Positions 1 to 64,000 of a DNA stretch of 64,000 bases are shown one piece after another. Source of the stretch: Streptococcus oralis subsp. tigurinus. Lineage in GTDB: Bacteria; Bacillota; Bacilli; Lactobacillales; Streptococcaceae. The stretch lies in assembly GCF_002356415.1 (NCBI RefSeq), contig NZ_AP018338.1, positions 744,001-808,000 of the forward strand, in the 5' to 3' direction. The position numbers and the translations under genes are program-made. The stretch's first letter is position 1; every line of letters begins with the position of its first letter. The notes beneath the pieces were generated by a model, which had not been told where the DNA came from, did no database searches, and saw only the letters and a program-made list of their open reading frames with translations.

Positions 1-263
1 AATTAGAAGAGGCTTTGGTACAGGGATTTCAAACACCTGAAGAATACCAAGCCTACAAGGAGTTAAAGGAATATTATGAGGAAGTGACAGGCGATTACAG
101 CTTTTCTATACGAGAACTTACTAGTCAATTGGAAATCGCTCTTCAGAATCATCGAGGTGTGGACTTTGAAGAACATGAGAAAGAGGAGTATTTGGACTTA
201 GTTCAAAAATTAGAAGAGTTTGATTCCTCTCTTGCCACCCATTATCGTCAATTGATTGACTAG
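1..263 (+). CDS. C-terminal part of a hypothetical element protein (5' truncated by window)
   Basis: The reading frame is open from the first base, so this is the C-terminal end of a longer protein. A TTG at position 15 could pass for a start but has no ribosome binding site. The visible part is highly charged and predicted helical, with runs such as KELKEYYEEV and EEHEKEEYLDL, and no membrane segment. It is followed at once by the small membrane protein gene at 277, with a ribosome binding site starting right after its stop, so the two are probably co-transcribed. The function is unknown. Confidence 0.6.
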   Translation, partial: LEEALVQGFQTPEEYQAYKELKEYYEEVTGDYSFSIRELTSQLEIALQNHRGVDFEEHEKEEYLDLVQKLEEFDSSLATHYRQLID

Positions 264-276
264 AAAGGAGAAAGTC

Positions 277-573
277 ATGAATGATTTACTCCTTATCCCA
301 GTAATTTTTTTAGCAGTAGGAGGAATTTTCATTCTTTTTTGGAGACTCTTTCTTATTGCCAGTGGACTTTTCCTGATTGGTTTTATCAGTTTTCTTATTT
401 TCGTGGAGGTCTATGGAATTTATCTGTTCTTTACTGAACCGACTTTATACTTTGATGATATCAGACAACATGGTTTAACTAGTTTTACGGCTGTGTACCT
501 TTTCATCAATCTGATGTTGGTTCTAGGATTCAGTTGGCGTTTCATAAACTCCAAAACTAAGAAAAGTATGTAA
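277..573 (+). CDS. Small integral membrane protein of the element
   Basis: The protein has about 98 residues. ATG at 277 is chosen because AAAGGAG lies at 264-270 with ideal spacing; an in-frame TTG at 256 has no such site. It has about three hydrophobic stretches: two in the first 50 residues (LLLIPVIFLAVGGIFILF and the following IASGLFLIGFISFLIFV) and one near the C-terminus (VYLFINLMLVLGF). The tail is basic. Small membrane proteins of this sort are common in the transfer regions of streptococcal ICEs, but I cannot name a function. A strong terminator follows directly. Confidence 0.6.
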   Translation: MNDLLLIPVIFLAVGGIFILFWRLFLIASGLFLIGFISFLIFVEVYGIYLFFTEPTLYFDDIRQHGLTSFTAVYLFINLMLVLGFSWRFINSKTKKSM

Positions 574-586
574 ACTTGTTAGATGG

Positions 587-784
587 TTAAAAAACTTTAT
601 CTGAATCTAAATTCGGATAAGGTTTTTTATTAGCCTTGATTCTTTCATATACTTCATAGCTAAATTGGAGCAGTAATTTATGAAAATCATTATCCTCACT
701 GTTATTACTTGTATTTATGGCTTGTTTATGTCGTTCAATATGAGAAAGAGCTCTTCTCAAATTTTCTTCTTTTGAATTTTTCAT
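587..784 (-). CDS. Small hypothetical protein, opposite strand to the element operon
   Basis: A 65-residue charged, soluble protein with no recognised domain. It runs against the flanking genes and its last codons overlap the terminator hairpin of the genes to its left. On the minus strand TATAAT lies about 8 bases upstream of the ATG and no ribosome binding site is visible, so if it is expressed the mRNA may be almost leaderless. It may also be a chance frame. Confidence 0.4.
   Translation of the reverse strand: MKNSKEENLRRALSHIERHKQAINTSNNSEDNDFHKLLLQFSYEVYERIKANKKPYPNLDSDKVF
591..629. terminator. Intrinsic terminator, probably bidirectional
   Basis: A 16-bp stem (591-606 pairing with 611-626) has a 4-base loop, only two G-U wobbles, and T-runs on both sides. 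It closes the transcript of the genes at 1-573 and overlaps the end of the minus-strand gene at 587-784. Confidence 0.8.
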
Positions 785-943
785 AGTTACATTATAAGCT
801 GAAGACAGATAGTTTTGATATTTTTCTCTGAACTGTACGATTTTGCTTCTTAAATGTAGGAATGACCTTTTATTATGGTGTGATAAAACTTACAAGTCCT
901 TTTTGTTATTCTTGACCTAGTTTTTATAGAAAGAAGGTCTAAG

Positions 944-1585
944 ATGTTAAATAAAGTCAAAACTAAAGCCTTAATTAGTGTTGGAGCAGTGGCTGCAACT
1001 AGCTTTATTCTCATGATGGGATATACTGCTGGTCAACACTCGACTGCTAAACAAAGTCGTAAAGAGATTGAATTGGCTGCAGCTAAACTTGTAGAGAATA
1101 AACAAGCAGAAGATAAAGCCAGCATTTTGTCATCGGATACTGTAAAAGAATTTTTGACGCAGTACTATACGAAAGAGAAGCTCGGAGAAAATAATACACG
1201 TATTCAACCTTATATGACTGAATCGGCTTATTCTCAAGAATTGTCAAGTCAAAATGATGCCATGAACCAAGTGTATAAGGATTATATTTTAGATTATCAT
1301 TTTGAAAAAGCTGATATCTTTGTCAATCAGACTACGAATCAAGCCATTGCCATGGTCTCATATAATGTAACCTATGTATCTGATTTAAAGAATGCCAACC
1401 AATCAAAGACCAATCAGACAGAAACCAGAACGGTTAAATTGTCCTATTCTAAACTACCTGGTAAGTTATTGGTCAATCAAGTACAGGTTTGGAAATCTGG
1501 GTTAGATGATTTAGATAATGCAACTCCTAAAACTTTAGAAGAATCATCATCAATACCATCACTGCCAAATACTACGACAAAATGA
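944..1585 (+). CDS. Membrane-anchored element protein with NTF2-like character
   Basis: A 213-residue protein with a basic N-terminus and one hydrophobic segment at about residues 9-28, then an extracytoplasmic region. Residues about 60-185 read like the NTF2-like/TcpC-type domains of conjugation proteins (YYTKEKLG ... AIAMVSYNVTYVSDL), but this is a resemblance only. The tail is rich in Ser, Pro and Thr. AGAAGG precedes the ATG at 944. The primase-like gene starts 9 bases after the stop, suggesting one operon. A cell-surface or mating-pore accessory role is possible. Confidence 0.6.
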   Translation: MLNKVKTKALISVGAVAATSFILMMGYTAGQHSTAKQSRKEIELAAAKLVENKQAEDKASILSSDTVKEFLTQYYTKEKLGENNTRIQPYMTESAYSQELSSQNDAMNQVYKDYILDYHFEKADIFVNQTTNQAIAMVSYNVTYVSDLKNANQSKTNQTETRTVKLSYSKLPGKLLVNQVQVWKSGLDDLDNATPKTLEESSSIPSLPNTTTK

Positions 1586-1594
1586 TGATATTGC

Positions 1595-2680
1595 ATGGGA
1601 ATAGAAGAATGTAAGCAAATTTCAATTCTTGATGTAGCCAATCGTTTAGGTATCTCCTTTAAACAAGTTTCGAGCAGTGTCTATGAACATCCTGAACACG
1701 ATTCATTTCGGATTTTTTCAACTACCAATACTTTTAAATGGTTTTCAAGAGATATTCAAGGTGATGTCATTGATTTTGTTCGACTTGTTAAGGGAATTTC
1801 CTTTAAAGAAGCTCTAGCCTTTCTTTCTGAAGAACCTTTTCAAAAAGAAGCTATTCAAGAAAAAAGAGAGAGACCATTTTATTATCCTTTAAAGAGAGTA
1901 GAAGATTCTAACTGCAGTTTGACTAGATATTACTTAACAGAATGTAGAGGAATCTCAGAAGAAATCATACAAAAGATGATTCAACAAGGTTTGATAGCAC
2001 AAGCTAGTTGGAAAACAAATGAAACAGTTGAACCTGTTAACGTTTTTAAAAGCTTTGATCATCGCCACAAGCTGCAGGCAGCAAGCTTACAAGGAATTTA
2101 TAAGAATCACTCTCTTCCTAGAGAAAGGTTAAAAACGATTCTAAAAGGAAGCCATGGACATGTTGGAATATCCTTTGACATTGGTAAACCAAATAGACTG
2201 GTCTTTTGTGAATCGTTCATCGACTTGATGAGCTATTACGAACTTCATCAACAAAGTCTAACTAATGTTCGTTTGGTATCTATGGAAGGATTAAAAAGGT
2301 CTGTTGTTGCTTATCAAACTTTACGACTAATAGCTGAAGAAAATCAGAAGTTGGAATTTTTAGATACAGTAACACCTTCAAAGTTATTGCATTTGATCAA
2401 TACAATTCGTGATACCACCACCTATTTCGATAATCATCCTGATTTATTGACACTTGCGGTAGATTGTGATGATGCAGGAAAAGATTTTTCTGATAAGTTA
2501 TCTCAATCAGGATTTCCTGTTTTACTGGATTTACCTAATAATGAATCTGGGAAAGAAAAAATAGACTGGAACGATATTCTTAGAGAAAAGAAATCAGATT
2601 TTCAATTTAAGCTTGAAACTGTAAAAGAGACATTTGGAAATCCACCAGTAAGACAAAACTCTCAATGTTTAGAATTGTGA
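1595..2680 (+). CDS. DUF3991/Toprim domain primase-like protein
   Basis: 361 residues. The N-terminal ~85 residues resemble a primase zinc-finger fold (IFSTTNTFKWFSRDIQGDVIDFV) without the CHC2 cysteines, as is usual in DUF3991 proteins. The C-terminal half is a Toprim fold with a conserved glutamate region (VFCESFIDLMSYY, ~residues 206-218) and an acidic metal-binding motif (AVDCDDAGKDF, ~residues 288-298). Relatives are standard in Gram-positive ICEs and are thought to prime synthesis on transferred single-stranded DNA. The ATG at 1595 has only a weak ribosome binding site, so the exact start is less certain than the gene. Confidence 0.85.
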   Translation: MGIEECKQISILDVANRLGISFKQVSSSVYEHPEHDSFRIFSTTNTFKWFSRDIQGDVIDFVRLVKGISFKEALAFLSEEPFQKEAIQEKRERPFYYPLKRVEDSNCSLTRYYLTECRGISEEIIQKMIQQGLIAQASWKTNETVEPVNVFKSFDHRHKLQAASLQGIYKNHSLPRERLKTILKGSHGHVGISFDIGKPNRLVFCESFIDLMSYYELHQQSLTNVRLVSMEGLKRSVVAYQTLRLIAEENQKLEFLDTVTPSKLLHLINTIRDTTTYFDNHPDLLTLAVDCDDAGKDFSDKLSQSGFPVLLDLPNNESGKEKIDWNDILREKKSDFQFKLETVKETFGNPPVRQNSQCLEL

Positions 2681-2730
2681 TAACAAAATCAAGATGTTTT
2701 AGCTAATATTAGAATGAAGGAGGATCGTAT

Positions 2731-2964
2731 ATGACCATAATCGAGCGCTTAGAAGAAAAGGTCACTAGGCAAGAAAGCAAGGTAGCAAGAGAGACAGAAA
2801 AACTCGCTGCTTACAAAGAGCAACTGGAGACAGCGATGTTTGCGACGTTCAAAAGGCGTCAAAGCATCAGTCACATGAGTTTTGAAGAAGCTCTTGACCA
2901 TGCCTTTGGTAAAGAAAGACAATTCGATGATTCTGAATTTAGAAAGGATGAAATGAGTGAATGA
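2731..2964 (+). CDS. Small coiled-coil element protein
   Basis: 77 residues, highly charged. A helical heptad-like region spans about residues 4-35 (IIERLEEKVTRQESKVARET). GGAGG lies just upstream of the ATG. Its stop overlaps the start of the next gene by four bases (ATGA), indicating translational coupling. It belongs to the set of short proteins that follow the Toprim protein in Tn5252-like elements. Function unknown. Confidence 0.65.
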   Translation: MTIIERLEEKVTRQESKVARETEKLAAYKEQLETAMFATFKRRQSISHMSFEEALDHAFGKERQFDDSEFRKDEMSE

Positions 2965-3344
2965 CAAAAGATTGGAATTTTAATCAACCATTAGAAAGTA
3001 AATCAGAAAATCAAGGGGATTCAGATAAAATTGCGGCCTTATTTGGAAATCATCAAGGAGGTAATGATGTAAATTATGAAGCAGCTTTTCAAAAGCGAAA
3101 ACAAGCGCCTGTGACGGAATCAAATTCTAGTTCTAAACCTAAAGTTACAGAGGTTAGAACAGGAAAAGAGACAGATATCACTACAAGTTATCAGCAACAT
3201 CTTAAAAGACTTATTGCGGATAACAATAGCGATATTCAAAGCAGTCAAAAGAAAATTGAAGAGCTACATACATTTATTGACACAAAGAATAAAGACAATA
3301 AGAAATTACAGTCCATTTATGATGCGATTTCGGAATTACACTAA
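2961..3344 (+). CDS. Hypothetical element protein
   Basis: 127 residues, hydrophilic. The first ~75 residues are low in order-promoting residues, and the C-terminal ~50 form a probable coiled coil (IQSSQKKIEELHTFIDTKNK). It starts inside the stop of the preceding gene and ends at a clear terminator, so it is the last gene of the cistron that begins near 944. No catalytic motif is visible. Confidence 0.65.
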   Translation: MTKDWNFNQPLESKSENQGDSDKIAALFGNHQGGNDVNYEAAFQKRKQAPVTESNSSSKPKVTEVRTGKETDITTSYQQHLKRLIADNNSDIQSSQKKIEELHTFIDTKNKDNKKLQSIYDAISELH

Positions 3345-3369
3345 GCAGTCCTGATAGGCTGCTTTTTTT
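3344..3369 (+). terminator. Intrinsic terminator
   Basis: The stem AGCAG(T)CCT with AGGCTGCT is followed by seven T. It ends the 944-3344 transcript. Confidence 0.8.
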
Positions 3370-3381
3370 GAGAGGTTATAG

Positions 3382-3654
3382 ATGTTTACAACATTTTTTA
3401 AGAAAAATCACGACAATAGTGATGTATTTAAAAAGCTGATTCATAGACTATCTGATATGTCTGTCCAAGATCTTGAAAAAATAGACCGACTGTTAGATAT
3501 CATTTTCACTCCAGATCAAGAATCAGAACAAGTAAAAACAGAATCAATTTATAGGGAAGAAACTTTGGACGACACATTAAAGGAAGCTAAAAATCAACTT
3601 CATAAGGAACAATTGGAGAAGAATTTAGAGAGATTTAGGAAAAACAGCCAATAA
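3382..3654 (+). CDS. Small hypothetical protein upstream of pezAT
   Basis: 90 residues, acidic and helical (SVQDLEKIDRLLDIIF; later KNQLHKEQLEKNLERF), with no membrane segment and no recognised domain. GAGAGG precedes the ATG. It has a terminator on either side, so it is probably expressed on its own. Function unknown. Confidence 0.55.
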   Translation: MFTTFFKKNHDNSDVFKKLIHRLSDMSVQDLEKIDRLLDIIFTPDQESEQVKTESIYREETLDDTLKEAKNQLHKEQLEKNLERFRKNSQ

Positions 3655-3683
3655 TGCACCAAAAATGGTGCATTTGCTTTTTC
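3655..3683 (+). terminator. Intrinsic terminator
   Basis: The perfect stem TGCACCA/TGGTGCA with a 4-base loop is followed by a T-rich tail. It separates the 3382 gene from pezAT. Confidence 0.8.
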
Positions 3684-3687
3684 TAAA

Positions 3688-3696
3688 TGTTATAAT
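3688..3696 (+). promoter_or_regulatory. pezAT promoter (extended -10)
   Basis: TGT-TATAAT is an extended -10 element 28 bases before the pezA start. No good -35 is present. PezA family members autorepress at a palindrome overlapping this promoter; I did not find a convincing long palindrome here. Confidence 0.6.
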
Positions 3697-3724
3697 GGTG
3701 GTATAAAAATAAAAGGAGTTTGCC

Positions 3725-4201
3725 ATGATTGGAAAGAACATAAAATCCTTACGTAAAACACATGACTTAACACAAGACGACTTTGCCCGAATTGTAGGAA
3801 TTTCTCGAAATAGCTTGAGCCGGTATGAAAATGGAACGAGTTCAGTCTCTACGGAATTAATTGACATCATTTGTCAGAAGTTTAATGTATCTTATGTCGA
3901 TATTGTAGGAGAAGATAAAATGCTCAATCCTGTTGAAGATTATGAATTGACTTTAAAAATTGAAATTGTGAAAGAAAGAGGTGCTAATCTATTATCTCGA
4001 CTCTATCGCTATCAAGATAGTCAGGGAATTAGCATTGATGATGAATCTAATCCTTGGATTTTAATGAGTGATGATCTATCTGACTTGATTCATACGAGTA
4101 TCTATTTAGTAGAAACTTTTGATGAAATAGAGAGATATAGCGGTTATTTGGATGGAATTGAACGTATGTTAGAGATATCTGAAAAACGGATGGTAGCCTA
4201 A
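3725..4201 (+). CDS. pezA: PezA antitoxin / autorepressor
   Basis: 158 residues, the usual length for PezA, and nearly identical to the pneumococcal protein as I remember it. An N-terminal XRE helix-turn-helix (residues ~6-60, DDFARIVGISRNSLSRYENG) binds the pezAT operator. The helical C-terminal part wraps and inactivates PezT and also strengthens repression. AAAGGAG lies 8 bases upstream of the ATG. The pezT start follows directly at the end of pezA, the standard coupled arrangement. It stabilises the element in the host. Confidence 0.95.
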   Translation: MIGKNIKSLRKTHDLTQDDFARIVGISRNSLSRYENGTSSVSTELIDIICQKFNVSYVDIVGEDKMLNPVEDYELTLKIEIVKERGANLLSRLYRYQDSQGISIDDESNPWILMSDDLSDLIHTSIYLVETFDEIERYSGYLDGIERMLEISEKRMVA

Positions 4202-4971
4202 TGGAAATCCAAGATTATACCGATAGTGAATTCAAACATGCTTTAGAGCGGAACATTCGCTCACTGACAAGAGGAAAAAAGTCCAGTAAGCAACCTATAG
4301 CGATTTTGCTTGGAGGGCAAAGTGGTGCCGGTAAGACTACAATTCATCGTATTAAACAGAAAGAATTTCAAGGAAATATTGTTATCATAGATGGTGATAG
4401 TTTTCGTTCTCAGCATCCACACTATTTAGAACTGCAGCAAGAATATGGCAAAGATAGCGTTGAATACACCAAAGATTTCGCAGGGAAAATGGTAGAGTCT
4501 TTAGTAACAAAATTGAGTAGTTTGGGATACAATCTTTTGATAGAAGGAACTTTACGAACAGTTGATGTTCCAAATAAAACAGCAAAACTCTTGAAAAATA
4601 AGGGGTATGAGGTACAATTAGCCTTAATTGCAACAAAGCCTAAGCTGTCCTATCTGAGCACCCTTATCCGATACGAAGAACTATACGCTATCAATCCAAA
4701 TCAAGCACGCGCAACTCCAAAAGAACATCATGATTTCATTGTAAATCATCTAGTTAATAATACACGACAATTGGAAGAACTAGCTATCTTTGAAAGAATT
4801 CAAATTTACCAACGAGATAGAAGTTGTGTATATGATTCGAGAGAAAATACAACTTCAGCAGCAACAGTTCTTCAGGATTTACTGTTTGGGGAGTGGAGTC
4901 AGGTCGAGAAAGAGATGCTTAAATCTGGAGAAGAAAGATTGAAAGATTTAACTAATCGAAATGGTTGTTAG
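4201..4971 (+). CDS. pezT: PezT zeta toxin (UDP-N-acetylglucosamine kinase)
   Basis: 256 residues against about 253 in pneumococcus. The P-loop GQSGAGKTT (residues 39-47, Lys45) and catalytic Asp66 in the IIDGDSFR motif are intact, so the toxin should be active. Zeta toxins phosphorylate UDP-N-acetylglucosamine (or UDP-MurNAc precursors) and block peptidoglycan synthesis when the labile antitoxin is lost. The C-terminus differs slightly from the pneumococcal form in my memory and is a few residues longer. A terminator follows. Confidence 0.95.
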   Translation: MEIQDYTDSEFKHALERNIRSLTRGKKSSKQPIAILLGGQSGAGKTTIHRIKQKEFQGNIVIIDGDSFRSQHPHYLELQQEYGKDSVEYTKDFAGKMVESLVTKLSSLGYNLLIEGTLRTVDVPNKTAKLLKNKGYEVQLALIATKPKLSYLSTLIRYEELYAINPNQARATPKEHHDFIVNHLVNNTRQLEELAIFERIQIYQRDRSCVYDSRENTTSAATVLQDLLFGEWSQVEKEMLKSGEERLKDLTNRNGC

Positions 4972-4998
4972 ATCATGAGTTTTAAAATATAGTCTATT

Positions 4999-5031
4999 GG
5001 ATCGTCAATTAAAAAATAACGATCCTTTTTT
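4999..5031 (+). terminator. pezAT terminator
   Basis: The stem GGATCGT/ACGATCC is followed by a run of six T. The 5032-5150 stretch after it is AT-rich with no gene or clear signal. Confidence 0.85.
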
Positions 5032-5150
5032 ATACTCTCTATTTTCTTCTTCTTCATATTTTTTCAAAAGTTTTAGCATTCTTCAGTCATGATTTCCTAA
5101 CACTATAAGTACAAATTTAGCACAGTTTATGATTATTTTAAATCTTTGGG

Positions 5151-5210
5151 GTTTATTAAACTCTTGATTTTTTCAAGAAGCTATGGTATTCTTTTGTTAG
5201 TTAATAAACT
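5151..5210 (+). promoter_or_regulatory. Promoter with two flanking operator-like dyads
   Basis: TTGATT (5164-5169), a 17-bp spacer and TATTCT (5187-5192) with an upstream TGG form a good promoter. The near-palindrome GTTTATTAAAC (5151-5161) touches its upstream edge. A related sequence, GTTAATAAAC, lies just downstream (5200-5209). Two similar dyads around one promoter suggest autorepression by the LexA/CI-like product of the next gene. Confidence 0.6.
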
Positions 5211-5225
5211 TACAAAGGAGAAAAG

Positions 5226-5909
5226 ATGTTTTCACCTACTAAATTAAAAGAAAAAAGAGAGAGTCAGGGCTTATCTCAATCTCAACTTGCATCCAGTTTG
5301 GGAATTAGTAGAGCTTCGTACTTTAATTGGGAATCAGGTAAAACAAAACCGAATCAAAATAATCTAAGCAAATTGAGTGAGATTTTTAATGTAGACCCTC
5401 GATATTTTGAATCAGAGTATGAAATAGTAGAAACCTATCTCAAGCTAACTAAAAAGAATCAAAAAGCAACACTTCATTATGCTACAGAATTGTTGAACAA
5501 ACAGAATGCGAAGGTTGTAGAAATTCCTGAGCGTTTTGCTTATAAAGTTTACGAAAAATTATCAGCTGGTACAGGAACAGCTTATTTTGATGATGGTAAT
5601 TACGATACAGTTTATTTTAATCATCAATTTGATTATGACTTTGCATCATGGGTGTTTGGAAATTCAATGGAACCGACATATGAAAATGGTTCTGTAGCCC
5701 TTATTAAGCAAACGGGATTTGATTATGACGGGGCTATCTATGCCATAGATTGGGATGGTCAAACCTATATTAAGAAAGTGTATCGTGAAGAAAATGGGCT
5801 TCGTTTAGTTTCACTCAATCGGAACTATTCAGATAAGTTTGCGCCTTATGATGAGAATCCTCGCATTATAGGGAAAATAGTTGGGAACTTTATGCCTTTA
5901 GAGGACTAA
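5226..5909 (+). CDS. LexA/CI-like repressor (XRE HTH + S24 peptidase)
   Basis: 227 residues. An XRE helix-turn-helix spans residues ~6-60 and an S24 autoprotease domain residues ~100-225. The predicted self-cleavage site is Ala114-Gly115, the nucleophile Ser147 (FGNSMEP) and the general base Lys183 or Lys184 (TYIKKVY), so RecA-stimulated cleavage looks possible. It is followed after two bases by the Y-family polymerase gene, forming an SOS-type cassette in which the repressor controls itself and the mutagenic polymerase. It may also control element transfer, as ImmR-type repressors do; that is inference. Confidence 0.88.
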   Translation: MFSPTKLKEKRESQGLSQSQLASSLGISRASYFNWESGKTKPNQNNLSKLSEIFNVDPRYFESEYEIVETYLKLTKKNQKATLHYATELLNKQNAKVVEIPERFAYKVYEKLSAGTGTAYFDDGNYDTVYFNHQFDYDFASWVFGNSMEPTYENGSVALIKQTGFDYDGAIYAIDWDGQTYIKKVYREENGLRLVSLNRNYSDKFAPYDENPRIIGKIVGNFMPLED

Positions 5910-5911
5910 GC

Positions 5912-7327
5912 ATGAGTTGGTTTGATTATAGTCTAGAACCTCAAAGTGACATTGCCTTTATTGATATGAAATCTTTTTACGCAAGTGTAGAATGTGTAGA
6001 TAGAGGATTACACCCACTTAAGACTTCGCTTTGTGTTATGAGTCGTGCAGATAATTCTGCTGGTTTAATTCTTGCTTCCTCTCCTATGTTTAAAAAGGTC
6101 TTTGGAAAGTCGAACGTTGGACGTTCCTATGATTTACCATTTGATGTAAAGACTCGCAAATTCTCTTATTATAATGCTAAGAAGCAAGGTTTACCGACAA
6201 CGATAGACTATGTCCGCTATATAGAGGAATGGGCAAAATCAACCGTGATTGTCCCTCCGAGAATGGATACTTATATAGCAGTCAATATGGAGATTCAAAA
6301 AATCTTTCATGATTTTGCGGCACCAGATGATATTTATCCCTACTCAATTGATGAAGGATTTATTGATTTAACAAGTTCATTAAATTATTTTGTACCAGAT
6401 AAAAGTATTAGTAGGAAAGATAAATTAGATATTATTTCGGCTGCTATTCAAAAAAAGATTTGGAGAAAAACTGGAATCTATTCAACTGTAGGCATGTCTA
6501 ATTCCAATCCCTTATTAGCTAAGTTAGCACTAGATAATGAAGCGAAAAAGACTCCGACAATGAGAGCCAATTGGTCCTATGAGGATGTCGAAAAGAAAGT
6601 ATGGGCTATTCCTAAAATGACAGATTTCTGGGGAATTGGAAATCGGATGGAGAAGAGATTACATGGTTTAGGTATCTTTTCGATTAAAGAATTGGCACAG
6701 GCTAATCCTGACTTGATAAAAAAAGAGCTTGGCATTATGGGTCTAGAGTTATGGTTCCACGCCAATGGGATTGATGAAAGTAATGTTCATAAACCTTATA
6801 AGCCAAAGTCAAAAGGGATAGGGAACTCTCAAGTTTTACCAAGAGATTATATTAAACCAAGAGATATTGAAATTATCCTTCGTGAGATGGCAGAACAAGT
6901 TGCAGTTAGATTGAGAAGAGCTGGTAAAAAAGCAACAGTAGTTTCTATACACTTGGGTTATTCTAAGGCGGAACAGAAACGATCTATTCATACTCAAATC
7001 AAGATTGAACCAACCAATCAAACAGCACTACTGACAAACTACGTTTTAAAGTTATTTCACACTAAATATACTTCAGGAGCTATCAGGAATGTGGCAGTGA
7101 ATTATTCTGGTTTAGTGGATGAATCCTTTGGATTGATTTCATTATTTGATGATATTGAAAAAATAGAAAAAGAAGAAAGGCTCCAGTCCGCAATCGATGC
7201 TATTCGAACAGAATTTGGTTTTACTTCACTATTGAAAGGAAATGTCCTAGATCAAGCTTCTAGAACAATTGCAAGAAGTAAACTTATTGGTGGTCATTCA
7301 GCTGGAGGATTAGATGGACTAAAATGA
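5912..7327 (+). CDS. Y-family translesion DNA polymerase (UvrX/UmuC-like)
   Basis: 471 residues, the length of UvrX/UmuC-like proteins of streptococcal elements. Catalytic acidic residues are visible at Asp18 (FIDMKSFYASVE) and Asp147/Glu148 (YSIDEGFIDLT). The helix-hairpin-helix region follows (FWGIGNRMEKRLHGLGI), then the little-finger domain. It bypasses DNA lesions with low fidelity. It overlaps the next gene by four bases and is coupled to the LexA-like gene upstream, so damage induction is likely. Confidence 0.92.
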   Translation: MSWFDYSLEPQSDIAFIDMKSFYASVECVDRGLHPLKTSLCVMSRADNSAGLILASSPMFKKVFGKSNVGRSYDLPFDVKTRKFSYYNAKKQGLPTTIDYVRYIEEWAKSTVIVPPRMDTYIAVNMEIQKIFHDFAAPDDIYPYSIDEGFIDLTSSLNYFVPDKSISRKDKLDIISAAIQKKIWRKTGIYSTVGMSNSNPLLAKLALDNEAKKTPTMRANWSYEDVEKKVWAIPKMTDFWGIGNRMEKRLHGLGIFSIKELAQANPDLIKKELGIMGLELWFHANGIDESNVHKPYKPKSKGIGNSQVLPRDYIKPRDIEIILREMAEQVAVRLRRAGKKATVVSIHLGYSKAEQKRSIHTQIKIEPTNQTALLTNYVLKLFHTKYTSGAIRNVAVNYSGLVDESFGLISLFDDIEKIEKEERLQSAIDAIRTEFGFTSLLKGNVLDQASRTIARSKLIGGHSAGGLDGLK

Positions 7328-7689
7328 TGAATCGTTCTTATTTGCCTTTTTTGTCTGCAAGAGAGTATCAAGATCGTGGGATGGCTAAGTGGATGGGCTT
7401 CTTTTTGTCAGAACATTCAAGTTCTCTTTGGGAAGAAAAAAATAAAGAAGATATCTCCATTTCCCTATCAATGGAAGAGAAAGTTCTATTTGTTCGGCAA
7501 CTGTATACAAATGTCTTCCCAGCAACTTTTGTTTTTAAGTTATCCAATAGAAGAAAAGTAGTATCGGGTATTGTTAAAGAGATTGGAAAAGAGTTTATAT
7601 CTATTAAATCAGATACTGGTTTTCTTCGATTAAGATGGGAAGATATACTCGATATCCAAATAGAAGGGGTGGATTTATATGAATCGTAA
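7324..7689 (+). CDS. YolD-like protein
   Basis: 121 residues. The N-terminal pattern (LPFLSAREYQDRGMAKWMGFFLSEH) matches YolD-like proteins, which accompany Y-family polymerases in Firmicutes and their elements. The C-terminal half (residues ~60-118) is beta-rich (VSGIVKEIGKEFISIKS), consistent with the small barrel of that family. It overlaps both neighbours, so all three genes are translated together. A role as polymerase accessory factor is inferred from context. Confidence 0.75.
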   Translation: MMNRSYLPFLSAREYQDRGMAKWMGFFLSEHSSSLWEEKNKEDISISLSMEEKVLFVRQLYTNVFPATFVFKLSNRRKVVSGIVKEIGKEFISIKSDTGFLRLRWEDILDIQIEGVDLYES

Positions 7690-7969
7690 AGAATTATATG
7701 ATGATAAATTGCAGCTGGATTATTTTTCTGATTCTTATTTACGATTTGAGTCAGATTTTTACAAGTATTCTGCTTTAGATATACCATTAACATTTATCAC
7801 TGATGACATTTTACGCACAATGGCTATGTCTCAAAAACATTATTTTAAACTTAACAAAAGCAAATCTTTAGACGGTCGTGACCATTATTTTGTTTTTTCT
7901 ATCAAGATGAACAAAGACAGTAGTGGCATTAGACAGTATGAATATCAGAGACATTGTTTTAGTTTGTAA
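7679..7969 (+). CDS. Small hypothetical protein of the SOS cassette
   Basis: 96 residues, rich in Tyr, Phe and Asp, soluble. Short proteins like this (I believe DUF5960) recur behind the YolD-like gene in streptococcal ICEs. It overlaps the preceding gene by 11 bases and ends at a terminator, closing the cassette. No motif indicates a function. Confidence 0.65.
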   Translation: MNRKELYDDKLQLDYFSDSYLRFESDFYKYSALDIPLTFITDDILRTMAMSQKHYFKLNKSKSLDGRDHYFVFSIKMNKDSSGIRQYEYQRHCFSL

Positions 7970-7991
7970 GAGTCCGACAGGGCTCTTTTTT
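7968..7991 (+). terminator. Terminator of the SOS cassette
   Basis: The stem AGAGTCC/GGGCTCT with a 4-base loop is followed by six T. Confidence 0.8.
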
Positions 7992-7994
7992 CTG

Positions 7995-8240
7995 TGATAA
8001 TTTTATCAAAAAGTATTTGTTATACTTTTTTTAATTTAGATTTATCTTGGGGGTTTGGGGGCGTGCCACCACATTTTCATATCGTTTGTTTTTTGAACCG
8101 TATGGTTTGAAATGGCAGGCGATATGATTTTTGGGATATTGTGGACACAATATCTGAGCTCGCAAAGCCTTACAAGATGCTATATTTTGTTTTTATAAGT
8201 TTCCCGTGGTTGACACGGGGTCGGGAATTATCCGACAATA
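7995..8240 (+). other. Probable origin of transfer (oriT) region
   Basis: A non-coding stretch directly upstream of the relaxosome genes is packed with inverted repeats. TCATATCG (8077-8084) pairs with CGATATGA (8120-8127). GATATTGTG/CACAATATC (8135-8154) has a 2-base centre. CCCGTG/CACGGG (8203-8219) has a 5-base loop. TCGG/CCGA lies at 8221-8236. A G-rich, C-poor tract (8049-8065) and an AT-rich hairpin (8011-8032) lie at the left. Arrays of this kind next to mobC/relaxase genes are typical of MOB-P oriT sites. The nick position cannot be read from sequence alone. Confidence 0.65.
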
Positions 8241-8260
8241 GATGAAAGTGAGGAAGTAGT

Positions 8261-8617
8261 GTGCCAGAACAATACAGAGACATTCGCAAAGAGGTTAATT
8301 TGACTGCAAATGAATTAGAAATGATTGACATAATGATGAAAAATAAAGGATTTGAACACTTTTCTTCATTTGCCAGAAACAAGTTACTGGAGAACGAGTT
8401 AGAAATGACTGCTGAAAAGTGGTTCACCTTCTGGCATTCTCAAAAGCTGGAACAAATCAGTCGTGATGTTTATGAGATTTTAATCTTATCAAGGGCAGAA
8501 CATCAAGTCACCCAAGAACATGTATCCATTCTCTTAACCTGTGTTCAGGAATTGATTCAAGAAATAGGGAACTCCATTCCTCTTAGTCAAGACTTCCGTA
8601 AAAAATACATGAGGTAG
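8261..8617 (+). CDS. Relaxosome accessory protein (ribbon-helix-helix-like)
   Basis: 118 residues with GTG start at 8261 preceded by GAGGAAG. The N-terminal region (IRKEVNLTANELEMIDIMMKNKGFEHFSSFARNKL) has the strand-helix-helix pattern of RHH proteins that bind oriT. The rest is helical. It sits between the repeat-rich oriT region and the MobC gene, which starts 5 bases after its stop. It probably bends or marks oriT DNA for the relaxase. Confidence 0.7.
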   Translation: MPEQYRDIRKEVNLTANELEMIDIMMKNKGFEHFSSFARNKLLENELEMTAEKWFTFWHSQKLEQISRDVYEILILSRAEHQVTQEHVSILLTCVQELIQEIGNSIPLSQDFRKKYMR

Positions 8618-8621
8618 GCAC

Positions 8622-8987
8622 ATGGAAAATCGTTACCGAACTAAGCTAAAGAAAGTTTTCCTATCTGATAGCGAATTGAGTCAGTTGAAACATTGCATCG
8701 ATCAAAGCGGTTGTAAATCTTTTTCAGAATATGCTCGACGAACCCTACTTGACCCTGGTATGAATTTCATCACCATTGATACAACTGGTTATCAAGATTT
8801 GATATTTGAGTTGAAGAGGATTGGTAATAACATCAACCAGATTGCCCGAAGTGTTAATCAATCTCAGTTGATTTCAAGTGAAGAATTGCAAGACTTGAAA
8901 AAGGGAATCGCTGACTTGATAAGTGAGGTAGAGAAAGAGTTTAGTGTTCAAGCAAAAAAGTTGAGGGAGTTTTATGGTCATCACTAA
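8622..8987 (+). CDS. mobC: MobC-family mobilization protein
   Basis: 121 residues. An N-terminal RHH-like part (KKVFLSDSELSQLKHCIDQSGCKSFSEYARRTLL) is followed by the MobC hallmark LKRIGNNINQIARSVNQ at residues ~63-82. MobC proteins help the relaxase open oriT. The gene overlaps the relaxase start by 14 bases, so the two are coupled. Confidence 0.85.
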   Translation: MENRYRTKLKKVFLSDSELSQLKHCIDQSGCKSFSEYARRTLLDPGMNFITIDTTGYQDLIFELKRIGNNINQIARSVNQSQLISSEELQDLKKGIADLISEVEKEFSVQAKKLREFYGHH

Positions 8988-10797
8988 GCATTTTGCCATT
9001 CACGGAAAGAGTTATCGCAGAAAAATTATCAAGTATATTCTTAATCCTGATAAGACTAAGAATCTTGCATTGGTATCGGACTATGGCATGAGAAATTTTC
9101 TGGATTTTCCTAGCTATGATGAGATGGTGCAGATGTATCATGAAAATTTTATCAGCAATGATACGCTTTATAATTTTCGGCATGCTAGGTTAGAGGAAAA
9201 GCAACGAAAAATTCATGCCCATCATATCATTCAGTCTTTTTCTCCAGAGGATCATCTCACTCCTGAACAAATCAATCAGATTGGCTATGAGACAATGAAG
9301 GAGTTAACCGGTGGAAAATTTCGTTTTATCGTTGCGACTCACGCTGATAAAAATCACCTCCATAATCACATCATTATCAACTCGGTTGATAGTAATTCGG
9401 ACAAAAAACTCAAGTGGGATTATAATGTGGAACGAAATCTTCGAATGATTTCAGATAGATTTTCTAAAATTGCAGGGGCGAAAATTATAGAGAATCGCTA
9501 TTCCCACCAGCAGTTTGAAGTTTATCGTAAGACCAATTACAAGTACGAACTCAAGCAGCGACTCTATTTTTTGATTGAAAATTCTACCGATTTTGAGGAT
9601 TTAAAAAAGAACGCTCCATTACTACATATGGAGATGGATTTCAGTCACAAGCATACCACCTTTTTTATGACGGACTCAACTATGAGACAAGTGGTGCGTG
9701 GTAATAAACTCAATCGCAAGCAACCTTACACAGAAGAGTTTTTCAAGAATTACTTTGCCAAAAGAAAAATAGAAGAGCTTATGGAATTTCTTCTACCCAA
9801 TGTTGATAACTTAGAAACTCTGATAAAAAAAGCAAAACTATTTGGATTAAATATCAGTCCTAAGCAAAAGCATGTTTCTTTTCAATTTTCAGGAGTAGAG
9901 GTGAAAGAGACCGAAATAAATAAGAAAAATCTTTACGATGTAGAATTTTTCAAAGATTATTTTGAAAAGAGAAAAAAATTGAAAGCTCCAGAACTTAAGG
10001 ATTTAGTTCAAGTTTATCAAGAAGAGAAAATCTCCAAAGAAAAAGAACTCCCAAGCGAGGAGAAATTTTGGGAGTCCTATCAAGGGTTCAGGAAAAACAG
10101 GGACGCTGTTCATGAATTTGAGGTAGAGTTGTCATTTAATCAAATCGAAAAAGTAGTGGATGATGGAATTTACATCAAGATCAAGTTTGGTATTCGTCAG
10201 GAGGGGCTTGTCTTTGTACCTAACATGGAGCTAGATATGGAAGAGGATAAGGTAAAGGTTTTTATTAGAGAAACTAGCGCCTACTATGTCTATCACAAAG
10301 ATGACGCCGAGAAAAACCGCTATATGAAAGGTAGAACGTTGATTCGCCAATTCAGCTCTGAAAATCAAACAATTCCATTCCACAGAAAAACGACTGTGGA
10401 GATGATTGAAGAAAAGATTGAAGAAGTGGATGCTTTGATTAAGTTGAATGTGGAAAATCAATCTTATATCACGATTAAAGACGAGCTAGTGCGTGAACTA
10501 GCAGCGTCTGAGTTGAGAATCAATGCTTTGCAAGAACGAGTGATAACCTTAAATCAAGTAGCAGAATATTTACTGTCTTCAGTTAAAAACAAGCAAGAAA
10601 TGAAGTTGAATCTTTCAAAATTGAATATAACTGAGGCAATTAGTATTAATGTTGTGGAAGAGAATCTGAAGGAGTTGGGAAATCAATTGGCATTAGAAAA
10701 AGATAGATATGAGAACATCGTATTTAAAATGAATAAGTTTATCAATCGTGTGAGTAAGAAAATTTCAAAAGAAGAAGAGATGGGTTTTCAAAAATAA
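8974..10797 (+). CDS. MOB-P type relaxase / mobilization nickase
   Basis: 607 residues. The N-terminal third is a relaxase domain. Candidate catalytic tyrosines lie in SYRRKIIKYILNP (Tyr14/Tyr21), and the metal-binding histidine motif HADKNHLHNH is at residues 123-132 (His123, His130, His132). The C-terminal half is charged and helical (~470-600 coiled-coil-like) and probably contacts the coupling machinery. It should nick oriT and lead the strand into the recipient. The length fits an intact gene. The regulator with cargo follows after 114 bases. Confidence 0.92.
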   Translation: MVITKHFAIHGKSYRRKIIKYILNPDKTKNLALVSDYGMRNFLDFPSYDEMVQMYHENFISNDTLYNFRHARLEEKQRKIHAHHIIQSFSPEDHLTPEQINQIGYETMKELTGGKFRFIVATHADKNHLHNHIIINSVDSNSDKKLKWDYNVERNLRMISDRFSKIAGAKIIENRYSHQQFEVYRKTNYKYELKQRLYFLIENSTDFEDLKKNAPLLHMEMDFSHKHTTFFMTDSTMRQVVRGNKLNRKQPYTEEFFKNYFAKRKIEELMEFLLPNVDNLETLIKKAKLFGLNISPKQKHVSFQFSGVEVKETEINKKNLYDVEFFKDYFEKRKKLKAPELKDLVQVYQEEKISKEKELPSEEKFWESYQGFRKNRDAVHEFEVELSFNQIEKVVDDGIYIKIKFGIRQEGLVFVPNMELDMEEDKVKVFIRETSAYYVYHKDDAEKNRYMKGRTLIRQFSSENQTIPFHRKTTVEMIEEKIEEVDALIKLNVENQSYITIKDELVRELAASELRINALQERVITLNQVAEYLLSSVKNKQEMKLNLSKLNITEAISINVVEENLKELGNQLALEKDRYENIVFKMNKFINRVSKKISKEEEMGFQK

Positions 10798-10846
10798 CCT
10801 ATCTAGTCATTATTTATATATAATTTGTATCTTTTGGCTTATAAAT

Positions 10847-10875
10847 TTGTATTTAAAATTTAATCATGTTACAAT
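10847..10875 (+). promoter_or_regulatory. Promoter of the tprA-like regulator
   Basis: TTGTAT, a 17-bp spacer and TACAAT preceded by TG; the -10 ends 36 bases before the GTG start. Confidence 0.6.
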
Positions 10876-10911
10876 TGAAATTGAAATCGAATAGAAAAGG
10901 AAAATGCAAAC

Positions 10912-11778
10912 GTGGGCACACTATTAGCAACCAGATTAAAAAATAGACGAAAAGAATTAAAAATGTCTCAGCGAGAATTGGCCGAGGGGATATGTAAACA
11001 GGGACAGATTAGTCGATTAGAGAATGGAGAATTTACTCCAGGAGCAGACTTTTTATATGCTCTGTCTAAGAAGTTAAAAGTTAGTATAGATTATTTTTTT
11101 AATGAGCAAATTGTAGAAGAGATTGATGAGCTATCAGAGTTTAAGAAGTTAGCCCAGACATTTATCACAAATCGAAATTATGAGTCTTTGAAGTATATAT
11201 ATGAATTAGAGAGTGTAAAGGTACATCGCTTGTCTCTAGTAAATAAATTTTATATGGAGTGGATAAAATCTCTTATAGATTTTTATTTCTATGGGCAAAA
11301 AGAGGAAGCTGTGGCAAGATTGGAGAAGGTACTGTCTCAGTTAAATGTAACTGACCTGTTCTACCTTCAAGTTTCAAATACTCTATTTAATTTTTATTAT
11401 GATATTGAAGATTTAGAGAGCTTTAATGAAATTCGAGAAAAGTTGGAGTGTCAAGTAAATCAACTCAAGTTAAACACAATCGAAGAATTAAACCTTTCTA
11501 TTAAATTTAATTATAATGTTTGTCGCTATCTATGGTTGCAGAATAATACTGAAGAGGCTATTACTAAAATCACAGATACGATAAAGCAATGTAAGACGTA
11601 TAGAACAACATATCTTTTGGCTGATTTGTATGTATTGATGGGAAATGTCAGTAAGAATTTTTCTTCTAAAGTTGCAGTAAAAGAGTACTTTGAAACGGCT
11701 TATTTCCTATATAAGCTTGAGGGCAATATGTCAATGGCTCTTAAAATCGAGCATTATATTGCAGATATAACAGAATAG
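10912..11778 (+). CDS. TprA/PlcR-type peptide-responsive regulator (RRNPP family)
   Basis: 288 residues, the typical TprA/PlcR length. An XRE helix-turn-helix lies at residues ~8-62 (MSQRELAEGICKQGQISRLENGEF), followed by helical TPR-like repeats. In this family the repeats bind a short re-imported signalling peptide that switches the regulator. The start is GTG at 10912, with AAAAGG about 11 bases upstream. It lies between the relaxase and the cargo cluster, the position of the PlcR-type gene in pneumococcal pathogenicity island 1. It is the obvious candidate to control the biosynthetic genes downstream. Confidence 0.85.
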   Translation: MGTLLATRLKNRRKELKMSQRELAEGICKQGQISRLENGEFTPGADFLYALSKKLKVSIDYFFNEQIVEEIDELSEFKKLAQTFITNRNYESLKYIYELESVKVHRLSLVNKFYMEWIKSLIDFYFYGQKEEAVARLEKVLSQLNVTDLFYLQVSNTLFNFYYDIEDLESFNEIREKLECQVNQLKLNTIEELNLSIKFNYNVCRYLWLQNNTEEAITKITDTIKQCKTYRTTYLLADLYVLMGNVSKNFSSKVAVKEYFETAYFLYKLEGNMSMALKIEHYIADITE

Positions 11779-11785
11779 CGTAGTT

Positions 11786-11881
11786 ATAGTTTTAATTCTG
11801 TTAGGGATTGTATCGAAACCCCAATCTCATATAAAGGCAACAGAAATTGATCCTGGTCCTGCAAACGGTGTTTCTAGATAA
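11786..11881 (+). other. Possible signalling-peptide precursor frame without a standard start codon
   Basis: An open frame overlapping the regulator's end encodes a hydrophobic stretch (VVIVLILLGIVS) followed by a polar tail ending EIDPGPANGVSR. That is the look of a Phr/PapR-type pro-peptide, and peptide genes commonly sit right after their regulator. No ATG, GTG or TTG lies in frame before the hydrophobic part (only ATA at 11786 or ATT at 11795), and no ribosome binding site is visible. A decent promoter motif overlaps the same bases. It may be a decayed peptide gene or chance. Confidence 0.25.
11808..11835 (+). promoter_or_regulatory. Candidate promoter of the cargo cluster
   Basis: TTGTAT, a 16-bp spacer and TATAAA, with the same -35 hexamer as the regulator's own promoter. 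GATTG (11806-11810) and CAATC (11822-11826) form a small dyad around it. It would give a leader of about 95 bases before the short frame at 11937. Confidence 0.4.
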
Positions 11882-11936
11882 AAATTTAGATATTAGAAAA
11901 AAATTAATATATTAAAAAAGAGGATTAAAATTGTTG

Positions 11937-12095
11937 ATGTTTGAATTCTATATCCTGGCAGATGTATTGAAGGGAGTAAAATATAGTTTAAAAAGTTGTT
12001 TAAATCATCATTATATTTGTAAGGAGAGTCTTACCTGTACAGGTAAGTATTTAGTTATAACTAAATACTTACTAATCATATATGCAATTGTTTAA
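11937..12095 (+). CDS. Short open frame (52 aa) in the cluster leader
   Basis: ATG at 11937, with in-frame TTG codons at 11931 and 11934. AAGAGGA at 11918-11924 suits the TTG at 11931 best. The product is small and basic with a hydrophobic C-terminus (KYLLIIYAIV) and three Cys plus several Ser/Thr in the middle (SLKSCLNHHYICKESLTCTG). The palindromes at 12030-12072 lie inside its 3' half, so it could be an attenuator leader peptide rather than a functional peptide. No lanthipeptide enzymes are nearby. Confidence 0.35.
   Translation: MFEFYILADVLKGVKYSLKSCLNHHYICKESLTCTGKYLVITKYLLIIYAIV
12019..12072. promoter_or_regulatory. Alternating GTAAG/CTTAC segments forming overlapping palindromes
   Basis: GTAAG (12019-12023), CTTAC (12030-12034), GTAAG (12043-12047) and CTTAC (12068-12072) alternate. 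Segments 2-3 bound a perfect 18-bp palindrome (CTTACCTGTACAGGTAAG, 12030-12047). Segments 3-4 bound a perfect 30-bp palindrome (12043-12072). The stems share segments and so exclude one another. This could be an operator array for the upstream regulator or an RNA attenuator. No long T-run follows directly. Confidence 0.6.
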
Positions 12096-12114
12096 TTATT
12101 AAAGGATTTTTACT

Positions 12115-13172
12115 ATGCAAGAGGTCATTATTACAAATAAAAAATTAGATTATTTATTAAAATAAGTGAATGTAAGAATCTAATTTTATACTCTAAAACT
12201 GGAAATATAAATTACTTTAAGTTAGATGATAGAATCAGGCGAGATTTATCTAATTTAGATTTAGAGATTTTATATGCAGATACTAGAGATTATGATATTG
12301 CATATGCATTATCACAATGTATAGGTGCAAAATTTTTAAAAATTAAAACAGAAGCCTTGTTAAATAGGAATAAACAGTACATATTTATCAGTGAGTATGC
12401 AATGTCAAAAGAATTAGATAGTCTGATTATGAGATTATCAATATATAATATTACATACTTAGTTTCTCATGATTTAGAGGCACTATCTGTTTTAATTACG
12501 AAATTTTTGTATCCATATAAAATTGAGGGTAATGCGAATATAATATTAAATATGCTTGATTCTTCAATTAAAGAAATCTCTAGAGAAAATTTTTAGATTG
12601 TAAATCGTAAAGGGAATGTATATGAAAAATTATGTAATTTAAAAGAAATTAACTATTTATCCGCAATCGTTCATGGTAATGGTAATTTATTATATTTAGG
12701 TCAAGAAAAATTAGTGTCAGAAGCAATAGCAATTAATAGTAATGATACGATATTAGTTGATTTTTTAGACTCTAAAAAAAATAAAGTGATTTTCTTAGCT
12801 TCTTGTTTTGGAACTGTACTATCAGGAAAATCATATGTAGATGATTTAATCAAATCAAATGTTGATACTATTATTACATATAGAGGACTAAAAGAAAATG
12901 GATTCGCAGAGTGTTCGTGGTTTATTTTATTGAACTATTTTGGTTTTCAATATGATGAAATAGTTAGAATAATCAATAAAAAATCAGAAAAAAGAACAGT
13001 AGATGCTCCTAGGTATAGTTTGATTGGCTCTAGCGAGAATGCGTTAACGTTTTCTCCATATTGTGAGTATAGATTTGAAGATAATCATATATTGTGTCAT
13101 ACAGAAAATGAAAATCAATTTTACTTTGGTAAATGTAAACTGCCTTTAAATAAAAACGGAAAGGAAGTCTAA
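12115..13172 (+). pseudogene. Broken gene for a caspase/CHAT-like cysteine peptidase-type protein
   Basis: Translation starts well (AAAGGA 8 bases before ATG 12115) but the frame closes after 16 codons. The neighbouring frame then runs from about 12163 to 13172, interrupted only by an in-frame TAG at 12594-12596. Loss of one base near 12140-12165 plus one nonsense change explains this; the original protein was about 350 residues. Its second half has a His in a hydrophobic strand (SAIVHGNGNLLYLG) and, about 45 residues on, a Cys (VIFLASCFGTVLSG). That is the His/Cys pattern of clan CD peptidases (caspase, CHAT, gingipain). The assignment is by motif only. Confidence 0.6.
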
Positions 13173-13174
13173 GA

Positions 13175-13277
13175 ATGAAGAAATTTAGAAACTTTTCACG
13201 ATTTTGATTTTGTTGATGGATATTATCATTATTGTTGGTGGCTAAGATACTTAGGAATAATATATAACAGTGTGTAA
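13175..13277 (+). pseudogene. Frameshifted small gene or peptide remnant
   Basis: ATG at 13175 has a good site (AAGGAAG, 13161-13167) but stops after 10 codons. One extra T in TTTT (13193-13196) would join it to a frame ending at 13277. The joined product would be about 33 residues with an aromatic core (VDGYYHYCWWLRYLG). It could be a ruined peptide or precursor gene or the remains of a larger gene. The remainder to 13328 holds only the ribosome binding site of the next gene. Confidence 0.35.
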
Positions 13278-13328
13278 CAAATATTTTTAATTAGTAGTAT
13301 CTTATTTAAAAAAGTGGGGAGGAATATT

Positions 13329-14231
13329 ATGTATTCTGCATTACTTGGTAATCCAGTGGAACATTCTATATCGGATGAATTATTTGAATATCTAAATAAT
13401 ATTATAGGAGGTTTAGACGACTATAAACATAAGAAAATTTTAGTGAACTCAGTGTGTTTAGAAGAAAAAATTAAAAATCTAATAAATGATCCACAATGCA
13501 TTGGATTAAACATAACTTTACCCTATAAAAGAGAAACAATGAAATATATTGATACTTTAGATAAAGTAGCTGAGGTAACCGGTTCTGTTAACAATATTTA
13601 CAAAACTGGAGATATTATTATAGGAACTAATACTGATTGGAAAGGTATTTATGATACATTAGATTTTTTCAATGTTAACCATTTAAAAAAATGTTGTATT
13701 TGGGGTACTGGAGGTACTTCAAGGGCGGCTATTTTTGCTTTACGAAAACTACAAATCTCACCAGTCATTGTATATAGAGAGCCAATTAGTGAAAATACAT
13801 GGAGTTTAATGGAAAGTTTTTCTGATCTAAAGTTTATTACATATCAGGAATTGGTCAATCAACAACTTTTAAATGATATAGAGATCATAATAAATACTAC
13901 ACCAGTTGGAATGGTAAATTATGAAGATGATTTACCTATAAATCTTAAGCAGTTAGATAGTATTAATTATGAAGATAAATACTTTATGGATGTAGTTTTC
14001 AATCCTTTACACACTAAGCTTCATAAATATTTTAGTAGTAAAGGAGTAAAAATAATAGACGGTTTATGGGTTTTACTTTTTCAAGGGATCGAGGCATTTT
14101 CATTGTGGTGCGATAAAATCAATGATAGTAAGTATTTTTTACTAAAAGATGATATAGTACGGATACATAAATTTTTGGAAAGGAAGATACAAGAAACAGA
14201 TGGTTTTTCATATAACAGTAAATCTCGATGA
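13329..14231 (+). CDS. Shikimate/quinate dehydrogenase-like oxidoreductase (AroE family)
   Basis: 300 residues from ATG 13329, chosen because GGGGAGG (13316-13322) precedes it. Family motifs are clear: substrate-site GNPVEHSIS (8-16), catalytic Lys67 in NITLPYK, Asp103 in NTDWKG, the nucleotide-binding loop GTGGTSRA (126-133) and NTTPVGM. AroE enzymes interconvert 3-dehydroshikimate and shikimate, or quinate and aminoshikimate relatives. The core genome should already carry aroE, so this copy is probably specialised. It overlaps the next gene by 32 bases. It heads the intact part of the biosynthetic cluster. Confidence 0.85.
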   Translation: MYSALLGNPVEHSISDELFEYLNNIIGGLDDYKHKKILVNSVCLEEKIKNLINDPQCIGLNITLPYKRETMKYIDTLDKVAEVTGSVNNIYKTGDIIIGTNTDWKGIYDTLDFFNVNHLKKCCIWGTGGTSRAAIFALRKLQISPVIVYREPISENTWSLMESFSDLKFITYQELVNQQLLNDIEIIINTTPVGMVNYEDDLPINLKQLDSINYEDKYFMDVVFNPLHTKLHKYFSSKGVKIIDGLWVLLFQGIEAFSLWCDKINDSKYFLLKDDIVRIHKFLERKIQETDGFSYNSKSR

Positions 14232-15036
14232 AATATCAGATAGCTTAGATACTTCGTTGAAATTTTTAAATAATCTATCAATTAAAAGTTGTGAATTAAG
14301 AATGATAAATAATAAAAATATTATAAAACTTAGTGACGAAGAGTTAATCAATTTAAAAGAAAAATTGCAAAAGTATAATATAACCCCGGTTTCCATTGCG
14401 AGTCCACTTTTTAAATGGAATGTAAAAGGAGAGAATTTAGAAAGTAATCTTGATTTATATGGTATGTCGACTAGTGTTACATTAAATGAACAATGGCTCT
14501 ATATAAGAAAAATTATTTTTATAGCTAGATTCCTAAATATTAAATATATAAGAATATTTGGTGGAATTGGGTGTTCAGTAGATGATTTCTTGTGCAATGA
14601 ACTATTTTTGAGTATGTTAAATGAGACTGATATTATTTTTTTAATTGAGAATGAGTTAGGGACTGCTGTGAGCACTGCAGACGACTTGATAAAAATAGGG
14701 CATTTTATAGATGAAAAATCGATAAAAAATTTAAAAATTTGGTTTGATATAGCTAATTATTATAGAATTGATCCCAAAGTAGGCCAGCTTATTCAAAAAT
14801 TGAAAAATTATATCTATTATATTCATTGTAAGAATTATATTATTAATGATTCAGGAATATATTATGTAGAATTAGGAAAAGGAATTATCAACTTCAAAAC
14901 TCTCATTCATGAAATCCGTGAACATTTTATAAATTTAATTTTTAGTTTAGAAGTACATGAAAAAGAACTGGATAAAAAGGCAGAAGTAGTGAGAAAATCC
15001 TATTTAACCCTAAGTGAGTATATTGATGGAGATTAA
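14200..15036 (+). CDS. TIM-barrel sugar isomerase / dehydratase-like protein (AP endonuclease 2 superfamily)
   Basis: 278 residues. The xylose-isomerase-like fold shows a full set of candidate metal ligands: Glu150 (LIENELG), Asp183 (WFDIANYY), His209 (YIHCKNY) and Glu251 (LEVHE). Members include sugar epimerases, inosose dehydratase and 3-dehydroshikimate dehydratase (AsbF type). Paired with an AroE-like enzyme, dehydration of 3-dehydroshikimate to protocatechuate is a plausible reaction, but the fold alone cannot prove it. GGAAAGG lies upstream. The next gene starts one base after its stop. Confidence 0.78.
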   Translation: MVFHITVNLDEISDSLDTSLKFLNNLSIKSCELRMINNKNIIKLSDEELINLKEKLQKYNITPVSIASPLFKWNVKGENLESNLDLYGMSTSVTLNEQWLYIRKIIFIARFLNIKYIRIFGGIGCSVDDFLCNELFLSMLNETDIIFLIENELGTAVSTADDLIKIGHFIDEKSIKNLKIWFDIANYYRIDPKVGQLIQKLKNYIYYIHCKNYIINDSGIYYVELGKGIINFKTLIHEIREHFINLIFSLEVHEKELDKKAEVVRKSYLTLSEYIDGD

Positions 15037-15037
15037 A

Positions 15038-15781
15038 ATGAATTTAAGTATAGTTGGTTTAAAGAATATTCCTTATTTGAAAGAAGGTGAAAATTTAGAA
15101 AAGTTTATTGCAGAGAGTATTAAAGATTCAGATTTTTCTATTGAGGACAATAACGTACTTTGCATAGCTTCTAAAATTGTGTCTATTTCAGAAAATCAAG
15201 TTTTGTCTTTGAAACAGGTTCAAGTGAGTGATGAAGCTAAAGAAATTCAGAAGAGCATCCCTCGTAAAGATCCTAGAATAATTGAAATTATGCTCAACTT
15301 AGTTGATAGAGACCTGTCACGTTTAGATATAAAAAAAAATTACATTGGATGTAGATTGGAAAATGGTTTAAAGTTGACAAGTGGTGGAATCGATAAAAAA
15401 TCAGTTGATGAAGTATTTCTCTTGCCTAAAAATCCAGATGCTTCTGCAAAAAGAATCTCAGAATATCTTAAACTGTCACTTGGTAAGAACGTGGCAGTTG
15501 TTATAACTGATAGTGATGGTAGGGAGGATAAAAGAGGAGCTACTCAAGTAGCAATTGGCATTTATGGTATTCCTCCATTGAGGAAAACAGCAGTAATAGA
15601 TTCTAATGGAGAGACAATAAAATTCCAAGAAGAAACTTTATGTGACATGATTGCAGCTAGTGCTGGTTTAGTAATGGGGCAACGTGGAACAGGAATTCCT
15701 GCTGTTATTATCAAAGGCATAGAATATGAGTGGTCTGAAACGACAAATATTAAGGATGCAATTAATGAGAGTTCCAATTGA
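15038..15781 (+). CDS. CofE-like ATP/GTP-dependent amide ligase (F420-0:glutamate ligase family)
   Basis: 247 residues from ATG 15038 (GGAG at 15028-15031), the size of archaeal CofE. Conserved blocks are LTSGGIDKKSV (113-123), LLPKNPDASA (128-137), VVITDSDGRED..G (154-167), AIGIYGIPPL (172-181) and LVMGQRGTGIPAVII (211-225). CofE adds glutamate to F420-0 by amide bond formation. No other F420 gene is visible here and streptococci are not known to make F420, so this enzyme probably ligates an amino acid onto the cluster's own intermediate. The D-x-R-G element after GIPPL is altered (LRKTAV), in line with another substrate. Confidence 0.85.
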   Translation: MNLSIVGLKNIPYLKEGENLEKFIAESIKDSDFSIEDNNVLCIASKIVSISENQVLSLKQVQVSDEAKEIQKSIPRKDPRIIEIMLNLVDRDLSRLDIKKNYIGCRLENGLKLTSGGIDKKSVDEVFLLPKNPDASAKRISEYLKLSLGKNVAVVITDSDGREDKRGATQVAIGIYGIPPLRKTAVIDSNGETIKFQEETLCDMIAASAGLVMGQRGTGIPAVIIKGIEYEWSETTNIKDAINESSN

Positions 15782-16751
15782 GAGTAAAAATATTTTAATG
15801 GTTGGATTTGGTAAAATTGGGAAAATAAAAGCTTATAAATGGATGGGCAGAGGCTACAATGTATATGTAAAAGATATAAAATTTTGTAATTTAATATTAC
15901 TTAACAAAGGAATCAGTGTAGATGATGATTTATCGAGACAATATTTTACCATTGAAATTTGTACTCCGACTAACCAACATGTAGTAGTATTGAAGAATAT
16001 TCTAAAAAAATATTTATTTTCATATGTTAGTATAGAGAAACCACTTTGTAATACATTTAAAGATCTAGAGGAAATTACTTCAATCATAAAAAAGCAACCA
16101 GATTTAGAAAAAAATATTTTTGTGAGTGAACAATATTTTTATTCTACAATTTTAGATATTTTCTCAAATCATGGATGTTTTTCTTTGAGTGGAACAGAAA
16201 AAATACAGATTGAATTTTCTAAAAATAGAATCTCGGATAATGAAAATGGAAGATTTTTAGATGAGGAGATATTAGGTTACGGAATCGAACTTCCGCATAT
16301 ATTAGCGATTTTAAGATATTTAGGAATATCATCAGATGAATTTGTTAATGGTGTTTTTGTAGATAATCTTTATATAAAAGATTTAAGAAACCATGATTAT
16401 TCGATAGAAATTTTATCTAGAATTAGAAATATATCGATAGAAATTAACAGTAATTTAGGGAGTTTTTCGATAAAAGATGGAAAGCAGATGAATCGGAAAA
16501 ATGGAACAGTAAGAACTGCTAGAATTGATGACTCAATTCTGATTTTTGATCCACATCCTAAGATTGAAAGATATAGAAGTGAGTTAATTAATGGTGATAA
16601 TAAAATTCAAATTTCTGATGATATGATAGATAAACAATTAACATTATTAGAAGAGAATAGGATACCAAGAGGGTGTGATATTATTAGTGCTATTGAAATA
16701 ACAAAAGTGTTACTTAAATTATATTTAGAATGCAATAAAATTTATGTATAG
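15765..16751 (+). CDS. Gfo/Idh/MocA-family oxidoreductase
   Basis: 328 residues from ATG 15765, supported by AAGGA at 15752-15756; it overlaps the CofE-like gene by 17 bases. It has the Rossmann motif GFGKIG (14-19), the ICTPTNQH block (~65-72) and the family's EKP motif (91-93), followed by the substrate domain. These enzymes oxidise or reduce sugars, cyclitols and related rings with NAD(P). In this cluster it could act on a nucleotide sugar (UDP-sugar dehydrogenase downstream) or on a ring made by the AroE-like/TIM-barrel pair. The substrate is unknown. Confidence 0.8.
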   Translation: MRVPIESKNILMVGFGKIGKIKAYKWMGRGYNVYVKDIKFCNLILLNKGISVDDDLSRQYFTIEICTPTNQHVVVLKNILKKYLFSYVSIEKPLCNTFKDLEEITSIIKKQPDLEKNIFVSEQYFYSTILDIFSNHGCFSLSGTEKIQIEFSKNRISDNENGRFLDEEILGYGIELPHILAILRYLGISSDEFVNGVFVDNLYIKDLRNHDYSIEILSRIRNISIEINSNLGSFSIKDGKQMNRKNGTVRTARIDDSILIFDPHPKIERYRSELINGDNKIQISDDMIDKQLTLLEENRIPRGCDIISAIEITKVLLKLYLECNKIYV

Positions 16752-16762
16752 AGGTATAAATT

Positions 16763-17962
16763 ATGGAATTAAAAATTACTAATGATTTTTATAGTCCAAG
16801 TCAATTAGCATATGAGGTTGTAGAACGTAAAGGATTAGGTCATCCTGATACCTTAGCTGATGGGATAGCAGAGCAAATTGAAATTGATTATTCTCAGTAC
16901 TGTTTGAATAGATTTGGCATTATTCCACATCATAATTTTGATAAAATCATTATAAGAGGTGGACATTCCATTCAGAATTTTGGTGGTAGTGACTTTATTG
17001 AACCAATTAAAATTATTTTTTTAGGTAGGGCGAGCAAAAAATGTTTTGATATTCCAATTCCACTTTTTAAAATTCAAAAAAAAGCTGCAACTAAATATTT
17101 AAATAGAATTCTCCCCAACTTAGATGTTGAAAATTACGTAGAATTCGAAACATTGACTTCAGATTTTACTACAAAATCTAATTGGTTCTCCCCTACTACA
17201 ATAGAAGACTTACCAGAGTATAAAGATGTACCAAAGGCAAATGATACAGCTACAATGATAAGTTATTGGCCCTTAACAATTTCGGAAGAATTAGCCTTAA
17301 TGATTGAAGGGTATTTTTATAAACTAGATATCAATAAATTGCCAACGCCACGATTTATTCAAATGGGTGGAGATATTAAAGTGATGGTTGTAAGGAACGA
17401 TTTACATTATTCTATTAGAATAAATTTTCCCTTAATAAGTAAATTTTTTAACAACGAGATTGAAAGTAGGCTATATGTTGATAAACATGTAGAAAAAATT
17501 AAGGAGTATGTTGAACAAAAGTATAAAAAGCTAAACTATTCTATTGATTATAATTACTATTTAACTTCTACAGGTTCTTGTATTGATTTTGGAGAAGAAG
17601 GTGCCGTTGGTCGAGGGAATAAAACTCATGGTATCATATCAAGCTTTAGACCAAATACTATGGAAGCACCAGCAGGTAAAAATTGTACTTATTTTGTAGG
17701 GAAAGTTTGGGGATTTTTATCTGATATTATTGCTAAAGATATTTATGAAACGTTTAAGACTCCATGCCAAGTAATTATGCAGTCAAATATTGGTTCAGAA
17801 CTGTATAAACCAACCCATTTATATATTCAAACAGAAGAAAGTATTGATCAAACAAGGGTATTGGAAATTATTAATAGGCATTTATGTAAAGGTTCAAAAA
17901 ATACGAATCTAATTTTATCAACTCAACATTTTATTCCTAAAACCAATGTTTATAATGGATAA
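16763..17962 (+). CDS. Archaeal-type S-adenosylmethionine synthetase
   Basis: 399 residues, the length of archaeal MAT (about 400). The signature ERKGLGHPDT is at 21-30, then DGIAE, a GGHS-type block (~66-70), and near the C-terminus GAVGRGNKTHG and EAPAGKNCTYFVGKVWG. This family differs from bacterial MetK, which the core genome should carry. It is therefore likely dedicated to the pathway, supplying SAM or adenosylating another sulfur substrate. No methyltransferase or radical-SAM gene lies in the cluster, so SAM may be consumed as a building block. It overlaps the next gene by 17 bases. Confidence 0.9.
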   Translation: MELKITNDFYSPSQLAYEVVERKGLGHPDTLADGIAEQIEIDYSQYCLNRFGIIPHHNFDKIIIRGGHSIQNFGGSDFIEPIKIIFLGRASKKCFDIPIPLFKIQKKAATKYLNRILPNLDVENYVEFETLTSDFTTKSNWFSPTTIEDLPEYKDVPKANDTATMISYWPLTISEELALMIEGYFYKLDINKLPTPRFIQMGGDIKVMVVRNDLHYSIRINFPLISKFFNNEIESRLYVDKHVEKIKEYVEQKYKKLNYSIDYNYYLTSTGSCIDFGEEGAVGRGNKTHGIISSFRPNTMEAPAGKNCTYFVGKVWGFLSDIIAKDIYETFKTPCQVIMQSNIGSELYKPTHLYIQTEESIDQTRVLEIINRHLCKGSKNTNLILSTQHFIPKTNVYNG

Positions 17963-18923
17963 GACAATTTTATATTTTGGGTTTGTCGGAATTTCTTTTG
18001 ATGTACCTCACTTTATATTTCAAAATATAAAAGAGCAGGATAATAAAATAAGATGTTCTAGCGAAACAATAAAGATTTTAGGTAGTGTAAAATTTATTGA
18101 GAGTAATCAACAATATATAAAATATAATGGCAATGGAAGTATTTTAGTTTATGGTAGATTAGATTATTTTAAAGAAGGTATTTCACTATATTACATTGGA
18201 GAGTATTTAGCTGAGTGTCTTTTGATTGAGCAGGATAATACATTATTAATTCATGCAGCGTCAGTTTATAATCCTATAACGGATCATTCAATTTTACTCT
18301 TAGGGGATAAAGGTGCTGGAAAAACTACTGTCGCACTCAGACTTTGTATAGAACATGGATACCACCTTATAGGTAATGATCAAGTAATATTTGGCTTAGA
18401 TTCTGGAATATTAGTAACTTGTGCAGGAACCTCATTCTTTAAAATTAGAAGAACAGCTGTTTTGTCAGATAAATTACTATTTAGACTGTTTAGTAAATAT
18501 TTTAATCATCCATCACACTTCAATCAGGCAAGCTGGGATGATAAAATTTCAATTGACCCAGGAGAGTTAGGGATACGTACTTGTAATTTTTCTGTTGAAA
18601 TTTCAGAAATTTATTACATAAAAGCAGACAAACAAGAAAAACAAATATGTCAATCAATTTGGAATGATAGTTTAGCCAGCTTATTTCTAAATGAAATATT
18701 GGGAAGACATATATCTGGACAAGTTGCATGTTTTCAATCAGATAAAGGAAAGTATTTTTCTGCTATGCCTTTAATAAATTATGAAAAAAATAATAGAGTA
18801 CGTGAACAAATAGTAAAGAAAATTTTCACTAATAATAAATTATATAAAATTATTGCAGATTCTCCTGATAAATTAGCAAAAAAGATTTTAGAAAATGCTA
18901 GTGAAAACTCATATTACGAATGA
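17946..18923 (+). CDS. HPr-kinase/PEPCK-like P-loop kinase
   Basis: 325 residues. The C-terminal two thirds resemble the HPr kinase fold: HAASV (103-107), Walker A GDKGAGKT (120-127) and GNDQ (143-146). Stand-alone relatives are frequent in natural-product and RiPP clusters, where some phosphorylate a Ser or hydroxyl of the product. Chromosomal HprK is shorter and differently organised. ATG 17946 lies within the MAT gene and has no clear ribosome binding site; ATG 17955 is an alternative. A phosphorylation step, perhaps protective, is inferred. Confidence 0.75.
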   Translation: MFIMDKTILYFGFVGISFDVPHFIFQNIKEQDNKIRCSSETIKILGSVKFIESNQQYIKYNGNGSILVYGRLDYFKEGISLYYIGEYLAECLLIEQDNTLLIHAASVYNPITDHSILLLGDKGAGKTTVALRLCIEHGYHLIGNDQVIFGLDSGILVTCAGTSFFKIRRTAVLSDKLLFRLFSKYFNHPSHFNQASWDDKISIDPGELGIRTCNFSVEISEIYYIKADKQEKQICQSIWNDSLASLFLNEILGRHISGQVACFQSDKGKYFSAMPLINYEKNNRVREQIVKKIFTNNKLYKIIADSPDKLAKKILENASENSYYE

Positions 18924-18965
18924 ATTGGGAATTGATGTGAATATATTGAAAAAGGAGTGGTAAAT

Positions 18966-19973
18966 ATGTTTGTGATAGGCATTCCAACCTTAAATGAGGC
19001 AGATAATATCAGTAGATTGGTTAAACAAATCGATGAGTATGCTGTAAATTTAGGGAAGGAAATTATTATTATTAATTCAGATAGTAATAGTACAGATGGA
19101 ACACCTCAGATTTTTTTAGAAACAAAAACTTATAATACCAAAATTTCGATAGTATCAAAGCTAAAGGGAAAAGGTTATAACGTGAGAAATATTTTTGAAT
19201 ATACGATAAATAATTTTTCAAGTTTTTCAGGTTTGATTTTGATTGACGGGGACGTTGTCTCATTGGAAAAAATATGGCTAGAAAAAATGTTTATGTCAAT
19301 TGAATCTGGTTATGATCTTATAATCCCAAATTATGCTAGAAAATTTTTTGAAGGAAATGCGACGAATCATTTTATTTATCCTATGTTAGTGAAAATTTTT
19401 AAAAGTGACGTACCTTATCAATGTATTTCTGGCGATTTTGGTTTTTCAAAGGAACTGGTAAAAGAGTTAACTTTGAAGTGTAATTGGCACAAGTATTCAA
19501 AAGGTTACGGAATAGATATCTTTTTAACCTTAACTGCGATGTTAAAGTCATACAAAATTAAGGAAATTGATTTACAATCAAAGATTCATAAAAAAAGCTT
19601 TGGGAAAATTGAAAAAATTTTTTTAGAAGTTTCTCAAAGTTTTTTCGAGACTATCAAAGATGATTTTTCAAATAAAGACAGATGGATTTTAAATATAGAT
19701 TTTGAGAATCATTTAAGACGGTTTATTCATTCAAATGATATCCCTTCCAACGATGATATTGAGAACTTAAAGAAAAAGGCGTTATTTTTATTACAAGAAG
19801 AGAACAAGTATTCATATGGACTGTTAGATGTAGAGTGGGACAGAATATTGTCTAATGCGGTTAAAAATATTTACAATTATAGTAGTGAAGAACATTCAGT
19901 ACATTTATTACCATTTTATTTGTTGAGGATATACAATTATCTAAAGTATAGTAAACTTAAAGACTCTAATTAA
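18966..19973 (+). CDS. Family 2 glycosyltransferase
   Basis: 335 residues from ATG 18966 (AAGGAG at 18951-18956; an upstream GTG at 18957 is too close). The GT-A fold is clear: IPTLNEADNI (6-15), INSDSNSTDGT (36-46) and the metal-binding DGD at 94-96. No membrane segments are present, so it acts in the cytoplasm on a soluble acceptor. It resembles the enzymes that glycosylate glycerate or other small acids more than polysaccharide synthases. The UDP-sugar dehydrogenase downstream may supply its donor. Confidence 0.8.
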   Translation: MFVIGIPTLNEADNISRLVKQIDEYAVNLGKEIIIINSDSNSTDGTPQIFLETKTYNTKISIVSKLKGKGYNVRNIFEYTINNFSSFSGLILIDGDVVSLEKIWLEKMFMSIESGYDLIIPNYARKFFEGNATNHFIYPMLVKIFKSDVPYQCISGDFGFSKELVKELTLKCNWHKYSKGYGIDIFLTLTAMLKSYKIKEIDLQSKIHKKSFGKIEKIFLEVSQSFFETIKDDFSNKDRWILNIDFENHLRRFIHSNDIPSNDDIENLKKKALFLLQEENKYSYGLLDVEWDRILSNAVKNIYNYSSEEHSVHLLPFYLLRIYNYLKYSKLKDSN

Positions 19974-19994
19974 ATATAGAGAGAGGATGATTTA

Positions 19995-20093
19995 TTGAAT
20001 ATTTTAACATATTTAGTTAATATAAATAGTGGATTCAATAGGTTGGTTTGCTTGTTTGCATTAATAGTTTATTGTTGTTACTTTGAACTATAA
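19995..20093 (+). CDS. Possible small hydrophobic peptide
   Basis: A TTG start at 19995 with GAGAGG 8 bases upstream opens a 32-residue frame whose C-terminal half is hydrophobic (LVCLFALIVYCCYFEL). It lies 21 bases after the glycosyltransferase stop in the only sizeable gap of the operon. It could be a small membrane peptide or chance. The rest of 20094-20281 holds the inverted repeat below and the NRPS ribosome binding site. Confidence 0.25.
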   Translation: MNILTYLVNINSGFNRLVCLFALIVYCCYFEL

Positions 20094-20138
20094 CGATACA
20101 TCTATTATAGATTGTGAATCATTATCTGAGTCAGTTTT

Positions 20139-20197
20139 CTTACTGAGGTACAAAAATATTCAATTTTTGAACAATTCTTTTAATAATACTCAGTAAG
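20139..20197. promoter_or_regulatory. Inverted repeat upstream of the NRPS gene
   Basis: CTTACTGAG (20139-20147) and CTCAGTAAG (20189-20197) form a perfect 9-bp dyad, with a nested CAAAAAT/ATTTTTG pair inside. There is no T-run, so it is more likely an RNA structure or regulator site than a terminator. The half-site begins with the same CTTAC as the leader palindromes. Confidence 0.4.
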
Positions 20198-20281
20198 GTT
20201 AACGTCAGTATGAATTTTGATATTGATATTAAAAGGTAGGAATAGAAAATATGAATCTATTTTTTTAGAAAGGAGAATAGT

Positions 20282-23266
20282 ATGATTGAGATGTTAATGG
20301 ATATGTTGGGGACAATTAGAGAAACAGATCCGAGTAGAACTGCTATAAAAGATAATACAAGAGTACTTTCATATTGTGAAGTGGATACAATAACTAATAT
20401 AGTAGCTAATCAAATAGTTCGCAAAATAGGGGTGAACCAACGTGTTGCTGTTATCTTACCACATGGGATTAATCAAATATTAGCTATGATTGCAATATTA
20501 AAATCGAATAACTGTTATGTTCCGATAGATTACTCTTTAAATGGAGATAAAATTAAAAAAATTTATTCATCCACCCAAGCTGTGATGTACATATCTGATA
20601 AAAATATTCCGTATGTTTCAAAAACGAATTTTTTGGATGTTTCAGAATTTATTACAAAGAAATCAGATGAGAAATTGCCGATAGAAAATCCTTTTATATA
20701 CCTTAGAGAACGAGAAGCTTATATTTTGCACACATCTGGATCAACGGGTGAACCAAAAGGTGTAATAGTGTCGATAGCCAATTTAGATTATATCATAAGG
20801 AACTTGAATACTATAACACCTGCCGTCGAAGAATCTAGATATTTATTTTCAACACCATATAGTTTTGATGTATCGATCACAGAAATGTTAGGTTGGATAG
20901 TGAGCGGCAGTAGCGTATACTGTCTAGATTTGAGTGTTCCCTCGAATTATAAATGTTTAGCAGAAATTATTTTTAAAAATAAAATAACGCATCTAGCCTT
21001 TTCTCCTGCAGCATTTTTAGCATTTATAGAGAGATTAGAACAACCGATATTGCAAAAATTAGATTCTACCATTAAGTATGTTGTTATTGCTGGTGAAAAA
21101 TTTAATTTATCAATTTATAGACTTTGGAAAAGAAATAAGCTAAATTTTAAATTGATTAATGCGTATGGGCCTACAGAGACTACAATATATGCGACAGCGC
21201 ATATTATTACGAAAGACGAGACGGAAGATATACCCATAGGTGTTCCATTAGAGGGTGTAAAATATATCATTAAAAGCAACGGAACCCACAATTATGGTGA
21301 ACTTTATATTGGCGGGAAGGGAGTATCAAAAGGGTATACTAACACAAGTCTAAATAATGAAAGATTTCCAGTAATTGATGGGGATAGATATTATTCTACT
21401 GGTGATATTGTTTACTATAAAAATGGAAGTCTTTACTATGTTGGAAGAAAAGATAATCAAATTCAGAGAAATGGAATTCGTATAGAGTTAGGGGAAATTG
21501 AAAAAGGTATTGAGAGCAATAGTAAAGTAATTCAAGTTTTAGTATTACAGATTGAAAAGCAAATAGTCGCTTTTTATACAGGATATATCAGTCCTCAAAA
21601 TCTTAAAAGGTTCTGTTTAAAAAATATTTCAAAATATATGATACCCAATTCCTTTATTAAGGTTGAACAGTTTCCTATGACTGTTAATAGAAAAATAGAT
21701 AAAACTTTTTTAAAAGAAATATTTAAAGAGAGAAATCAAAATAATTTGGTAAGTGCAGCTGATTATAATAATCTAAGTGATGATGAAGTACAGATTTTAA
21801 AACTAGTATCTAAGAAATTAAATATTTCTATTACTAAGTTGGATATTTCAAAAGATTTTTTTGAAAATGGAGGAGATTCACTTTCTTTATTTACATTTAT
21901 ATTAGATCTTGAAGATTACTATGGAGTTTCAATACCCATGGATGATATTTATGGGAAAAAACTCTATGATTTGATTCGAGAACTTAAGGGCAATATAAAA
22001 AGAAAATTACATGTAGAAAAAACTGATAACTTGCTGGACATGAGAAATGAAGATTTTTATTCAAAGACTGAAATAAAATTTTTATATGACAGTTATTTAA
22101 GAAATACCAATAAAGTGATTTCCAAATTTCAGGCTATACATTGCCAAAGAATTTACTATTATGATAACTATAGAAATATTTTAACTTCAACCTTTGAATA
22201 TAAAAATTGTAGTATTGAAAAAATTAAATCAGTTGTCCAACAAGTGATTGCTTCAAATAGTTTATTGCACTCAAAAATCTCTGTAGATGAAAAACGAATG
22301 GACTTTGAAATTGTAAAACCTAATTTGGATATACCAGTATTAAAAGTATCAAACCAGTCTGAACTAACTTATTTGGAAGATTTACTTGAAGATGTTGGGG
22401 AAGATATGATTCCTACATCACGTAATCAAGGCGGACAATTAGCGATGCCAATTATTATTAGCAACGGATTGAATGGGAAAATTATTATTCAAATGGACCA
22501 TTCTATATCCGATTTATCCAGTATCAGTATTATAAAAAAGCAAATTGGTAGACTAGTTAGTGGTATCGAAGATACATTAACAAATGATGAAAATTATAAA
22601 TATTATTGTGAGAAAATAAGAGAAATAAACAAAAAAGATTCATTGGAAAAAAATCAATATCATCATTTATTATTGAAAGAATCTAAAAAAATTAAACACC
22701 ATACGAAATTTCTTTCAGACACTTTGAATTCTTTATCGATCATCCACGCACCAGATTATTCGAATATTGATAGTATTTTATATATTTCATTTAAAATTTC
22801 AAAAAAACTTTGTAAAGCATCCGGGAATAGTACTTTAATAATATCTACAATCTTTAATAACAGAGATTTAAAGGCTCTTAATCTACAAAATACAATTGGG
22901 GATTGTCATAGTTCTAAATATTTGATTTATAGAGAAGAAGATACCTTTGAGGAATATAAAAAAAGGAATTTCCCCCTTTTCATCAGTGAAGATGATAATG
23001 TAATCTACTATAGACCTGGGTTCATTTTTAATGAATTTTATCCAAATGTGTCAAACTGGCGACAAGAGATCAAGAAAAAACTTGCTAGTATTTCTTTGGT
23101 TTCTTTAAACTTTATAGGTATTATTAGTGAGCAGAAAAAGAAGCAATATTTAGATTCTTTTTCTGATATATCTGAATTCTTAGGTAAACACCCTAGAATT
23201 TATATAACTTCATTCAGGTATAAAAATCAATTTTATATCTTATCTAACAAAAAAATTGATTTATAA
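20282..23266 (+). CDS. Stand-alone NRPS, adenylation-thiolation-condensation
   Basis: 994 residues. Adenylation domain ~1-490: LHTSGSTGEPKG (149-160), FDVSIT (195-200), NAYGPTET (293-300), YSTGD (371-375), the GRKDNQIQRNG region (388-398) and NRKIDK (469-474). Asp196 at the amino-group position argues for an alpha-amino acid substrate. Carrier domain ~500-570 with phosphopantetheine Ser533 (GGDSLS). Condensation-like domain ~595-990 with DHSISD (739-744), where catalytic His740 and Asp744 are kept but the first His and final Gly of HHxxxDG are not. A-T-C order fits loading one amino acid and joining it to a free small acceptor. AAAGGAG precedes ATG. No thioesterase or epimerase is present. 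Confidence 0.9.
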   Translation: MIEMLMDMLGTIRETDPSRTAIKDNTRVLSYCEVDTITNIVANQIVRKIGVNQRVAVILPHGINQILAMIAILKSNNCYVPIDYSLNGDKIKKIYSSTQAVMYISDKNIPYVSKTNFLDVSEFITKKSDEKLPIENPFIYLREREAYILHTSGSTGEPKGVIVSIANLDYIIRNLNTITPAVEESRYLFSTPYSFDVSITEMLGWIVSGSSVYCLDLSVPSNYKCLAEIIFKNKITHLAFSPAAFLAFIERLEQPILQKLDSTIKYVVIAGEKFNLSIYRLWKRNKLNFKLINAYGPTETTIYATAHIITKDETEDIPIGVPLEGVKYIIKSNGTHNYGELYIGGKGVSKGYTNTSLNNERFPVIDGDRYYSTGDIVYYKNGSLYYVGRKDNQIQRNGIRIELGEIEKGIESNSKVIQVLVLQIEKQIVAFYTGYISPQNLKRFCLKNISKYMIPNSFIKVEQFPMTVNRKIDKTFLKEIFKERNQNNLVSAADYNNLSDDEVQILKLVSKKLNISITKLDISKDFFENGGDSLSLFTFILDLEDYYGVSIPMDDIYGKKLYDLIRELKGNIKRKLHVEKTDNLLDMRNEDFYSKTEIKFLYDSYLRNTNKVISKFQAIHCQRIYYYDNYRNILTSTFEYKNCSIEKIKSVVQQVIASNSLLHSKISVDEKRMDFEIVKPNLDIPVLKVSNQSELTYLEDLLEDVGEDMIPTSRNQGGQLAMPIIISNGLNGKIIIQMDHSISDLSSISIIKKQIGRLVSGIEDTLTNDENYKYYCEKIREINKKDSLEKNQYHHLLLKESKKIKHHTKFLSDTLNSLSIIHAPDYSNIDSILYISFKISKKLCKASGNSTLIISTIFNNRDLKALNLQNTIGDCHSSKYLIYREEDTFEEYKKRNFPLFISEDDNVIYYRPGFIFNEFYPNVSNWRQEIKKKLASISLVSLNFIGIISEQKKKQYLDSFSDISEFLGKHPRIYITSFRYKNQFYILSNKKIDL

Positions 23267-23289
23267 AAAGCTTTATAATAGAGGGTAAT

Positions 23290-24447
23290 ATGAAAATCAC
23301 AGTCGTAGGTGTTGGATATGTTGGGTTATCAATAGGGGTACTACTTGCAAGAGAACATGTAGTTACTTTTTTTGATATTGACAATAAAAAAGTTGATTTA
23401 ATAAATAAAAGGCAATCTCCTCTAAAAGAGAATGCTATAAAGAAATTTTTGCATGAGGCAAAAAATATTAATGCAACTACATCTGAAGAATTGGCTTATA
23501 AGGATGCAACTTTTATAATATTGGCATTGCCAACCAATCTGAAAATGAATAAGCTTGATACTTCCTATGTCGAAATTACAATAGATAATATTTTAAAGAT
23601 AAATAAAAAGGCTACAATTGTTGTAAAGTCAACAGTTCCAATAGGTTTTACCAAATATTTAAGAAATCGTTTTAACTATAATGATATAATTTTTTCTCCT
23701 GAGTTCCTTCGGGAAGGTTATACTATTCATGATCAATTGTATCCTTCGAGGATTATTGTTGGTAATGAATCTAAAAATTCTCAATTATTTTTAGACATAA
23801 TGATGAAAATAGCAGTTGAAGAAAACTTGCCAACTTTATTAATTGGGTCTTCTGAAGCAGAAGCGATAAAGCTATTTTCGAATGCATACTTAGCACAAAA
23901 AATTGCTTTTTTTAATGAGTTGGATACATTTGCTGAGATGCAGAATTTAGACTCTAAAAAAATTATTGAGGGGATGGGGTACGATTGGAGAATAGGAAAT
24001 TCGTATAATAATCCTTCATTCGGTTTTGGTGGTTACTGTCTTCCTAAAGATGTTAAGCAATTAGAGTATCATTTTAAAGATATTTCTGCGCCAATTATTA
24101 CAAGTATAAACAAGTCTAATTTATTTAGAAAAGTTCATATAGCAAAAATGATTTTAAATAGCTCAGCTAAAACCATAGGAATTTATAGAATTAATTCAAA
24201 AAAAGAGTCAGATAATTGCAGAGAATCTTCTACAATTGATGTTGTTAGACATATAAAAAGAAGTGGCAGAGATGTTGTAATATTTGAGCCTTTAATTAAA
24301 GACAAAATGTTTTTGGATTGCCCTATAATTAATGATTTTAATGAGTTTAGTGCTCATTCTGATATTATAGTTGCTAATAGAATAGATGACATTCTGATGA
24401 AATATAACTCAAAAGTTTTTACACGAGATATTTTTCAATATGATTAA
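23290..24447 (+). CDS. UDP-glucose/GDP-mannose dehydrogenase family enzyme
   Basis: 385 residues, typical for UDP-glucose 6-dehydrogenases. The Rossmann motif VGVGYVGLS lies at 6-14, followed by STVPIGFT (114-121), the SPEFLREG loop (136-143) and catalytic Cys250 in FGFGGYCLPKD. It should oxidise C6 of a nucleotide sugar to a uronic acid using two NAD+. It starts 23 bases after the NRPS stop (GAGGGT ribosome binding site). In this setting it probably makes a UDP-uronic acid for the glycosyltransferase or for a sugar part of the product. It closely resembles capsule-type Ugd enzymes, so the substrate assignment is fairly safe. Confidence 0.88.
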   Translation: MKITVVGVGYVGLSIGVLLAREHVVTFFDIDNKKVDLINKRQSPLKENAIKKFLHEAKNINATTSEELAYKDATFIILALPTNLKMNKLDTSYVEITIDNILKINKKATIVVKSTVPIGFTKYLRNRFNYNDIIFSPEFLREGYTIHDQLYPSRIIVGNESKNSQLFLDIMMKIAVEENLPTLLIGSSEAEAIKLFSNAYLAQKIAFFNELDTFAEMQNLDSKKIIEGMGYDWRIGNSYNNPSFGFGGYCLPKDVKQLEYHFKDISAPIITSINKSNLFRKVHIAKMILNSSAKTIGIYRINSKKESDNCRESSTIDVVRHIKRSGRDVVIFEPLIKDKMFLDCPIINDFNEFSAHSDIIVANRIDDILMKYNSKVFTRDIFQYD

Positions 24448-24535
24448 CAAAAAGATTGATATTTGAACAAAGTATTTTTTATTTAATAATTTCAGTTAAT
24501 AGTTGTCGTACCCGAGAATTTTAAAGGTCTATAAA

Positions 24536-25744
24536 ATGAATAATATGAAAAAAAATATTCTATACTTGGTGTATAGTAAAGGTATATCTCGAATAGGAGA
24601 TGTTATGTTTGACTATGCTAATAACAGATTTCTTGCAGGGATCAATCCAACGTCACTATCGTTGGTTGCTATCTATCAATCATTAGAAAGTGTGATAGGA
24701 GTTCTATTTAATTTATTCGGTGGAGTCATTGCAGATAGCTTCAATCGGAAAAAAATTATTATTGCTACAAACATCTTATGTGGTCTTTCTTGCATAACTC
24801 TTTCATTTATATCCCAAGAACAATGGTTGGTTTATGCGATAGTCATAACAAATGTCATTTTGGCTTTTATGAGTGCTTTTTCAGGGCCATCATACAAAGC
24901 TTTTACGAAAGAAATTGTAAAAAAGGACAGTATATCACAACTTAATTCATTGTTAGAAACAACAAGTACTGTGATTAAAGTAACAATTCCTATGATTGCA
25001 ATTTTCTTATATAAGTTACTTGGAATACATGGTGTGTTATTATTAGATGGATTATCGTTTTTAATTGCTACCTCACTAATTTTCTTCATTACTCCTGTAA
25101 ATGAGGAGGTGGAGACAAAAGAGAATATGACGATAAGAGGAATCTTTGATGATTTAAAAATAGGATTTACGTATGTATATAGTCATAAACAAATTCTTAT
25201 TATAATTGCCCTTTCAGCACTTGTTAACTTTTTTCTAGCAGCCTATAATTTGTTGCTGCCATACAGTAATCAAATGTTTGGAAGTATTTCAAGTGGGCTA
25301 TATGGAACCTTTTTAACAGCCGAAGCGATTGGTGGCTTTATTGGTGCGATATTAAGTGGATTTATCAATAAATCCTTGTCAAGCAAACGTTTAATGCTCT
25401 TTTTAGCATATTCAGGTTTGATGTTAATGCTAGTAGCGCCGCTCTATTATATGTTCCGCAACGTCATTATTTTAGCCTTTTCTCCAGCATTATTTAGTCT
25501 ATTTCTTTCCATTTTTAATATCCAATTTTTCTCTATTGTTCAAAGAGACGTAGATAATGAGTTTCTTGGCAGAGTATTTGGAATCATCTTTACGGTAGCT
25601 ATTCTTTTTATGCCACTAGGTACTGTTTTTTTCTCAGTAGTTTTAAATCCTAACAATACTTTTAATCTTTTTATTATTGGTGTATCTATTACGATATTAT
25701 CGCTAATATTCAGCACGCTATTGAAGAGGTATGATAGAAATTGA
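24536..25744 (+). CDS. MFS exporter (MFS_3 / Mef-like)
   Basis: 402 residues from ATG 24536 (AAAGG 8 bases upstream; an upstream TTG lacks a site). About 12 hydrophobic segments are present, with the loop motif GGVIADSFNRKKIIIATN between helices 2 and 3 typical of Mef/EntS-type drug and siderophore exporters. It is the last intact gene of the cluster and the likely route for product export and self-resistance. An ATG-led fragment of 20 codons follows its stop and then degenerates. Confidence 0.85.
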   Translation: MNNMKKNILYLVYSKGISRIGDVMFDYANNRFLAGINPTSLSLVAIYQSLESVIGVLFNLFGGVIADSFNRKKIIIATNILCGLSCITLSFISQEQWLVYAIVITNVILAFMSAFSGPSYKAFTKEIVKKDSISQLNSLLETTSTVIKVTIPMIAIFLYKLLGIHGVLLLDGLSFLIATSLIFFITPVNEEVETKENMTIRGIFDDLKIGFTYVYSHKQILIIIALSALVNFFLAAYNLLLPYSNQMFGSISSGLYGTFLTAEAIGGFIGAILSGFINKSLSSKRLMLFLAYSGLMLMLVAPLYYMFRNVIILAFSPALFSLFLSIFNIQFFSIVQRDVDNEFLGRVFGIIFTVAILFMPLGTVFFSVVLNPNNTFNLFIIGVSITILSLIFSTLLKRYDRN

Positions 25745-26150
25745 TAGATGATAAAAATATCTGATATAGAGAATTTAGAGCGCCTTTGGAATTTAATCAA
25801 TCACAGTTGAATGTGAAGGGCAATCTGTTTTATAAGAATACAATCAAGATATCATTATGCTATTTTTTTAGTTCAGTTAAAATATTGAGAAGTATTACTT
25901 TTATTTAAAAAGCATCATAAAGGACTCCAATTAATTACTAATGATTTTTCTAATTTAATTTTGTGGTTATTGACAAATAAAGTCTAGTTAATTGCTTTGA
26001 AATCCATGGATTGGTTTATATACATCTGTTAATGCAACGGATAATTTTATTGATAAGTAGGGAGTGGCTATTATTCAACTTTTAGGTTCTGAAAGTAAGA
26101 GATTCATCTTAGAAATATCATGTTGAGCATTTTTCAATTTGCTGGTTAGT

Positions 26151-26214
26151 AGTAATCTGGACATCATTAATCCCTTCCTTAACAAAATTATGTGACTTTT
26201 GTTACCGGATTACT
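26151..26214. repeat. Two nested inverted repeats
   Basis: The outer arms AGTAATCTGG (26151-26160) and CCGGATTACT (26205-26214) pair with one mismatch or wobble. The inner arms TAACAAAA (26180-26187) and TTTTGTTA (26197-26204) pair perfectly. A T6 run follows at about 26220, so it could end the cargo transcript. Confidence 0.45.
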
Positions 26215-26244
26215 GCTGATTTTTTAATAGCTTATAACATTTTT

Positions 26245-26274
26245 AGACGGTTAATAGATTTTGACCGTCTTTCT
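26245..26274 (+). terminator. Terminator-like hairpin
   Basis: AGACGGT (26245-26251) pairs with ACCGTCT (26264-26270), followed by TTCTT. It is a plausible end for transcripts coming from the cargo cluster. Confidence 0.5.
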
Positions 26275-26409
26275 TAATATTGTCTTACCTATAATAGATA
26301 TGCTTATGAGATATGTTTAATAGATTAATTTTAGTTCAAAATGTCCAGTTAGGACACTTTGAATGATTTCTTAGTTTTATATATTATACTTTTCTCAGGA
26401 GAAAGCTAG

Positions 26410-26631
26410 ATGTACAGACGTTTGAGAGATTTGAGGGAAGATCACGATTTGACCCAAAAACAAATAGCTAAAATACTTTCGTTTACAAACTCAGCTTATG
26501 CTAAAATTGAACGGGGTGAGCATACGTTAACAGCAGATGTATTGGTAACTCTCTCAAACTTTTACGATGTCAGTACAGACTACCTATTGGGATTGACAGA
26601 TTTTCCTGATAAAATTCGCTTTAGAAAATAA
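26410..26631 (+). CDS. Small XRE-family regulator
   Basis: 73 residues, essentially one helix-turn-helix domain (LREDHDLTQKQIAKILSFTNSAYAKIERGEHTLTADVL) ending in the family's DYLLGLTDFP motif. AGGAGA precedes the ATG. It sits between the cargo and the DUF3173/integrase genes and has its own terminator. Regulators in this place often control excision or transfer. The TGTCC/GGACA dyad 54-68 bases upstream is a candidate operator. Confidence 0.8.
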   Translation: MYRRLRDLREDHDLTQKQIAKILSFTNSAYAKIERGEHTLTADVLVTLSNFYDVSTDYLLGLTDFPDKIRFRK

Positions 26632-26677
26632 TCTCCTCAATTTCATAGAGTGTGAAAATGAGGAGATTATTTTATTT
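26627..26677 (+). terminator. Strong terminator after the XRE gene
   Basis: A perfect 13-bp stem (26627-26639 with 26659-26671) has a second short stem in its loop and a T-rich tail. The stem overlaps the end of the coding region. Confidence 0.8.
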
Positions 26678-26938
26678 GGTTCTTTGACAATTAAATAGTC
26701 CAAAATGGTACTTTCCTCATTTGTGGAGCAGTTTTGAATGGCTCGCCATGATAAGAGCGATATAAAAACCATCAATAAAATAGAGCGATACTTTATATGC
26801 CATGATACAAATGATATACAATGATACTTCTGACCGTTCAGGCTGCCACCGTAAAAGAGCAGCAAGTGAAATTCTTATGATGACTTCATCAGTCATGCCA
26901 TGGAGGTGAAAAAATCTAAGAAAGGAAGTAGTAAAATC
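26678..26938. other. Intergenic stretch before the DUF3173 gene
   Basis: No convincing gene. A 27-codon frame from ATG 26738 (GGAG upstream) is charged and may be a remnant. The last 30 bases carry the ribosome binding site (AAAGGAAG, 26921-26928) for the DUF3173 gene. Confidence 0.4.
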
Positions 26939-27208
26939 ATGGAAACAGTAAACTATAAAGATTTAGTTGCGATTGGTTTTCCAGAGCACACATCGAGGAA
27001 TATTATTAGACAAGCAAAAAAGATTGCTGTAAAAAAGTTTGAAGAAGCTAGAAAAAATGATAAGAATGCGGTACAATTAGGATGTTCACCTTTCGATAAT
27101 AAAAGGTTAGGCATTGCTCCTAAAAATATTGTAGAAAATTTAATTGGTATTTCTTTTTCAGATATAGAAGGTGAGAAAAATGGTTATATCAAAGACAAAG
27201 AAATATAA
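26939..27208 (+). CDS. DUF3173 protein (integrase partner, excisionase-like)
   Basis: 89 residues from ATG 26939, chosen for AAAGGAAG 10 bases upstream. It matches the DUF3173 pattern (VNYKDLVAIGFPEHTSRNIIRQAKKIAV ... NKRLGIAPKNIVENLIG). These short DNA-binding proteins are nearly always encoded just before a tyrosine integrase in streptococcal and enterococcal elements and probably steer excision. It overlaps the integrase gene by 29 bases. Confidence 0.85.
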   Translation: METVNYKDLVAIGFPEHTSRNIIRQAKKIAVKKFEEARKNDKNAVQLGCSPFDNKRLGIAPKNIVENLIGISFSDIEGEKNGYIKDKEI

Positions 27209-28367
27209 AGGTGTATACAAAGATTCAAAAGGAAAAATATATTTTCAAATTGAATTAGGAGTTGATCCAATAACTGGGAAAAGAATTCAAAAGAAAGGAA
27301 GGAAAAATCAACAGGGACTACCGTTTAATTCTTTTAAGGAAGCATATGAAGAGATACTTCGTTTAAAACATGAATTTGTGAACTCTACTATTAATAATAG
27401 TTTTCTAACTTTTAGAGAGTTTATGGAAGAGATTTATTTAAAATATTATCAACAAAAAGTTCAATTTGTAACTTATCAGACCGCTTTACCACATCATCAG
27501 TTATTTATTAAGCAATTTGGTAGTAAAAAATTATCAGATATTAGTACTATTGACTGTGAAAGATTTCGCTTAGCTATTATAGACAAGTATTCTAGTAACT
27601 ATGCTAAAAATATGTGGTCTAGATTTAAAGCATGTCTGGGCTATGCAGAAAGATTGGGTTATATTGATAGAGTTCCTTTTAAAGGATTAGATAATCCTAG
27701 AGGAAAGCACCCTGATACAAAATTTTGGACATTTGATGAATTTAAGAAGGTAATAAACTCTTTTGATATTAGTGAGTATGAGGGACTCCATAATTACATG
27801 ACGATCTGGCTATATTTTATGACTGGCTTAAGAGTTAGTGAGGGTATTGCTCTTAAATGGGAAGATATTGATTTTGAACGTAAATGGATTCATGTTCATT
27901 CGACAATTGAGAAAGACAAAAACGGTGTATGGTATGCTAAACAACAAACAAAGACAGTAGCAGGGAATCGTAAAATTGATTTAGATGATTTTACGATTAC
28001 AATACTTAAAAAATGGCGAGAAGTTCAAATCAAGAATGATGATAAAGATTATGTAATATCACGTTTTGGTGCCCCCTTGTGTAAGTCTACAATTTCTAGG
28101 ATAATAAAAAGGCATGCTAAGATTACTGGTGTACCAGAAATTACAGGTAAAGGTTTAAGACATAGCCATGCCTCTTATCTTATAAATGTGTTACATAAGG
28201 ATACTTTATACGTTTCATATCGATTAGGACATGCTGATAAGTCAACCACGTTGAATACATATAGTCATTGGTATTATTCAGGTGATTCAACAATTTCAGA
28301 AGAGATTACAAGCAGTTTAGATAATCTTGGATTATCAATTTACCTACCAAATTCCTGCCAGAGTTGA
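27180..28367 (+). CDS. int: Tyrosine site-specific integrase
   Basis: 395 residues from ATG 27180 (AAGGTGAG upstream). An N-terminal arm-binding part with the GKRIQKKGRKNQQG segment is followed by a core-binding SAM-like domain (~70-170) and a catalytic domain. Catalytic motifs are TGLRVSEG (Arg ~217), KGLRHSHASYLI (~Arg 325), LGHADKSTTLNTYSH (His and the nucleophile Tyr ~360). The box II residue before LRH is Lys-Gly instead of the usual His-Gly, a known ICE variant. It integrates and excises the element. Its terminal position marks the right end of the element. Confidence 0.92.
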   Translation: MVISKTKKYKGVYKDSKGKIYFQIELGVDPITGKRIQKKGRKNQQGLPFNSFKEAYEEILRLKHEFVNSTINNSFLTFREFMEEIYLKYYQQKVQFVTYQTALPHHQLFIKQFGSKKLSDISTIDCERFRLAIIDKYSSNYAKNMWSRFKACLGYAERLGYIDRVPFKGLDNPRGKHPDTKFWTFDEFKKVINSFDISEYEGLHNYMTIWLYFMTGLRVSEGIALKWEDIDFERKWIHVHSTIEKDKNGVWYAKQQTKTVAGNRKIDLDDFTITILKKWREVQIKNDDKDYVISRFGAPLCKSTISRIIKRHAKITGVPEITGKGLRHSHASYLINVLHKDTLYVSYRLGHADKSTTLNTYSHWYYSGDSTISEEITSSLDNLGLSIYLPNSCQS

Positions 28368-28468
28368 AAATTGAGGAATTAACCCACTAATACTGGGAGA
28401 AAATAGGATTTGCAAATTGTTACTCTTAAATAATAGAGCAACTACATTAGTAGCTTAAAAACATGATT

Positions 28469-28506
28469 AAACCGCTATTCTTGGGAGTAGCGGTTTTTCT
28501 TTTTGT
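28469..28506 (+). terminator. Terminator downstream of the integrase
   Basis: AAACCGCTA (28469-28477) pairs perfectly with TAGCGGTTT (28488-28496), followed by a T-rich tail. Confidence 0.8.
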
Positions 28507-28513
28507 TCGCGAG

Positions 28514-28532
28514 GGGGCAAAAAAGGGGCAAA
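28514..28532. repeat. Direct repeat GGGGCAAA x2, possible integrase arm sites
   Basis: GGGGCAAA occurs at 28514-28521 and 28525-28532, an 11-bp period (one helical turn), about 150 bases beyond the integrase stop. Short phased direct repeats near the ends are typical arm-type sites of Tn916-like integrases. Confidence 0.45.
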
Positions 28533-28786
28533 CTATTATATAGTTTATCTAGGAGACAAACAACTTTTGAATAATAGGCTTTCCATAAAAAATGATCCAA
28601 GTTTTTACTCTTCAGGATTTATTTTCTTTCTAGTATCATCATTCCTATTAACAGTAGAAAAGTAAGTTTTTAATTTGTTTATACTCCGGATATTATAATC
28701 TCAGTATTAAAGCACTTTATTGAAGGTAATTCTCGAACGGTTTGAGGTAATTTCAATAAAATTTTAAAAGATATTTAAATTTAGTC

Positions 28787-28817
28787 TTGACCCTGACCTT
28801 GGGTAAGGGATTATACT
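28787..28817 (+). promoter_or_regulatory. MerR-type promoter (19-bp spacer)
   Basis: TTGACC (28787-28792) and TATACT (28812-28817) are separated by 19 bp instead of 17, and the spacer contains the dyad CCTT-GGGT-AAGG. This is the classic layout of promoters activated by MerR-family regulators that untwist the DNA. No MerR gene is in the neighbourhood. Confidence 0.7.
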
Positions 28818-28843
28818 AATAGTAGATAAGAAAGGAGATTACT

Positions 28844-29746
28844 ATGAAAATCAATATGATTCGTTCAGATAAAGTTTATCAAGAGATGTTAGAGCTACCC
28901 TTAGAAAAGAGAGAAGGTTGTTTTCGAGCCAAAATATTAGCACCTTTTGCAACAAAATATCAAACGCAACACATTCCTCTGAAAGCGAAGTATCCTGGAG
29001 GATTTGATGCCTTGTTCCTGCTTGGCTTTATGAATCAGTTGCCCGCAACTCTCTCAGAAAAGGATAGACCAGCTATCGACGCTCTGAGCTCTGATCAACT
29101 CTGGCAGGACTGCCAGGAAACAATCAAGAGGAGTATCGGTCTTTTTAAGCAAGCTGGCTATGATTTAGAGGTTGAGGATTACCATTTTACTATTTTATTG
29201 GGCAACCCTGAAAAGGCCATGTTACAGCTCAATAAGGGTTATAGCGGAGATGGTGGAATTCCAGGTTACCTCATGCTTAGTCTGCTACCAAATGACTATA
29301 CTTTGCCACGTGTGCAAGCGGCACTGGCCCACGAGTGCAATCATAATGTCCGCTTCCAATTTATCAAATGGAACCAGCAGACGACATTAGCAGACTGGGT
29401 AGTCAGTGAAGGCTTGGCAGAGTCTTTTGCAGCTGAGCTCTATGGCAAAGATCTCATTGGGCCTTGGGTTACTTCAATCAGTCCAGAGCAGTTAGAAGAG
29501 ATTAAGCCCATCATCTCAAGTCGGCTTCAGCTAACAGGGATGGCGGAAATGGCTCCTTATCTTTACGGTGATGAAATAGCTGAGATACAGGGTCAGATAC
29601 CAGTCGGTATGCCCTATGCTGCAGGCTATGCCTATGGCTATCATCTGATACAAGCTTATCTGAAAAAGACTGGTAAGAGCATTATTGAGGCTACAGTAAC
29701 ACCGACAGAAGAGATTTTAGCAGCGACAAAAGACTTTTGGAAATGA
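28844..29746 (+). CDS. DUF2268 putative zinc-dependent protease
   Basis: 300 residues. The motif AHECNHNVRF (~165-174), an HExxH variant (HECNH), and a downstream Glu-rich segment (SEGLAESFAAELYG, ~190-203) are those of the DUF2268 family, regarded as zinc proteases. No signal peptide. GGAG precedes the ATG. The MerR-type promoter upstream indicates induction by a ligand or drug. It is the first core gene right of the mobile element. Confidence 0.8.
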   Translation: MKINMIRSDKVYQEMLELPLEKREGCFRAKILAPFATKYQTQHIPLKAKYPGGFDALFLLGFMNQLPATLSEKDRPAIDALSSDQLWQDCQETIKRSIGLFKQAGYDLEVEDYHFTILLGNPEKAMLQLNKGYSGDGGIPGYLMLSLLPNDYTLPRVQAALAHECNHNVRFQFIKWNQQTTLADWVVSEGLAESFAAELYGKDLIGPWVTSISPEQLEEIKPIISSRLQLTGMAEMAPYLYGDEIAEIQGQIPVGMPYAAGYAYGYHLIQAYLKKTGKSIIEATVTPTEEILAATKDFWK

Positions 29747-29755
29747 CACTTTTGC

Positions 29756-29783
29756 TTGCAAATCTGCCAAAACTTGATATAAT
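29756..29783 (+). promoter_or_regulatory. Promoter of the EXLDI gene
   Basis: TTGCAA, a 16-bp spacer and TGA-TATAAT (extended -10), just after the DUF2268 stop. Confidence 0.55.
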
Positions 29784-29808
29784 GAAAGTAGTTTTTGGAG
29801 GTGGCTAT

Positions 29809-30177
29809 ATGCACTATAAAAGAGTTGAATTAAAAGTCACAAATCAAGGTATCCATGAGTGCAAGATTTTTCAAGGTGTTAAGATTTTTAGTCGAAGTAA
29901 ATTGTCCAAAGATCAGAAAAGCATTCTGACGCAGAAGATTTACCTGACACCGAAGCAAAATATTGTTTACTATCAACGAACAGATATCAATTATGACCAG
30001 AATTGGCAACATCATAAGGACTATTACGAATTAGTTTATGGTCAGTTGGACAGAGAGATTGTCTTTAAGGTTTGTCAAGATTTTGACGAACTAAGTCCTT
30101 TTCTGGAAAATGAGCTGCTTGAGAAGCTAAAAGAAAAGCAGTCAACAGGCAAATTTTTTGAAAAGTTAGATATATAA
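29809..30177 (+). CDS. EXLDI-family protein
   Basis: 122 residues from ATG 29809 (GGAGG 7 bases upstream; the upstream in-frame ATGs lack a site). It ends in FFEKLDI, the conserved C-terminal E-x-L-D-I motif that names the family. The rest is a beta-rich small domain (KIYLTPKQNIVYYQRTDI). Function unknown. It has its own promoter and terminator, and often lies next to stress-type regulators. Confidence 0.75.
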   Translation: MHYKRVELKVTNQGIHECKIFQGVKIFSRSKLSKDQKSILTQKIYLTPKQNIVYYQRTDINYDQNWQHHKDYYELVYGQLDREIVFKVCQDFDELSPFLENELLEKLKEKQSTGKFFEKLDI

Positions 30178-30214
30178 AAATCCGGCTGCTTTTATAGGCA
30201 GTCGGATTTCTTTG
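30178..30214 (+). terminator. Intrinsic terminator
   Basis: A 12-bp stem (30178-30189 with 30198-30209, one wobble) closes the EXLDI gene; a short T-rich tail follows. Confidence 0.8.
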
Positions 30215-30304
30215 AGTTCTAGTTTGATAATCTTTCATAAGGGAAAATAGCTCTATTTTTATCATGAACAGCTCACTTAGTTAGAAGTTTTGGAAACAGT
30301 ATAG

Positions 30305-30362
30305 TTGAAATCTATGAAGAATAAGTGTATAATCAAGAAAAATGATTGAGTGCTCACTCAAT
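30305..30362 (+). promoter_or_regulatory. Promoter with TetR-type operator
   Basis: TTGAAA (30305-30310), 17 bp and TATAAT (30328-30333). Twelve bases downstream is the perfect dyad ATTGAGTG-ct-CACTCAAT (30345-30362). An operator just behind the -10 fits repression by the TetR protein encoded second in this operon. Confidence 0.75.
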
Positions 30363-30390
30363 TTTGTAGATGTGTAAAGGAGTTCATACA

Positions 30391-31395
30391 ATGGTTGTTC
30401 AAGCAATACAATATAGTCGTTTCGGTGATGAAGAAGTGTTAGATTTAGTGAACATTAAATCTGACGCTTTGAAAGTGAATCAAGTTAGGATAGAAGTTCA
30501 TGCTGTTGGTTTAAATCCTATTGATTATAAGACTTTTGAAGGTGCAAAGCCACTCCGATTTCTATCTTTTATGACAAAACTAAGGAAGCCAAGTCGTTGG
30601 TTTGAGTCAAAATCATCTCTTTTTCCAAGAGGTGTTGGTCGGGATTTTGCTGGAGTTATCATAGAAATTGGTGAAAGAGTAAATAGATTTGCAGTAGGGG
30701 ATAAGGTTTTTGGAACAATGATCAGTGACCCTGGATTGGGAACCAAGAGGGGAGCTTTGGCAACAGAAATTTGTGTCAATGAATCGGAAATCGTATCGAA
30801 ACCAGATATGATTGATATGAACCATGCAGCTACTATGGGTGTAGCCTCTCTAACAGTGGGAGGTGCTTTTAGAAAGATTGAGCTAAACTCTAAAGATATT
30901 GTAGTGATTTCAGCAGCGGCAGGTGGTATTGGAAGTATTGCAGTACAGTATGCAGTTGCTAAGGGTGCAACAGTTATCGGAATTGCAAGTAAGAAGAATT
31001 CAGATTATCTGAAGTCTTTAGGTGCTATACCGGTAGCCTACGAAGAGAACATCCAGAATGCTCTTCTATCAGCAAGTGCAAAGCCAATTACAAAATTCTT
31101 GGATTGCTATGGAAGTGATTATGTTAAATTGGCTTTCAGTTTGGGATTGAAGGGCACGGCTATTGGAACGCTAGTACCTTCACCATATGTTATTATAAGA
31201 GGAGCTCAGTTCACGGGTCCGAGACATTCCACATATGATGATTTTAGAGTTCTAGCGGAAATGGTCTCAGATGGGAAGGTTCGGCTGAATATTGATCAGG
31301 TTTATGATTTTTCTCTAAAGTCTGTTAGAGAGGCATATCGTAGTCTGAAGTCGGGACACACTCGAGGTAAGAAGGTTGTAAAAGTAAGAGAGTAG
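30391..31395 (+). CDS. Quinone oxidoreductase-like medium-chain dehydrogenase
   Basis: 334 residues from ATG 30391 (AAAGGAG 8 bases upstream). MDR fold: N-terminal GroES-like domain (VHAVGLNPIDYK ... GRDFAGVIIEIGERVNRFAVGDKVFG) and a Rossmann domain with AAAGGIGSIAVQYA (~179-192). The zinc-binding Cys cluster of alcohol dehydrogenases is absent, so it is the NADPH:quinone/enone reductase type. It is co-transcribed with a TetR regulator 16 bases downstream, which suggests induction by an electrophile. Confidence 0.85.
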   Translation: MVVQAIQYSRFGDEEVLDLVNIKSDALKVNQVRIEVHAVGLNPIDYKTFEGAKPLRFLSFMTKLRKPSRWFESKSSLFPRGVGRDFAGVIIEIGERVNRFAVGDKVFGTMISDPGLGTKRGALATEICVNESEIVSKPDMIDMNHAATMGVASLTVGGAFRKIELNSKDIVVISAAAGGIGSIAVQYAVAKGATVIGIASKKNSDYLKSLGAIPVAYEENIQNALLSASAKPITKFLDCYGSDYVKLAFSLGLKGTAIGTLVPSPYVIIRGAQFTGPRHSTYDDFRVLAEMVSDGKVRLNIDQVYDFSLKSVREAYRSLKSGHTRGKKVVKVRE

Positions 31396-31411
31396 CAGAT
31401 AGGTGTCAGCA

Positions 31412-32056
31412 ATGGATAGTTTAGAACAAAAGTATGCTCAGACATTAGAAAATAGCAACTTGAGTTTAAAACAACGTCAAGTATTATTATCAAGTCTAAA
31501 GCTATTTTCAGAAATTGGCTTTGAAAATACAACAGCCAGCCTTATTGCTAAGGAGGCTGGAGTTTCAGAAGGGACCGTTTTTAGTTACTTTAAGACCAAG
31601 GAAGGCATCTTAGAGGCTATTCTGTCAACTTTTCTCGAACAGGTTATTCCAGATGTAATTGCTGATTTTTCTGAGAAGAAATTTACAGCAAACCAAGAGT
31701 CTTTTCCACTATTTTTAAGAAGTATTGTTCGAGATAGACTAGTTTTCATTCAGGAGAATCAAATGCAAGTTAAAATTCTCTTGAGTCGTTCTTTTATTGA
31801 TAAAACTATTTCTGACCAGTTAGGGAATGTCATTGTTCACTCTATCATTAAGCCAATTAGTCCAGTCCTGAATCAGTTTAAAGAAAAGGGTGTTATCCGA
31901 GATTGGTCAAATGAAAGAATCGTTCGTTATATTTTAGCTTTGAGTCTTTCTTATATTATTCCAATGATGTTGAATGATAAGGAAGATGTAAACATAGATG
32001 AAGCAGTAAACGAAATTGTTGAATGCCTGTCTTTTACATTAGTAGAGGTAAAATAA
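31412..32056 (+). CDS. TetR-family repressor
   Basis: 214 residues from ATG 31412 (AGATAGG upstream; a GTG at 31403 is less likely). N-terminal TetR helix-turn-helix (SLKLFSEIGFENTTASLIAKEAGVSEGTVFSYFKTKEGILEA is the typical pattern, ~residues 26-70). The C-terminal ligand domain is helical. It probably represses its own operon through the dyad at 30345-30362. The gene ends at a terminator. Confidence 0.88.
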   Translation: MDSLEQKYAQTLENSNLSLKQRQVLLSSLKLFSEIGFENTTASLIAKEAGVSEGTVFSYFKTKEGILEAILSTFLEQVIPDVIADFSEKKFTANQESFPLFLRSIVRDRLVFIQENQMQVKILLSRSFIDKTISDQLGNVIVHSIIKPISPVLNQFKEKGVIRDWSNERIVRYILALSLSYIIPMMLNDKEDVNIDEAVNEIVECLSFTLVEVK

Positions 32057-32067
32057 ATCTTGATTTT

Positions 32068-32098
32068 AAGCTTACTATTTTAAATGGTGAGCTTTTTT
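32068..32098 (+). terminator. Intrinsic terminator
   Basis: AAGCTTAC pairs with GTGAGCTT (one wobble) and is followed by six T. Confidence 0.75.
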
Positions 32099-32104
32099 GA
32101 AGCC

Positions 32105-32139
32105 AACATAAAAATCCCCAATCATAACGATTGAGGATT
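32105..32139 (-). terminator. gdhA terminator
   Basis: An 11-bp stem (32113-32123 with 32129-32139, one mismatch) is followed on the minus strand by a run of five T. Confidence 0.75.
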
Positions 32140-32152
32140 GAGCAAATGAATT

Positions 32153-33703
<1,551 letters not shown>

Positions 33704-34639
33704 ATGGTATCAACGAAAACACAAATAGCTGGCTTTGAGTTTAACAATTGCTTGATGAATGCAGCGGGTGTGGCGTGTATGACGATAGAAGAGCTTGAAG
33801 GGGTCAAAAACTCAGCGGCGGGTACTTTTGTTACGAAGACTGCGACCTTGGACTTTCGTCAGGGCAATCCTGAACCACGTTATCAGGATGTTCCACTTGG
33901 TTCCATCAACTCTATGGGCTTGCCAAATAATGGCTTAGACTACTATCTGGACTATCTTTTGGACTTGCAGGAAAAAGAGCCAAACCGTACTTTCTTCCTA
34001 TCTTTAGTTGGCATGTCTCCAGAAGAAACACATACCATCTTGAAAAAAGTTCAAGAGAGTGAATTCAATGGACTGACCGAGCTTAATCTCTCTTGTCCAA
34101 ATGTTCCAGGAAAACCTCAGATTGCCTATGATTTTGAGACAACAGACCGTATCTTGTCAGAGGTATTTGCCTACTTTACCAAACCTCTTGGGATCAAATT
34201 GCCACCATATTTTGATATTATTCACTTTGATCAAGCGGCTGCTATTTTCAACAAATATCCGCTCAAGTTTGTCAACTGTGTTAACTCTATCGGAAACGGC
34301 CTTTATATAGAAGGCGAGTCGGTCGTGATTCGTCCTAAAAATGGTTTTGGTGGGATTGGTGGAGAGTATATCAAGCCGACTGCTCTTGCTAATGTGCACG
34401 CCTTTTACCAACGTCTCAATCCGCAAATCCAAATCATCGGAACGGGTGGTGTTCTAACGGGTCGTGATGCCTTTGAACACATCCTCTGTGGTGCTAGTAT
34501 GGTGCAAGTAGGAACGACGCTCCACAAGGAAGGCGTTGGAGCTTTTGAGCGCATTACCAATGAACTGAAAGCTATTATGGCGGAAAAAGGGTACGAGAGC
34601 CTAGAAGATTTCCGTGGGAAATTGCGCTATATTGATTAA
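33704..34639 (+). CDS. pyrDA: Dihydroorotate dehydrogenase A (class 1A, fumarate-dependent)
   Basis: 311 residues, the length of class 1A enzymes. It has the active-site cysteine Cys131 in [12 protein letters not shown], and the FMN/phosphate-binding segments [12 protein letters not shown] and [11 protein letters not shown]. It oxidises dihydroorotate to orotate in pyrimidine synthesis, using fumarate as acceptor in the cytosol. GGAGG lies upstream of ATG 33704. holA follows after 32 bases. Confidence 0.95.
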
Positions 34640-34671
34640 GTTTAATAAAAAATCAGAAGAAAGGAGAGAAG

Positions 34672-35706
34672 ATGCTAGCCATTGAAGACAGTCAGAAATT
34701 GACTTTATCAAATCTATCTAGCTTGAATCTATTTACAGGGACAGATCAGGGTCAGTTTGAAGTTATGAAGAGTCAAGTGTTGAAGCAGATTGGTTATGAT
34801 CCAGCTGATCTCAATTTTGCTTACTTTGATATGAAAGAAGTAGCTTATAAAGACTTAGAGTTGGAGTTGGTCAGTCTCCCTTTCTTTGCGGATGAGAAAA
34901 TCGTGATATTAGATCATTTTGTCGATATCACAACAGCCAAGAAACGCTTTTTAACAGATGATGAGCTCAAGTCATTTGAGGAATACCTTGATAACCCTTC
35001 GCCAACAACCAAGTTGTTGATTTTTGCTGAAGGAAAGTTAGATAGTAAAAGACGGCTGGTCAAATTGCTCAAACGAGATGCGACTGTCTTTGATGCTATT
35101 GAGGCTAAGGAGCAAGAACTGCGCCAGTATTTCCAAAAATGGAGTCAGACACAAGGTCTGCAGTTTGTGGGGCAATCCTTTGAAAATCTACTTCTCAAAT
35201 CTGGTTTTCAATTTAGTGAAATCCAGAAAAATCTCCTTTTTTTACAGTCTTATAAGTCAGATGGCATGATAGAGGAGAAGGATATTGTCGAGGCTATACC
35301 AAAGACCCTGCAGGACAATATTTTTGATTTGACTCAGTTTATCTTGGGCAAAAAGATCGACCAGGCCCGTGACTTGGTTAGAGATTTGACCTTGCAAGGG
35401 GAAGACGAAATCAAGCTCATAGCGGTCATGTTAGGGCAGTTTCGTACCTTTGCCCAAGTGAAGATTTTATCAGAAGCTGGTCAGACGGAATCACAGATTG
35501 CAAGCAGTCTGGGAACTTACTTGGGGCGCAATCCTAATCCTTATCAAATCAAGTTTGCACTGAGAGATTCGAGAGGGATTTCCTTAGATTTTCTCAAGCG
35601 AGCGATTTCTTATTTGATTGAAACAGACTACCAGATTAAGACAGGTGTCTATGAAAAAGGCTACCTTTTTGAGAGAGCGCTGTTACAGATATCTAGCCAA
35701 GCGTAA
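34672..35706 (+). CDS. holA: DNA polymerase III delta subunit
   Basis: 344 residues, full length for HolA. It has the N-terminal clamp-opening domain (LNLFTGTDQGQFEVMKSQVL, VSLPFFADEKIVILDHF) and the helical C-terminal domain (GEDEIKLIAVMLGQFRTF). It is part of the clamp loader that places the sliding clamp on DNA. GAAAGGAGAG precedes ATG 34672. It has the gene order holA-sodA known from streptococci. Confidence 0.93.
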   Translation: MLAIEDSQKLTLSNLSSLNLFTGTDQGQFEVMKSQVLKQIGYDPADLNFAYFDMKEVAYKDLELELVSLPFFADEKIVILDHFVDITTAKKRFLTDDELKSFEEYLDNPSPTTKLLIFAEGKLDSKRRLVKLLKRDATVFDAIEAKEQELRQYFQKWSQTQGLQFVGQSFENLLLKSGFQFSEIQKNLLFLQSYKSDGMIEEKDIVEAIPKTLQDNIFDLTQFILGKKIDQARDLVRDLTLQGEDEIKLIAVMLGQFRTFAQVKILSEAGQTESQIASSLGTYLGRNPNPYQIKFALRDSRGISLDFLKRAISYLIETDYQIKTGVYEKGYLFERALLQISSQA

Positions 35707-35718
35707 TGAGCATAAAAC

Positions 35719-35747
35719 TTGAAAAAAGAGGATGATTGCGTTATCAT
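35719..35747 (+). promoter_or_regulatory. sodA promoter
   Basis: TTGAAA (35719-35724), 17 bp and TATCAT (35742-35747). The dyad GATGAT/ATCATC overlaps the -10 and could be a regulator site. Confidence 0.6.
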
Positions 35748-35778
35748 CTTCATATAGAAAGAAAAAGAGGTATTACAG

Positions 35779-36384
35779 ATGGCTATTATCTTACCAGACC
35801 TTCCATACGCATATGACGCTTTGGAACCATACATCGATGCAGAAACAATGCACTTGCACCATGACAAACACCACCAAACTTATGTAAACAATGCAAATGC
35901 AGCGCTTGAAAAACACCCTGAAATCGGTGAAGACCTTGAAGCCTTGCTTGCTGATGTAGATTCTATCCCAGCCGATATCCGTCAAGCACTTATCAACAAT
36001 GGTGGTGGACACTTGAACCACGCTCTTTTCTGGGAATTGATGACTCCTGAGAAAACTGCTCCATCAGCAGAACTTGCAGCAGCAATCGATGCAACATTTG
36101 GTTCATTTGAAGAGTTCCAAGCAGCCTTTACAGCAGCAGCTACAACTCGCTTTGGTTCTGGATGGGCATGGTTGGTTGTCAACAAAGAAGGGAAGCTTGA
36201 AGTAACTTCAACAGCAAACCAAGACACCCCAATCTCAGAAGGCAAAAAACCAATCTTGGGCTTGGACGTTTGGGAACATGCTTACTACGTGAAATACCGC
36301 AACGTGCGTCCTGACTACATCAAAGCTTTCTTCTCAGTGATTAACTGGAACAAAGTAGACGAGCTTTACGCAGCAGCTAAATAA
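35779..36384 (+). CDS. sodA: Manganese superoxide dismutase
   Basis: 201 residues. Metal ligands are visible: His27 ([16 protein letters not shown]), His81 region ([14 protein letters not shown]), and Asp/His in [12 protein letters not shown]. It destroys superoxide in the cytoplasm, the main defence of these catalase-negative bacteria. The Gly-rich GGGHLNH and QDTPISEG segments are those of streptococcal SodA. It is monocistronic: own promoter upstream and strong terminator downstream. Codon use is that of a highly expressed gene. Confidence 0.97.
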
Positions 36385-36434
36385 TAAAATATGGAGGGAA
36401 GAGTCAATCTTCTCTTTTTAAGGTTATAAAGCAG

Positions 36435-36462
36435 AAGTCTGACAAAATCGTCAGACTTTTTT
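36435..36462 (+). terminator. sodA terminator
   Basis: AAGTCTGAC pairs perfectly with GTCAGACTT, followed by six T. A weaker GAAGA/TCTTC hairpin lies just upstream. Confidence 0.85.
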
Positions 36463-36539
36463 CATTTAGAGGATATTCGTGCCAACTTGTAGAAATTATG
36501 GTAAAATAGAGTGTTAAGTAATCGTGGAAAAGGAAGACT

Positions 36540-37070
36540 ATGCGTAAAGAAATTGCACCTGAATTATACAACTATAACAAGTTTCCTGGCCCAGAATTTC
36601 ATGTGAATGGGGATAAGGTTGAGACTGAAGGGATTGCTTTTACCTTGGTTGAAAATATCAAGGATGCCTTCGATGTGACTGTCTTTAATCAACGCTTCTC
36701 AGAAGTGTTGACCAAGTTTGATTATGTCGTGGGGGACTGGAGCAATGAACAGCTCCGCCTACGCGGTTTTTACAAAGACGATCGAACAGAGGAAAAAATT
36801 GAAAAAATCAGTCGCTTACAAGATTATCTTTTGGAGTACTGTAGTTATGGTTGTGCTTATTTTGTCCTAGAAAACCAAGCACCTAAGCGTGCATCATTTG
36901 ACAAGAAAATGCGTAAAAAGGAAGAGGAAAACCTTCCTAGAAGAGGCAAGAAACCTTCGCAAAACAAGAGAAAACCAAATGCGGATAAGAGAAATAGACG
37001 TCGTCATAAGGACCAAAAGTCTCAGAAAGAGGACAAGGGACAGCGCCATTTTGTCATTCGTCAGAAATAG
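36540..37070 (+). CDS. yutD: YutD family protein (DUF1027)
   Basis: 176 residues. The first ~110 match YutD (VENIKDAFDVTVFNQRFSEVLTKFDYVVGDWSNEQLRLRGFY). The C-terminal ~60 residues are strongly basic and low-complexity (KKPSQNKRKPNADKRNRRRH), suggesting RNA or ribosome binding. It lies 20 bases before rlmN, a conserved pairing that points to a translation-linked role. Function not established. GGAAAAGGAAG precedes the ATG. Confidence 0.8.
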   Translation: MRKEIAPELYNYNKFPGPEFHVNGDKVETEGIAFTLVENIKDAFDVTVFNQRFSEVLTKFDYVVGDWSNEQLRLRGFYKDDRTEEKIEKISRLQDYLLEYCSYGCAYFVLENQAPKRASFDKKMRKKEEENLPRRGKKPSQNKRKPNADKRNRRRHKDQKSQKEDKGQRHFVIRQK

Positions 37071-37090
37071 ATAGAGAATAAGGAGAAGAG

Positions 37091-38176
37091 ATGAAACCGT
37101 CTATTTATAGTTTAACACGTCAAACAATGCAAGAATGGGTATTAGAACAAGGAGAAAAGAAATTCCGAGCAGATCAAATCTGGGAATGGCTTTACCGTAA
37201 ACGTGTCCAGTCATTTGAAGAAATGACTAATCTTTCCAAGGGTTTGATTGCCAAGCTCAATGAGCAGTTTGTCGTAAATCCTTTGAAACAACGGATTGTA
37301 CAAGAGTCAGCTGACGGTACGGTTAAGTATCTTTTCGAGTTGCCAGATGGCATGTTGATTGAGACAGTACTCATGCGTCAACACTACGGTTTGTCAGTCT
37401 GTGTGACTACTCAGGTTGGCTGTAATATTGGTTGTACCTTCTGTGCATCAGGCTTGATCAAGAAGCAACGTGACCTCAATAACGGGGAAATCGTAGCGCA
37501 GATCATGCTAGTTCAGAAATACTTTGATGAACGTGGTCAGGATGAACGTGTCAGCCATATCGTTGTTATGGGAATTGGTGAACCATTTGATAATTACAAC
37601 AATGTTTTGAATTTTGTCCGTACCATCAATGATGACAAGGGGATGGCAATCGGTGCTCGTCACATCACGGTTTCAACTTCAGGTTTGGCCCATAAAATTC
37701 GTGACTTTGCTAATGAAGGCGTACAGGTCAATCTGGCTGTTTCCCTTCACGCACCCAATAATGAATTGCGCTCAAGCATCATGAAAATTAATCGTGCCTT
37801 TCCGATTGAAAAACTCTTTGCTGCTATTGAGTACTATATCGAAACAACCAATCGCCGTGTGACCTTTGAATACATCATGCTCAATGAAGTCAACGACGGT
37901 GTTGAACAAGCCTTGGAGTTGGCTGAATTGCTCAAGAACATCAAGAAATTGTCTTATGTAAACTTGATTCCCTATAACCCAGTTAGTGAACATGACCAAT
38001 ATAGCCGTAGTCCTAAAGAGCGCGTGATGGCCTTCTACGATACCCTCAAGAAAAAAGGGGTCAACTGTGTTGTCCGTCAAGAGCATGGTACAGATATTGA
38101 TGCAGCTTGTGGACAATTACGCTCCAATACAATGAAACGTGATCGCCAGAAGGCAGTCGCAGCGGTAAATCCATAA
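37091..38176 (+). CDS. rlmN: 23S rRNA (adenine-C2) methyltransferase RlmN
   Basis: 361 residues. A radical-SAM cluster motif CNIGCTFC (Cys111, Cys115, Cys118) is followed by GIGEPFDNY. The methyl-carrying Cys in the C-terminal [12 protein letters not shown] segment is present. It methylates A2503 of 23S rRNA and A37 of some tRNAs. AAGGAGAAG precedes ATG 37091. The VanZ gene starts one base after its stop. Confidence 0.96.
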
Positions 38177-38177
38177 A

Positions 38178-38657
38178 ATGACTAAAAAAAGAGAATTAAT
38201 CTTAAGATTGGGAGTGGCTGTTTACAGCCTTTGCATTGTCTGTTTTTGCTTCACTCCCCAACCTCAGCTTCCTACAGGAGTGGAAACTCCAGGTATTCAA
38301 ACTTTTGGACGCCTGGTTTTTCTTTTAACTCCCTTAAACTCCCTTTGGAATCTGGGTGAAGTGACCAGTTTGGGACAAGTCCTTTGGATCTTTTTGCAGA
38401 ACATTTTAAATGTCTTCTTGCTTTTCCCACTAGTCTTTCAACTGATCTATCTCTGTCCAAATTTACGACAAACGAAAAAAATCCTATTTCTCAGTTTTCT
38501 TCTGAGCTTAGGAATTGAATGTACGCAGCTGGTCTTAGACTTTTTCTTTGATTTTAATCGGGTCTTTGAGATTGATGATTTGTGGACCAATACCTTGGGT
38601 GGCTATCTGGCTTGGGTCCTCTATAAAGGACTGCATAAAAACAAGATAAGGAATTAG
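38178..38657 (+). CDS. VanZ-like membrane protein
   Basis: 159 residues with about four membrane segments. The family signature (LLSLGIECTQLVLDFFFDFNRVFEIDDLWTNTLGGYLAW, ~108-146) is complete. VanZ-like proteins give low-level teicoplanin or lipoglycopeptide resistance in some hosts; the native role is unclear. It sits between rlmN and the ABC-F gene, all spaced by one base, so it belongs to their operon. Confidence 0.85.
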   Translation: MTKKRELILRLGVAVYSLCIVCFCFTPQPQLPTGVETPGIQTFGRLVFLLTPLNSLWNLGEVTSLGQVLWIFLQNILNVFLLFPLVFQLIYLCPNLRQTKKILFLSFLLSLGIECTQLVLDFFFDFNRVFEIDDLWTNTLGGYLAWVLYKGLHKNKIRN

Positions 38658-38658
38658 A

Positions 38659-40200
38659 ATGAGTATTTTAGAAGTTAAAAATTTAAGTCACGGTTTTGGT
38701 GACCGTGCAATTTTTGAAGATGTGTCTTTCCGTCTCCTCAAGGGAGAGCATATCGGTCTAGTTGGTGCTAACGGTGAAGGGAAATCAACCTTTATGAGCA
38801 TTGTGACTGGTAAGATGTTGCCAGATGAAGGGAAGGTGGAGTGGTCAAAATATGTGACTGCTGGCTATCTGGATCAGCACGCTGTGCTAAAGGAAGGTCA
38901 AACCGTGCGTGATGTCTTGCGGACAGCCTTTGATGAGCTATTTAAAGCAGAAGCTCGTATCAATGACCTCTATATGGAAATGGCAGAGGACGGAGCAGAT
39001 ATTGACGCGCTAATGGAAGAAGTTGGCGAACTCCAAGACCGTTTGGAGAGTCGAGATTTCTATACTTTGGATGCTAAGATTGATGAAGTAGCGCGTGCCC
39101 TCGGTGTCATGGACTATGGCATGGATACAGATGTAACAGCCTTATCAGGTGGACAAAGAACCAAGGTGCTTTTGGCTAAACTCCTCCTTGAAAAACCAGA
39201 TATTTTGCTGCTTGACGAGCCAACCAACTACTTGGATGCTGAACACATTGACTGGCTCAAGCGTTATCTCCAAAACTATGAGAATGCCTTTGTCCTTATT
39301 TCGCATGATATTCCTTTCCTCAACGACGTAATCAATATCGTCTACCATGTGGAAAATCAACAGTTGACGCGTTACTCTGGTGACTACTACCAGTTCCAAG
39401 AAGTCTATGCCATGAAGAAATCTCAGTTGGAAGCAGCCTACGAACGTCAACAGAAAGAAATTGCCGACCTCAAGGACTTTGTCGCTCGAAACAAAGCGCG
39501 TGTCGCAACGCGTAATATGGCCATGTCCCGTCAAAAGAAACTCGACAAGATGGATATCATTGAACTCCAAAGCGAGAAACCAAAGCCATCCTTTGATTTT
39601 AAACCGGCTCGTACTCCTGGTCGCTTTATTTTCCAAGCTAAGGACTTGCAGATTGGTTATGACCGTCCACTTACCAAACCATTAAACCTCACCTTTGAAC
39701 GCAATCAAAAGGTTGCCATTATTGGAGCCAATGGTATCGGGAAAACAACTCTCTTGAAGTCTCTCTTGGGAATTATTCCGCCAATCGCTGGGGAGGTTGA
39801 ACGCGGTGATTACCTAGAACTTGGTTACTTTGAACAGGAAGTAGAAGGTGGCAATCGTCAAACACCACTAGAGGCTGTCTGGAATGCCTTTCCTTCCCTT
39901 AACCAAGCAGAAGTCCGTGCGGCCCTTGCCCGCTGTGGGTTGACGACTAAGCACATTGAAAGCCAAATTCAGGTCTTGTCAGGTGGAGAACAGGCCAAGG
40001 TGCGTTTCTGTCTCTTGATGAACCGTGAAAACAACGTCTTAGTGTTGGACGAGCCGACTAACCACTTGGATGTAGATGCCAAGGAAGAACTCAAACGGGC
40101 GCTTAAAGAATACAAAGGAAGCATTCTTATGGTTTGCCACGAACCAGACTTCTATGAAGGCTGGATGGACCAAATCTGGGACTTTAACAAGCTAACTTAA
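38659..40200 (+). CDS. ABC-F family ATPase (YbiT-like)
   Basis: 513 residues with two ATP-binding domains and no membrane part. First Walker A GANGEGKST (~36-44) and signature LSGGQRTK; second Walker A GANGIGKTT and signature LSGGEQAK. A charged P-site tRNA interaction linker lies between the domains (~240-300, SQLEAAYERQQKEIADLKDF). ABC-F proteins act on the ribosome as translation factors or antibiotic protection proteins. A housekeeping role is more likely here given the conserved location. Confidence 0.9.
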   Translation: MSILEVKNLSHGFGDRAIFEDVSFRLLKGEHIGLVGANGEGKSTFMSIVTGKMLPDEGKVEWSKYVTAGYLDQHAVLKEGQTVRDVLRTAFDELFKAEARINDLYMEMAEDGADIDALMEEVGELQDRLESRDFYTLDAKIDEVARALGVMDYGMDTDVTALSGGQRTKVLLAKLLLEKPDILLLDEPTNYLDAEHIDWLKRYLQNYENAFVLISHDIPFLNDVINIVYHVENQQLTRYSGDYYQFQEVYAMKKSQLEAAYERQQKEIADLKDFVARNKARVATRNMAMSRQKKLDKMDIIELQSEKPKPSFDFKPARTPGRFIFQAKDLQIGYDRPLTKPLNLTFERNQKVAIIGANGIGKTTLLKSLLGIIPPIAGEVERGDYLELGYFEQEVEGGNRQTPLEAVWNAFPSLNQAEVRAALARCGLTTKHIESQIQVLSGGEQAKVRFCLLMNRENNVLVLDEPTNHLDVDAKEELKRALKEYKGSILMVCHEPDFYEGWMDQIWDFNKLT

Positions 40201-40207
40201 AAGCAGT

Positions 40208-40240
40208 AAAAAAGCCAAGTCGAAATGACTTGGCTTTTTT
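40208..40240. terminator. Bidirectional terminator
   Basis: A 14-bp perfect stem with A6 on one side and T6 on the other serves the ABC-F gene (plus) and the zinc-ribbon gene (minus). Confidence 0.9.
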
Positions 40241-40242
40241 GA

Positions 40243-40482
40243 CTAGTAATTTAAATAGTTTTCAACTTCAGATTTCTCAATTTCTTTACCGTAGTGGCAA
40301 ATCGGACAAGAAACGAAGTAACTTTTACCATAAGGGAAAAGTGGAATCCAGTAGAGGGTGAACTTGCGCCCAGTTTCTACGATCTCCCAAGTGTCGACAT
40401 TGTTACAGTGACCACATTCGATCGCAGTTTGCGTATGTCCCAAATCTTTCTGATAACCTTTAGAACCCCAAAATAAAATCAT
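40243..40482 (-). CDS. Small zinc-ribbon protein
   Basis: 79 residues. Two cysteine pairs (CGHCNN at ~23-28 and CPICHYG at ~59-65) form a zinc ribbon. The middle part is hydrophobic with aromatic residues (FTLYWIPLFPYGKSYFV), suggesting membrane contact. GGAGAC lies before the ATG on the minus strand. Function unknown. Confidence 0.75.
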   Translation of the reverse strand: MILFWGSKGYQKDLGHTQTAIECGHCNNVDTWEIVETGRKFTLYWIPLFPYGKSYFVSCPICHYGKEIEKSEVENYLNY

Positions 40483-40509
40483 GTCATCGTCTCCTTATCT
40501 GTTGATGGC

Positions 40510-41316
40510 TTATTTTTTGCTGAAGTCGTAGTCTTTCACCACTTCTATACTATCAATGGTGATAGCAGACGTTGGTTTATCTTTCTCATCTTTTTCAGCC
40601 TTGGCAATCTTGTCAACAACGTCCATACCATCGATGACTTGACCAAAGACGGGGTGTTTGCCGTCTAGACTAGGATTTCCGCCCTCTTTATAGGCTTCGA
40701 TGATTTTCTTTGGATACTTGCTAGTAGGAAGTTTAGCAGAAATATCTGTTGAGTTTTGGTTGATGAAGAACTGGCTACCGTTGGTGTTTGATTGACCAGT
40801 ATTAGCCATAGCAAGGGCTCCTCGGATATTGTATAGGTAAGGAGAGATTTCATTTTTGAAACCAGTTCCCTTGTCCTTTGTTTTATCCTTATCATGCCAG
40901 ATAGATTGGCCGCCTGTACCATCTCCCTTAGGATCTCCAGTTTGGACCATAAAGCCATCAATGACACGGTGGAAGGTGATGCCGTTATAATAGCCTTCCT
41001 TAGCGTGAGTGAGGAAGTTTTCAACTGCTAGTGGTGCTAGTTTTGGAAAGAGTTTGATGCGGATATCGCCTTGATTTGTGTGTAAAATGACCTCAGCTTC
41101 GTCTTCAGCAACTTCCTTAGAAAGTTGAGGGAAGTTGGCATTTTCATTGGTCAAAGCGTCATTCAAATCTTTGGCAGCCTGAGCAGCCGCTTTTGAGCTT
41201 TCTTCAGCTGAGATACTGGAGTCGACATATTCATCACCACGGAGACCACGTTGGATACTAGTACATCCAGCAAGGGCTACAGTTGATAGTAAAAGAAGGG
41301 TTGCTAGTTTTTTCAT
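40510..41316 (-). CDS. Cyclophilin-type peptidyl-prolyl isomerase lipoprotein
   Basis: 268 residues with a lipoprotein signal (lipobox LAGC, Cys18), so it is anchored outside the membrane. The cyclophilin fold begins near residue 75. Active-site segments are [24 protein letters not shown] and [20 protein letters not shown]. It catalyses proline isomerisation of secreted proteins; the pneumococcal counterpart SlrA is a virulence-related isomerase. AGAGGTTAAC lies before the ATG on the minus strand. Confidence 0.92.
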
Positions 41317-41388
41317 TGTTAACCTCTCAAAAATTCATTTCTACCATTGTACCTTAAAAGGAGTTTGATTTCAAATTTTAAAATGAGG

Positions 41389-42201
41389 TTATTTTGCTAA
41401 TACATGTAATTTTATAGCTTGACTTACTCCATTTTGTTCATTAGAGTATGTTACTGCATTTGCACAGTCTTTGACATCTGTAGGAGCATTTCCCATTGCA
41501 ATACCGAGACCTGCGGTTTCAATCATGGGAATATCATTATAATTGTCACCCAAGGTCATAATCTCCTTGAGAGGAATTTGATAATAGTTAGCCAATTCTA
41601 ACAGAGCCTGTTTTTTAGATACTTGATTATGTGTGACTTCAAGATAGTTATCCTTGGAGAGATAAAAGTCGGTTTGAGGGAAATCCATAATGGATAAGAT
41701 GTTTTGTAGTTTCTGTATAGTGTCTGCCTTATCAATTAATAATAGTTTATGAACAAGAGTATGTTCCTCTCTTATAAAATCTGTTATAGATGTAACTTTT
41801 GGACTTTCTCCAGTAATGTTAGCTTCGATTTGTACCCATTTATCTAAAGTATTAACAAACCAATCTTGTCCAGAATAAACATTGATAGAAACTGTCGGAA
41901 ATTCTCTTTTTAAAAAATCATGAAGAAATGCCAATTCTTTTTTATCAATAGAATGCTGACTTAGAACCTCATCCCCCTTACTGATTAGGGCACCATTATA
42001 GCATGCAATTGGAAAGTCGGAAATTCCTAGTTTTCTAGAAATTGGAGCAATACCGAGAGGAGAGCGAGCAGAAGCTAAGACAAAAGGGATTTCTTTTTGT
42101 TTTAAAATTGGCATCAGTTCAGGCAAATAAGAGTCTATCTGGTGATTTTTGTCTAAAATTGTTCCGTCAATATCGCTTATAATCAATTTAATATTTCTCA
42201 T
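41389..42201 (-). CDS. Cof-type HAD hydrolase
   Basis: 270 residues when started at the ATG ending at 42201, which has GGGAGGAAG upstream; a further in-frame upstream ATG has no site. HAD motif I is DIDGTIL near the N-terminus (ISDIDGTILDKNHQ), and motif IV is GDNYNDIPMIETAGLGIAMGNA. These phosphatases act on sugar phosphates or related metabolites. It follows the DeoR gene by 13 bases, an operon pairing seen for sugar-phosphate control. Confidence 0.88.
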   Translation of the reverse strand: MRNIKLIISDIDGTILDKNHQIDSYLPELMPILKQKEIPFVLASARSPLGIAPISRKLGISDFPIACYNGALISKGDEVLSQHSIDKKELAFLHDFLKREFPTVSINVYSGQDWFVNTLDKWVQIEANITGESPKVTSITDFIREEHTLVHKLLLIDKADTIQKLQNILSIMDFPQTDFYLSKDNYLEVTHNQVSKKQALLELANYYQIPLKEIMTLGDNYNDIPMIETAGLGIAMGNAPTDVKDCANAVTYSNEQNGVSQAIKLHVLAK

Positions 42202-42214
42202 AGCTTCCTCCCTT

Positions 42215-42958
42215 TTAAAATAGAATAGTTGTTTTGCCATCTAAAGATCGCTGAATTTCTATATCGGGTTCTTTGTCTGTAATCCAATAATCAAAATCAG
42301 CTAGTTCAGACAGAATAAAGTGAGAGTGTTTGCTTATTTTACTGGTTTCAGCCAGTAAGACACGAGTTTTGCTTGTTTTAAATGCTCTCTTTTTCATTAG
42401 AACATCTTCTTGGTCTTCAAAACTAACTTGACCATCTGAAAGACTTGCAGCTCCAAAAAAAGCTAAATCAAACTTAATAGAGTTTAAAATGTCCGATTCT
42501 TCTAGAGAGTAATAGAAACGATTCTTTTTATGAAACTTTCCGCCTAGAATGTGAAAATCGACATTTTCTTTTCCTCCTAGAATAAGCGCATTATCTAATG
42601 AATGACTGAAAATACTAACTTCTTTCTCAAGTATTTTAGCTAATTCTAGTACAGTTGTTGAAACATCAAAGAATAGTAGGTCTCCATTAGAAATGAGTTC
42701 CTTTGCTAGAGAGGCGATTTTCTCTTTTTCTTTGGAAGATTGTTCTCTCCTGTCTTTAAAGCCTAGTATAGGCTGTTTCTTTATTGATAGCAATCCTCCG
42801 TGAGTTCTTTGTGCTCTATTTTCCTTTGCAAGAATAGAAAAATCTCTGCGGACGGTATCTTTGGATACTTGGAAATAGTCAACCATTTCTTTTGCTGAAA
42901 GGCTTCCTCTCTCTTCTAAAAGTGTTATGATTTCTTCTAATCGTTGTGCTTGGTACAT
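42215..42958 (-). CDS. DeoR-family transcriptional regulator
   Basis: 247 residues. N-terminal DeoR helix-turn-helix (SLSAKEMVDYFQVSKDTVRRDFSIL, ~20-44) with the following RTHGG motif, then the sugar-phosphate-sensing domain (GDLLFFDVSTTVLELAK). It likely controls itself and the HAD hydrolase gene directly downstream. The ATG has an AGGTGAA site on the minus strand. Confidence 0.88.
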   Translation of the reverse strand: MYQAQRLEEIITLLEERGSLSAKEMVDYFQVSKDTVRRDFSILAKENRAQRTHGGLLSIKKQPILGFKDRREQSSKEKEKIASLAKELISNGDLLFFDVSTTVLELAKILEKEVSIFSHSLDNALILGGKENVDFHILGGKFHKKNRFYYSLEESDILNSIKFDLAFFGAASLSDGQVSFEDQEDVLMKKRAFKTSKTRVLLAETSKISKHSHFILSELADFDYWITDKEPDIEIQRSLDGKTTILF

Positions 42959-43099
42959 AAATTCACCTGCTTTCTGACTCTATTTTACTCTTTTTTGCAA
43001 GTCGAATCAAGCGTTTATAAGTTTTTTTAATTTAAAATCAATTTATTCAAGTTTTTTGTGGAAAATCTGAAAAAATAAAAACTCTGTCAAGTTTTTTTC

Positions 43100-43156
43100 T
43101 TGACACCTGTCAGAAATCTGCTATAATAGAACATGTGCTAAATAGCTCAGCTATTT
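43100..43156 (+). promoter_or_regulatory. rpsP promoter and 5' leader hairpin
   Basis: TTGACA (43100-43105), 16 bp and TGC-TATAAT (43122-43127) form a near-consensus strong promoter. In the leader AAATAGCT/AGCTATTT (43140-43156) makes an 8-bp hairpin with one loop base. It may stabilise the mRNA or serve feedback control. Confidence 0.75.
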
Positions 43157-43193
43157 CACCGAAATAAAAAAATAAGAAAAGAGACATTAAAAA

Positions 43194-43466
43194 ATGGCAG
43201 TTAAAATCCGTTTGACTCGTATGGGTTCTAAGAAAAAACCTTTCTACCGTATCAACGTAGCAGACTCACGTTCACCACGTGACGGACGTTTCATCGAAAC
43301 AGTTGGTACTTACAACCCACTTGTTGCTGAAAACCAAGTAACTTTGAAAGAAGACCGCGTTCTTGCATGGTTGGCTGATGGAGCTCAACCTTCAGATACA
43401 GTTCGCAACATCCTTTCAAAAGAAGGCGTATTGAAAAAATTCCACGATTCTAAATTCTCAAAATAA
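43194..43466 (+). CDS. rpsP: 30S ribosomal protein S16
   Basis: 90 residues, complete, with the typical [21 protein letters not shown]-terminus. It is part of the 30S body and needed for its assembly. AAGAAAAGAG precedes the ATG. It is followed after 19 bases by the KH-domain gene, the conserved order. Confidence 0.98.
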
Positions 43467-43485
43467 GTTTAAAGTAGGTTGACAG

Positions 43486-43725
43486 ATGGATACGATTGAA
43501 AATCTCATTATTGCGATTGTGAAACCTTTGATTTCACAACCTGATGCCTTAACTATCAAGATTGAAGACACACCAGAGTTTTTGGAGTATCACTTGGATC
43601 TTGACCAAAGCGATGTCGGTCGTGTTATCGGTCGTAAGGGTCGCACTATCTCAGCGATAAGAACGATTGTCTACTCTGTCCCAACTGAAGACAAAAAAGT
43701 AAGAATCGTTATCGATGAAAAATAA
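43486..43725 (+). CDS. khpA: KH-domain RNA-binding protein KhpA
   Basis: 79 residues, one KH domain with the RNA-binding loop [15 protein letters not shown] (~44-58). In pneumococcus KhpA pairs with KhpB (EloR/Jag) to control cell elongation and binds many RNAs. The distance from rpsP and the following terminator suggest a two-gene operon. Confidence 0.95.
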
Positions 43726-43726
43726 A

Positions 43727-43757
43727 AAAAAAAAGCGGGACAGATGTCTCGTTTTTT
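43727..43757 (+). terminator. rpsP-khpA terminator
   Basis: The stem AAAAAGCGGGACA/TGTCTCGTTTTT (two wobbles) ends in eight T. A further run to the next gene is likely to need a promoter of its own or read-through. Confidence 0.8.
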
Positions 43758-43773
43758 TTGTGAGGAGGAGAAG

Positions 43774-44118
43774 ATGAAGGATTTAACGTTTAGACAATTA
43801 CAAGCCTACTTACTCGAACATTACCAGCAATCTCGAACTGAGGAAGGCCTCTTTATCAAGCTAGTGGAGGAAGTAGGAGAAGTAGCTGAGGTCTTGAATG
43901 GGCGCTCTGGTCGAAAAGAGGGGGTTCAGGACTCAAACGAGGAACTTGCCAAAGAATTGGCTGATATCATTCATTACACTGTTGCAATCGCGGCCATCAA
44001 CGATATTGACCTAACCAAAACCATCTTTGACAAAGATAAAAAAGCAGCCATTAAGTATCAGCATGAACGTGATTTGGAAAGTTTTCTGAAGGGAGATTTG
44101 AGAGATATTGGACACTGA
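43774..44118 (+). CDS. MazG-like nucleotide pyrophosphohydrolase
   Basis: 114 residues from ATG 43774, chosen for GAGGAGGAG just upstream. It has the MazG-type EExxE ... ExxD metal motif (LVEEVGEVAEVLNG at ~28-41 and ELAKELADIIHYTV at ~60-73). It probably removes pyrophosphate from abnormal or excess nucleoside triphosphates. Its stop overlaps the possible TTG start of the next gene. Confidence 0.85.
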   Translation: MKDLTFRQLQAYLLEHYQQSRTEEGLFIKLVEEVGEVAEVLNGRSGRKEGVQDSNEELAKELADIIHYTVAIAAINDIDLTKTIFDKDKKAAIKYQHERDLESFLKGDLRDIGH

Positions 44119-44659
44119 TTATTTTTTAAAAATAGACTGGGCGATGTATATTGATTGGTTATTACGAATTATACAGATTTTGACTTTTATAGGTGTAATT
44201 TTAAAAATTAGTTTCCAGAATAAGGCCTATATTAATAATATCGAAATTCAGGCAATTAAACCAATCGAATTTGATTCCTTACATACGAAATTTCATCATG
44301 TTTATGAGTTTAAACATAATAAAAATGATAAACGCTATAACCATTTGATTTTTTATCCAAAAGAAGTTGATATTAAAATTGTAGAATTTTATTCTTTAAT
44401 CTATGATTCAAAAAGTAATCGTTTAGTCGTTCAAGATAAAATACATACAGTCAAAAATTTAAAAAATTATACATGCTTATTGATTCATACAAATTTACCT
44501 GAGACTATACCTAGTTTAAGAAAGAAATGGAAGGCAAGTCAAGGTCAAATTGGGGAGTATACATTTTATAGTAATATGTATAACGGGAATATAAATATTT
44601 CTTCTTTCAAATATAAATTAACGTTAAAGAGGAAACTACTAGCACTTTTTGGATTATAG
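44108..44659 (+). CDS. Hypothetical membrane-anchored protein
   Basis: 183 residues if started at TTG 44108; ATG 44144 is an alternative. One membrane segment lies near the N-terminus (YIDWLLRIIQILTFIGVILKI, which is the full span). The rest is a basic, aromatic-rich cytoplasmic or external domain with no recognised family. It is clearly more AT-rich than its neighbours in a conserved ribosomal/translation locus and looks like an acquired gene. It resembles the small anchored proteins of phage-defence pairs only in a general way. Confidence 0.6.
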   Translation: MDTDYFLKIDWAMYIDWLLRIIQILTFIGVILKISFQNKAYINNIEIQAIKPIEFDSLHTKFHHVYEFKHNKNDKRYNHLIFYPKEVDIKIVEFYSLIYDSKSNRLVVQDKIHTVKNLKNYTCLLIHTNLPETIPSLRKKWKASQGQIGEYTFYSNMYNGNINISSFKYKLTLKRKLLALFGL

Positions 44660-44674
44660 CTGATTTTCTCCAAC

Positions 44675-44703
44675 TTGTGAAAATCCCTAGAACGTGATAA
44701 AAT
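44675..44703 (+). promoter_or_regulatory. rimM-trmD promoter
   Basis: TTGTGA, 17 bp and TGA-TAAAAT (extended -10). Confidence 0.6.
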
Positions 44704-44732
44704 AAAGGATAGAAATAGATACAGGAGACAAG

Positions 44733-45251
44733 ATGAACTACTTTAATGTTGGGAAAATCGTCAATACGCAGGGTCTGCAGGGTGAGATGCGAGTCTTGTC
44801 TGTGACGGATTTTGCTGAGGAACGGTTTAAAAAAGGGGCAGAGCTGGCTTTATTTGATGAAAAAGATCAGTTTGTCCAAACAGTGACCATCGCTAGCCAC
44901 CGTAAGCATAAGAATTTTGACATTATCAAATTCAAAGATATGTACCATATCAATGCGATTGAGAAGTACAAGGGTTATAGCCTCAAGGTTGCTGAGGAAG
45001 ATTTGAACGATTTAGATGATGGTGAATTCTATTATCACGAGATTATCGGTTTGGATGTTTACGAGGGTGACAACTTGATTGGAAATATCAAGGAAATCCT
45101 ACAACCAGGAGCCAATGATGTCTGGGTAGTCAAGCGAAAAGGTAAGCGAGATTTGCTTTTACCCTACATTCCGCCAGTAGTTCTCAATGTTGATATTCCA
45201 AACAAACGGGTCGAAGTGGAAATCTTAGAAGGGTTAGACGATGAAGATTGA
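44733..45251 (+). CDS. rimM: 16S rRNA processing protein RimM
   Basis: 172 residues. It has the RimM N-terminal beta-barrel ([22 protein letters not shown]) and C-terminal PRC-barrel ([22 protein letters not shown]). It assists 30S maturation and binds S19. It overlaps trmD by 11 bases, so the two are coupled. AGGAGAC precedes the ATG. Confidence 0.96.
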
Positions 45252-45960
45252 TATTTTAACCCTCTTTCCTGAGATGTTTTCTCCGCTGGAACACTCGATT
45301 GTTGGGAAGGCTCGAGAAAAAGGGCTCTTGGATATCCAGTATCATAATTTCAGAGAATACGCTGAAAAGGCCCGTCATGTTGACGATGAGCCCTACGGAG
45401 GCGGTCAGGGGATGTTGCTCCGAGCGCAACCTATTTTCGATGCCTTTGATGCCATTGAAAAGAAAAATCCCCGCGTCATTCTTCTTGATCCTGCTGGAAA
45501 ACAGTTCGATCAAGCTTACGCTGAGGATTTGGCTCAGGAAGAGGAACTGATCTTTATTTGTGGTCACTATGAAGGGTATGACGAACGCATCAAGACCTTA
45601 GTAACCGATGAAATTTCCCTAGGAGATTATGTCTTGACTGGAGGAGAATTGGCGGCCATGACCATGATCGATGCGACCGTTCGCCTGATTCCTGAAGTGA
45701 TTGGCAAGGAGTCTAGCCACCAAGATGACAGTTTTTCTTCGGGACTCCTCGAATATCCTCAGTACACACGTCCTTATGACTATCGTGGCATGGTGGTTCC
45801 AGATGTGCTCATGAGTGGACACCATGAAAAGATTCGTCAGTGGCGACTGTATGAGAGCCTAAAGAAAACCTACGAGCGCAGACCTGACTTGCTAGAAAAC
45901 TATCAACTAACAGCCGAAGAAGAAAAAATGCTGGCTGAAATCAAAGAAAACAAAGAATAA
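45241..45960 (+). CDS. trmD: tRNA (guanine-N1-)-methyltransferase TrmD
   Basis: 239 residues. The SPOUT/trefoil-knot SAM site is visible as [12 protein letters not shown] and [14 protein letters not shown]. It methylates G37 of tRNAs and guards the reading frame. It overlaps rimM. The ATP-cone gene follows after 11 bases. Confidence 0.97.
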
Positions 45961-45971
45961 AGGAGAACCTT

Positions 45972-46310
45972 ATGCAAGTAATCAAACGTAATGGAGAAAT
46001 TGCTGAATTTGATCCAGATAAAATTTACCAAGCTGTCCTAAAAGCAGCTCAAACCGTTTATGTTTTGACAGATGATTTGCGTCAAAACCTTGCACAAGTT
46101 ACTAAGAAAGTCGTTTTGGACTTGGAAGAAGCAAAAGTGGAACGTGCGACTATCAGCATGATCCAGTCAATGGTTGAGCACCGCTTACTTGGAGCTGGCT
46201 ACATTACCATTGCAGAGCACTATATCTCTTATCGCTTGCAACGCGATTTGGAGAGAAGTGGTTATGGCGACCATATCGCCGTTCATCTTCATTTTGAACA
46301 AATCCGGTAA
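45972..46310 (+). CDS. Stand-alone ATP-cone domain protein
   Basis: 112 residues that consist of one ATP-cone (MQVIKRNGEIAEFDPDKIYQAVLKAA ... SMIQSMVEHRLLGAGYITIAEHYISYR pattern). The domain usually regulates ribonucleotide reductase or sits in NrdR; here no zinc ribbon or enzyme domain is attached. It follows trmD with AAAGGAG. It may sense ATP/dATP for a partner encoded elsewhere. Confidence 0.8.
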   Translation: MQVIKRNGEIAEFDPDKIYQAVLKAAQTVYVLTDDLRQNLAQVTKKVVLDLEEAKVERATISMIQSMVEHRLLGAGYITIAEHYISYRLQRDLERSGYGDHIAVHLHFEQIR

Positions 46311-46312
46311 GA

Positions 46313-46348
46313 AAAAGAGTGGGATGCAATGAACATCTCACTCTTTCT
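46313..46348. terminator. Bidirectional terminator
   Basis: AAGAGTGGGATG pairs with CATCTCACTCTT across a 7-base loop, with T-rich sequence on both sides. It separates the ATP-cone gene from the convergent gene at 46338. Confidence 0.7.
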
Positions 46349-46658
46349 TAAATAGACTTTTCTGAGCTTGTTGTACGGTTGAGGGAACAAAACGAAGCCG
46401 TTTAATATCACTGATACGAATGATTCGAGTCACGTTTTTTGAAAAATTCTTGACGATAATTTGTTGGCGATTGGCGTCGTGTTTGATAATATCACCCGTA
46501 AAACTTGTTTCTGCAAGTATCACATGAACAGCCGTCTTTTTCTGGATGGCTTGTTCAATCATAGCAGTGAGGGAGTTGTCCTCGATTTGAGGATGATCAT
46601 CATTCCCATTGAGAAAACTATGTAGTTTATCTAGAACTAGTTGGAATGCCTGTCTCAT
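46338..46658 (-). CDS. Hypothetical protein with a small beta domain
   Basis: 106 residues. The C-terminal half (TAVHVILAETSFTGDIIKHDANRQQIIVKNFSKN) is beta-rich and reminiscent of the Sm/YolD-like fold; the N-terminal half is helical. It is found at this chromosomal spot in pneumococcus-type genomes. AGGAGG lies before the ATG on the minus strand. Function unknown. Confidence 0.65.
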   Translation of the reverse strand: MRQAFQLVLDKLHSFLNGNDDHPQIEDNSLTAMIEQAIQKKTAVHVILAETSFTGDIIKHDANRQQIIVKNFSKNVTRIIRISDIKRLRFVPSTVQQAQKSLFKKE

Positions 46659-46755
46659 AGAATCCTCCCTCCTTACATATCCACATTATATAAAATTTTT
46701 CTAAAAACTACAAGGTTTTTCGAATAATCTAATGAAAACTTAAAAGGAGAACAAA

Positions 46756-46974
46756 ATGGCAGAATTTACATTTGAAATCGAAGAACACTTACTGACCCTG
46801 TCTGAAAATGAAAAAGGATGGACCAAGGAAATCAATCGCGTCAGCTTTAATGGAGCCCCTGCAAAGTTTGACATTCGCGCTTGGAGCCCAGATCATACTA
46901 AAATGGGCAAGGGAATTACTCTTACAAATGAAGAATTTCAGGTAATGGTGGATGCCTTTAAAGGTGGACAATAA
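46756..46974 (+). CDS. ydbC: YdbC-family PC4-like ssDNA-binding protein
   Basis: 72 residues. It matches YdbC/PC4-like proteins (KGWTKEINRVSFNGAPAKFDIRAWSPDHTKMGKGITL), which bind single-stranded DNA as dimers and may aid transcription or repair. AAAGGAG precedes the ATG. It is monocistronic and ends at a strong terminator. Confidence 0.85.
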   Translation: MAEFTFEIEEHLLTLSENEKGWTKEINRVSFNGAPAKFDIRAWSPDHTKMGKGITLTNEEFQVMVDAFKGGQ

Positions 46975-47009
46975 AAAGAATCTTGAGTGGAACTCAAGAT
47001 TCTTTTTTT
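46974..47009. terminator. Bidirectional terminator
   Basis: A stem of about 13 bp (AAGAATCTTGAGT with ACTCAAGATTCTT) has A- and T-runs at its sides. It serves ydbC and the convergent TetR gene. Confidence 0.85.
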
Positions 47010-47565
47010 ATGACACAATATAGTCACAAAGAGAAGTCTTAGACAATTGAATGAAAGTCTCTCTATACTCTTCAGGTGGTATTGGATTATCTTTACGAAT
47101 CCACACTTCAATAAAAGAGATGGCCATGGTCGTAATGATATAAGCGATGTCCTCTTTATTAAAATTATATTTCAGTTGGTAATTGACATTCTTTAGTACC
47201 CACTCTGAGTATGTTCCACGCAGAAATTCCTTCCAACATGGGTCGGCTTGTGTGGTATACAAGGTGTTAATAACTTCCCTTTTTTCGTATATGAGAGGAA
47301 GTATATGGTCTGCTAAAAAGCTGATAGGATCTCCATCATTGCTAGGGCAGTACTTATTAAAGACGTTAAAAATGTGTTGATTGGTCTCTTCGTGAATGTA
47401 TTCGATAATATCTTCAAAGTTGTTAAAATGCTTTTGATAAATCGCTTGTCGTGAAATACCAGCTTCAGCAGCAATTTCAGTCATTGTAAAGGAACTACGC
47501 TGAGGATTTTTCTTAGCTAGTGTAATGAGAGCTCTAATGATTAGCTCACGAGTATTCTTTGCCAT
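47008..47565 (-). CDS. TetR-family transcriptional regulator
   Basis: 185 residues. It has the helix-turn-helix SFTMTEIAAEAGISRQAIYQKHFNNFEDIIEYI (~24-56) and a helical C-terminal domain of the TetR_C_33-like type (YRETFIQLSKTSLCDY). No clear target gene is adjacent. A dyad upstream (47623-47657) may be its operator, so autoregulation is likely. Confidence 0.85.
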   Translation of the reverse strand: MAKNTRELIIRALITLAKKNPQRSSFTMTEIAAEAGISRQAIYQKHFNNFEDIIEYIHEETNQHIFNVFNKYCPSNDGDPISFLADHILPLIYEKREVINTLYTTQADPCWKEFLRGTYSEWVLKNVNYQLKYNFNKEDIAYIITTMAISFIEVWIRKDNPIPPEEYRETFIQLSKTSLCDYIVS

Positions 47566-47622
47566 AGAATTACCTTTCTACTTATAATTATTTACAGTTA
47601 TTTTTGAATGAAGAAAAATCAG

Positions 47623-47657
47623 AATGTTCAAGTTAATATAAACAATCAATGAACATT
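47623..47657. promoter_or_regulatory. Dyad upstream of the TetR gene
   Basis: AATGTTCA (47623-47630) and TGAACATT (47650-47657) are perfect arms 19 bases apart, surrounding an AT-rich candidate -10. It is a possible TetR operator. Confidence 0.4.
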
Positions 47658-47924
47658 AAATTTTCTGAATCTTTTAGGTAGCTCTATTGTATCACAAATA
47701 ATTTATAAAATATAGCTCTCTCAGTGAAAATGCGTTTTCTGAAAAGTATACAATTGCCAACCTTCCGAAATCAATGGAAGCATATTTGGTTTGAATCAAT
47801 TAGAATACTTTTCTACTTTGCATATTTTGAATAGCTATAATTTGAAGAATAAAACGATTAATATTCATACTGGTATAAGAATAGTCGAGTATCTAAATAG
47901 TGTATAGTTGATTCTTAGAATGGA
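47658..47924. other. AT-rich gap between the TetR gene and bioY
   Basis: No gene or clear regulatory signal is visible on either strand. Confidence 0.5.
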
Positions 47925-47956
47925 AATAGTCCAGAACAATTGTTCTGGACTATTCT
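47925..47956 (-). terminator. bioY terminator
   Basis: A perfect 30-bp palindrome (47925-47954) makes a stem of up to 15 bp; the minus-strand side downstream has only a modest T content. Confidence 0.6.
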
Positions 47957-47957
47957 T

Positions 47958-48494
47958 TTATCTTGAAAAATATGGAAGGCTTTTCAATCGTTTGAGTAGG
48001 GGACGACTAATGAAACTAATGGCAATAATCTTACCAAGATCAGGGAGGATAAAGGGAAGGACACCGACAGCTAGTGCCTGATTAAATGGCATACCAGCTA
48101 GGAAGTGGAGGCTGAGAATGCCTCCGACAAAGACGAGGGAGTCACCCAAGAGGTTGGCTAGGAAAATGCGAATGTAGCCACTATTTTGATGGATGAGATA
48201 AGATGTAAGTCCAGCATAGACAAGATCGAACCAAAGATAGCCTGCGCTTGGGCCGACTAAAACGTGAAATCCAGCTCCTCCCCCTGCAAAAACAGGTAAA
48301 CCAATGGCACCCAGCAAGAGATAGAGAGCTACAGATAGGACGGCTTCCCTAGGTCTAAAAACAGTAGCAATCAGACCGATTGCAAAGTTTTGCAAAGTGA
48401 AAGGTACAGGACCGATAGGGAGACTGATTTGTGCCAATACGGCGATGAGAGCAGCACCGATAGCAGGGATAGCATAGATATGAGCTTTTTTCAA
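47958..48494 (-). CDS. bioY: Biotin transporter substrate-binding membrane protein BioY
   Basis: 178 residues, about six membrane segments, with the BioY motif in GAIGLPVFAGGGAGFHVLVGPSAGYLWF (an S-component loop). It takes up biotin with the shared ECF energising module. Many streptococci cannot make biotin, so this is an essential uptake route in poor media. The ATG has an AGAGGTTAAC site on the minus strand, and paired TATAAT-like motifs lie about 40 bases upstream. Confidence 0.92.
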   Translation of the reverse strand: MKKAHIYAIPAIGAALIAVLAQISLPIGPVPFTLQNFAIGLIATVFRPREAVLSVALYLLLGAIGLPVFAGGGAGFHVLVGPSAGYLWFDLVYAGLTSYLIHQNSGYIRIFLANLLGDSLVFVGGILSLHFLAGMPFNQALAVGVLPFILPDLGKIIAISFISRPLLKRLKSLPYFSR

Positions 48495-48602
48495 AACTGT
48501 TAACCTCTTTTCAAAATTATAGTAACTATTATACTAATCTAGAAAGAAAAGTCAACCTATTTTTGAAATCAAGGTAACAATTTTGTAACAGCCGATTTTA
48601 CA

Positions 48603-48631
48603 AGTAAAAAGAGACCTCAAGAGGTCTCTTG
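48603..48631 (-). terminator. gor terminator
   Basis: AAGAGACCTC and GAGGTCTCTT pair with a 2-base loop; a T5 run follows on the minus strand. Confidence 0.8.
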
Positions 48632-48637
48632 TGATAA

Positions 48638-49984
48638 TTAGCGCATGGTTACAAATTCTTCCGAGGCAGTTGGGTGGATAGCTACTGTAGCATCAAAGTC
48701 CGCCTTGGTTGCTCCCATCTTAATAGCAACAGCGAATCCTTGAATCATCTCATCCACTCCGTAACCAAGTCCGTGAAGTCCAACAACTTTTTCGTCAGCA
48801 CCGGCGGTGATGAGTTTGAAGCGAGATTCTTGACGATGGTTTGTAACGGCTGAGTACATAGATGCAAAGCTTGACTTGTAGACTTTGATGTTATCTTGGC
48901 CGTATTCTTTGATAGCTTGATCTTCAGTTAAACCGACTGTTCCGATTGCTGGGTGGGAGAAGACAACTGTAGGGATAGTCGTGTAGTCCATCTTGGCATT
49001 TGTTTTCCCGTTGAAGAGGCGTTCAGATAAGGTACGTCCTGCCTTGATGGCTACCGGGGTCAGTTCCTTCTCACCAGTAACATCTCCAAGAGCATAGATA
49101 CCATCTACAACTGTATTTTGATATTCATCCACTTGGATAAATCCACGTTGGTTGAGTGTGACGCCAGCCTTTTCTAACTCCAGACCGTCTACATTTGGAC
49201 GGCGACCGGTAGCCCAGATAACTTGGCTGGCAGTATGACTAGAACCGTCTTCGAAATAAATGGTAATACCTTGCTCCGTTTCTTCGAGCTTGACGGGTAC
49301 CTTATGTGTGTGTAAAGGTAGACCTGTTTTTTCCATTTCATTGACAAGTCCTTCAACGATGTAGCTGTCAAAACCACGCAAGGGACGATCACGACGGACA
49401 AACAAATCAGTTTTTACTCCTAGAGCGTGGAGAACACCTGCTAATTCAACGGCGATATAGCCAGCTCCAAGAATCGCAACAGATTCAGGAAGTTGCTCCC
49501 AAGCAAAGACATCGTCTGAGCTACCACCAAGTTCAGCTCCAGGGATAGTTGGAATGCTTGGACGAGCGCCAGTCGCAATCACGATATGTTTGGCACGAAT
49601 CAATTCACCATTAACGCTGACCGTATGAGCATCAATGAAATGAGCACGACCTTCAATCAAATCAACACCGTTGCGCTTGAAACTTCCATCATAAGATGAG
49701 CGAGCACGGTCGATGTAGGCTTCACGATTTTGACGAAGTTTTGCGAAATCAAATTGAACATCTGAACTTGTAAAACCATAGTCAGGGCCGTAGTGGTTGA
49801 AGCTTTCAGCGATTTGCGCTCCATACCACATGATTTTTTTAGGAACACAGCCGACATTGACGCAGGTTCCACCTAATTTTTTCTCTTCGATAACAGCAGC
49901 TTTAGCACCGTGTTCACCAGCTCGGTTCATAGTGGCAATGCCGCCACTTCCTCCACCGATGGCGATGATATCATATTCTCTCAT
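48638..49984 (-). CDS. gor: Glutathione reductase
   Basis: 448 residues when started at the ATG ending at 49984 (AAGGAG upstream on the minus strand); the longer frame has no site. FAD-binding [13 protein letters not shown], redox disulfide [18 protein letters not shown]-binding [11 protein letters not shown], and the C-terminal HPTASEE with the catalytic His are all visible. It reduces glutathione disulfide with NADPH; these streptococci import glutathione. Confidence 0.96.
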
Positions 49985-50153
49985 AGAAAACTCCTTATAG
50001 CTTTGATAGTCATATTCTATCGTTTTTATTTTTTGAATGCAAAAATCTGCTACGATAAAAAAATTATAAAAACGCTTGCCAAATTCAAAAAGATATTGTA
50101 TTATATATCTAGCACAATAATCCAATAAACGAATACCGAACGAAATAATAATC

Positions 50154-50214
50154 CTGAACTGTCATTGTTTCTATCTGAACTGTCATTGTTTGGGCTTGGT
50201 ATTTCTGATATAAT
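50154..50214 (+). promoter_or_regulatory. Exporter promoter with 21-bp-phased direct repeats
   Basis: CTGAACTGTCATTGTTT is repeated exactly at 50154-50170 and 50175-50191, a 21-bp period (two helical turns). The second copy ends in the -35 TTGTTT (50186-50191); 17 bp further is TGA-TATAAT (50209-50214). Phased repeats overlapping the -35 are typical of response-regulator activation sites. Confidence 0.65.
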
Positions 50215-50250
50215 GGTTTTTGTAAGGCAAAAGAATAAAGGAGCTTAAAA

Positions 50251-51435
50251 ATGAAAAGAAATAAGAAGGCAAAAAAATGGCAATTATACACAGCGATTGG
50301 TGTTGCCAGTGCTATTGTTATCGGTGCTGCGGGGATTTTGATTTTTAGACAACCTTCCCAGTCAGCAGTCAAGGAGGAAACCCCTCATATCGTTACTGCT
50401 AAGGAAGGTTCTGTTGCTTCATCGGTTCTCTTGTCAGGTACAGTTACAGCAAAAAATGAACAATACGTTTATTTTGATGCTAGTAAGGGAGATTTAGATG
50501 AAATTCTCGTTTCAGTCGGGGACAAGGTCGAAGAAGGGCAAGCTTTGGTCAAATACAGCAGTGCAGATGCTCAAGCTGCCTATGATGCAGCCGATCGTGC
50601 AGTTGCAAAGGCAGATCGTCATATCGAGGAGTTAAACAAAGCTCGTGAAAATGCATCAGCTGCACCAGCTTCTCCACAGGTTCCAACAGAAGCTGGACTC
50701 CCAGAACAAGCGCAAGCAGCGACTTCTTCCGTATCTTCTATTGATTCTCAAATCAGTGATGCCAAGGATAACCGTGCAGATGCTGTGGCTCAGCTCAACA
50801 AGGCTCAAGCTCAGCTAGATGCTGCAACTGTCCTCAGTACACTTGAAGGGACTGTAGTTGAAGTTAATCGTAATGTTTCCAAATCACCAACGGGTAACAG
50901 CCAAGTGGTAGTACATGTCGTAAGTAATGAAAACTTGCAGGTCAAAGGGGAGTTGTCTGAATACAACCTTGCCAACCTCTCTGTAGGGCAAGAAGTTACC
51001 TTTACTTCTAAAGTGTATCAAGATAAGAGTTGGACTGGTAAGATTAGCTATATCTCAGATTATCCTAAAAACAATGGAGAAGCAGCAAATGCAGCCCTTG
51101 GAGGAAATACTGGCTCTAAGTACCCTTATACTGTTGATGTGACTAGCGATATCGGTGAGTTGAAACAAGGCTTCTCAGTCAGTGTTGAAGTCAAAAACAA
51201 AAGTAAAGCCATCCTTGTTCCTTTGACAAGTGTTGTTACCGAAAATGACAAAAACTATGTCTGGCTTTTAGACGACCAGAAAAAAGCGAAGAAGGTAGAA
51301 GTTACTTTGGGGAATGCGGATGCAGACAACCAAGAAATCACTTCAGGTGTGACAGACGGTGCCAAGGTCATCAGTAATCCAACATCTTCCTTGGAAGAAG
51401 GAAAAGAGGTGAAGGCTGATGAAGAAACTAATTAG
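50251..51435 (+). CDS. MacA-like membrane fusion protein
   Basis: 394 residues. It has an N-terminal membrane anchor (~10-28, YTAIGVASAIVIGAAGILIF), the lipoyl/barrel domain (VLLSGTVTAKNEQYVYFDAS), a long coiled coil rich in Ala, Gln and Asp (~100-190, including a Ser/Pro/Ala loop) and a C-terminal beta domain. It forms the extracytoplasmic part of a tripartite-like exporter with the next two genes. It overlaps the ATPase gene by 17 bases. Pneumococcal relatives protect against antimicrobial peptides. Confidence 0.9.
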   Translation: MKRNKKAKKWQLYTAIGVASAIVIGAAGILIFRQPSQSAVKEETPHIVTAKEGSVASSVLLSGTVTAKNEQYVYFDASKGDLDEILVSVGDKVEEGQALVKYSSADAQAAYDAADRAVAKADRHIEELNKARENASAAPASPQVPTEAGLPEQAQAATSSVSSIDSQISDAKDNRADAVAQLNKAQAQLDAATVLSTLEGTVVEVNRNVSKSPTGNSQVVVHVVSNENLQVKGELSEYNLANLSVGQEVTFTSKVYQDKSWTGKISYISDYPKNNGEAANAALGGNTGSKYPYTVDVTSDIGELKQGFSVSVEVKNKSKAILVPLTSVVTENDKNYVWLLDDQKKAKKVEVTLGNADADNQEITSGVTDGAKVISNPTSSLEEGKEVKADEETN

Positions 51436-52120
51436 TCTCAAAAATATCTGTAGAAGTTATCGAAATGGTGACCAGGAACTGCAGGTCCTAAAAAATATTA
51501 ACTTAGAAGTTCAAGAAGGTGAGTTTGTCGCCATTATGGGACCGTCTGGTTCTGGTAAGTCTACGTTGATGAATACCATCGGAATGCTGGATACACCAAC
51601 CAGTGGAGAGTATTATCTTGATGGCCAAGAAGTAGCAGGTCTTGGAGAGAAACAACTGGCCAAGGTCCGCAACCAGCAAATCGGCTTTGTCTTTCAGCAG
51701 TTCTTTCTCTTGTCCAAACTCAATGCGCTTCAAAATGTCGAATTGCCCTTGATTTACGCTGGAGTTTCGGCTTCTAAACGTCGGAAATTGGCTGAGGAAT
51801 TTCTGGAAAAGGTTGAGCTGACGGAGCGCAGTCATCATTTGCCTTCCGAGTTATCAGGTGGTCAAAAGCAACGTGTAGCGATTGCGCGTGCCTTGGTAAA
51901 CAATCCCTCTATCATCCTAGCAGACGAACCTACAGGAGCCTTGGATACCAAGACGGGAAATCAAATCATGCAGCTGTTGGTGGAGTTAAACAAGGAAGGG
52001 AAAACCATTATCATGGTCACGCATGAGCCTGAGATAGCTGCCTATGCCAAACGCCAGATTGTCATTCGTGATGGTGTCATCTCGTCTGACAGTGCTCAGG
52101 TAGAGAAGGAGGAAAACTAA
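51419..52120 (+). CDS. MacB-type ABC transporter ATP-binding protein
   Basis: 233 residues. Walker A GPSGSGKST (~41-49), signature LSGGQKQR and Walker B ILADEPTGALD are intact. It powers the permease encoded next. The gene is coupled on both sides (17-bp overlap with the fusion protein, one base before the permease). Confidence 0.95.
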   Translation: MKKLISLKNICRSYRNGDQELQVLKNINLEVQEGEFVAIMGPSGSGKSTLMNTIGMLDTPTSGEYYLDGQEVAGLGEKQLAKVRNQQIGFVFQQFFLLSKLNALQNVELPLIYAGVSASKRRKLAEEFLEKVELTERSHHLPSELSGGQKQRVAIARALVNNPSIILADEPTGALDTKTGNQIMQLLVELNKEGKTIIMVTHEPEIAAYAKRQIVIRDGVISSDSAQVEKEEN

Positions 52121-52121
52121 G

Positions 52122-53381
52122 ATGCAGAATCTGAAATTTGCCTTTTCATCCATCATGGCCCATAAGATGCGTTCCTTCCTGACTATGATTGGGATTATCA
52201 TCGGAGTTTCGTCCGTCGTCGTCATCATGGCTCTTGGCGACTCTATGTCTCGTCAGGTCAATAAAAACATGACCAAATCGCAGAAGGATATCCATGTATT
52301 TTTCTCTCCTATCAAGAGCAAGGATGGCTCCTTTACTCAGCGTCAGTCAGCTTTGACAGTCAGTGGGAAAGAAGAGGATGTTCATGTTGAACCGCCAAAA
52401 CCACTAGAATCCTGGGTCAAGGAAGCTGCTAAACTCAAAGGAGTAGACAGTTACTATGTCACCAACTCGACCAACGTCACCCTATCTTATAAGGATAAGA
52501 AGGTTGAACGAGCGACACTGACAGGCGGAAATAGCACCTACATGAACGCAGTTGAAAATGAAATCGTTGCGGGTAGAAGTCTAAGACCGCAAGACTACAA
52601 GGAATTTGCCAGTGTGATTTTGCTGGATGAAGAACTAGCCAAGAGTTTGTTTGATAGTCCAGAAGCTGCGGTTAATCAAATCATCTCTGTTAATGAATTT
52701 AGTTACCGTGTGATTGGCGTTTATTCGAGCAATGAAGCCAAAACTGCTAAAGCCTTTGGGATTGGTGGTCTTCCAATTACGACCAATATCTCTCTTGCAG
52801 CCAATTTTAATACTGATGAAATCTCGAACATCGTCTTTCGTGTCAATGATACTAGTCTAACGCAGACCTTGGGTCCGGAGTTGGCTCGAAAACTGACTGA
52901 GATTGCTGGTCTTCAGCAAGGGGAGTACCAAGTTGCGGATGCAACCGCCGCCTTCCAAGAGGTACAACAACTATTTGGTTTTATGACCACCATTATCAGT
53001 GCCATCGCAGGAATCTCTCTCTTTGTCGGGGGAACTGGTGTTATGAATATCATGCTGGTTTCGGTGACAGAACGCACGCGTGAGATTGGTCTGCGGAAGG
53101 CTCTCGGAGCTACACGGGCTAATATCTTAGTACAGTTTTTGATTGAATCCATGATTTTGACCTTGCTAGGTGGTGTCATCGGTCTTGGGATTGCTGCTGG
53201 AATGACCATGTTAGCCGGAGTGCTGCTTCAAAACATGATTGCAGGTATCGAAGTTGGGGTTTCCCTCCCAATTGCTCTCTTTAGCTTGGCTGTGTCAGCC
53301 AGCGTTGGTATGATATTTGGAGTCTTGCCAGCCAATAAAGCCTCTAAGCTCGATCCAATCGAAGCCCTTCGTTATGAATAA
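52122..53381 (+). CDS. MacB-type ABC transporter permease
   Basis: 419 residues. An N-terminal helix (MRSFLTMIGIIIGVSSVVVIMALGDSM) is followed by a large extracytoplasmic MacB-PCD domain (~50-275) and a C-terminal FtsX-like three-helix unit ending PANKASKLDPIEALRYE. The family exports peptides or drugs or signals cell-envelope stress. The NGETERTREIGLRKALGAT type signature near 305-322 is present as TERTREIGLRKALGATRAN. Confidence 0.93.
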   Translation: MQNLKFAFSSIMAHKMRSFLTMIGIIIGVSSVVVIMALGDSMSRQVNKNMTKSQKDIHVFFSPIKSKDGSFTQRQSALTVSGKEEDVHVEPPKPLESWVKEAAKLKGVDSYYVTNSTNVTLSYKDKKVERATLTGGNSTYMNAVENEIVAGRSLRPQDYKEFASVILLDEELAKSLFDSPEAAVNQIISVNEFSYRVIGVYSSNEAKTAKAFGIGGLPITTNISLAANFNTDEISNIVFRVNDTSLTQTLGPELARKLTEIAGLQQGEYQVADATAAFQEVQQLFGFMTTIISAIAGISLFVGGTGVMNIMLVSVTERTREIGLRKALGATRANILVQFLIESMILTLLGGVIGLGIAAGMTMLAGVLLQNMIAGIEVGVSLPIALFSLAVSASVGMIFGVLPANKASKLDPIEALRYE

Positions 53382-53516
53382 GATATAGAGCAGAAAAAAC
53401 AAGATGGATAGTTGTCTGTCTTGTTTTTGTATGGATTTTCCTATAGAAAATCACTAAAAATGTGATATAATGAAGTGTTAGAAAAACAGGTTTCATTTGC
53501 CTGGAAAGGAAAAATT

Positions 53517-55514
53517 ATGTCTGAAAAGAATTTTTATATTACAACGCCGATTTACTATCCATCTGGTAAACTTCATATCGGTTCTGCCTACACAACTATT
53601 GCTTGTGATGTTTTAGCACGTTACAAACGCCTTATGGGCTACGATGTCTTTTATCTTACAGGTTTAGATGAGCATGGTCAGAAAATCCAGCAGAAAGCAG
53701 AAGAAGCTGGCATCACACCACAAGCCTATGTTGACGGCATGGCGGTTGGCGTCAAAGAACTCTGGAAATTACTCGATATCTCATACGATAAATTCATTCG
53801 TACAACGGATGATTACCATGAAAAAGTTGTAGCACAAGTCTTTGAACGCTTGCTTGCCCAAGATGATATCTACTTGGGCGAATATTCTGGTTGGTATTCA
53901 GTCTCAGATGAGGAATTCTTTACAGAAAGCCAGCTTGCAGAAGTTTTCCGTGATGAAGCTGGAAATGTGACGGGCGGTATCGCTCCATCAGGACATGAAG
54001 TGGAGTGGGTTTCAGAAGAGTCTTACTTCCTTCGCCTCAGTAAATACCAAGACCGCTTGGTAGAATTTTTCAAATCGCACCCTGACTTCATCACTCCAGA
54101 TGGTCGTCTCAATGAAATGTTGCGTAACTTCATTGAGCCAGGTTTGGAAGATTTAGCGGTTTCTCGTACAACCTTTACCTGGGGTGTTCCAGTTCCATCC
54201 AATCCAAAACACGTTGTCTATGTTTGGATTGATGCCCTTCTTAACTATGCGACTGCTCTTGGTTACGGTCAAGACGATCATGCTAACTACGACAAGTTCT
54301 GGAATGGAACGGTCTTCCACATGGTCGGAAAAGACATTCTTCGTTTCCACTCCATCTACTGGCCAATCCTTCTCATGATGTTGGATATGAAGTTGCCTGA
54401 ACGTTTGATTGCCCACGGATGGTTCGTCATGAAAGACGGCAAGATGTCTAAGTCTAAAGGGAATGTCGTTTACCCTGAAATGCTAGTAGAACGTTATGGA
54501 CTGGATCCACTTCGTTACTACCTCATGCGTAGCCTTCCAGTCGGTTCAGATGGAACCTTCACTCCAGAAGACTACGTCGGCCGTATCAACTATGAATTGG
54601 CCAATGACCTTGGGAATCTCCTCAACCGAACAGTTTCCATGATTAACAAGTACTTTGATGGACAAATTCCTGCCTATGTAGAGGGTGTGACTGAATTTGA
54701 TAATGCTCTTGCTCAAGTAGCAGAGCAATCTATCGCTGACTACCATACACACATGGAAGCAGTTGACTACCCGCGTGCCCTAGAAGCAGTATGGACTCTT
54801 ATCTCTCGTACTAACAAATACATCGATGAGACAGCTCCATGGGTCTTGGCTAAGGATGAAGCTCTTCGTGACCAATTGGCAAGTGTCATGAGCCACTTGG
54901 CAGCTAGCCTTCGTGTCGTAGCTCACATGATTGAGCCATTTATGATGGAAACCAGTCGTGCAGTCTTGACTCAACTTGGTCTCGCAGAAGTTTCTAGCCT
55001 AGAAAACTTGAGCTTGGCAGATTTCCCTGCAGGTGTGACTGTTGTTGCCAAAGGAACACCAATCTTCCCGCGTCTGGATATGGAAGAAGAAATCGCCTAT
55101 ATCAAGGAACAAATGGAAGGCAACAAACCAGCAGTCGAAAAAGAATGGAATCCAGATGAAGTTGAACTCAAACTCAACAAGGATGAAATCAAGTTTGAAG
55201 ACTTTGATAAGGTCGAGATCCGTGTCGCAGAAGTCAAAGAAGTTTCTAAAGTGGAAGGTTCTGATAAGTTGCTTCAATTCCGCTTGGATGCTGGTGATGG
55301 TGAAGACCGTCAAATCCTCTCAGGAATTGCAAAATACTATCCAAACGAGCAAGAATTGGTCGGCAAGAAAGTCCAAATCGTTGCCAACCTTAAACCACGC
55401 AAGATGATGAAAAAATATGTCAGCCAAGGAATGATCCTCTCAGCTGAACATGAAGGCAAGTTAACCCTTCTCACAGTTGATCCAGCTGTACCAAACGGAA
55501 GTGTGATTGGGTAA
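53517..55514 (+). CDS. metG: Methionyl-tRNA synthetase
   Basis: 665 residues from ATG 53517 (GGAAAGGA upstream; a longer in-frame start lacks a site). It has the class I HIGS motif near residue 22, the KMSKSKGN loop near 300, and a C-terminal tRNA-binding (EMAP/Trbp) domain (~560-665, [23 protein letters not shown] region). No zinc-knuckle cysteines are obvious. It charges tRNA-Met. Confidence 0.96.
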
Positions 55515-55518
55515 AAGC

Positions 55519-55550
55519 AAAAAACCAACGTTAGACACGTTGGTTTTTCT
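55519..55550. terminator. Bidirectional terminator
   Basis: AAAAACCAACG and CGTTGGTTTTT form a perfect 11-bp stem. It ends metG and overlaps the 3' end of the convergent kinase-like gene. Confidence 0.9.
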
Positions 55551-56064
55551 TGTTATGTGCGAGATTTTCTAAGAAGTGGTCCATCTCCTTTTGATACCGG
55601 AGGACAATTACTTTCTCAGGGTAGGTTTCTTGAACCCGTTGATAGCGTTCTTTAGCATTCTTTGTCCGCCCATCCCAGAGAATCCATCGGATAAATTCCC
55701 AGTTAAAGCGTTCAGGACAGCCTGCTGCCATACTTTCTCGGACCTTGCCTCGGTATGTGAGATACCGTTTAAAGGCTCGAAAGAGACAAGTCCATGGTGA
55801 AAAATTGAGAAAGATGATTTGGTCGGCTTCCAGCATTCTTTCTTCATAGCAACACCAAGAGTAGTTGCCGTCTATGACCCAAGCTTCGTGCTTTGTGAGA
55901 AAGTTTTTCATCTCGCCCAACATCCATTCGCGGTCACTGTCTTGCCAACCAGGTTGAAATTGGAGTGTATCCATATGCAGTTTGGGGATGGAGTAGTAGT
56001 TTGATAATTTTTCAGCTAGGGTTGACTTGCCTGCTCCGGAATATCCTATAATTGCGATTTTCAT
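55531..56064 (-). CDS. P-loop 'DNA topology modulation' (FlaR-like) kinase-fold protein
   Basis: 177 residues. A P-loop GYSGAGKST (~7-15) opens an adenylate-kinase-like fold with HMDTLQFQPGW and DGNYSWC motifs typical of the family annotated as topology modulation or FlaR. It probably phosphorylates a small substrate; the name is historical. It ends at the shared terminator with metG. Confidence 0.8.
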   Translation of the reverse strand: MKIAIIGYSGAGKSTLAEKLSNYYSIPKLHMDTLQFQPGWQDSDREWMLGEMKNFLTKHEAWVIDGNYSWCCYEERMLEADQIIFLNFSPWTCLFRAFKRYLTYRGKVRESMAAGCPERFNWEFIRWILWDGRTKNAKERYQRVQETYPEKVIVLRYQKEMDHFLENLAHNKKNQRV

Positions 56065-56090
56065 TTTCTACCTTTTCTGACTAGAGGACA

Positions 56091-56116
56091 AAAAAACAGC
56101 CTCTATGGACTGTTTC
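56091..56116 (-). terminator. rpsT terminator
   Basis: AAACAG and CTGTTT arms with further partial pairing are followed on the minus strand by a T7 run. Confidence 0.65.
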
Positions 56117-56353
56117 TTATTTAGCAAGTTTAGCTGAAAGACGAGCTTTATCGCGGCTTGCTTTGTTTTTATGAATCAAACCTTTAGTTTCTGCTTTGTC
56201 GATAGCTGAGCTAGCAGCACGGAAAAGTTCTTCAGAAGGGTTTGCTTCGAAAGCTTTGATAGCAGTACGCATAGCTGATTTTTGAGCTGAGTTTTTTTCG
56301 TTGTGTTTAACGTTCAATTCAGCGCGTTTGATAGCTGATTTAATGTTTGCCAA
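56117..56353 (-). CDS. rpsT: 30S ribosomal protein S20
   Basis: 78 residues from a TTG start (codon ending at 56353), preceded by GGAGG at 8 bases on the minus strand. S20 begins [12 protein letters not shown], so this start gives the right N-terminus, and an ATG five codons upstream overlaps the ribosome binding site. TTG starts are known for rpsT and limit its translation. It binds 16S rRNA helix 44 region. Confidence 0.95.
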
Positions 56354-56420
56354 TGTTCTTACCTCCATATTTACTAACTATACCATTATATATGAAAACT
56401 TAGGTTTTGACAAGGGGAAA

Positions 56421-57341
56421 TTATTTTTTTAGGTAAATTTCATCGATTTCATGGTTTTTAGTCTTGTGGAGAATGACCTCGGCGCGATTCCTTGTTGGTT
56501 CGATATAGTTTTGTAGATTTGTGAGATTAATGCTGGTCCAAACCTGGTGTGCAAAGGCTTCAACTTCTCCAATTGGCATTTGTGTAAAACGGTGGTAGTA
56601 GCTGTTGGGGTCATTTTGGGCAAAGCTGAGTAGTTTCAAGAAACGATCCAGATACCAACTTTCAATGTCCTCGACAGCAGCATCCACATAGATGGAGAAA
56701 TCAAAGAAATCAGTGATGTAAAGGCGCTCATTTTGAGGGTTTTGAAAGACATTGATGCCTTCGACAATAACAAAGTCAGCAGCTTTGACACGTTGTTTCT
56801 CTCCAGGAACGATGTCATACACTTCATGAGAATAGACAGGAATATCGACATCTTGTCCATTCTTTAGGCGATCAAGAAAATCCAGTAAAGCTTCCATATC
56901 ATAACTTTCAGGAAAACCTTTGCGATTTAAGATATCTTGGTCCATCAAGGTTTGATTGGGATAGAGAAAGCCGTCAGTTGTCACCAATTCTACAGTAGCA
57001 TCAGTAACTGTACGAGAGAGAAGGATTTGCATAAGTCGGCTAGTTGTTGATTTTCCTACAGCTACACTTCCTGAAACTCCAATAATGAAGGGTTGAGATT
57101 TACTCTCTCTTTGGAGAAAAATCCCCTTAGAAAAGGCTAAATCCTCTTTGGTGCGTTTGTAAATTTGGATGAGATGAGCTAAAGGTAAATAAATATCTGT
57201 CACATCTTGCAGACTAATCTGGTCATTGAAACTCTTGATGGATTCTAACTCTTCCTCTGTCAAGGGAGGGGTTGTCTTGCGATGCAAGGACTGCCAGGTT
57301 TCACGGCTGATTTTTTCAAAATGTAAAAATTCGTTGGTCAT
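56421..57341 (-). CDS. coaA: Pantothenate kinase (type I)
   Basis: 306 residues. Walker [13 protein letters not shown] (~90-101), then the DGFLYPNQ motif and RKGFPESYD, all standard for CoaA. It starts CoA synthesis and is feedback-inhibited by CoA in this family. rpsT follows 67 bases downstream on the same strand, the usual streptococcal order. Confidence 0.95.
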
Positions 57342-57560
57342 ATTTTTTCCTCGTTCGATATTTTAGTATATCATATTTCTCATCTAAAGAGAGAATGAAA
57401 TTCGATATTTCTCATTCTGATTCTTGAAAGTTGCTATAAGTTGCTCTAAAAGATCAAAAATAGAGGAAGTAATACAAAAATCTTTTAATTATTGTCATAA
57501 CAGATTTAGTTTGTTTGTTGAATTTTAGCTTTGTAAACGGTGTTAAAAAACCTTAAAATA

Positions 57561-57578
57561 TGCTAAAATAGTTTTATG
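57561..57578 (+). promoter_or_regulatory. Promoter implying a leaderless rsmC-type mRNA
   Basis: TGC-TAAAAT (57561-57569) is an extended -10 that ends six bases before ATG 57576. The expected start site about seven bases after the -10 coincides with the ATG, and no ribosome binding site is visible. Confidence 0.55.
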
Positions 57579-58166
57579 AGTAAAATGTATTATGCAGAAA
57601 ATCCAGATGCTGCTCACGACATTCATGAGTTGCGAGTAGAATTGTTGGGACATAAAATGACCTTTTTAACGGACGCAGGTGTCTTTAGTAAAAAGATGGT
57701 TGATTTTGGTAGTCAGCTTTTACTGAAGTGTCTCGAGGTTGAAAAAGGCGAGCGGGTGCTAGATGTCGGCTGTGGGTACGGTCCCCTAGGGATTTCTTTG
57801 GTCAAGGCTTATGGAGTTCAGGCAACCATGGTCGATATCAATAATCGTGCCTTGGACCTAGCGCGACAAAATGCTGAACGAAATAAGGTTGAAGCGACGA
57901 TTTTCCAATCCAATGTCTATGAACAAGTTGAAGGGGAATTTGACCATGTTATTTCCAATCCGCCCATCCGAGCGGGCAAACAGGTTGTTCATGAAATTAT
58001 CGAAAAGAGCAGAGAATTTTTGAAAGACGGAGGAGATTTAACCATTGTCATTCAGAAAAAGCAAGGAGCTCCAAGTGCCAAAAGCAAGATGGAAGACGTT
58101 TTTGGAAATTGTGAAATCATAAAGAAGGACAAGGGATATTATATCCTTAGAAGTGTGAAATCATGA
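57576..58166 (+). CDS. RsmC-like class I methyltransferase
   Basis: 196 residues. It has the SAM-binding VLDVGCGYGPLG motif (~66-77) and the N6/N2-type NPPIR motif (~129-133, VISNPPIRAG), matching RsmC/RlmG single-domain relatives that methylate guanine in rRNA. It overlaps the deoA start by four bases, so it leads the nucleoside salvage operon. The transcript may be leaderless. Confidence 0.85.
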   Translation: MSKMYYAENPDAAHDIHELRVELLGHKMTFLTDAGVFSKKMVDFGSQLLLKCLEVEKGERVLDVGCGYGPLGISLVKAYGVQATMVDINNRALDLARQNAERNKVEATIFQSNVYEQVEGEFDHVISNPPIRAGKQVVHEIIEKSREFLKDGGDLTIVIQKKQGAPSAKSKMEDVFGNCEIIKKDKGYYILRSVKS

Positions 58167-59440
58167 GAGCAGTTGATTTAATCCAAAAGAAACGAGATGG
58201 TCAAGAACTATCTTCAAGTGAGATTAAATGGTTGGTAGAAGGCTATGTGGCTGGAACTGTTCCAGACTATCAGATGTCTGCTTTTGCTATGGCGGTTTAT
58301 TTCAAAGGAATGACCACACGTGAAATTTCTGACCTGACGATGAATATGGTTAAGACGGGTCAAGAGTTTGATTTGTCAGCCATAGAGGGTATCAAAGTAG
58401 ATAAACACTCGACAGGTGGTGTTGGTGATAAGGTGACCTTGATTTTAGCTCCTTTAGTAGCAAGTTTTGGCGTGCCAGTAGCCAAGATGAGTGGTCGTGG
58501 ATTAGGGCATACTGGAGGAACCTTAGATAAGTTAGAAGCGATCAAGGGCTACCAAGTGGAGCGTAGTCAAGAGGAATTCATCAAACAGGTCCAAGATATT
58601 GGTGTATCTGTCATTGGTCAATCTGACCAGCTGGTTAAAGCAGACAAACTTCTCTATGCCCTCCGTGATGTGACAGCAACTGTCGACACGATTCCTTTGA
58701 TTGCTAGTTCGGTGATGAGCAAGAAAATTGCTGCAGGAGCGGATGCCATTTTGCTAGACGTAACGGTCGGTGAGGGTGCCTTCATGAAGACGGTTGATGA
58801 GGCGCGCGAATTGGCTCAAACCATGGTGGATCTTGGTAAGGCTGTTGGTCGAAAAACAGTAGCAGTCATTACCGATATGAGTCAGCCCTTGGGAAGAGCC
58901 ATTGGCAATCGTCTCGAAATCCTTGAGGCAATCGATATTCTCAAAGGAAATGGCCGAGAAGATATTAGTCACTTTATCTGCGAGCTAGCTCAGATTATGC
59001 TTGGGTTGGCTGATATTGAGAAAACGATCGAGGAAATCCGTCAACACCTGGAAAATGGCCAAGCACTGTCTAAGTTTGAAGAAATGGTAGCAGCACAAGG
59101 TGGCGATTTAGAAGATCTCTATCGCCCAGTCAAAGTTGCCCATGTGCTGGAAATTCCAGCTCAAGATACAGGTGTTATTTCAGCCCTTCCAGCTATGGAA
59201 TTTGGGCTCTATGCCATGAGACTAGGAGCTGGTCGTGCAGTCAAGTCTGATGACTTGGACTATGAAACAGGGATTGTTTTTGAAAAGAAAGTTGGAGACT
59301 CCGTTCAAAAAGGAGAAATTGTTGCAAAAGTTTATACAAATGGAAAAATTTCTTCTGAACTAGTTACAGAATTTCAAAAATATGTTAAAATAAATGATGG
59401 AGTGCAAAGTTTACGAGAAATTATAGAAATTATCTCATAA
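58163..59440 (+). CDS. pdp: Pyrimidine-nucleoside phosphorylase
   Basis: 425 residues. The family signature [18 protein letters not shown] (~113-130) and [10 protein letters not shown] phosphate site (~81-90) are complete. It splits uridine, thymidine and deoxyuridine with phosphate. It is followed after 19 bases by deoC, together degrading pyrimidine deoxynucleosides. Confidence 0.96.
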
Positions 59441-59459
59441 AACCAGGGAGAATCCGAAT

Positions 59460-60122
59460 ATGAAGTTAAATAAATATATTGATCATACGCTTTTAAAGCA
59501 AGATGCAAGTCAAGAACAAATTGATCGTTTGCTATCTGAAGCGCGTGAGTATGACTTTGCCAGCGTTTGTGTCAATCCCACATGGGTTAAACATGCGAAA
59601 ACAGGGCTTGATGGCTCAGATGTAAAAGTTTGTACAGTAATAGGTTTTCCTTTGGGAGCAACAACTTCAGCTGTGAAAGCTTTTGAAACAAAAGAAGCTG
59701 TTCAAAACGGTGCGGATGAGATTGATATGGTTATCAATGTCGGTGCCCTCAAATCAGGCAATCTGGATTTAGTTGAATCGGACATCCGTGCTGTCGTAGA
59801 AGCAAGTGGTGACAAGTTGGTGAAAGTCATTATCGAAGCTTGCTTGTTGACAGACGATGAAAAGGTTGTGTCCTGCCAATTATCCCAGAAAGCAGGCGCT
59901 GACTTTGTCAAAACATCAACTGGATTTTCAACTGGTGGTGCCACTATAGAGGATGTTCAGTTGATGCGTAAAACAGTCGGGCCAGATATGGGAGTTAAGG
60001 CAGCTGGTGGAGCTCGTTCATATGCGGATGCTGTCGCTTTTGTAGAAGCAGGCGCTACCCGTATCGGGACATCTGCTGGCGTTGCGATTTTAAAAGGAGA
60101 ATTGGCAGATGGCGACTACTGA
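59460..60122 (+). CDS. deoC: Deoxyribose-phosphate aldolase
   Basis: 220 residues. It has the Schiff-base lysine in [13 protein letters not shown] (~150) and the second Lys in [14 protein letters not shown]. It converts deoxyribose 5-phosphate to glyceraldehyde 3-phosphate and acetaldehyde. It overlaps cdd by 14 bases. Confidence 0.96.
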
Positions 60123-60498
60123 GTTGATTGAACTAGCAATTGAAACCAGCAAACAAGCCTATGTACCTTATTCTCACTTTCCCATCGGAGCTGTTTTAGT
60201 AGCCAAGGATGGTAGTATTTATACGGGTGTAAACATCGAGAATGCTAGCTATCCCTTGACTAATTGTGGAGAACGTACAGCTATCTTCAAGGCAGTTTCT
60301 GAGGGGCAAAGGGAGTTTTCAGAATTGATTGTCTACGGACAAACTGAAAAACCCATCTCGCCATGTGGTGCTTGTCGCCAGGTCATGGTTGAATTTTTTG
60401 AAAAAGATCTAAAAGTGACACTTGTCGCAAAAGATAAATCGACGGTCGAGATGACGGTCGGGGAGTTACTTCCATACTCTTTTACAGACTTAAACTAG
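60109..60498 (+). CDS. cdd: Cytidine deaminase
   Basis: 129 residues. The zinc site is complete: [11 protein letters not shown] with the catalytic Glu, and PCGACRQVM with the two Cys. It deaminates cytidine and deoxycytidine and feeds pdp. It is coupled to deoC by overlap. Confidence 0.96.
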
Positions 60499-60503
60499 TC
60501 TGA

Positions 60504-60520
60504 GTCACTCTCTGAGTGAC
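60504..60520 (+). promoter_or_regulatory. Hairpin between cdd and the nucleoside-binding lipoprotein gene
   Basis: GTCACTC-tct-GAGTGAC is a perfect 7-bp stem without a T-run. It may protect or process the mRNA rather than terminate it. Confidence 0.5.
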
Positions 60521-60587
60521 GCGGTCCTTGTGGCCAACCAATCCATACTTGCAACATCGTTGCACATCTTATTTAGGAGGTTCAGTA

Positions 60588-61643
60588 ATGAACAAGAAAC
60601 AATGGCTAGGCCTTGGTCTAGTTGCAGTGGCAGCAGTTGGACTTGCTGCATGTGGTAACCGCTCTTCTCGTAACGCAGCTTCATCTTCATCTGAAATGAA
60701 GACGAAAGCAGCGATCGTAACAGATACTGGTGGTGTTGATGACAAATCATTTAACCAATCAGCTTGGGAAGGTTTGCAAGACTGGGGTAAAGAACACAAT
60801 CTTTCTAAAGATAAAGGCTTTACTTATTTCCAATCAACAAGTGAAGCAGACTATGCTAACAACTTGCAACAAGCGGCTGGAAGTTACAACCTGATCTTTG
60901 GTGTTGGTTTTGCACTTCACAATGCGGTTGAAGAGGCAGCAAAAGACCACTCTGACTTAAACTATGTCTTGATTGATGATGTGATCAAAGATCAAAAGAA
61001 TGTTGCGAGCGTAACATTTGCTGATAACGAAGCGGCTTACCTTGCTGGTGTTGCAGCAGCTAAAACAACTAAAACAAAACAAGTTGGTTTTGTAGGTGGT
61101 ATCGAATCTGAAGTTATTTCACGTTTCGCTGCTGGATTTAAAGCTGGTGTTGAGTCAGTAGACTCATCTATCAAAGTACAAGTTGACTACGCTGGTTCGT
61201 TTGGTGATGCTGCCAAAGGTAAAACAATTGCAGCTGCTCAATACGCTGCAGGTGCAGACGTTGTCTACCAAGCAGCTGGTGGTACAGGTGCTGGTGTCTT
61301 TGCTGAAGCAAAATCTTTGAACGAAAGTAAAAATGAAGACGAAAAAGTTTGGGTTATTGGTGTAGACCGTGACCAAGCAGCAGAAGGTAAATACACTTCT
61401 AAAGATGGTAAAGAATCAAACTTTGTTCTTGTATCTACATTGAAACAAGTTGGTACAACTGTAAAAGATATTGCCAACAAAACAGAAAAAGGTGAATTCC
61501 CTGGCGGACAAGTTATTGTCTACTCATTGAAGGATAAAGGGGTTGACTTGGCAGTAACAAACCTTTCAGAAGAGGGTAAAAAAGCTGTTGAAGACGCAAA
61601 AGCTAAAATCCTTGACGGAAGCGTAAAAGTTCCTGAAAAATAA
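60588..61643 (+). CDS. pnrA: BMP/PnrA-family nucleoside-binding lipoprotein
   Basis: 351 residues from ATG 60588 (TAGGAGG upstream). It has a lipoprotein signal peptide with lipobox LAAC (Cys22) and a BMP/Med fold: AIVTDTGGVDDKSFNQSAWEGL, GFVGGIESEV and GVDRDQAAEG. It binds nucleosides outside the membrane for the ABC transporter encoded next. In pneumococcus this surface lipoprotein is a vaccine antigen. A high, strongly biased codon use fits high expression. Confidence 0.93.
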   Translation: MNKKQWLGLGLVAVAAVGLAACGNRSSRNAASSSSEMKTKAAIVTDTGGVDDKSFNQSAWEGLQDWGKEHNLSKDKGFTYFQSTSEADYANNLQQAAGSYNLIFGVGFALHNAVEEAAKDHSDLNYVLIDDVIKDQKNVASVTFADNEAAYLAGVAAAKTTKTKQVGFVGGIESEVISRFAAGFKAGVESVDSSIKVQVDYAGSFGDAAKGKTIAAAQYAAGADVVYQAAGGTGAGVFAEAKSLNESKNEDEKVWVIGVDRDQAAEGKYTSKDGKESNFVLVSTLKQVGTTVKDIANKTEKGEFPGGQVIVYSLKDKGVDLAVTNLSEEGKKAVEDAKAKILDGSVKVPEK

Positions 61644-61664
61644 TGGATAAAAGTCATTTCTTAG

Positions 61665-61690
61665 GAAGCGACCATCGGTCGCTTCTTTAA
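61665..61690 (+). terminator. Partial (attenuating) terminator
   Basis: GAAGCGACC and GGTCGCTTC form a perfect 9-bp stem with a 3-base loop and a short T tail. It probably lowers expression of the transporter genes relative to the lipoprotein. Confidence 0.7.
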
Positions 61691-61780
61691 GAATTGAGGC
61701 AATTTTTTGTCTCAATAGAACTTGTTAACACGATTAGCAGGTTTTATTGAAACAAAATAAACCTCGGAAAGGAAAAGCAT

Positions 61781-63316
61781 ATGGCACACGAAAATGTCAT
61801 TGAGATGCGGGATATTACCAAGGTGTTTGGTGAATTTGTAGCGAACGACAAGATCAACTTGCAACTGCGAAAAGGTGAAATCCATGCACTTTTAGGAGAA
61901 AATGGAGCGGGTAAATCCACTCTGATGAATATGCTGGCAGGACTTCTCGAGCCAACTAGTGGTGAAATTGCGGTGAATGGTCAGGTTGTCAAACTAGATT
62001 CACCTTCTAAAGCTGCTAGTCTTGGAATTGGGATGGTTCACCAACATTTTATGTTGGTTGAGGCTTTTACAGTAGCTGAAAATATCATTTTGGGGAGTGA
62101 AATCACTAAAAATGGTGTGCTAGATATAGCTGAAGCTACTAAAGAAATCAAGGCTCTTTCTGAACGTTATGGTTTGGCAGTGGATCCTGCTGCCAAGGTG
62201 GCAGATATTTCCGTTGGTGCTCAACAACGTGTAGAAATCTTGAAGACACTTTACCGTGGTGCTGATATCCTCATCTTTGACGAACCTACGGCAGTATTGA
62301 CTCCTTCAGAGATTGATGAGTTGATGGCTATCATGAAAAACCTTGTTAAAGAAGGAAAATCCATTATTTTGATTACCCATAAACTGGATGAAATTCGTGC
62401 GGTATCCAATCGAGTGACGGTTATCCGTCGTGGAAAATCAATCCAGACGGTAGAGATTGCAGGGGCAACCAATGCGGACTTGGCTGAGATGATGGTGGGA
62501 CGTTCTGTCTCCTTCAAAACGGAGAAACAGGCACCACAACCAAAAGAAGTAGTCTTGTCTATCAAAGACTTGGTTGTTAATGAAAACCGAGGTGTACCAG
62601 CTGTGAAGAATCTTTCTTTGGATGTTCGTGCTGGTGAAATTGTCGGTATTGCAGGTATTGATGGCAATGGCCAATCTGAACTCATTCAAGCCATTACGGG
62701 TCTTCGTAAGGTTGAGTCTGGTAGTATTGAATTAAAAGGCAAATCAATCGTAGGGATGCACCCTCGACAAATTACGGAACTCAGTGTGGGGCATGTTCCT
62801 GAAGACCGCCACCGTGATGGTTTGATTTTGGATATGATGATTTCAGAAAATATCGCTCTTCAAACCTACTACAAAGAACCACTCAGCAAGAATGGTATCT
62901 TAAACTATGCCAATATCACTTCACATGCCAAGAAATTGATGGAAGAATTTGACGTCCGTGCGGCGAGCGAATTTGTCCCAGCAGCGGCTCTTTCAGGGGG
63001 GAATCAACAAAAAGCGATTATCGCTCGTGAGATTGATCGTGATCCTGATCTCCTTATCGTCAGCCAACCAACTCGTGGTTTGGATGTCGGTGCCATTGAA
63101 TATATCCACAAACGCTTGATTGAAGAACGTGATAACGGGAAAGCTGTGCTTGTTGTCAGCTTTGAATTGGATGAGATTTTAAATGTTTCAGACCGAATTG
63201 CTGTTATTCATGATGGGAAGATTCAAGGTATTGTGTCGCCAGAAACGACTAACAAACAAGAACTTGGTATCTTGATGGCAGGTGGAAACTTGGGAAAGGA
63301 GAAGGATGATGTCTAA
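61781..63316 (+). CDS. nupA: Nucleoside ABC transporter ATP-binding protein (two nucleotide-binding domains)
   Basis: 511 residues with two ATPase domains in one chain, as in sugar/nucleoside (CUT2-type) importers. First Walker A GENGAGKST (~38-46) with DISVGAQQRVEI signature; second domain has GIDGNGQSE in place of a canonical Walker A and LSGGNQQK. The degenerate second site is usual. It overlaps the permease gene. GGAAAGGAAAAG lies before the ATG. Confidence 0.92.
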   Translation: MAHENVIEMRDITKVFGEFVANDKINLQLRKGEIHALLGENGAGKSTLMNMLAGLLEPTSGEIAVNGQVVKLDSPSKAASLGIGMVHQHFMLVEAFTVAENIILGSEITKNGVLDIAEATKEIKALSERYGLAVDPAAKVADISVGAQQRVEILKTLYRGADILIFDEPTAVLTPSEIDELMAIMKNLVKEGKSIILITHKLDEIRAVSNRVTVIRRGKSIQTVEIAGATNADLAEMMVGRSVSFKTEKQAPQPKEVVLSIKDLVVNENRGVPAVKNLSLDVRAGEIVGIAGIDGNGQSELIQAITGLRKVESGSIELKGKSIVGMHPRQITELSVGHVPEDRHRDGLILDMMISENIALQTYYKEPLSKNGILNYANITSHAKKLMEEFDVRAASEFVPAAALSGGNQQKAIIAREIDRDPDLLIVSQPTRGLDVGAIEYIHKRLIEERDNGKAVLVVSFELDEILNVSDRIAVIHDGKIQGIVSPETTNKQELGILMAGGNLGKEKDDV

Positions 63317-64000
63317 AAAGTTACAACAAATTTCGGTTCCCTTGATTTCCGTATTCTTAGGAATCTTGCTCGGAGCCATCGTCATGTGGATTTTCGGCTA
63401 CGATGCTATCTGGGGTTATGAGGAGTTGTTCTATACAGCTTTTGGTAGTCTTCGTGGGATTGGCGAGATTTTCCGTGCCATGGGTCCTCTTGTCTTGATT
63501 GGTCTGGGTTTTGCAGTTGCCAGCCGTGCAGGTTTCTTTAACGTTGGACTTCCTGGTCAGGCACTAGCGGGTTGGATTCTTAGTGGTTGGTTTGCTTTGT
63601 CGCATCCGGACATGCCACGCCCAATGTTGATTTTAGCGACCGTAGTAATTGCTTTGATTGCAGGTGGGATTGTAGGTGCTATTCCAGGTATTCTCAGAGC
63701 TTATTTAGGTACATCAGAGGTTATCGTAACCATTATGATGAACTATATTGTTTTGTACGTAGGGAATGCCTTTATTCATTCTTTCCCGAAAGACTTTATG
63801 CAAAGTACAGACTCAACGATTCGTGTGAGTGCCAATGCCACTTATCAAACACCATGGTTATCTGAGTTAACTGGCAATTCTCGTATGAATATCGGAATCT
63901 TTTTTGCCATCATTGCTGTTGGTGTGATTTGGTTCTTGCTCAAGAAAACGACTCTCGGTTTTGAAATTCGTGCAGTTGGTCTCAATCCCCATGCCTCAGA
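63306..64000 (+). CDS. Nucleoside ABC transporter permease (3' end outside window)
   Basis: Open from ATG 63306 (or the adjacent ATG 63309) to the end of the window, over 230 residues. It has multiple membrane segments and the BPD_transp_2 pattern (ASRAGFFNVGLPGQALAGW and TSEVIVTIMMNYI). It overlaps the ATPase stop by 11 bases. A second permease gene is expected beyond the window edge. Confidence 0.9.
   Translation, partial: MMSKKLQQISVPLISVFLGILLGAIVMWIFGYDAIWGYEELFYTAFGSLRGIGEIFRAMGPLVLIGLGFAVASRAGFFNVGLPGQALAGWILSGWFALSHPDMPRPMLILATVVIALIAGGIVGAIPGILRAYLGTSEVIVTIMMNYIVLYVGNAFIHSFPKDFMQSTDSTIRVSANATYQTPWLSELTGNSRMNIGIFFAIIAVGVIWFLLKKTTLGFEIRAVGLNPHAS

What the first reader, a model, noticed from the sequence alone, without database searches (positions are those of the whole stretch)
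11937..25744. Apparently undescribed NRPS-containing biosynthetic cluster carried on a streptococcal mobile element
One strand-consistent, tightly packed run encodes an AroE-like dehydrogenase, a TIM-barrel isomerase/dehydratase, a CofE-like amide ligase, a Gfo/Idh/MocA oxidoreductase, an archaeal-type SAM synthetase, an HPr-kinase-like kinase, a GT2 glycosyltransferase, an A-T-C NRPS, a UDP-sugar dehydrogenase and an MFS exporter. I recognise every family but no known pathway with this combination. The region is clearly more AT-rich than its flanks, as expected of acquired DNA. The product would be amino-acid-derived, glycosylated and exported.
Basis: partly seen in the sequence, partly recalled or inferred. 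Interest (0 to 1): 0.92.

Follow-up and report, generated by a model that had tools for sequence, protein, structure and literature searches.

The report
Mobile qim-type immune-modulation gene cluster
This ten-gene cluster is a jumping, apparently complete version of an operon known from Streptococcus pyogenes that helps it quieten immune cells, here riding on a transferable DNA element in other streptococci, and its relatives in very different microbes hint at what kind of molecule it makes.

Summary
In detail: ten intact, co-directional genes (13329-25744) lie in AT-rich DNA inside a mobile element. "Apparently undescribed" does not hold: gene set and order are those of the S. pyogenes qim operon (spy49_0450-0460, qimA-J), needed there for macrophage suppression; its product is only partly known. 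New here: (1) it is cargo of a 73.6-kb ICESa2603-family element at rplL that also carries tet(M), mef(A) and an msr-family gene; it is 99% identical in two genomes whose chromosomes match this one at only 79-81% (one 4-kb probe), so it spread recently. (2) The NRPS is full-length (994 aa); S. pyogenes qimH is truncated. (3) No Rgg gene stands beside it and the SHP pheromone gene is a relic. (4) A seven-gene core (TIM, Gfo, MAT, kinase-like, GT, CofE, AroE) recurs, whole or in part, on three Streptomyces plasmids and one haloarchaeal plasmid, without NRPS or sugar dehydrogenase. (5) The archaeal-type MAT keeps catalytic and methionine-carboxylate residues but has a replaced lid, and no SAM-using enzyme is recognisable in the operon. 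I suggest an adenosyl-containing, aminoacylated, glycosylated molecule; that chemistry is inferred. Verdict: new variant of a known kind.

The parts
8974..10797 (+). SAG1250-family conjugative relaxase of the ICE
   Evidence: NF040665 936 bits, cut-off 575
10912..11778 (+). HTH regulator with helical C-terminus; not the Rgg C-terminal family
   Evidence: PF01381; no TIGR01716 hit, unlike the regulators beside the S. porcinus and S. pyogenes-like copies
11780..11881 (+). 3' remnant of a 44-aa secreted-peptide-like ORF that is whole in G181 (L019:5415); the 5' part is missing here
   Evidence: alignment of four copies
12116..13172 (+). relic of a gene of unknown kind, broken in all four near-identical copies; pieces searched apart only
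   Evidence: 152-aa piece without Pfam/NCBIfam hit
13176..13244 (+). relic of an SHP pheromone gene; DIIIIVGG end at 13219-13242
   Evidence: DIIIIVGG is SHP3-C8 of S. pyogenes (PMC3150281)
13329..14231 (+). qimA-like: AroE-type dehydrogenase
   Evidence: NF001311 308 bits, cut-off 235; motifs HSIS, NITLPYK, NTD, Q present
14200..15036 (+). qimB-like: TIM-barrel sugar isomerase/epimerase type
   Evidence: PF01261
15014..15781 (+). qimC-like: CofE-type amide ligase
   Evidence: PF01996
15726..16751 (+). qimD-like: Gfo/Idh/MocA-type oxidoreductase (true start probably further in; homologues are 328 aa)
   Evidence: PF01408 weak
16763..17962 (+). qimE-like: archaeal-type MAT with replaced lid loop
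   Evidence: NF003362 680 bits
17946..18923 (+). qimF-like: HprK/PEPCK-like P-loop protein, putative kinase
   Evidence: PF07475 weak; Walker A GxxGxGKT invariant in 11 rows apart from one A/S position
18957..19973 (+). qimG-like: GT2 glycosyltransferase
   Evidence: PF00535
20282..23266 (+). full-length qimH-like NRPS, A-T-C, 994 aa
23290..24447 (+). qimI-like: UDP-glucose 6-dehydrogenase type
24503..25744 (+). qimJ-like: MFS transporter
   Evidence: PF07690
26900..27208 (+). DUF3173 protein beside the integrase
   Evidence: PF11372
27171..28367 (+). tyrosine integrase of the ICE
   Evidence: PF00589
28419..28433 (+). right att core of the ICE; the left copy is at genome 698800-698814, at the 3' end of rplL
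   Evidence: family att sequence in PMC4735348

Best explanation
A mobile qim-type biosynthetic operon, cargo of a 73.6-kb ICESa2603-family element at rplL. Shown: same ten genes and order as S. pyogenes qim; all open; NRPS full-length; recent spread between diverged streptococci; native Rgg/SHP switch gone or decayed. Inferred, by family: QimA, QimB and QimD shape a carbocyclic or sugar unit that bears a carboxylate; QimE transfers the adenosyl group of ATP (to methionine or, more interestingly, to another acceptor with a carboxylate); QimC amidates a carboxylate; QimI makes UDP-glucuronate for QimG; QimH loads an amino acid and its C domain hands it to an acceptor; QimF phosphorylates; QimJ carries the product out, where it acts on neighbours or host cells or ends on the wall.
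For: Table 1 of PMC13059722 names the same ten genes in order. Conserved order in 8 of 335 family genomes including this one. NRPS in one frame over 994 residues in 5 of 8 (own, G217, G263, G181, G213); split in G214 and G224; only residues 886-994 left in G225. Purifying selection. att core exactly twice, relaxase and T4SS genes above cut-offs. DNA 99.1-99.2% identical to G217, G263, G181 against 81%, 79%, 94% for a 4-kb chromosomal probe. Core shared with Streptomyces and Halorussus plasmids.
Against: The chemistry is untested. The weakest assignments (QimD, QimF) rest on weak profile hits. The regulator that names qim is missing, so expression is unknown. In S. pyogenes a truncated qimH still counts as required, so the full NRPS may not be what matters. 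The chromosome comparison is one 4-kb probe. QimE keeps the methionine-carboxylate residues, which fits plain SAM synthesis. In 398 genomes drawn from the class only this one passed the MAT family's cut-off, so the set is rare.
Confidence: 0.8

Rival explanations
1. The operon builds a wall teichoic-acid-like GlcNAc-ribitol modification, as reported for S. pyogenes; AroE, CofE and MAT play side roles.
For: GlcNAc-ribitol in the wall and binding of a ribitol-phosphate-binding phage protein depend on qim in S. pyogenes (PMC13059722, abstract and section 9); action needs contact (PMC8262891).
Against: No ribitol or CDP-ribitol enzyme among the ten genes; the authors say the roles of qimA, qimC and qimE are unclear; qimE is required but has no obvious part in this; RBP-13 binding failed in 3 of 4 other strains tested (two M1, one M89); the core recurs in Streptomyces and a haloarchaeon.
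Confidence: 0.3
2. An adenosyl-containing nucleoside-type small molecule (works like, but is not shown to be, a thuringiensin relative) that acts inside host cells.
For: MAT-type enzyme with replaced lid and no SAM user in the operon; MAT next to TIM and Gfo in 6 of 11 plasmid stretches I opened; suppression in S. pyogenes acts after NF-kB reaches the nucleus (PMC12607563 passages); PMC8262891 calls a B. thuringiensis thuringiensin cluster homologous.
Against: QimE keeps His62, Asn64, Asn161 equivalents that hold methionine's carboxylate; the published thu gene list has no MAT, CofE or AroE (PMC4147579); GT and kinase-like searches of plasmids hit no Bacillus record, though I did not check that a thu plasmid is in that collection; no cytotoxicity seen; Halorussus and NBC_01334 do have a methyltransferase nearby.
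Confidence: 0.25
3. Decaying, silent cargo: signal and regulator are lost and the operon is on its way out.
For: SHP relic, broken gene at 12116-13172, peptide ORF truncated here.
Against: All ten enzymes open, NRPS included, in four near-identical copies; low dN/dS, although that mostly reflects older history.
Confidence: 0.2

Closest known systems
qim operon of Streptococcus pyogenes (spy49_0450-0460)
   Same: Ten genes, same families, same order; the G225 copy, which looks like the S. pyogenes locus (name inferred), is 78-87% identical in protein except QimD at 59%
   Different: Here on an ICE; NRPS full-length; no adjacent Rgg; SHP gene a relic; another HTH regulator upstream
   Same: Same ten families, 60-75% protein identity, in the same order (MFS lies outside the G214 and G224 stretches fetched)
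   Different: Beside Rgg and an SHP-like ORF ending DIIIIAGG, near ribosomal protein genes; in G214 and G224 an integrase lies beside the operon rather than around it
Core clusters on Streptomyces plasmids NBC_01304, NBC_01601, NBC_00708 and Halorussus salilacus plasmid
   Same: TIM, Gfo, MAT and GT in all four; CofE and a kinase-like gene in the three Streptomyces; AroE in NBC_01304, NBC_01601 and Halorussus
   Different: No NRPS, nucleotide-sugar dehydrogenase or adjacent MFS in the block; 20-40% protein identity
Thuringiensin (thu) cluster of Bacillus thuringiensis
   Same: From the published gene list: NRPS with A, ACP, C; UDP-glucose dehydrogenase; glycosyltransferase; a kinase for the last step (PMC4147579 passages)
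   Different: No MAT, CofE or AroE in that list; sequences not compared here
ICESa2603-family ICEs
   Same: 15-bp att at rplL, SAG1250 relaxase, tyrosine integrase, VirB4/VirD4-type genes
   Different: Cargo is a biosynthetic operon; the cargo seen in the passages I read was resistance and nisin genes

Membership tests
qim operon | ten genes AroE-TIM-CofE-Gfo-MAT-HprK/PEPCK-GT-NRPS-UGD-MFS in this order | tested here: met
   against Table 1
qim operon | control by adjacent Rgg and SHP (the quorum regulation in its name) | tested here: not met
   no Rgg beside it, SHP relic only. I therefore call it qim-type, not the qim operon. Rgg genes elsewhere in the genome were not searched
qim operon | macrophage suppression and qim-dependent GlcNAc-ribitol | not testable with these tools
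   reported for S. pyogenes only
ICESa2603-family ICE | 15-bp att TTATTTAAGAGTAAC at the 3' end of rplL | tested here: met
   reverse complement exactly twice in the genome, 698800-698814 and 772419-772433; rplL end read by eye
ICESa2603-family ICE | SAG1250 relaxase and T4SS genes | tested here: met
   NF040665 936 bits; NF045971, NF045973 above cut-offs
ICESa2603-family ICE | backbone of 30 syntenic core genes at 60% or more DNA identity | not tested
   -
Methionine adenosyltransferase (archaeal type) | catalytic His33, Tyr271, Asp201 and Met-carboxylate residues His62, Asn64, Asn161 (TkMAT numbers) | tested here: met
   alignments read by eye against residues named in PMC3853416; Asp201 inferred from the DIKVM motif
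Methionine adenosyltransferase (archaeal type) | lid with Asp144/Leu145 (G-x-GS-x-DL) and Asp283 | tested here: not met
   lid replaced by W-F-x-P-x4-D-L; Asp283 is Glu. Lid pattern in 117 of the 120 best hits (of 900), canonical pattern in 0 of 120; Glu in 109 of 109 with a readable motif. Nearest neighbours only, so the 120 are not independent
Thuringiensin cluster | homologues of ThuF and ThuE | tested here: inconclusive
   no Bacillus record among the GT or kinase-like hits in plasmids; presence of a thu plasmid there unchecked

The most novel reading that the evidence does not exclude
QimE belongs to a family of MAT-fold enzymes in biosynthetic clusters that join the adenosyl group of ATP to a carboxylated cyclitol or sugar instead of methionine, so that qim-type operons in streptococci, Streptomyces and haloarchaea make adenosyl conjugates, which in streptococci are further aminoacylated and glucuronylated and act in the host cell nucleus; a drug-resistance ICE now spreads this trait through commensal streptococci.
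Probability: 0.2. Interest if true: 0.88.

Novelty: new variant of a known kind. Interest (0 to 1): 0.58.

Why it matters
The qim product is an open question for S. pyogenes: the operon is needed for macrophage suppression and full virulence in a skin model, yet three of its enzymes have no place in the proposed wall glycan. A natural copy with an uncut NRPS, plus a stripped-down core in Streptomyces and an archaeon, narrows the chemistry and offers harmless sources for enzymes. That the trait rides on one transferable element with tet(M), mef(A) and an msr-family gene matters for surveillance.

Tried and rejected
Thuringiensin cluster: my first recollection; the published gene list overlaps only in part and plasmid searches with GT and kinase-like proteins found no Bacillus record. 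Plasmid or phage origin: megablast of 13300-25800 in plasmids found nothing; MAT in phages and viral contigs, nothing. CofE hits that were not the cluster: L. amylovorus, Streptomyces MMBL 11-1, NBC_01456. NRPS hit on an Exiguobacterium plasmid: NRPS and MFS but no MAT or CofE annotated. G585 and Parageobacillus: distant MAT beside a myo-inositol-1-phosphate-synthase-like gene, HHN changed to HHW, not the same core. Adenylation code read by eye (GrsA positions recalled) as D-V-T-A-V-A-A-I-Y-K: no amino acid assigned. Structure prediction did not run. Bacillus MAT homologues (50-55%) could not be seen in context.

Paper searches: terms for archaeal-type MAT with nucleoside antibiotics, 1 unrelated paper; thuringiensin with MAT, 0; Streptococcus/NRPS/shikimate dehydrogenase/archaeal SAM synthetase, 1 unrelated; qim or spy49_0450/0460, 9 papers, 8 listed, titles on S. 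pyogenes or streptococcal reviews; ICE with NRPS, S. mitis and BGC, 0. So I found no report of an ICE-borne copy; only these searches of an open-access library were made.
Full report
What is there. Ten open reading frames run from 13329 to 25744 on the + strand. The stretch 11937-13172 is not part of the operon: it is a gene relic with broken frames in all four near-identical copies. GC is about 28% in the operon, 34% to its left and about 41% in the chromosome to its right.

Mobile element. The 15-bp core GTTACTCTTAAATAA occurs exactly twice in the 1.889-Mb genome, at 698800-698814 and 772419-772433, the latter being window 28419-28433. The left copy is the 3' end of rplL (read by eye). This is the att site of the ICESa2603 family (PMC4735348, passages). 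Relaxase (NF040665 936 bits), VirB4- and VirD4-type genes and integrase fit. The 73.6-kb element also carries tet(M) (1513 bits), mef(A) (888), an msr-family ABC-F gene (783) and a Tn916-type module (TcpF-type ATPase 1642), and PezAT. The operon lies between relaxase and integrase.

Distribution. CofE-like hits occur in 8 of 335 family genomes including this one; in all eight the neighbours are the qim-type genes in the same order as far as the fetched stretch shows. Over about 14.5-15 kb the DNA is 99.1-99.2% identical to G181, G217 and G263. A 4-kb chromosomal probe gives 94%, 81% and 79%. The contigs of G217 and G263 carry the names S. pseudopneumoniae 888 and Streptococcus sp. HMSC074B11. 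So the operon moved recently between diverged streptococci. In 398 genomes drawn from the class, the MAT family passed its cut-off only here.

Identity with qim. PMC13059722 (abstract, passages, section 9, part 1 of section 10) lists qimA-J: shikimate dehydrogenase, epimerase, F420 ligase, aldose oxidoreductase, SAM synthase, PEPCK-like, mannosylglycerate-synthase-like GT, truncated NRPS, UDP-glucose dehydrogenase, flippase. That is this operon, gene for gene. In S. pyogenes qimA, B, E, F, G and H are each required for suppression of macrophage NF-kB, qimI in part, qimJ not; qimC and qimD were not tested. A wall GlcNAc-ribitol depends on the operon. A companion paper places the block inside the nucleus (PMC12607563 passages). 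PMC8262891 names S. porcinus, S. pseudoporcinus, Salinispora tropica and B. thuringiensis as holders of similar sets.

What differs. The NRPS is one 994-aa frame in 5 of 8 genomes, split in two, reduced to its last hundred residues in G225. G225 has rgg, an SHP ORF ending DIIIIVGG and the operon next to rnc-smc-like genes (names by eye), which fits the S. pyogenes locus; SHP3-C8 is DIIIIVGG (PMC3150281 passages). In the window DIIIIVGG is still encoded at 13219-13242, but the usual start codon is out of frame in all four near-identical copies; only an ATG directly before these eight codons is in frame. No Rgg gene stands beside it. A different HTH regulator precedes it; in G181 a 44-aa secreted-peptide-like ORF follows that regulator, and its 5' part is missing in the window.

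Core beyond streptococci. tblastn with the GT hit 4 of 72,556 plasmid records: NBC_01304, NBC_01601, NBC_00708 and Halorussus salilacus. All four are among the 27 records with a MAT hit; the three Streptomyces are among the 55 with a CofE hit. Annotation and Pfam show TIM, Gfo and MAT in all four, a kinase-like protein in the three Streptomyces and AroE in three of four. Direct comparison with the window proteins: MAT 32-40%, CofE 37-39%, GT 25-31%, TIM 20-26%, AroE 23-31%, kinase-like weak (E 7e-4 to 5e-6), Gfo significant only for Halorussus. I opened 11 plasmid stretches, chosen for MAT, CofE or NRPS hits; 6 have MAT with TIM and Gfo. Database entries of equal contig length suggest MAT and NRPS together in Macrococcoides bohemicum (37,497) and MAT and kinase-like together in an unnamed contig (39,267).

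The MAT. Residues that TkMAT uses for catalysis and for the methionine carboxylate are kept; the lid with Asp144 and Leu145 is replaced and Asp283 is Glu (PMC3853416 passages). The lid pattern is in 117 of the 120 best hits and in the Streptomyces, Halorussus and Megaera proteins, though NBC_01334, Megaera, Parageobacillus and G585 keep Asp at the 283 position. The host has its own metK. No SAM-using family was found among the ten proteins. This allows, and does not prove, a non-methionine acceptor: kept carboxylate ligands equally fit ordinary SAM synthesis.

Reading. I hold the identity as a mobile qim-type operon to be secure. The product class is open between a wall glycan (published) and an adenosyl-type small molecule (mine, supported by the core's company and by the nuclear site of action). 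Both could be true of different enzymes of the operon, as the S. pyogenes authors allow.

Noticed in passing
genome 708036-714496 (left of the window, same ICE; L050): Intact tet(M), mef(A) and msr-family genes within a Tn916-type module on the same element
   Followed up: partly
3725-4971: PezA/PezT toxin-antitoxin pair, above NCBIfam cut-offs
   Followed up: yes
5912-7327: UmuC/DNA polymerase IV-like gene on the ICE
   Followed up: no
L020:9663-10685: QimD of the S. pyogenes-like copy is only 59% identical to the window's while its neighbours are 78-87%: possible gene exchange
   Followed up: no
L023:6793-6807 and L022: In G224 and G214 an integrase 63% identical to the window's lies directly beside a chromosomal qim-like operon, in G224 with an att core between them: a possible route by which such an element captured the operon
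   Followed up: partly
L024:10549-15801 and L029:9281-11576: Distant archaeal-type MATs next to a myo-inositol-1-phosphate-synthase-like gene, with HHN changed to HHW
   Followed up: partly
L031:9935-16699: Candidatus Megaera plasmid with MAT, xylose-isomerase-like, NUDIX and several oxidoreductase genes in a row
   Followed up: no
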